A stretch of 18,345 nt of DNA, taken from positions 1 to 18,345 of the forward strand of contig CALJXB010000463.1 in the NCBI GenBank assembly GCA_937974415.1, written 5' to 3'. The position numbers were made by a program, and so were the translations under genes. Positions 1 through 18,345 of this stretch are shown in pieces (positions within the stretch are counted from its first letter, which is position 1; each line of letters starts with the position of its first letter). The notes under the pieces were generated by a model, which was not told the DNA's origin, did no database searches, and saw only the letters and a list, made by a program, of their open reading frames with translations. This stretch comes from an uncultured Kiloniellales bacterium (GTDB taxonomy: Bacteria > Pseudomonadota > Alphaproteobacteria > Kiloniellales > JAKSDN01).

Positions 1-21
1 CTTGAGATCGCCCTTCGCCAT
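1..21 (-). CDS. 5' end of a minus-strand gene, cut by the window edge
   Basis: Reading the minus strand, an ATG at 21 opens a frame that runs off the window and gives only MAKGDLK. A purine-rich GGGAGG lies about five bases upstream, a good ribosome binding site. The fragment resembles the start of a family of very short basic alphaproteobacterial proteins of unknown role, but seven residues cannot establish that. The gene would be divergent from the septation-protein gene that follows. Confidence 0.4.
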
Positions 22-163
22 GACCGCCTCCCGGCACCCGCAGCTCCGCCGTCCCTCTGATAACCCTGGCGCGCGCGCCTGTCACGGGATCACGTGTCAC
101 CGCCCCAAGTCTTACGGCCCTCGCGTTGCCTCGCCGCGGCACGCGGGTTAGGGTCGAGGCGCC

Positions 164-769
164 ATGAGCGACGGAGCCAAAGAGACCAGGACCGAAGCCG
201 CCCGGGCCGAGCCGCCTTGGCTGCGGCCGCTCAGCGACTACGGGCCCATCGCGGTCTTCTTCATCGCCTATGTGCTATCCGACCTGCTGTGGGCGACCGG
301 GGCCTTGATGGCGGCCACGGCGGTGGCGCTGGGCCTCAGCCTGGCGATCGCCCGACGGGTGCCGCTGATGCCGCTGATCACCGCCGGGGTGGTCGCCGTC
401 TTCGGCGGGCTCACCCTGGCCCTCCAGGACGAGACTTTCATCAAGATGAAGCCGACCATCGTGCAGGTGCTGTTCGCGGCCATCCTGCTCGGCGGCCTGG
501 CCTTCGGGCGGCCGCTCCTGAAGCCGCTGATGGGGACGGCCTGGGCCATGGACGACCGAGGCTGGCACAAGCTCACGTTCCGCTTCGGCCTGTTCTTCCT
601 GGCCATGGCCGGCCTCAACGAGGCCGTCTGGCGGACCCAGAGCACCGACGTCTGGGTGAGCTTCAAAGTCTTCGGCATCCTCGGCCTGACCCTCGTCTTC
701 GCGCTTGCCCAGACGCCGCTCATGCGCCGCCATCACCTGGCCTCCGAGGAGACCGCGGGCGAAGATTGA
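164..769 (+). CDS. yciB: Inner membrane septation protein A family (YciB/IspZ)
   Basis: This 201-residue protein is a polytopic inner-membrane protein of the YciB/IspZ (septation protein A) family. After a charged N-terminus of about 20 residues, it shows about five hydrophobic segments, including one near residues 28-45 and further ones near 50-65, 70-86, 103-118 and 168-183. The family hallmark FIKMKPTI lies near residues 91-98, and LNEAVWR with the W(V)SFKVFG stretch follows later, as in known YciB proteins. Length is normal. YciB proteins interact with cell-elongation and division proteins and affect envelope integrity; the exact activity is not settled. The ATG at 164 has only a weak GGTCGAGG upstream. 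It stands just before an ftsZ-type gene on the same strand, but 259 bases separate the two and the second has its own apparent control region, so co-transcription is doubtful. Confidence 0.9.
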   Translation: MSDGAKETRTEAARAEPPWLRPLSDYGPIAVFFIAYVLSDLLWATGALMAATAVALGLSLAIARRVPLMPLITAGVVAVFGGLTLALQDETFIKMKPTIVQVLFAAILLGGLAFGRPLLKPLMGTAWAMDDRGWHKLTFRFGLFFLAMAGLNEAVWRTQSTDVWVSFKVFGILGLTLVFALAQTPLMRRHHLASEETAGED

Positions 770-781
770 GCCGCCCGGCTC
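768..781 (+). terminator. Short hairpin at the yciB stop codon
   Basis: GAGCC, a GCCC loop and GGCTC form a 5-bp stem starting inside the yciB stop codon. No T-run follows, so this is a weak terminator candidate only. Confidence 0.25.
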
Positions 782-879
782 GAATATCGCGACAGCTAAA
801 AAGCCCGAGCGCCTCTAGGCCCGAACAAGACCCGGCCCGCGATTTGATCTGCCCTGCAAAGTGCTGACAAGGCCTCGTC

Positions 880-894
880 TTAACCAATTCTTAA
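880..894 (+). promoter_or_regulatory. CtrA-type box TTAA-N7-TTAA upstream of the ftsZ-Sel1 gene
   Basis: The sequence TTAACCAATTCTTAA matches exactly the full CtrA recognition pattern TTAA-N7-TTAA, and its left half also resembles the TTAACCAT half-site. TTAA is rare in this GC-rich window. The box lies 134 bases before the GTG start at 1029, in an AT-rich patch (880-900) that also contains TAATAT, a possible -10 element. CtrA is the alphaproteobacterial cell-cycle response regulator and controls ftsZ in Caulobacter. Control of this gene by CtrA is an inference from the site alone. Two GANTC sites (945-949 and 978-982), the target of the CcrM methylase, also fall between box and start. Confidence 0.6.
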
Positions 895-982
895 TATAGG
901 TAAATGACGGGCAAAATCGTCTTGTCCGCATCTTTGTTGCGGGCGATTCCCATCCCCACTATGGTTTCGTGTTGTTCGAGTC

Positions 983-1001
983 GCGCCGGCCGTGCCGGCG
1001 C
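983..1001 (+). promoter_or_regulatory. Leader hairpin before the ftsZ-Sel1 start
   Basis: GCGCCGGC, a CGT loop and GCCGGCGC form a perfect 8-bp stem ending 27 bases before the GTG at 1029 and about 15 bases before its ribosome binding site. It could act on mRNA stability or translation. No T-run follows, so simple termination is unlikely. Confidence 0.4.
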
Positions 1002-1028
1002 CGGTTCGATACCGCAGGGAAGACAATC

Positions 1029-2936
1029 GTGGTCCTCAATCTCAAGGCGAGCGAGTCGACGGACGGCTACCTGCCGCGGATCGCCGTGCTGGGCATCGGC
1101 GGGGCCGGCGGCAACGCGGTCAGCAACATGATCGAGGCCGGCCTCGAAGGCGTCACCTTCATCGTCGCCAACACCGACGCCCAGGCGCTCGAGGCCTCGC
1201 CCTGCGAGAACCGCATCCAGCTCGGGCGCAACACCACCGGCGGCCTCGGCGCCGGCTCCCAGCCCGATGTCGGCCGCGAATCGGCGGAGGAAATACTCGA
1301 GGAGGTGCTCGACGCCCTGGAAGACTTCCACCTGGTCTTCATCGCCGCCGGCATGGGCGGGGGCACCGGCACCGGCGGCGCCCCGGTGATCGCCCGCGCC
1401 GCCCGCGAAGCGGGGCTGCTGACCGTCGGCGTTATGACCAAGCCCTTCGATTTCGAGGGCCCGCGGCGCATGCGGGTGGCGGAAGCGGGTCTGCAGGAGC
1501 TGCAGCGCCATCTGGATACCCTTTTGGTGATCCCCAACCAGAACCTGTTCCAGGTGGTCGACCGCAAGACCACCATTGGCGAGGCCTTCACACTGGCCGA
1601 CGGGGTCTTGCGCGACGGCGTGCGGGCGGTGACCGACCTCATCGTGCGCCCCGGACTGATCAATCTCGATTTTGCCGACGTGCGCATCGTGATCGAGGAC
1701 ATGGGCCGGGCGCTGATGGGCGTCGGCGAGGCCGAGGGCGAGCTCAGGGCCGTCGAGGCGGCCGGCGCCGCCATGGGCAATCCCTTGCTGGAGGGCGTGA
1801 CCCTCGATCAGGTCCGCGCCCTGCTCATCAACATCACCGGTGGCGACGACCTGACCCTGCACGAGGTCGAACAGGTGATCGGGCATATCGGCGAGCAGAT
1901 CGATCCCGCGGCCCAGCTGATCTTCGGCTCGACCCTGGACCCGGCCCTGGCCGGGCGCATCCGGGTCGCGGTGGTGGCGACCGCGGCCCACGCGAGCGCC
2001 TTGGAGTCGAGCCATTCGGCCCCCAAGGGGCCCAACCTCAGCCTGGTGTCCATTCGCGAGCAGACCGAACGGGCGCTCGCCGAACTTGCGCGCGACGCCG
2101 AGGAATCGGACCGCGAGGCGGAAGCCCCGTCCGGCGAGGCGGAGCAAGCGGCACCCGAAGCCGCCGGGACCGCCGGGGCGGCCGAGGCCGAGGATCGGGC
2201 GCCGGAGCTTCAACCGGAGCCCCAAAAGGAGGCACCGGCAGAGACGCTGGCGGAGCTGCCGCTGGCACCGCCCTCTGAAGACCTCGAGCCCGCGCAACCG
2301 GAGCCCCAAGCTGCGGGGGAGCCCCGCGGCGAGATGCCGGCCGAAGCCGGTGCCCCCGCGGCGACTCAAGACGATGCGGCGGCCGCCGACGCGGAAGCCG
2401 ATGCGGCCGAGGCGGACTCGGGCTTCATCGAGCGCCTGGTGACCAGCCTGACCACCCCCGTGGAGGACCAGTTCCAGAAGGCCGAGACCCTCTATCACAA
2501 GCCGCCGGCGGAGCGCGACCTGGAGGCCGCCTTCCGCGCCTACCTCAAGGCTGCCAAGCGCGGCCATCCGGGGGCCCAGAACCGCCTGGGCTGGATGTAC
2601 GAGCGCGGCGAGGGCGTCGAGCTCGATTACGGCCAGGCCGCGGAATGGCACCGCCGCGCCGCCGAGCAAGGCCACCTCAACGGCATGAACGACCTGGGCT
2701 ACCTCTATCGCCAGGGCCGCGGAGTGGAGCGGGACTTCGAGCAGGCGCTCTACTGGTTCCACCAGGCCGCCAAGCGCAACTACAGCTACGCCGAGTTCAA
2801 CATCGGACAGATGTACGAGAAGGGCCTCGGCGTCCAGCGGGATCTGGGCGAGGCCGTGAATTGGTACCGCAAAGCCGCGGCGCGCCACCACGAATGGGCG
2901 GAAAAACGCCTGGCCGACCTCGGCATCTCGCCGTAA
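1029..2936 (+). CDS. FtsZ-type tubulin-like GTPase with acidic linker and C-terminal Sel1 repeats
   Basis: The product (635 residues from this start) begins with a complete FtsZ GTPase core at about 14-320: GIGGAGGNAV (22-31), ANTDAQAL (67-74), GLGAGS (72 onward of the T3 region, near 92 in the longer frame), GMGGGTGTG (108-116), TKPFDFEG, PNQNLF, and the T7 loop NLDFAD (212-217) that completes the GTPase site. The tail differs from normal FtsZ. Residues about 321-465 are an acidic Ala/Pro/Glu-rich, probably disordered linker, and about 480-623 hold roughly four 36-residue Sel1/TPR-like repeats. I see no C-terminal FtsA/ZipA-binding peptide. GTG at 1029 is preferred because AGGGAAG lies upstream and MVLNL suits FtsZ; the frame stays open up to a GTG at 969. 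It is not beside ftsQ/ftsA, so it is probably a second FtsZ. Polymerisation is inferred from the intact core; the repeats suggest a protein-binding tail. Confidence 0.9.
   Translation: MVLNLKASESTDGYLPRIAVLGIGGAGGNAVSNMIEAGLEGVTFIVANTDAQALEASPCENRIQLGRNTTGGLGAGSQPDVGRESAEEILEEVLDALEDFHLVFIAAGMGGGTGTGGAPVIARAAREAGLLTVGVMTKPFDFEGPRRMRVAEAGLQELQRHLDTLLVIPNQNLFQVVDRKTTIGEAFTLADGVLRDGVRAVTDLIVRPGLINLDFADVRIVIEDMGRALMGVGEAEGELRAVEAAGAAMGNPLLEGVTLDQVRALLINITGGDDLTLHEVEQVIGHIGEQIDPAAQLIFGSTLDPALAGRIRVAVVATAAHASALESSHSAPKGPNLSLVSIREQTERALAELARDAEESDREAEAPSGEAEQAAPEAAGTAGAAEAEDRAPELQPEPQKEAPAETLAELPLAPPSEDLEPAQPEPQAAGEPRGEMPAEAGAPAATQDDAAAADAEADAAEADSGFIERLVTSLTTPVEDQFQKAETLYHKPPAERDLEAAFRAYLKAAKRGHPGAQNRLGWMYERGEGVELDYGQAAEWHRRAAEQGHLNGMNDLGYLYRQGRGVERDFEQALYWFHQAAKRNYSYAEFNIGQMYEKGLGVQRDLGEAVNWYRKAAARHHEWAEKRLADLGISP
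2466..2897 (+). repeat. Four Sel1-like protein repeats in the ftsZ-type gene
   Basis: Four consecutive 36-residue units start at 2466, 2574, 2682 and 2790. The last three are clear Sel1 units with the pattern LG-x-(M/L)Y-x-x-G-x-GV-x-x-D near the start and W(H/F/Y)-x-x-AA-x-x in the second helix. The first is degenerate. A short capping helix (AEKRLADLG) follows. Sel1 repeats form alpha-solenoids used in protein-protein contacts. Confidence 0.85.
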
Positions 2937-2955
2937 GGGCGCGGCGCGCCCTTAC
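2933..2955. terminator. Perfect hairpin between convergent genes
   Basis: GTAAGGGCGC, a GGC loop and GCGCCCTTAC form a perfect 10-bp stem that includes the stop codon of the ftsZ-type gene. It lies nine bases from the stop of the convergent CinA-like gene. It probably serves both strands, although neither side has a clear T-run. Confidence 0.6.
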
Positions 2956-2963
2956 CCTGAAGG

Positions 2964-3701
2964 TCAACTGCCCGCGCTAAGCTCCTCGACTAGGGCGGCC
3001 ACCGCGTCGCTGACCAGGGCGAGGCGCTCCGGTTCGGTCGCGCGCAGCACCAGGCGGGCGCCGTAGCGGCCCTCCTTGTGGAACGGATAGCTGCCGATCT
3101 CGACGTCCGGATTGGCCGCCTGGATCGCGCCCAAGCCGGCCGCCATGTGACCCTCGGCCAGGTAAGCCACGATGGTCTCGGACAAGACCCGCTGGCCGCC
3201 CGTGAGGCGGTGGCGCAGGCTCCCGAACATGGCCTGCATGACCGACGGGATGCCGGCCAGGACGAAGACGTTCTCCACCTGGAAGCCGGGCGCGCCGCTG
3301 ATCGGGTTCTCGACCAGCTGTGCGCCCTCCGGCGTGTGCGCCATGCGCAGGCGCGCCTGGTTCAGCTCGCCGGGCTCGTAGTAGCCGAGCAGGATCTCAT
3401 GGGCCTCCGGGTGAAGGGTCAGCGGCCGGCCGAAGGCCTTGGCGACCGATGCCGCGGTGATGTCGTCGTGGGTCGGCCCGATCCCGCCGGTGGTGAAGAC
3501 ATAGTCGAAGCGCCGGCGCAGCTCGTTCAGCGCTGCCACGATGGCGCCCTCGTCGTCGGCCACCACCCGGGCCTCGGCGAGCCGGATGCCGAGGCCCGTA
3601 AGCTCGGTGCCGAGAAAGGCCAGATTGGCGTCGCGGGTCTCGCCGGTCAGGATCTCGTTGCCGATGACCAGGAGTGCGGCGGTGACGCTGGATTGGCTCA
3701 A
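2964..3701 (-). CDS. CinA N-terminal / MoaB-like (molybdopterin-binding fold) protein
   Basis: This 245-residue protein belongs to the competence/damage-inducible protein A (CinA N-terminal, COG1058) family with the MoaB/Mog fold. Visible motifs are LLVIGNEILTG near residues 10-20, TTGGIGPTHDD near 70-80, and LAGIPSVM in the second half. The C-terminal nicotinamide-nucleotide amidase domain of full-length CinA is absent, as is common for stand-alone copies. The substrate cannot be told from sequence; family members handle nucleotides or pterins. A TTG at 3701 is preferred because a GGGGGG run lies eight bases upstream and gives MSQSSVTAALL, the usual family start; a GTG at 3740 would add 13 unconserved residues. 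It is 63 bases downstream of the lipoprotein gene on the same strand and may be co-transcribed with it. A TATAAT overlaps the start region. Confidence 0.85.
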   Translation of the reverse strand: MSQSSVTAALLVIGNEILTGETRDANLAFLGTELTGLGIRLAEARVVADDEGAIVAALNELRRRFDYVFTTGGIGPTHDDITAASVAKAFGRPLTLHPEAHEILLGYYEPGELNQARLRMAHTPEGAQLVENPISGAPGFQVENVFVLAGIPSVMQAMFGSLRHRLTGGQRVLSETIVAYLAEGHMAAGLGAIQAANPDVEIGSYPFHKEGRYGARLVLRATEPERLALVSDAVAALVEELSAGS

Positions 3702-3764
3702 ATTATACACCCCCCGAGGCCGAGTCCCGGCAATCCGCACCCGCCGGGCCCGGTCGATTCCCGG

Positions 3765-4283
3765 TCAATTCTTGATGTAGCCCTTCGACTGCATGCAGCT
3801 ATCGAAGAGGGCGCCGCGCCGTCGCCGCTCGCTGTAGTAGTCCACCCGCTGGGTCAGGGTAGGCTCGCCCCAGAGATTGTAGACGTCGCGGTCGGCGCTG
3901 CTGTCGTAGCGGTCCTCGTCGATCAGCGACTCGCGGGCCACCTGGGCCGAGGCGAAGCGGAAGCAGGCCTCGATATCCTCCTGCTGCGTGGTCAGAGGGA
4001 CTTCCGGGTGGGTCCAGCCGGAACCCTCAGGTATGGTGATGGCAGTGGGCTCCGCGGCCACCGAGGGATCGGGCTCGATCGTTTCGATGACGACTCCGCT
4101 GCTGCCGGCGGGGGCGCTTTCGGCGGCGGCCGTGCCGGCGGACTCCGGCACCGGCGCCGCGGCGCCTTCCGGCGGCGGCAGGGCTCCGGAGCTGGGCGCC
4201 GTGGGGCGGGTCGGCTCGGGAAAGCTGCACGCGGGTGCCGCCAGGAGAGCCAATGCCACAACCACCGTGATGAGGGCCTTCAT
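3765..4283 (-). CDS. Small hypothetical lipoprotein
   Basis: I do not recognise the family of this 172-residue protein. It starts with a basic residue and a hydrophobic stretch (ALITVVVALALLAAPAC), which looks like a lipoprotein signal with the acylated Cys near residue 19, although Pro at -2 is atypical. A low-complexity Ser/Pro/Ala/Glu-rich region of about 70 residues follows, a probable envelope spacer. The C-terminal part is charged and aromatic (RVDYYSERRRR) and ends DSCMQSKGYIKN; a C-M-x-x-KGY ending recurs in small proteobacterial lipoproteins. The ATG at 4283 is chosen over a GTG six bases earlier because AGAGG is better spaced to it. The gene is divergent from sfsA and precedes the CinA-like gene. 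The predicted location is membrane-anchored in the periplasm or outer membrane. Confidence 0.75.
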   Translation of the reverse strand: MKALITVVVALALLAAPACSFPEPTRPTAPSSGALPPPEGAAAPVPESAGTAAAESAPAGSSGVVIETIEPDPSVAAEPTAITIPEGSGWTHPEVPLTTQQEDIEACFRFASAQVARESLIDEDRYDSSADRDVYNLWGEPTLTQRVDYYSERRRRGALFDSCMQSKGYIKN

Positions 4284-4400
4284 CCGCACTGTCCTCTCGA
4301 TCCGGTCGCTCTACTCGACCGACGCGCCCCACCCCATAAATGGATCGCCGCGGGCCCGGCCACGGTTGAATCCAGTCTAGCCACAGGGTACCAAGATGTC

Positions 4401-5117
4401 ATGAAATTCGCGGACCCTCTTTTATCTGGTCGGCTGCTGCGCCGCTACAAGCGATTCCTCTCGGATATCGAGTTGCAGGACGGCGCAGAGGTGACGGCCC
4501 ACTGCCCCAATCCCGGCTCCATGATGGGGCTGGCCGAACCGGGCATGGCGGTGTGGCTGTCACCGAGCCGCAATCCGGCGCGCAAGCTGGCCTTCACCTG
4601 GGAGCTGGTCGACGCCGGCCCGTCGCTGGTCGGCATCAACACCGGCTGGGCCAACGCGGTGGTCGCCGAGGCCTGGCAGGACGGGCGCATTGCCGAGCTC
4701 GCCGGCTACCGGGATCTGCGGCGCGAGGTGCGCTACGGTAAGAACAGTCGCGTCGATCTGCTGCTCGAGGGGCCCGGCCGCGAGGCCTGCTACGTGGAGA
4801 TCAAGAGCGTGACGTTGCGGCGCGACGGCGAAGAGGCCGCCTCGCCAAGGGCCGAGTTCCCCGACGCCGTGACGGCGCGCGGCGCCAAGCACCTGGGCGA
4901 GCTCGCCCAGGTGGTGGAAGACGGCGGACGCGCGGTGATGTTCTACCTGGTGCAGCGGGGCGACTGCGGCCGCGTGGCTATTGCCTCGGATATCGATCCG
5001 GTCTATGCCCGCGCCTTCGCGGAGGCCAGGCAGCGCGGCGTGGAGGTTTTCTGCTATGATTGCAGCGTCGGCCCAGAGGCCATCGAACTGCGCCAGCCCC
5101 TGCCGCTCGATGACTGA
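4401..5117 (+). CDS. sfsA: SfsA family protein (sugar fermentation stimulation protein; probable DNA-binding/nuclease fold)
   Basis: This is a full-length 238-residue SfsA protein. Diagnostic motifs are HCPNPGSM (34-41), a TWELVDAGPSLVGINT-like stretch (66-81), RVDLLL (117-122), VEIKSVTL (132-139), FPDAVTARGAKHL (153-165) and VMFYLVQRGD (about 179-188). The D...ExK arrangement of the middle motifs resembles PD-(D/E)xK nucleases, and SfsA proteins carry an N-terminal OB-like domain. In E. coli SfsA was named for an effect on maltose metabolism and binds DNA; its true role is still unclear. The ATG at 4401 is used: upstream codons in this frame are antisense to the lipoprotein and CinA-like genes. 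The ribosome binding site is weak (AGGG at 4385). The map gene follows after 68 bases on the same strand, so the two may form an operon. Confidence 0.93.
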   Translation: MKFADPLLSGRLLRRYKRFLSDIELQDGAEVTAHCPNPGSMMGLAEPGMAVWLSPSRNPARKLAFTWELVDAGPSLVGINTGWANAVVAEAWQDGRIAELAGYRDLRREVRYGKNSRVDLLLEGPGREACYVEIKSVTLRRDGEEAASPRAEFPDAVTARGAKHLGELAQVVEDGGRAVMFYLVQRGDCGRVAIASDIDPVYARAFAEARQRGVEVFCYDCSVGPEAIELRQPLPLDD

Positions 5118-5185
5118 CGGCGGCCAGCGGCGACAGACGGCACGAAAGGACGGCTGACGGTGACTGAAGACGGCGGGATCAGAGG

Positions 5186-6028
5186 ATGACCACGGCGGGT
5201 ACGGGCTCAGGCGAAGCCGCGCGGCGCATGAACCACGAGGAGCGCCGGATCACCATCCATACGGAGGCCGATTTCGAAGCCATGCGCCGGGCCGGCCGCC
5301 TGGCCGCCGAAACCCTCGACTTTATCACCCCCTCGGTGACCCCGGGCGCCACGACGGAACACCTCGACCGCCTGTGCCACGACTACATCATCGGCCACGG
5401 TGCCATTCCCGCGCCGCTCAACTACCGCGGTTTCCCCAAGTCGATCTGCACCTCGGTCAACCACGTGGTCTGCCACGGCATCCCGAACGAGAAGAAGCGC
5501 CTGCAGGACGGCGACATCGTCAACATCGACGTCACCGTGATCCTCGACGGATGGCACGGCGATACCAGCCGCATGTTCTACCTCGGCGCGCCCAAGCTCA
5601 GGGCGAGACGGCTAATAGAGATCACCTTCGAGGCCATGTGGCGCGGCATCGAGGCGGTCCGCCCGGGCGCGACCCTGGGCGACGTAGGCCACGCCATCCA
5701 GTGCCACGCCGAGGCGCAGGGCTTCTCCGTGGTGCGCGATTTCTGCGGCCACGGGCTCGGCCGGGTGTTCCACGAGGCCCCCAGCGTGCTGCACTTCGGC
5801 GACCCGGGCGAGGGCGTGGTCCTGCGCGAGGGCATGTTCTTCACCGTCGAGCCGATGATCAACGCCGGGCGCTATCAGGTGAAGATCCTGGAGGACGGCT
5901 GGACCGCGGTGACCCGCGACCGCTCCCTGTCGGCCCAGTTCGAACACTCGATCGGCGTCACGGCCGACGGCTACGAGGTTTTCACTCTATCGCCCAAGGG
6001 CTGGCACAGCCCGCCCTACGAGGCCTGA
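5186..6028 (+). CDS. map: Type I methionine aminopeptidase
   Basis: The enzyme removes the initiator methionine from nascent proteins in the cytosol. All five metal ligands are present: D115, D126, H189, E222 and E253 (numbered from ATG 5186), along with the substrate-contact His in VVCHGIP (H97) and the FCGHGLG motif. The C-terminal end, with LSPKGWHSPPY, is typical of alphaproteobacterial copies. The start is uncertain. The ATG at 5186 has GAGG directly against it, too close for normal pairing, while an in-frame ATG at 5228 gives MNHEERRITIH, closer to the usual family N-terminus. The catalytic domain is unaffected. The 68-base spacer from sfsA suggests shared transcription. The gene converges on the dodecin-like gene with a hairpin between them. 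Confidence 0.95.
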   Translation: MTTAGTGSGEAARRMNHEERRITIHTEADFEAMRRAGRLAAETLDFITPSVTPGATTEHLDRLCHDYIIGHGAIPAPLNYRGFPKSICTSVNHVVCHGIPNEKKRLQDGDIVNIDVTVILDGWHGDTSRMFYLGAPKLRARRLIEITFEAMWRGIEAVRPGATLGDVGHAIQCHAEAQGFSVVRDFCGHGLGRVFHEAPSVLHFGDPGEGVVLREGMFFTVEPMINAGRYQVKILEDGWTAVTRDRSLSAQFEHSIGVTADGYEVFTLSPKGWHSPPYEA

Positions 6029-6051
6029 AACGCACTATTTTCCGCCCCACG

Positions 6052-6081
6052 CCTGTCCTCCGCCCAGCCGGCGGATACAGG
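6052..6081. terminator. Hairpin between convergent map and dodecin-like genes
   Basis: TCCGCC and GGCGGA form a 6-bp stem with a 5-base loop, extended by an outer CCTGT/ACAGG stem across a small internal loop. It lies 23 bases after the map stop and about 20 bases from the opposite stop, a fitting position for a bidirectional terminator. Neither side has a marked T-run. Confidence 0.5.
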
Positions 6082-6101
6082 AGCGACGGACGTCGGGCCC
6101 A

Positions 6102-6308
6102 CTACTCGAACTTGAACGACACCTTCACCTTGGCCCGGTAGGTGTCGACCTTTCCGTCCTTGATCTGCATGTCGAGCTCGGAGACTTCGGCGATGCGCAG
6201 ATCCCGTAAACTTGCGCCCGCCCGCTCGACCGCGGCTTTTGCGGCCTTCTCCCAAGACTCCTCGCTGGTGCCGACCAGTTCGATGACCTTGTAGACGCTT
6301 TCCGCCAT
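6102..6308 (-). CDS. Dodecin-like small protein without the usual flavin-stacking tryptophan
   Basis: This 68-residue protein matches the dodecin family in length and pattern: VYKVIELVGTSEESWE at the N-terminus, one amphipathic helix (about 17-33), then beta strands ending YRAKVKVSFKFE. Dodecins assemble into hollow dodecamers; classic ones store riboflavin or FMN between stacked tryptophans of paired subunits. That Trp, found in the family's (L)(D/V)W-x-EV motif, aligns by eye with Ile39 (LRIAEV) here, and the halophilic flavin-contacting Gln aligns with Leu45. Flavin binding is therefore doubtful; some dodecins are thought to bind other ligands such as calcium. The only Trp is W19 in the helix. 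A strong GAGGAGAAAGAGG precedes the ATG at 6308. The open frame continues further upstream, but those residues are not dodecin-like. Confidence 0.85.
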   Translation of the reverse strand: MAESVYKVIELVGTSEESWEKAAKAAVERAGASLRDLRIAEVSELDMQIKDGKVDTYRAKVKVSFKFE

Positions 6309-6590
6309 GTCCTCTTTCTCCTCTCCCCCGGCACCCGCAAAAGCACGGACGCGCGCTCGCACCATAGCACGATCCCGAGCCATGCCAGCGCCCTTCCCTG
6401 AGGCCGGCCGAAACCAGCCGAGAGGGCGCGCCAAGGGAATTTGCGGCAAGGGATTTTGCGATCACCCCCCGACGGGGTATTTTGCAAGGGACCGGCGGCG
6501 GTGGCCCGTCCGGACCTCCGCAGGGCGGCCGCGCCGGGGTCGAGTGTCGACCCGACAGGGCGACATCGGGAGGGGGAAGGACCGACCGCG

Positions 6591-7289
6591 ATGAGCGAGT
6601 CGAAACAGCAACAGGATAAGCCGCACTACCACGGCCATCGCGACCGCTTGCGCCAGCGCTTGCTGGGCAAGGGCGGCGAGGCGCTGGCCGATTACGAGAT
6701 CCTGGAGTTCCTGCTGTTCGGCGCCAAGCCCCGGACCGACACCAAGCCGCTCGCCAAGGCACTGATGAAGCGCTTCGGCAGCCTGTCGGCAGTGCTGGCG
6801 GCCGAGCCCTCGGAACTCGCCGAAGTGCCGGATCTGGGCGACGCCTCGATCGCGGCGCTTAAGATCGTGCCCGAGGCGGCGCGGCGCCTCGCCCGGGAGC
6901 AGATCCTGGGTCAGCCGGTGCTGTCGTCCTGGGGCAAGCTGCTCGACTACTGCCGCATCTCGCTTGCCCACGAAAAGGTCGAACGCTTCCACCTGCTGTT
7001 CCTCGACCGGCAGAACCGCCTGATCGCCGACGAGACCCAGCAGCGCGGCACGGTCGACCACACGCCGGTCTATCCCCGCGAGGTGGTGCGCCGCGCCTTG
7101 GAGCTCGGCGCCACAGCCCTCATCCTGGTGCACAACCACCCCTCGGGCGACCCGACGCCGTCGAAGGCCGACATCGAGATGACCCGGGAAATCGTCGCCG
7201 CCGGCGAGAAGCTCGGCATCGCGGTGCACGACCACGTGGTGATCGCCAAGTCCGGCGAGACCAGCTTCAAGAGCGCCGGGCTGCTGTAG
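6591..7289 (+). CDS. radC: RadC family JAMM/MPN+ domain protein
   Basis: This 232-residue protein has the two-part RadC layout. An N-terminal helix-hairpin-helix-like region (about 15-100, with EVPDLGDASIAAL near 78-90) is followed by the JAMM metalloprotease-like domain with H181-N-H183-PSGDPTPSKAD194, the zinc-binding signature. RadC was named for a supposed DNA repair role in E. coli that was later retracted; its biochemical function remains unsettled. The ATG at 6591 lies about ten bases after a strong GGAGGGGGAAGG. The upstream 280 bases to the dodecin start hold the divergent promoters of both genes and no further gene that I can support. Confidence 0.93.
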   Translation: MSESKQQQDKPHYHGHRDRLRQRLLGKGGEALADYEILEFLLFGAKPRTDTKPLAKALMKRFGSLSAVLAAEPSELAEVPDLGDASIAALKIVPEAARRLAREQILGQPVLSSWGKLLDYCRISLAHEKVERFHLLFLDRQNRLIADETQQRGTVDHTPVYPREVVRRALELGATALILVHNHPSGDPTPSKADIEMTREIVAAGEKLGIAVHDHVVIAKSGETSFKSAGLL

Positions 7290-7348
7290 CGGCCGCCCTT
7301 GCCCCGCCGAGGTGTCGGCACAAGGATATAGGGTTGCGGCCGGGCGTC

Positions 7349-7365
7349 TTAACCATAAGTGTTAA
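7349..7365 (+). promoter_or_regulatory. CtrA-like half-site pair (TTAACCAT plus TTAAC, spacing 9)
   Basis: TTAACCAT at 7349-7356 equals the known CtrA half-site motif. A second TTAA follows at 7362-7365, but the gap is nine bases rather than seven, so this is not a canonical full site. It lies 148 bases upstream of the small gene at 7497. A consensus -35 TTGACA sits at 7448-7453, without a convincing -10. Confidence 0.35.
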
Positions 7366-7496
7366 CCCAAAAGGGCTGGCGTTCTCGAAACCGTCGCCGC
7401 ATAATTGTTGCTCGCGAGGCCGTTGAGGCCCTCCGTGGTTCGCGGATTTGACAAGGCATTTATTTCGAACGTGACTTTGAATCGGGCCGGTGTTTC

Positions 7497-7742
7497 ATGC
7501 AGATCGACGACAAAATTACCGAAGGCTACGTAATACTCTGCCACAACAAGACCGAAGAGCACGTCTTCATCGTACGGACGCTGGGGCCTGCCGTGGAATG
7601 TCCGAAATGCGGCAGCACGGCCCTGTCGGGGGACCTGGCGACGGATTTCGTGCGCCGCAAACGCAACGGGCGCAACGGGGCGAACGGGGCGAACGGGGCG
7701 AACGGGGCGAACGGCCAGGATCGCACGGCCGCATCGTCCTAA
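7497..7742 (+). CDS. Small Cys-containing protein with a Gly-X-X repeat tail, function unknown
   Basis: I do not recognise the function of this 81-residue protein. The N-terminal half (about 1-48) looks folded and holds a CPKCG knuckle at about 35-39 with an upstream Cys15/His16 and His22, which could form a treble-clef or ribbon zinc site; only three cysteines are present, so metal binding is uncertain. After VRRKRNGRN, the tail is a run of Asn-Gly-Ala triplets, encoded by 9-bp DNA repeats, giving Gly at every third position as in collagen but only about six triplets long. The ATG at 7497 has no strong ribosome binding site. Non-repetitive codon choice is less GC-biased than in radC upstream. 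A TTGACA (-35-like) and a CtrA-like half-site precede the gene. Confidence 0.65.
   Translation: MQIDDKITEGYVILCHNKTEEHVFIVRTLGPAVECPKCGSTALSGDLATDFVRRKRNGRNGANGANGANGANGQDRTAASS
7665..7715 (+). repeat. 9-bp tandem repeat AACGGGGCG inside the small gene
   Basis: Four exact copies occupy 7674-7709, flanked by degenerate copies on each side (7665-7673 and 7710-7715). The unit length keeps the frame, so copy-number change by slippage would lengthen or shorten the Asn-Gly-Ala tail without a frameshift. Confidence 0.9.
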
Positions 7743-7856
7743 GGCAAGCCGACTCTTCGACCACACGTCCATGGCGGCCCGCCGTGGCGCCGGATGGCGT
7801 TCATTTGGGACTGCGCAAGAGGGGGCAGGCGGGACGACGTCCTGCTCCCGTCGCCG

Positions 7857-8027
7857 TCAAAAGATCCACGAGATCACCAGGAAAATCCCAGACCACAGAA
7901 TCAGGTTGCTGAGCACCACGGCGAGCAGCGTGAGGCGCGGCGACCACTTGTCGTCGCTCAGCGGCGCGCGCCGCGTTTCGCGACCACCCTCGTCTTCGCT
8001 CGGAATCTGAAATTCCGACGCGCTCAT
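7857..8027 (-). CDS. 56-residue single-pass membrane protein
   Basis: A short minus-strand frame encodes a hydrophilic, acidic-then-basic N-terminus (MSASEFQIPSEDEGG, then RETRR) and one long hydrophobic helix (about 32-55, LTLLAVVLSNLILWSGIFLV), ending two residues after a Trp. GGGGGA lies six bases before the ATG at 8027, a good ribosome binding site. Start, composition and the helix at the extreme C-terminus suggest a tail-anchored or N-in membrane miniprotein. I do not know its function. It is convergent with the small Gly-repeat gene and reads toward it across a 114-base gap. Confidence 0.7.
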   Translation of the reverse strand: MSASEFQIPSEDEGGRETRRAPLSDDKWSPRLTLLAVVLSNLILWSGIFLVISWIF

Positions 8028-8040
8028 GGTTTTCCCCCAA

Positions 8041-8056
8041 GACCGGACCCCCGGTC
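8041..8056. repeat. GACCGG/CCGGTC inverted repeat
   Basis: A 6-bp perfect stem with an ACCC loop lies 13 bases upstream of the start of the 56-residue membrane protein gene, next to its ribosome binding site. It could be an operator or a leader hairpin. Confidence 0.4.
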
Positions 8057-8096
8057 GTCAGTTCTTCAGGGGCGCGATGGGAATTCCCCGGACGTG

Positions 8097-8115
8097 ATGA
8101 TCACCGGACGATCAT
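8097..8115. promoter_or_regulatory. ATGATC-N7-GATCAT inverted repeat, possible operator
   Basis: Two perfect 6-bp half-sites separated by seven bases, a geometry typical of dimeric regulators. It lies 70 bases upstream of the minus-strand membrane-protein start. No regulator can be named. Confidence 0.35.
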
Positions 8116-8153
8116 TCATGGGCAGAAACTCCCTGCAGCCGTCTGCCGAGACA

Positions 8154-8198
8154 CAAAAAACAACTCACCGCCTTTTGGTTATCATAAGGCTAGGCGGT
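8154..8198 (-). terminator. Minus-strand hairpin followed by a T-run
   Basis: On the minus strand ACCGCCT pairs with AGGCGGT around an 18-base loop (8167-8198); an alternative GCCTT/AAGGC pairing exists inside. Three bases later comes TTGTTTTTTG. This is the best rho-independent terminator shape in the window. It lies about 210 bases downstream of the flavoprotein stop, or could be an attenuator in the leader of the 56-residue gene. Confidence 0.5.
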
Positions 8199-8409
8199 TG
8201 AATTGCGCTATTTCGATAATCTTGTGCAACTTTACGTCTATTTGCAACAAATAATGTCAAGTGTGTTGACTTACACATCCGCTTAGATACGCGATCCCAC
8301 ACCTACTGGATGGCAGTCATCGGCGATCCAAAGCTGTGGGAGACTTTGGACTCTTGGTGAAGAAACGACGCGGCCGAGGGTGATTTACGGTTCTCGGGCG
8401 CGGGGCGGC

Positions 8410-10467
8410 TCACCCGAGGCAGGGTTGCTCGCGCGGCAGTTCAGCCGCCTCGTCCCGCGGGTCGCCAAGCCGGCGGGCCGCCCGGTGGCCGGCGTAGACC
8501 GCCGCCGCGAGGGTTCCGGGCGCCGCGCAATCGCCGATGCGGCTGAGCGACAGGATGCCGTACTCCGTCAGCCGCTTCGGATCGCCCGCCAGTTCGAGAT
8601 AGAGGCTGTCCGAAGGTGCCCGGGAGGTGATCGTAAGGAGCGAGCCCGCCGGCCGCGCTGTAATGCGCCTGGAAAACACGCAGGCGAGCCGCACCTCGCT
8701 GCCATCGAAGCTGTCCAGCCCATGGTTGGTGACGATCTCCACCCCGGCCTCGATGAGGGCTGCCATGGTGAATTCCTGCTCGCCGGTGTGCCGGCTCCAG
8801 TGCCCGGCCCGCCCCTCGTTGGTCGCCAGGACCACCTCGAGGCCCTCGGCCCGGAGCTTGAGCGCCAAGACGGCGCCCATGTAGTAGTTGTCGTCGTCGT
8901 AAACGAGGACCGGGCCCTCGGGCCGATGCCCGTCCATGATGTCGTCCGGGGTGAGGACATTCGCGAGCTCGGAGCCTGGAAACGCCGTGGTGCGCTGACG
9001 GCCGAGGCCGTCGCGCCGCCAGCGTGCGCCGGTCGCCACGAAGACGTGCTGAAAGCCGAAATCGAGCACCTGGGCCGCGCTCAACTCGCTCTCCAGATAG
9101 ATCTCCACGTTGGCCAGCTTGGTCAACTGGCCGAGGCGCCAGTCGCGCACTCGCGCCCATTCGGCCAGGCCAGGCAGGCGGCTTTCGCGGCTCACCCGGC
9201 CGCCCAGTTCCGCGCCCGCCTCGGCCAGAGTCACCGCGTAGCCGCGCTGGCCGAGGGCGCGCGCCGCCTCCAGCCCGGCCGGCCCGCCGCCCGCCACCAG
9301 CACCGTCTCCTCGGCGTGGCGCCGGGCAATCCGCTCCGGGTGCCAGCCCCTGCGCCACTCCTCGCCCATGGTCGGGTTCTGGGTGCAGCGGATCGGCACG
9401 GCGCGGTTGTCGTGGGCGTAGCAGATGTTGCAGCCGATGCACTCGCGGATGTCCTCGAGACGCCCCGCCTTGATTTTTCTTGGCAGGAAGGGATCGGCGA
9501 TCGACGGCCGGGCAGCGCCGATGAAGTCGAGGATGCCCTTCTTGATCTGGCGCACCATGGTGTCCGGCGAGGTGAAACGGCCGACCCCCACCACCGGCTT
9601 GGCGCTCATCGTCTTGACGAAGGCCACGGCCTCTTCCTGGGCCGCCTCCTTGACGAAGCGCGAGCTGCCCATCTCGCGCCAGTAGTCGGGGACGGTCACG
9701 TCCCAAAGGTCCGGCAGGTCCGCCAGCAGGGCGATCGCCTCGCGCGACTCCGCCACCGTCAGGCCTTCGACACAGCCCTCGTCGGAGACGTTGAAGCGCA
9801 CCGCCACGGCGGCACGGTCGCCCACTGCGTCGCGGGTCTCGGCGATCAACTCACGCACGATGCGCACCCGGTTCTCCAGCGATCCGCCGTACTCGTCGGA
9901 GCGCCGGTTGAGCTCCGGGGAGAGAAACTCCGACAGCAGATAGCCGTGGGCGGCGTAGACATAGACGATGTCGAAGCCGGCCTCGAGCGCACGTCCCGCC
10001 GCCGCCTTTTGCCAGCCCCTGAGATCGCGGATGTCCTGCTTGTCCATCGGTCGCGAGGCCACCGGATCGCCGGAGGAATGGGCCAGCGGCCAGCTACCGG
10101 CGCCGAGGGTCGGCAGCCGGCTCCACAGGTTGGCGGTGGAACTGCCGCCGTGCCACAGCTCGACGCCGGCGAGCGCCCCCTGGTCATGCACTGCCTCGGT
10201 CATCAGCGCGTGGGCGCACACGTCCTCCGCGTCCCATAGGGCCGCGTAATTCGAAGGCTGATTGTCGGAGCTGGGATGCATCGAGCAATACTCGGTGCAG
10301 ACGACGCCCCAGCCACCCTCCGCCTTGACGCCCCGGAGCGCCGCCAGGCTGCGCGGATAGCGCCAGCCCAAGCCGGTGCAATGGGGCACCTGGTAGAAGC
10401 GGTTGGACGCCGTCACCGGCCCGATCTTCACCGGCTCGAACAGCACGTCGTAGCGCGGATCACGCAT
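8410..10467 (-). CDS. Trimethylamine dehydrogenase-family iron-sulfur flavoprotein
   Basis: This 685-residue protein closely follows trimethylamine dehydrogenase (TMADH), dimethylamine dehydrogenase and histamine dehydrogenase throughout. Residues 1-330 form the Old-Yellow-type TIM barrel, with C30 in QVPHC for the 6-S-cysteinyl FMN and the Y171/H174 pair. C343, C346, C349 and C361 bind a 4Fe-4S cluster. From about 387 (VLVAGGGPAGLEAARAL) there is a nucleotide-binding domain, which binds ADP structurally in TMADH. Such enzymes oxidatively cleave amines and pass electrons to an ETF. The TMADH aromatic bowl Y60/W264/W355 appears here as Y60, W263 and D353; Asp at the last position is what histamine dehydrogenase has, so the substrate is an amine of unknown identity. 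AGAGG precedes the ATG at 10467. The gene stands alone between unrelated neighbours; no ETF genes are visible. Confidence 0.88.
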   Translation of the reverse strand: MRDPRYDVLFEPVKIGPVTASNRFYQVPHCTGLGWRYPRSLAALRGVKAEGGWGVVCTEYCSMHPSSDNQPSNYAALWDAEDVCAHALMTEAVHDQGALAGVELWHGGSSTANLWSRLPTLGAGSWPLAHSSGDPVASRPMDKQDIRDLRGWQKAAAGRALEAGFDIVYVYAAHGYLLSEFLSPELNRRSDEYGGSLENRVRIVRELIAETRDAVGDRAAVAVRFNVSDEGCVEGLTVAESREAIALLADLPDLWDVTVPDYWREMGSSRFVKEAAQEEAVAFVKTMSAKPVVGVGRFTSPDTMVRQIKKGILDFIGAARPSIADPFLPRKIKAGRLEDIRECIGCNICYAHDNRAVPIRCTQNPTMGEEWRRGWHPERIARRHAEETVLVAGGGPAGLEAARALGQRGYAVTLAEAGAELGGRVSRESRLPGLAEWARVRDWRLGQLTKLANVEIYLESELSAAQVLDFGFQHVFVATGARWRRDGLGRQRTTAFPGSELANVLTPDDIMDGHRPEGPVLVYDDDNYYMGAVLALKLRAEGLEVVLATNEGRAGHWSRHTGEQEFTMAALIEAGVEIVTNHGLDSFDGSEVRLACVFSRRITARPAGSLLTITSRAPSDSLYLELAGDPKRLTEYGILSLSRIGDCAAPGTLAAAVYAGHRAARRLGDPRDEAAELPREQPCLG

Positions 10468-10608
10468 AGTCGCCTCTCACTCTTGCCATTCGCCCTTGCT
10501 TGGACCGCTAGCCGAGCCCAGTCAAGCCCCGGCCCACCCTTGACAATCCCGCCTCCCGGGCGTTCGTTGGCGCCCTATTTCAATCCGAGAGTCGCCGCGA
10601 GCTGGCCC

Positions 10609-11925
10609 ATGATTCCGCGTTACAGCCGGCCCGAAATGACCAAGATCTGGGAGCCGGAGAACCGCTTCCGCATCTGGTTCGAGATCGAGGCCCATGCCTG
10701 CGACGCCCAGGCGGAACTCGGCGTGATCCCCAAGGCGGCCGCCGAGGCGGTCTGGCAGCGCGGCCGTTTCGAGGTCGCGCGCATCGACGAGATCGAGGCG
10801 ACCACCAAGCACGACGTCATCGCCTTCCTCACCAACTTGGCCGAGCACGTGGGCGAGGAGGCGCGCTTCGTGCACCAGGGCATGACCTCCTCGGACGTGC
10901 TGGATACCTGCCTGGCGGTGCAGCTGACCCAGGCGGCCGACCTGCTGCTGGCCGACCTTGACCGCCTGCTTGCGGCGCTCGAGGCCCGGGCACGGGAGCA
11001 CAAGGAGACCCTGTGCCTCGGCCGCAGCCACGGCATCCATGCCGAGCCGACCACCTTCGGCCTCAAGCTGGCCGGCCACTACGCCGCCTTCGCCCGCAAC
11101 CGCGAACGTCTGGAGGCGGCGCGGCGCGAAGTCGCGACCTGCGCCATCTCCGGCGCCGTGGGCACCTTCGCCACCATCGATCCGGCCGTGGAGGCCCACG
11201 TGGCGGAGAAGCTGGGCCTCGCCGTCGAGCCGGTCTCGACCCAGGTCATCCCGCGCGACCGGCACGCCGCCTACTTCGCCGCCCTCGGCATCGTCGCGTC
11301 TTCCGTCGAGGCGCTGGCCGTGGAGGTCCGCCATCTGCAGCGCAGCGAGGTCCGCGAGGCCGAGGAATACTTCGCGCCCGGCCAGAAGGGCTCCTCGGCC
11401 ATGCCCCACAAGCGCAACCCGATCCTCAGCGAGAACCTTACCGGCCTCGCCCGGGTGGTGCGGGCCGCGGTGGTGCCGGCGCTCGAGAATGTCGCCCTGT
11501 GGCACGAGCGCGATATCTCCCACTCCTCGGTCGAGCGGGTCTTCGCGCCGGACTCCACCATCGCCCTCGACTTCGCGCTTCACCGCCTCGCCGGGGTGGT
11601 CGAGAAGCTGCTGGTCTACCCGGAGGCCATGGCCCGCAATCTGGACCAATTGGGCGGCCTGATCCACTCCCAGCGGGTGCTGCTGGCGCTCACCCAGGCC
11701 GGGGTCAGCCGCGAGGCGGCCTATCGCATCGTGCAGGACAAGGCCATGGCCGTGTGGGCCGGCGAAGGCGACTTCCTGGCGCTCTTGAAGGACGACCCGG
11801 AGGTTGTGGCCAAGCTCTCGGGCGAGGCCCTGGAGGCCTGCTTCGACATGGCCGAACACCTGAGGCACGTCGATACCGTCTTCGCGCGGGTGTTCGCGAA
11901 GCCTGGCGCAGGCTCCGGCCGGTGA
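10609..11925 (+). CDS. purB: Adenylosuccinate lyase
   Basis: PurB catalyses two fumarate-releasing steps: SAICAR to AICAR and adenylosuccinate to AMP. The 438-residue protein has the superfamily signature GSSAMPHKRNP at 261-271, with the catalytic Ser262/Ser263 flexible loop, TSSDVLDT and GRSHGIHAEPT motifs carrying active-site residues, and the N-terminal MIPRYSRPEM typical of alphaproteobacterial PurB. The ATG at 10609 is taken because it gives exactly that N-terminus; the frame is open upstream but that sequence is antisense to the flavoprotein gene. The ribosome binding site is weak. It heads the purine block of this window; the sulfatase-like gene follows only 13 bases after its stop, so they may share a transcript. 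Confidence 0.96.
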   Translation: MIPRYSRPEMTKIWEPENRFRIWFEIEAHACDAQAELGVIPKAAAEAVWQRGRFEVARIDEIEATTKHDVIAFLTNLAEHVGEEARFVHQGMTSSDVLDTCLAVQLTQAADLLLADLDRLLAALEARAREHKETLCLGRSHGIHAEPTTFGLKLAGHYAAFARNRERLEAARREVATCAISGAVGTFATIDPAVEAHVAEKLGLAVEPVSTQVIPRDRHAAYFAALGIVASSVEALAVEVRHLQRSEVREAEEYFAPGQKGSSAMPHKRNPILSENLTGLARVVRAAVVPALENVALWHERDISHSSVERVFAPDSTIALDFALHRLAGVVEKLLVYPEAMARNLDQLGGLIHSQRVLLALTQAGVSREAAYRIVQDKAMAVWAGEGDFLALLKDDPEVVAKLSGEALEACFDMAEHLRHVDTVFARVFAKPGAGSGR

Positions 11926-11938
11926 TGGGACCCAGCCC

Positions 11939-13696
11939 TTGAGGTCACGGAACAAGGGAAGGGTTTTCGTCTTACTCCGGCATCTGGCAAACCTCTGTGC
12001 GCCTGGCTTGGTGGTTCTATTGCCGTTCTTCGGCTTCATTCGATTTCACGACTATCCCGTTTGGCGGCCGGAGGTGCTCTTGGTCGTTGGTGCCATCTTG
12101 GCCCTAGGCGCGCCGTTCGGGCTGTTGATCTCTATCCGCGCCAAGACCTTGGGCGCCGCAGCGATTACAGCCCTTCTTCTCGCTTGGCTTGGCGGAACGA
12201 TCCTCGCATCGAATCAAGATATGTTCTTCGTCGTAGAGTCGGCGAGGCATTGGCTCGTGAACATCGCGGGCAGCGCCGGCATGTACATCGTCTTTTTCGG
12301 CGGCTTCGCCTTGGTCGTTGGCACGATATTCTTTCTTGCCAGCCGACTGGGCCAGTATCTCGGGATCGTCGTCGCCACGGCCTTCGGCATGGCCTCCGTC
12401 AGCGTTCTCATAGCTCCCACTGGGAAGATCTTTCTCGGCGAATTCTACCGAAATCCCGCCATAGCACAGGCCGACCTGCCTCCCATCGTCCACTTCATTT
12501 TGGACGAGCATATCGGGCTGCAGGGCCTGCCGAGCGACATCGAGGGGGCGGACGAGCTTCGCAACGAGCTCATAGCTTTCTATGAAAGTTTCGGTTTCAG
12601 AGTGTTCGGGCGAGCCTATTCGCAATACGCCGACACCAAAGTTTCACTCGCCGCCATGCTGAGCGGGCAGCCGCACAACTACATAACAAGCGGGGAGGAT
12701 GCCGAAGCCTCGCGAACGCACCTCAGCCAAAATCCCTGGTTTGAACACTTGGCCGAGCAGGGCTATCGCGTTCGAGTCTACAGCAGTTACGACGTGAATT
12801 TCTGTGGCAAGGACGAAAGCCCAATTCACTCGTGCTTCGGCTATTCCGCGAATTCGATCAGTTCGCTGAAAGACTCGAACCTTCCTGCTGTCATATTGGC
12901 GAAGGCGATCAGCGCGAGTTTTCTTGATACCGTAATCCTTTACCGAATGTGGTTGGACACATCTCCCAACGTCGTGCGACAGGGGGCCGTTCTGCCAAAT
13001 TGGTTGCGTCAAGAGCACAAGTTCGCGGCTCCCGCTAGCCTCCCGGTCCTCCGGCAGGTTTTGCAGGATCTGCACAGAGAACCTCGCGGCAGCGCCTATT
13101 TCGTGCACCTCTTGATCCCACATCACACCTATCTCTACGACCAGGACTGCCGGATCAGGTCCGACATCGAGAGTTGGGCGAACCATGTCAGCCCGGACGC
13201 CGACTTCGCCTCCGGCCAGATCAACACGCCGGACTCGCGCAAGCGCTCGTATGCCACCTACTTGGAACAGCTGCGGTGCACCAAGAGCCAGCTTCGGGCT
13301 TTCTTCGAGGACCTTCGCGCAATTGGCACCTTCGAAGATGGAACGATCATCGTTCATGGCGATCATGGATCGCGAATCGCCAAGGTACCCGCCAATGGCA
13401 GGTTTGCCGATCGGCTCAGCAACAGCGACCTGGTCGACCTCTTCTCGGTCCTCTTTGCCGTGCACGGCCCAGGCATCGAGAGCGGATACGACAACCGCCT
13501 TCGCTCCCTTCAGTCTCTCTTCGCAGAAATCGCCTTGCAGCACGCTCAATCGCCGGAACCCGACGATATCGTCTTAAGCTTCATCAATGAGTTCGGGGAC
13601 CCCATACCGGGCAAGACTTGGCTTCGCATGCCCATGCCCAACTTCGGGGCGGCGCTATCAGCGGCGCCGGAGGACGGTGAGGCGCCGATAAATTGA
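11939..13696 (+). CDS. Membrane protein with sulfatase/alkaline-phosphatase-fold domain
   Basis: This 585-residue protein has about five transmembrane helices (about 20-36, 46-64, 71-90, 113-134, 140-160) and then a large domain with alkaline-phosphatase superfamily features: HFILDEH near 185-191 (first metal Asp), ADTKVSLAAMLSG near 231-243 (Thr233 as the candidate nucleophile), HLLIPHHTY near 390-398 and the HGDHG signature at 473-477. The layout resembles LtaS- and EptA-like phospho-group transferases acting outside the cytoplasmic membrane, but the substrate is unknown. The start appears to be TTG at 11939, 13 bases after purB, with GGGA about ten bases upstream; no ATG is available nearby. 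GC counted by hand is 33/60 at 11941-12000 and 34/60 at 12601-12660, against 43/60 at the purB end, and codon use looks different, suggesting recent acquisition. Confidence 0.75.
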   Translation: MRSRNKGRVFVLLRHLANLCAPGLVVLLPFFGFIRFHDYPVWRPEVLLVVGAILALGAPFGLLISIRAKTLGAAAITALLLAWLGGTILASNQDMFFVVESARHWLVNIAGSAGMYIVFFGGFALVVGTIFFLASRLGQYLGIVVATAFGMASVSVLIAPTGKIFLGEFYRNPAIAQADLPPIVHFILDEHIGLQGLPSDIEGADELRNELIAFYESFGFRVFGRAYSQYADTKVSLAAMLSGQPHNYITSGEDAEASRTHLSQNPWFEHLAEQGYRVRVYSSYDVNFCGKDESPIHSCFGYSANSISSLKDSNLPAVILAKAISASFLDTVILYRMWLDTSPNVVRQGAVLPNWLRQEHKFAAPASLPVLRQVLQDLHREPRGSAYFVHLLIPHHTYLYDQDCRIRSDIESWANHVSPDADFASGQINTPDSRKRSYATYLEQLRCTKSQLRAFFEDLRAIGTFEDGTIIVHGDHGSRIAKVPANGRFADRLSNSDLVDLFSVLFAVHGPGIESGYDNRLRSLQSLFAEIALQHAQSPEPDDIVLSFINEFGDPIPGKTWLRMPMPNFGAALSAAPEDGEAPIN

Positions 13697-13758
13697 GGCC
13701 GTTCGGAGCCTGACAGACGCGTTGCCGCTCGCGGCGCGAACTTCGGGTCACGTGAAGG

Positions 13759-13776
13759 CCCCGCCGTTGGGCGGGG
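13759..13776. terminator. GC-rich hairpin between convergent genes
   Basis: CCCCGCC, a GTTG loop and GGCGGGG form a perfect 7-bp stem between the stop of the sulfatase-like gene (13696) and the stop of the zeta-subunit gene (13810). There is no clear T-run on either side, but the position fits a bidirectional terminator. Confidence 0.55.
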
Positions 13777-13809
13777 ATTCGCAGGATGTCATCACGACCG
13801 GCGCGCCGG

Positions 13810-14124
13810 CTATTCCTCCATGACCTGCTCTTTGGCCACGGCGAGGCACTCCTCCATCTTGTTGCGCAGGCGGTGCTCCGTCATCTCGACCCCCCCGTCC
13901 TCCAGGTCGCCCAGGAGCTTGCGCACCAGGTCGGCGTCGCCCGGCTCCTCGAAGTCGGCCGAGACCACCTCCTTGGCATAGGCCTCGGCGGCGTCCTTGC
14001 CCAGGAGCTCCGCCGCCCACAGGCCCAACAGCTTGTTGCGCCGGACCTCGACCCGGAACTGCAGCTCTTGATCGTGCTTGTACTTGTCCTCGAAGGCTTT
14101 CTCGCGGTTGTCGAAGGTGGTCAT
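13810..14124 (-). CDS. F1Fo-ATPase inhibitor subunit zeta (DUF1476)
   Basis: This 104-residue protein begins MTTFDNREKAFEDKYKHD and is clearly a DUF1476 protein. The family is the zeta subunit described in Paracoccus denitrificans, which inserts its N-terminal segment into F1 and blocks ATP hydrolysis, much as mitochondrial IF1 does. The N-terminal inhibitory segment (about 1-20) is intact; a helical bundle follows (RRNKLLGLWAAELLGKDAAEAYAK region, about 28-51, then a helix near 61-72 and one at 78-102 ending KEQVMEE). Length is normal. AGAGGACCGGACC upstream of ATG 14124 is a good ribosome binding site. It is divergent from the NRDE gene, with a structured spacer between them, and is not next to the atp operon. 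Confidence 0.92.
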   Translation of the reverse strand: MTTFDNREKAFEDKYKHDQELQFRVEVRRNKLLGLWAAELLGKDAAEAYAKEVVSADFEEPGDADLVRKLLGDLEDGGVEMTEHRLRNKMEECLAVAKEQVMEE

Positions 14125-14226
14125 GGTCCGGTCCTCTTGGTGGCCAGGGTCGGCACCCTAGGGTTTTGCCGGGGGCGTTGCGGCGTTGCCTTGCGCACCC
14201 GGGAATGATATCGCGGACCCTGTTAT

Positions 14227-14288
14227 AGCCCCTCGCCACGGCGAGGAAAACCGGTCGCGGACGCCGCAATTTCCTCGGGCGAGGGGCT
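14227..14288. repeat. Long imperfect hairpin between divergent zeta and NRDE genes
   Basis: AGCCCCTCGCC (14227-14237) pairs with GGCGAGGGGCT (14278-14288), 11 bp. Inside it, CGAGGAAA (14242-14249) pairs with TTTCCTCG (14270-14277), 8 bp, leaving a 4-base bulge on the left arm and a 20-base loop that itself holds GCGG-ACG-CCGC. Each arm can instead fold on itself (CCTCGCC with GGCGAGG at 14231-14246; CCTCG with CGAGG at 14273-14284). It ends 24 bases before the NRDE start codon. Confidence 0.7.
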
Positions 14289-14312
14289 GAAACCCGTGCG
14301 GAAGGGGCTCTT

Positions 14313-15107
14313 ATGTGCACCCTGGTGATCCTGCGCCGGCCCGGACACGACTGGCCGCTGATCCTGGCGGCCAACCGGGACGAAATGATCGACCGCCCCT
14401 GGCAGCCGCCGGCACGCCATTGGCCCGACCGCCCCCAGGTGCTGGCCGGCCTCGACGAGCTGGCCGGCGGCACCTGGCTCGGCCTCAACGACGACGGCGT
14501 CGTCGCCGCGGTCTTGAACCGGCGGGGCTCCCTCGGGCCCGAGGACGGCATGCGCAGCCGCGGCGAGCTGGTGCTGGAGGCGCTCGACCACGCAGAGGCC
14601 GAGGCCGCCGCCGGCGCCCTCATGCACCTGGACCCGCGGGCCTATCGCAGCTTCAACCTGGTAATCGCCGACGCCGAGAACTGCTATTGGCTCAGAAACC
14701 GCGGCGTCGAGGGCCCGGGGCGCATCGAGGTCGACGCGCCCTTGGCTGGGCTTTCCATGCTGACCGCCGGCGACCTGGACGACCGGACCAGTCCGCGCAT
14801 TCGCACCTATCTGCCCAGACTTCGCGAGGCCGAGGCACCGGCACCCGACCCGGAGGACCTGGAAAACGGCGGCAATTGGACGGCCTGGCAGGCGATCATG
14901 GCGAGCCGCGAATTCGAGGCCGAGGAAGGCCCCTTTGCCGCCATGAGCCTGGCCACCGACATGGGTTTCGGTACCGTCTCGTCGTCGCTCGTCGCCCTGC
15001 CGGCCCCGGCGGCCAGCTTCGCGCGGGACTCGGCCCGGGCGCTCTGGCTGTTCGCGCCCGGCCGGCCGGATATCGCCGAGTATCAGAGGATTAATCTGGA
15101 GACTTGA
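14313..15107 (+). CDS. NRDE / TANGO2 family protein
   Basis: This 264-residue protein begins MCTLVI and carries the name-giving Asn-Arg-Asp-Glu motif at 21-24 (LAANRDE), followed by GGTWLGLNDDGVVAAVLNRR near 52-71, all standard for the NRDE (TANGO2, PF05742) family. The Cys2 exposed after Met removal and the fold type recall N-terminal-nucleophile hydrolases, but no enzymatic activity is established; animal TANGO2 has been linked to haem handling and lipid metabolism. Length is normal for bacterial members. GGAAGGGG lies about six bases before the ATG. The leader contains the long hairpin at 14227-14288, so expression may depend on that structure. It precedes purC on the same strand by 165 bases, but purC seems to have its own promoter. 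Confidence 0.9.
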   Translation: MCTLVILRRPGHDWPLILAANRDEMIDRPWQPPARHWPDRPQVLAGLDELAGGTWLGLNDDGVVAAVLNRRGSLGPEDGMRSRGELVLEALDHAEAEAAAGALMHLDPRAYRSFNLVIADAENCYWLRNRGVEGPGRIEVDAPLAGLSMLTAGDLDDRTSPRIRTYLPRLREAEAPAPDPEDLENGGNWTAWQAIMASREFEAEEGPFAAMSLATDMGFGTVSSSLVALPAPAASFARDSARALWLFAPGRPDIAEYQRINLET

Positions 15108-15164
15108 TGCGACAGTTCGGCCCGGCGCCGATCCGCCTCAGATGTCCCAGATTCCCCGGATATA

Positions 15165-15193
15165 TTGTGAGGGAACCCGGCAGTTGCTATATG
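15165..15193 (+). promoter_or_regulatory. Putative sigma70-type promoter of purC
   Basis: TTGTGA (15165-15170) and TATATG (15188-15193) are separated by exactly 17 bases; each matches consensus at four of six positions. The start point would be near 15200, giving a leader of about 73 bases before the purC ATG. Confidence 0.45.
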
Positions 15194-15215
15194 ATGCCGG
15201 TTGATCCTCCGAATA

Positions 15216-15234
15216 CCGGGGCTCTGGCCCCCGG
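15216..15234 (+). promoter_or_regulatory. Leader hairpin upstream of purC
   Basis: CCGGGG, a 7-base loop and CCCCGG form a 6-bp stem inside the predicted purC leader. There is no T-run and no match to a known purine riboswitch core, so its role is unknown. Confidence 0.35.
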
Positions 15235-15272
15235 CTCTATTGCGAGCCCCTCACCGAACCCAGGGTGACATC

Positions 15273-16028
15273 ATGAGACGCAGACGCATTTACGAAGGCA
15301 AGGCCAAGGTTCTCTTCGAGGGACCCCAGCCCGGCACCCTGGTGCAATACTTCAAGGACGATGCCGACAACAAGCGCAAGCCAGGCATCATCACGGGCAA
15401 AGGGGTGCTCAATAACCGCATCTCGGAATACCTCATGGTGCGGCTCGCCGAGATCGGCGTGCCGACCCATTTCATGCGCCGGCTCAACATGCGCGAGCAG
15501 CTCGTGCGCGAGCTCGAGATCATCCAGATCGAGGTTGCCGTGCGCAACGTCGCCGCCGGCTCGTTCTGCACCCGCTTCGGCCTCGAGGAGGGCGCGCCGC
15601 TGCCGCGCTCGGTGGTCGAGTTCTATTTGAAGAACGACGAGCTGGGCTCGCCGCTGGTCGCGGAGGAGCACATCACCGCCTTCGGCTGGGCGGCCACCCA
15701 GGAAATCGACGACATGATGCAGATGGCGCTCAGGATCAACGATTTCCTCTGCGGCCTGTTCCACGGGGTCGGGCTGCGTCTGGTGGACTTCCGGCTCGAG
15801 TTCGGCCGCCTCTGGGAGGACGAGGAGCCGCGGATCGTGCTGGCCGACGAGATCAGCCCGGATTCCTGCCGGCTGTGGGACCTCAACACCAACGAAAAGC
15901 TGGACAAGGACCGCTTCGACCGCGACCTCGGCAGCGTCGAGCAGGCGTACCAGGAGGTCGCCCGGCGGCTCGGCGTGCTGCCCGAGGCCGGGCCCATCGA
16001 CATCAAGGGGCCCAAGCTGATGCAATAG
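15273..16028 (+). CDS. purC: Phosphoribosylaminoimidazole-succinocarboxamide (SAICAR) synthase
   Basis: PurC joins aspartate to CAIR using ATP, giving SAICAR, the substrate of PurB. The 251-residue product has [12 protein letters not shown] near 5-16, the VRNVAAGS motif, [28 protein letters not shown] and [12 protein letters not shown], and ends [12 protein letters not shown]. One segment is odd: after QYFKDDA the usual T/S-A-x-N/D loop (as in DDATAFN) is missing, and the protein reads [13 protein letters not shown], about two residues shorter than the usual form. This loop contacts nucleotide in characterised enzymes, so the change may affect activity or be a lineage trait. AGGGTGA is well placed before the ATG at 15273. 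It is followed by the NrtS-like/purS frame after 40 bases. Confidence 0.94.
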
Positions 16029-16068
16029 GGCCGCGGGCGGCGTTTCGTCGGGAAGGCGCGACACGGCG

Positions 16069-16629
16069 ATGGCATCCGCACTGGCAACCGCCTGCCGGCC
16101 GGCCATTGTGCGCCGCGCCTTTATCATGGCCGCCGTCGTCGGCCCCGTCCTGACGCTGATCAACCAGGGCGATGCCTTGCTTGGCGACCTGCCCTTCAAT
16201 GTCTGGAAAGCGGGGCTCACATTCATCGTGCCCTATCTGGTCGCGACCGTCAGCGCCGTCATCACCCAGCACCACCGGGCGACGACGCCGCAGCCTTGTC
16301 ATGCCAACGGGGCGCCGCTAGGTTCGCCGCAGCCTGCGCGCCAAGATCCGGCGCCGCGACCTCAAGGCCCGAGGGGAAACTCACCCATGAAAGCGCGTGT
16401 CCACGTCACCCTCAAGCCGGGGGTCCTCGACCCCCAAGGCAAGGCCATCGCCGGCGCCCTCGCCTCGCTGGGCTTCGACGGCATCGGCGAGATCCGCCAA
16501 GGCAAGGTGATCGACCTGGAGATCGACGGCGCCGACCAGACCGAGGCCCGCGAGAAGGTCGACGCCATGTGCCGCAAGTTGCTGGCCAACACGGTGATTG
16601 AGGACTACGCCATCGAGCTGGAGGCGTGA
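16069..16629 (+). CDS. NrtS-like two-helix membrane domain continuing in frame into PurS
   Basis: From an ATG at 16069 the frame encodes a short membrane protein: a basic N-terminus, helix one with AAVVGPVLTLINQGD (about 21-35), and helix two KAGLTFIVPYLVATVSAVI (about 48-66). The TLINQGD and VPYLV motifs resemble the small two-helix NrtS nitrate/nitrite transporter family. No stop follows. The frame crosses a 37-residue Pro/Gln/Arg-rich stretch of no recognisable fold and enters PurS at its Met (16387), giving 186 residues in all. Either this is a real membrane-anchored PurS fusion, or the NrtS-like gene has lost its own stop and PurS is translated mainly from its own ATG. AAGG lies about 12 bases before 16069. 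Confidence 0.55.
   Translation: MASALATACRPAIVRRAFIMAAVVGPVLTLINQGDALLGDLPFNVWKAGLTFIVPYLVATVSAVITQHHRATTPQPCHANGAPLGSPQPARQDPAPRPQGPRGNSPMKARVHVTLKPGVLDPQGKAIAGALASLGFDGIGEIRQGKVIDLEIDGADQTEAREKVDAMCRKLLANTVIEDYAIELEA
16387..16629 (+). CDS. purS: Phosphoribosylformylglycinamidine synthase subunit PurS
   Basis: PurS is the small bridging subunit of the three-part FGAM synthetase, joining the PurQ glutaminase to PurL for ammonia transfer. The 80-residue sequence from ATG 16387 is a normal full-length PurS: MKARVHVTLKPGVLDPQGKA, then LGFDGIGEIRQGKVIDLEI, and a C-terminal helix and strand ending IEDYAIELEA. GAGGGG about ten bases before this ATG supports independent initiation even though the upstream frame is open. 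Its partners purQ and purL follow, interrupted by the glycolipid-binding-like gene. Confidence 0.93.
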   Translation: MKARVHVTLKPGVLDPQGKAIAGALASLGFDGIGEIRQGKVIDLEIDGADQTEAREKVDAMCRKLLANTVIEDYAIELEA

Positions 16630-16636
16630 GCGGGGT

Positions 16637-17269
16637 TTGACCGCCGACCGCGCAGACATTGCTAACCGGGGCGAAGCCGCCGTCCGCGATCTTTACTGGA
16701 AGCCCTGGGACGCGCCGGGCTGCGAGCATGTCCGGGTGAGCCTGAACCCCCGCCGCAAGGCGAGCGAGGCCGTGGTGGCGGACGGCCTGGTGCTGCTCTA
16801 CCGGGACGGCCAAGCGCTGCGCTGCCACTACCGCCTGACCACGGACGCCCATTGGCGGTCGCGCTTCCTCGACCTGGTCGTGCAGACGGGCGGGCACGAG
16901 CCGCGCGAGGCCGCCCTCACGCTCAGGGGCGACGGCAAGGGCCGCTGGCGGGTCGACGGCGCGCGCGAGCCCGCCCTCGACGGCTGCCTCGATCTCGACA
17001 TCCAGGTGACGCCCTTCACCAACACCCTGCCGATTCGCCGCCTGGACCTGGCCGCCGGCGAGATCGCCGACCTCCGCGCCGTCTACGTGCCTGTCCCGGA
17101 TCTCGCGCCCGTCCTGGCCGAGCAGAGCTACGCCTGCCTGCGGCCGCTGGGGCTTTCCGGCGGGCTCTACCGCTACGAAAGCCGGGCCAGCGGCTTCAGC
17201 GCCGATCTTCCGGTTGACTCCGGCGGCTTCGTGGTGGATTACCCGGACAGCTTCCGGCGGATCTGGTAG
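16637..17269 (+). CDS. Putative glycolipid-binding (PF06475, DUF1089) family protein
   Basis: This 210-residue protein matches the PF06475 pattern: [18 protein letters not shown] near the N-terminus, [24 protein letters not shown], the near-invariant [12 protein letters not shown] at about 125-136, a YVPVPDL stretch, a YRYES segment and a closing [12 protein letters not shown]. The family is called putative glycolipid-binding from the fold of one structure; the biological role is unknown. The start is uncertain: TTG at 16637, seven bases after the purS stop and directly behind GCGGGG, is chosen; a TTG at 16598 would overlap purS. Tight spacing to purS (7) and purQ (31) points to co-transcription. 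Why a purine operon would carry it is not evident. Confidence 0.82.
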
Positions 17270-17300
17270 GGGCGCCCTCGAGCTTGCAAGGCTGGCGAAC

Positions 17301-17986
17301 ATGAAAGCGGCGGTCATCGTCTTCCCCGGCTCCAACTGCGACCGCGACGTCCAGGTGGCGCTGCGCCAGGCGACCGGCGGCGAGCCGGTCATGGTCTGGC
17401 ACAAGGATGCCGACTTCGAGCCGGTCGACCTCATGGTGCTGCCCGGCGGCTTCAGCTACGGCGACTATCTGCGCTGCGGCGCCATGGCGGCCCATTCGCC
17501 GGTGATGCGCGAGCTGGCCGACCGCGCCGGGCGCGGCGTGCCCCTGCTCGGCATCTGCAACGGCTTCCAGATGCTGACCGAGACCGGGCTCCTGCCCGGC
17601 GCGCTCTTGCGCAATGCCACCCTCAAGTTCGTCTGCCGCGACGTGCTGCTCCGGGTCGAGACCAGCCAAACCCTCTTCACCAGCCGCTACGAGGCCGGCC
17701 AGGTGATCCGCATCCCGGTGGCCCACGGCGACGGCAACTACTTCGCCGACGGCGACACCCTCGCCCGGCTCACCGACCGCGACCAGATCGCCTTCCGCTA
17801 TTGCGACGAATTCGGCGAGCCCACGGCAGCGGCCAACCCCAACGGCGCGCTCCATAACATCGCCGGGGTCTACAACGAGGCCAAGACCATCCTCGGCCTC
17901 ATGCCCCACCCCGAGCGCCTCGCCGACCCGGCGCTCGGCGGCAGCGACGGGGCGCTCATGTTCCAAGGCTTGGTCGAGGCGCTCTC

Positions 17987-17990
<4 letters not shown>
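17301..17990 (+). CDS. purQ: Phosphoribosylformylglycinamidine synthase subunit PurQ (glutaminase)
   Basis: PurQ hydrolyses glutamine to supply ammonia for FGAM synthesis. The 229-residue class I glutamine amidotransferase has its nucleophile C86 in GICNGFQ, the [13 protein letters not shown] oxyanion-region motif at about 46-58, and the H203/E205 pair in MPHPER. The N-terminus [16 protein letters not shown] is standard. ATG 17301 is preceded by AAGG about ten bases away. Its stop codon overlaps the GTG start of purL by three bases (GTGA), a sign of translational coupling that would keep the two subunits in step. Confidence 0.96.

Positions 17991-18345
<355 letters not shown>

Follow-up and report, generated by a model that had tools for sequence, protein, structure and literature searches.

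The C-terminal peptide of FtsZ is the hub at which the protein meets its membrane tethers and regulators, and second copies that lack it are known; FtsZm of Magnetospirillum is a second FtsZ with neither linker nor peptide. The protein described here adds a folded module. With the canonical alphaproteobacterial FtsZ (TIGR00065) it shares the core, the nucleotide motifs, a long linker and a short hydrophobic motif in that linker; it differs in that a Sel1 solenoid stands where the canonical protein has a DIPAFLRRQAN-type peptide, in that its gene lies outside the ftsA-ftsZ locus, and in that its core evolves faster (as measured in clade B, one of the two groups of fusions defined below). In Agrobacterium there are three FtsZ homologs, of which, according to the available part of the report, only one has the linker and peptide, is essential and localizes independently to midcell (PMC13170164). 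The likeness is a second FtsZ without the canonical tail beside a full-length one, but the Agrobacterium accessory copies, as that part describes them, have no linker and no peptide, whereas the fusion studied here has a linker and an added folded module (PMC13170164).

Two further systems resemble the fusion in part. In Prosthecobacter, as described in the accessible portion of the report, the solenoid (TPR) protein Bklc connects Btub filaments with lipid vesicles (PMC5372463). The BtubA/B system therefore shares with ours a tubulin-family filament with an alpha-solenoid adaptor, but Bklc is a separate TPR protein, whereas our adaptor is fused and of the Sel1 type (PMC5372463, same portion). 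FtsZl1 and FtsZl2 are also variant members of the FtsZ-tubulin superfamily, but they are distant families, and the words 'repeats' and 'TPR' are absent from the text of that paper (PMC2875224). Among Sel1 proteins, RgsF of Sinorhizobium is, in the part of the paper available to us, one of the Rgs proteins, which are linked with polar growth and division (PMC7327166). A Sel1 fusion was seen neither in the accessible parts of a survey of the FtsZ/tubulin family (PMC9871819) nor in those of a survey of FtsZ-like families (PMC2875224), and open-licence papers naming both FtsZ and Sel1, to which neither survey belongs, showed no such fusion in title or abstract start. The partly available open-licence literature on FtsZ with Sel1, on second copies and on domain fusions likewise held no account of an FtsZ-Sel1 fusion, in agreement with the initial annotation, which knew of no characterized example.

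Gene, domain layout and the missing peptide

The window (the whole stretch of DNA that we analyzed, 18,345 nucleotides from an uncultured Kiloniellales bacterium) carries on its + strand an open reading frame with a GTG start at 1029 and a stop codon ending at 2936, which encodes 635 amino acids. The frame is already open from an upstream GTG at 969; in the alignment, the start at 1029 matches the N-terminal end of the homologs P0003, P0004 and P0006-P0010, and three database records (P0002, P0005 and P0011) have longer N-ends. The features of the locus are as follows.

880..894, + strand: TTAA-N7-TTAA, a weak candidate site, 135 bp 5' of the start codon
1029..1982, + strand: FtsZ core, residues 1-318, a GTPase domain with GGGTGTG, T7 loop NLDFAD and FtsZ_C (Pfam and NCBIfam)
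1983..2459, + strand: acidic Ala/Pro/Glu linker, residues 319-477 (composition; pLDDT mostly <50)
2421..2450, + strand: short hydrophobic motif GFIERLVTSL, inside the linker and abutting the Sel1 block
2460..2933, + strand: Sel1 solenoid, residues 478-635 (PF08238; pLDDT mostly >90; tree; conserved residues)

The Pfam scan of the window protein placed PF00091 at residues 17-177 (159.8 bits) and PF12327 at residues 226-319 (99.6 bits), and found Sel1 (PF08238) in three stretches, at 106 bits against a gathering cut-off of 30.7; in NCBIfam the ftsZ equivalog TIGR00065 scored 375.9 bits (cut-off 295.2). The GGGTGTG loop and the N-L-D-F-A-D T7 loop are both present in the translation. Across a 35-row alignment the T7 residues N, L, D, F and the second D are invariant and the GGGTGTG loop is nearly so; in one fusion from the sister family f7 (L063/G037) one or both of these strings deviate from the exact form.

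The AlphaFold2 model was built on P0002, which differs from the window protein by two residues and by 19 extra N-terminal residues, with 34 homologs. Most of the GTPase subdomain is modeled at pLDDT >80 and about residues 190-340 (P0002 numbering) at 49-74, and the Sel1 part, mostly >90, folds into four helix pairs and a capping helix. Because the full-length model has a pTM of 0.46 and a linker mostly below pLDDT 50, its placement of the core relative to the Sel1 part is uninformative. Among the best 50 PDB matches listed by Foldseek for this model, all are FtsZ structures; in a sequence search, the solved Sel1 structures 4bwr, 6ok3, 8sxq and SEL1L match residues 497-631 or so of the window protein, a likeness in Sel1 repeats that is restricted to the Sel1 part.

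The linker contains 42 Ala, 27 Glu and 18 Pro among its 159 residues, with a net charge of -27. No C-terminal-peptide-like motif was found by one regular expression in any of 41 fusion sequences, linker included. We file the gene product as an FtsZ-family paralog rather than as canonical FtsZ, because it lacks the C-terminal peptide that is the mark of the canonical divisome protein. This layout bears out the initial annotation, which had described an FtsZ core with both nucleotide strings (now matched in Pfam and above the TIGR00065 cut-off), an Ala/Pro/Glu-rich linker of about 145 residues (159 by the present boundaries), about four Sel1 repeats (four helix pairs plus cap in the model) and the loss of the C-terminal peptide (0/41 by our pattern).

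All 41 fusions fit a loose pattern, counted with no shuffle control, for a hydrophobic motif just before the Sel1 block. It is of the GFIERLV type in the group that includes the window (clade A), and combines basic residues with an aromatic GGLFSWM type (KKRR-GGLFSWM) in most rows of the f7 group (clade B); the basic stretch was not seen before the Sel1 block in clade A. An S/G-L-F-x-R-V/M motif occurs in 35 of 52 linkers of canonical alphaproteobacterial FtsZ (shuffles predict 0.54); its median distance to the C-terminus is 100 residues. Since a comparable hydrophobic motif lies in canonical linkers and just before the Sel1 block, we infer that the Sel1 module probably took over everything after this motif, peptide included.

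Distribution of the fusion and its genomic setting

The protein search scored the 8000 candidates with the most shared words and listed the best 120. Tubulin, FtsZ_C and Sel1 domains occur together in 35 of these 120 (P0002 included), all within the first 38 listed rows; in the rest of the list Tubulin and FtsZ_C occur but Sel1 does not. A query with the Sel1 module found it in 10 of the 61 genomes of the order (271-293 bits), namely the window's genome and 9/9 genomes of f7. The remaining 51 genomes, six from f1 (the family of the window's genome) and 45 others, are without it (the best other Sel1 reached 150.6 bits), and five of these f1 genomes are each 91-99% complete. Absence of the architecture from relatives, which the initial annotation had named as a refuting result, thus occurred in part, since the nine f7 genomes have it and five nearly complete f1 genomes do not. 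Within f7 the core is in frame with the module in eight of nine genomes; in the ninth, G027, the contig starts inside the fusion gene and the core is cut off. A search of 385 genomes sampled from the class, which scored at most nine candidates per genome and used a sample evidently without an f7 carrier, gave a match passing E 1e-55 in the window's genome alone.

Of the 18 loci in the named collection, nine are of the fusion type; their sources are metagenome-assembled genomes throughout, six of them titled Kiloniellaceae, one Alphaproteobacteria and two Proteobacteria bacterium. Eight share their last 300 residues with eight f7 fusions, while L069 encodes a stub of 220 residues on a contig that, like G027:C217, has 15,598 bases; the nine named loci are therefore the f7 genomes again, and the two collections count as a single set. 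Since the same architecture recurs on other contigs, chance, a frameshift or an assembly join is excluded as the source of the fusion.

Wrong binning of the window contig is not supported, the evidence being mixed in detail. The product of a window gene that we take to be purB matches G005 and G006, both f1, at 88%, full-length f7 matches at 81-84%, and other f1 genomes at 81-84% or not at all; PurB is nearest to its own family, so the window contig fits its bin. For IspZ the bit scores are best in f1 (G002, G006 and G005) and the full-length identity is highest in f7 (70% in G037, against 61-67% in f1), and the molybdopterin-domain protein is best matched in f1 (G005, 337.7 bits, 65%). G001, of the same genus as the window's genome and 72% complete, had no match for any of these three control proteins, and therefore the absence of the fusion there says nothing.

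The fusion is an extra ftsZ copy wherever this could be checked. The window's genome (69% complete) has a further ftsZ on contig C151, adjoining ftsA and ending DLLDIPAFLRRQAN. Of the ten carriers, eight have ftsA above cut-off, all eight with a Sel1-free ftsZ beside it on the same contig, and in seven of the eight this copy ends in an ordinary peptide, the exception being G027. G034 and G040 showed neither ftsA above cut-off nor an ftsA-adjacent Sel1-free ftsZ, which fits an assembly gap. The fusion gene itself is not beside ftsA or a division cluster, the ftsA-adjacent copy being a different gene. The initial annotation had proposed a second, specialized FtsZ beside a canonical one, and the C151 gene is such a canonical copy; neither of the findings that it named as fatal to this proposal and that concern the gene itself, a frameshift or join between core and Sel1 region or its being the sole ftsZ, occurred.

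Other ftsZ genes of the order have unusual ends. The ftsA-adjacent ftsZ of G027 (L173, on G027:C106) encodes 369 residues with almost no linker and an odd end, IELPGFLQRFRKRRD, unlike its relatives. In family f3, L164 (G008:C7, 473-2491) and L166 (G015:C3) are second ftsZ genes whose products have a very long linker and lack the C-terminal peptide, and in L164, the one scanned, Pfam found the FtsZ core domains alone; in family f2, L160 (G007:C42) and L162 (G021:C303) are second, very divergent ftsZ genes of about 800 residues that end in NIPSFLRRTED, a changed C-terminal peptide. FtsZ duplicates with altered tails seem to be recurrent in this order.

The fusion gene in the window is flanked by ispZ/yciB upstream and by a molybdopterin-binding-domain gene downstream, outside any ftsQAZ context as had been proposed. 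The f7 loci have mazG on one side and MBL, tatD, metG and holB on the other (families were scanned in L063 only, the other loci being tied to it by blastp clusters). The window and the f7 loci have no neighbor gene in common, and no linked partner gene was found; since the locus context differs, relocation or transfer has happened. The neighborhoods examined gave no pointer to asymmetric division or to stalk or cyst formation, roles that the initial annotation had entertained. In L063, L065, L066 and L071, at about 2600-7400, mazG is followed by a YdbH-like, YnbE-like and DUF1318 set (by the L063-only scan), a cluster of the envelope phospholipid transport type. Just downstream of the putative purB, the window encodes at 11939-13696 a protein with a sulfatase-like domain and a weak match to lipoteichoic acid synthase.

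The TTAA-N7-TTAA at 880, a candidate CtrA-type site, has no second exact copy in the window and none turned up in 200 shuffles; there are 21 matches genome-wide against 15 for the reversed control. It occurs exactly in two of nine distinct fusion upstream regions and in 5/51 upstream regions of other ftsZ genes, and with at most one mismatch in 3/9 and 11/51, respectively. The site is not conserved across the fusions, and CtrA control of the fusion gene is a lead only. GANTC is found 39 times in the window (1-18345; 82.6 expected), a scarcity that we presume to be as for a CcrM-type methylated genome, with sites by the start of the fusion gene at 945, 978 and 1053.

Descent and constraint of the two parts

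Three core trees were computed, with 96, 93 and 61 rows, after near-copies and cut rows had been dropped; two of the three also omit three long rows. P0039 (whose C-terminal stretch departs from the shared frame), P0038 and P0022 (both missing the full Sel1 tail), P0037 and P0017 were left out, and P0017, which has a cut N-terminus, was included in the Sel1 tree. In the core trees the fusions fall into two clades with strong support, A (window type) and B (f7 type), with a long branch to clade A (0.56 and 0.33 changes per column in two core trees). Freely searched core trees keep A and B apart, and they are joined in 0/200 bootstrap trees; a core tree with the fusions together has a log-likelihood higher by 17.6 and 12.3 (p-AU 0.815 and 0.81) and is not rejected. 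In the Sel1 tree, a quick tree with no bootstrap, the two clades join at an SH-aLRT of 98 against 29 other Sel1 segments, many of them long-branched, and among the best 120 proteins listed in a search with the Sel1 part, none other than FtsZ fusions exceeds 51% identity. A single fusion event would be the simplest reading of these trees, although it is not proven.

The two clades differ in how much of the canonical core they retain. As a reference we used the 178 core columns with a conservation of at least 95% among 52 canonical sequences, themselves chosen by having the C-terminal peptide; clade A retains 122 of the 178 in at least 90% of its members, and clade B 157. Several of the clade A changes cluster at P0002 positions 297-316, around helix H10, the region where we understand MinC to act in E. 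coli. Given these residue losses and the rewritten H10, normal filament contacts in clade A are not assured.

Pairwise dN/dS values were obtained with a Nei-Gojobori type script for four genomes of g10 and one pair from g16, all clade B. They are 0.078-0.126 (g10) and 0.048 (g16) for the fused core, 0.071-0.173 and 0.051 for the Sel1 part, and 0.27-0.547 and 0.276 for the linker, the highest of the three parts; the canonical core of the same four g10 genomes gives 0.024-0.039. The values for core and Sel1 part lie well below 1, indicating that both are kept by selection in clade B, where the Sel1 part is about as constrained as the fused core and that core is held less tightly than the canonical one.

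Conservation of the Sel1 module was assessed on 43 fusion rows, which are related sequences and include P0002, a near-copy of the window row; 66 positions of the module reach at least 93%. Twenty of the 66 are kept in at least 41 of the 43 fusion modules and in <30% of other Sel1 segments, of which 13 to 29 of 29 have a letter at these positions (the 29 segments partly overlap one another and become fewer toward the module ends). Many of the 20 recur at a spacing of 36 residues (519/555, 522/558/594, 561/597, 553/589 and 587/623), as would be expected for one face of the solenoid, and the set may form a binding face. In the numbering of the window protein, R519, W522, D555, Y558, R561, Q594, E597 and W623 belong to the conserved set. 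In line with the initial annotation, the Sel1 part looks like a dedicated binding surface in view of these 20 near-invariant residues and the purifying selection in clade B.

A second FtsZ with a proposed docking module

The reading that we favor, with somewhat better than even confidence, is that the gene encodes a second FtsZ whose core probably polymerizes and whose Sel1 module replaces the C-terminal peptide and docks one conserved partner. An accessory ftsZ copy would have arisen, and a Sel1 solenoid would have displaced the last part of its linker together with the C-terminal peptide. The core of this copy has most likely retained GTP binding and the formation of protofilaments, alone or mixed with canonical FtsZ, and the long acidic linker would hold the solenoid away from the filament. 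There the solenoid may dock a single conserved partner, cytosolic or membrane-associated, a Sel1 docking in place of the peptide that docks FtsA, SepF and similar proteins. Polymerization and co-assembly with the Z ring are predicted here from sequence.

A less probable alternative, though still a serious one, is that the protein chiefly modulates the canonical Z ring, as a co-polymer present at low ratio that, having no tether peptide, loosens, times or marks the ring, with the Sel1 part as the input of a switch. The missing peptide in 41 fusions is what such a protein would show, the 157 of 178 canonical core columns kept by clade B are compatible with mixed filaments, and Agrobacterium, where only one of the three homologs localizes independently to midcell (PMC13170164), offers a precedent for accessory copies that depend on the main one; however, the strongly conserved set of Sel1 residues suggests more than a passive spoiler, and clade A has diverged in H10. 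We consider it more doubtful that the protein forms a separate filament with no part in division, the Sel1 module being an inbuilt adaptor that attaches it to a polar structure or a membrane, much as Bklc serves Btub. The long branch of clade A would fit a change of this kind, the KKRR-GGLFSWM stretch of clade B could touch a membrane, and the solenoid Bklc does tie Btub filaments to lipid vesicles, according to the part of that report available to us (PMC5372463), but the core scores above the FtsZ equivalog cut-off and the basic stretch was not seen in clade A. That the gene is a duplicate in decay, or an artifact of assembly or annotation, is very improbable: the nine named sources are all metagenome-assembled genomes, the clade B core evolves faster than the canonical one and the fusion is missing from five nearer relatives of the window, but the same layout recurs in 35 of the best 120 listed proteins, it is in frame in 8/9 f7 genomes with the ninth cut by a contig end, dN/dS is well below 1 for core and Sel1 part in clade B, and the window's PurB is 88% to its own family (G005/G006).

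The cells may possess two FtsZ filament systems side by side, an FtsA-linked Z ring and a second with its own solenoid receptor for a dedicated partner, a possibility that we hold only tentatively; were it true, a bacterial tubulin would carry an adaptor for cargo or scaffold within its own chain. The 158-residue Sel1 module is a defined bait and offers a route to an FtsZ partner by pull-down. Genomes that keep a normal FtsZ and, under selection, also a copy with an exchanged hub provide a natural experiment on the roles of peptide and linker, and the FtsZ-Sel1 lineage is a case for how a duplicated FtsZ gains a new job.
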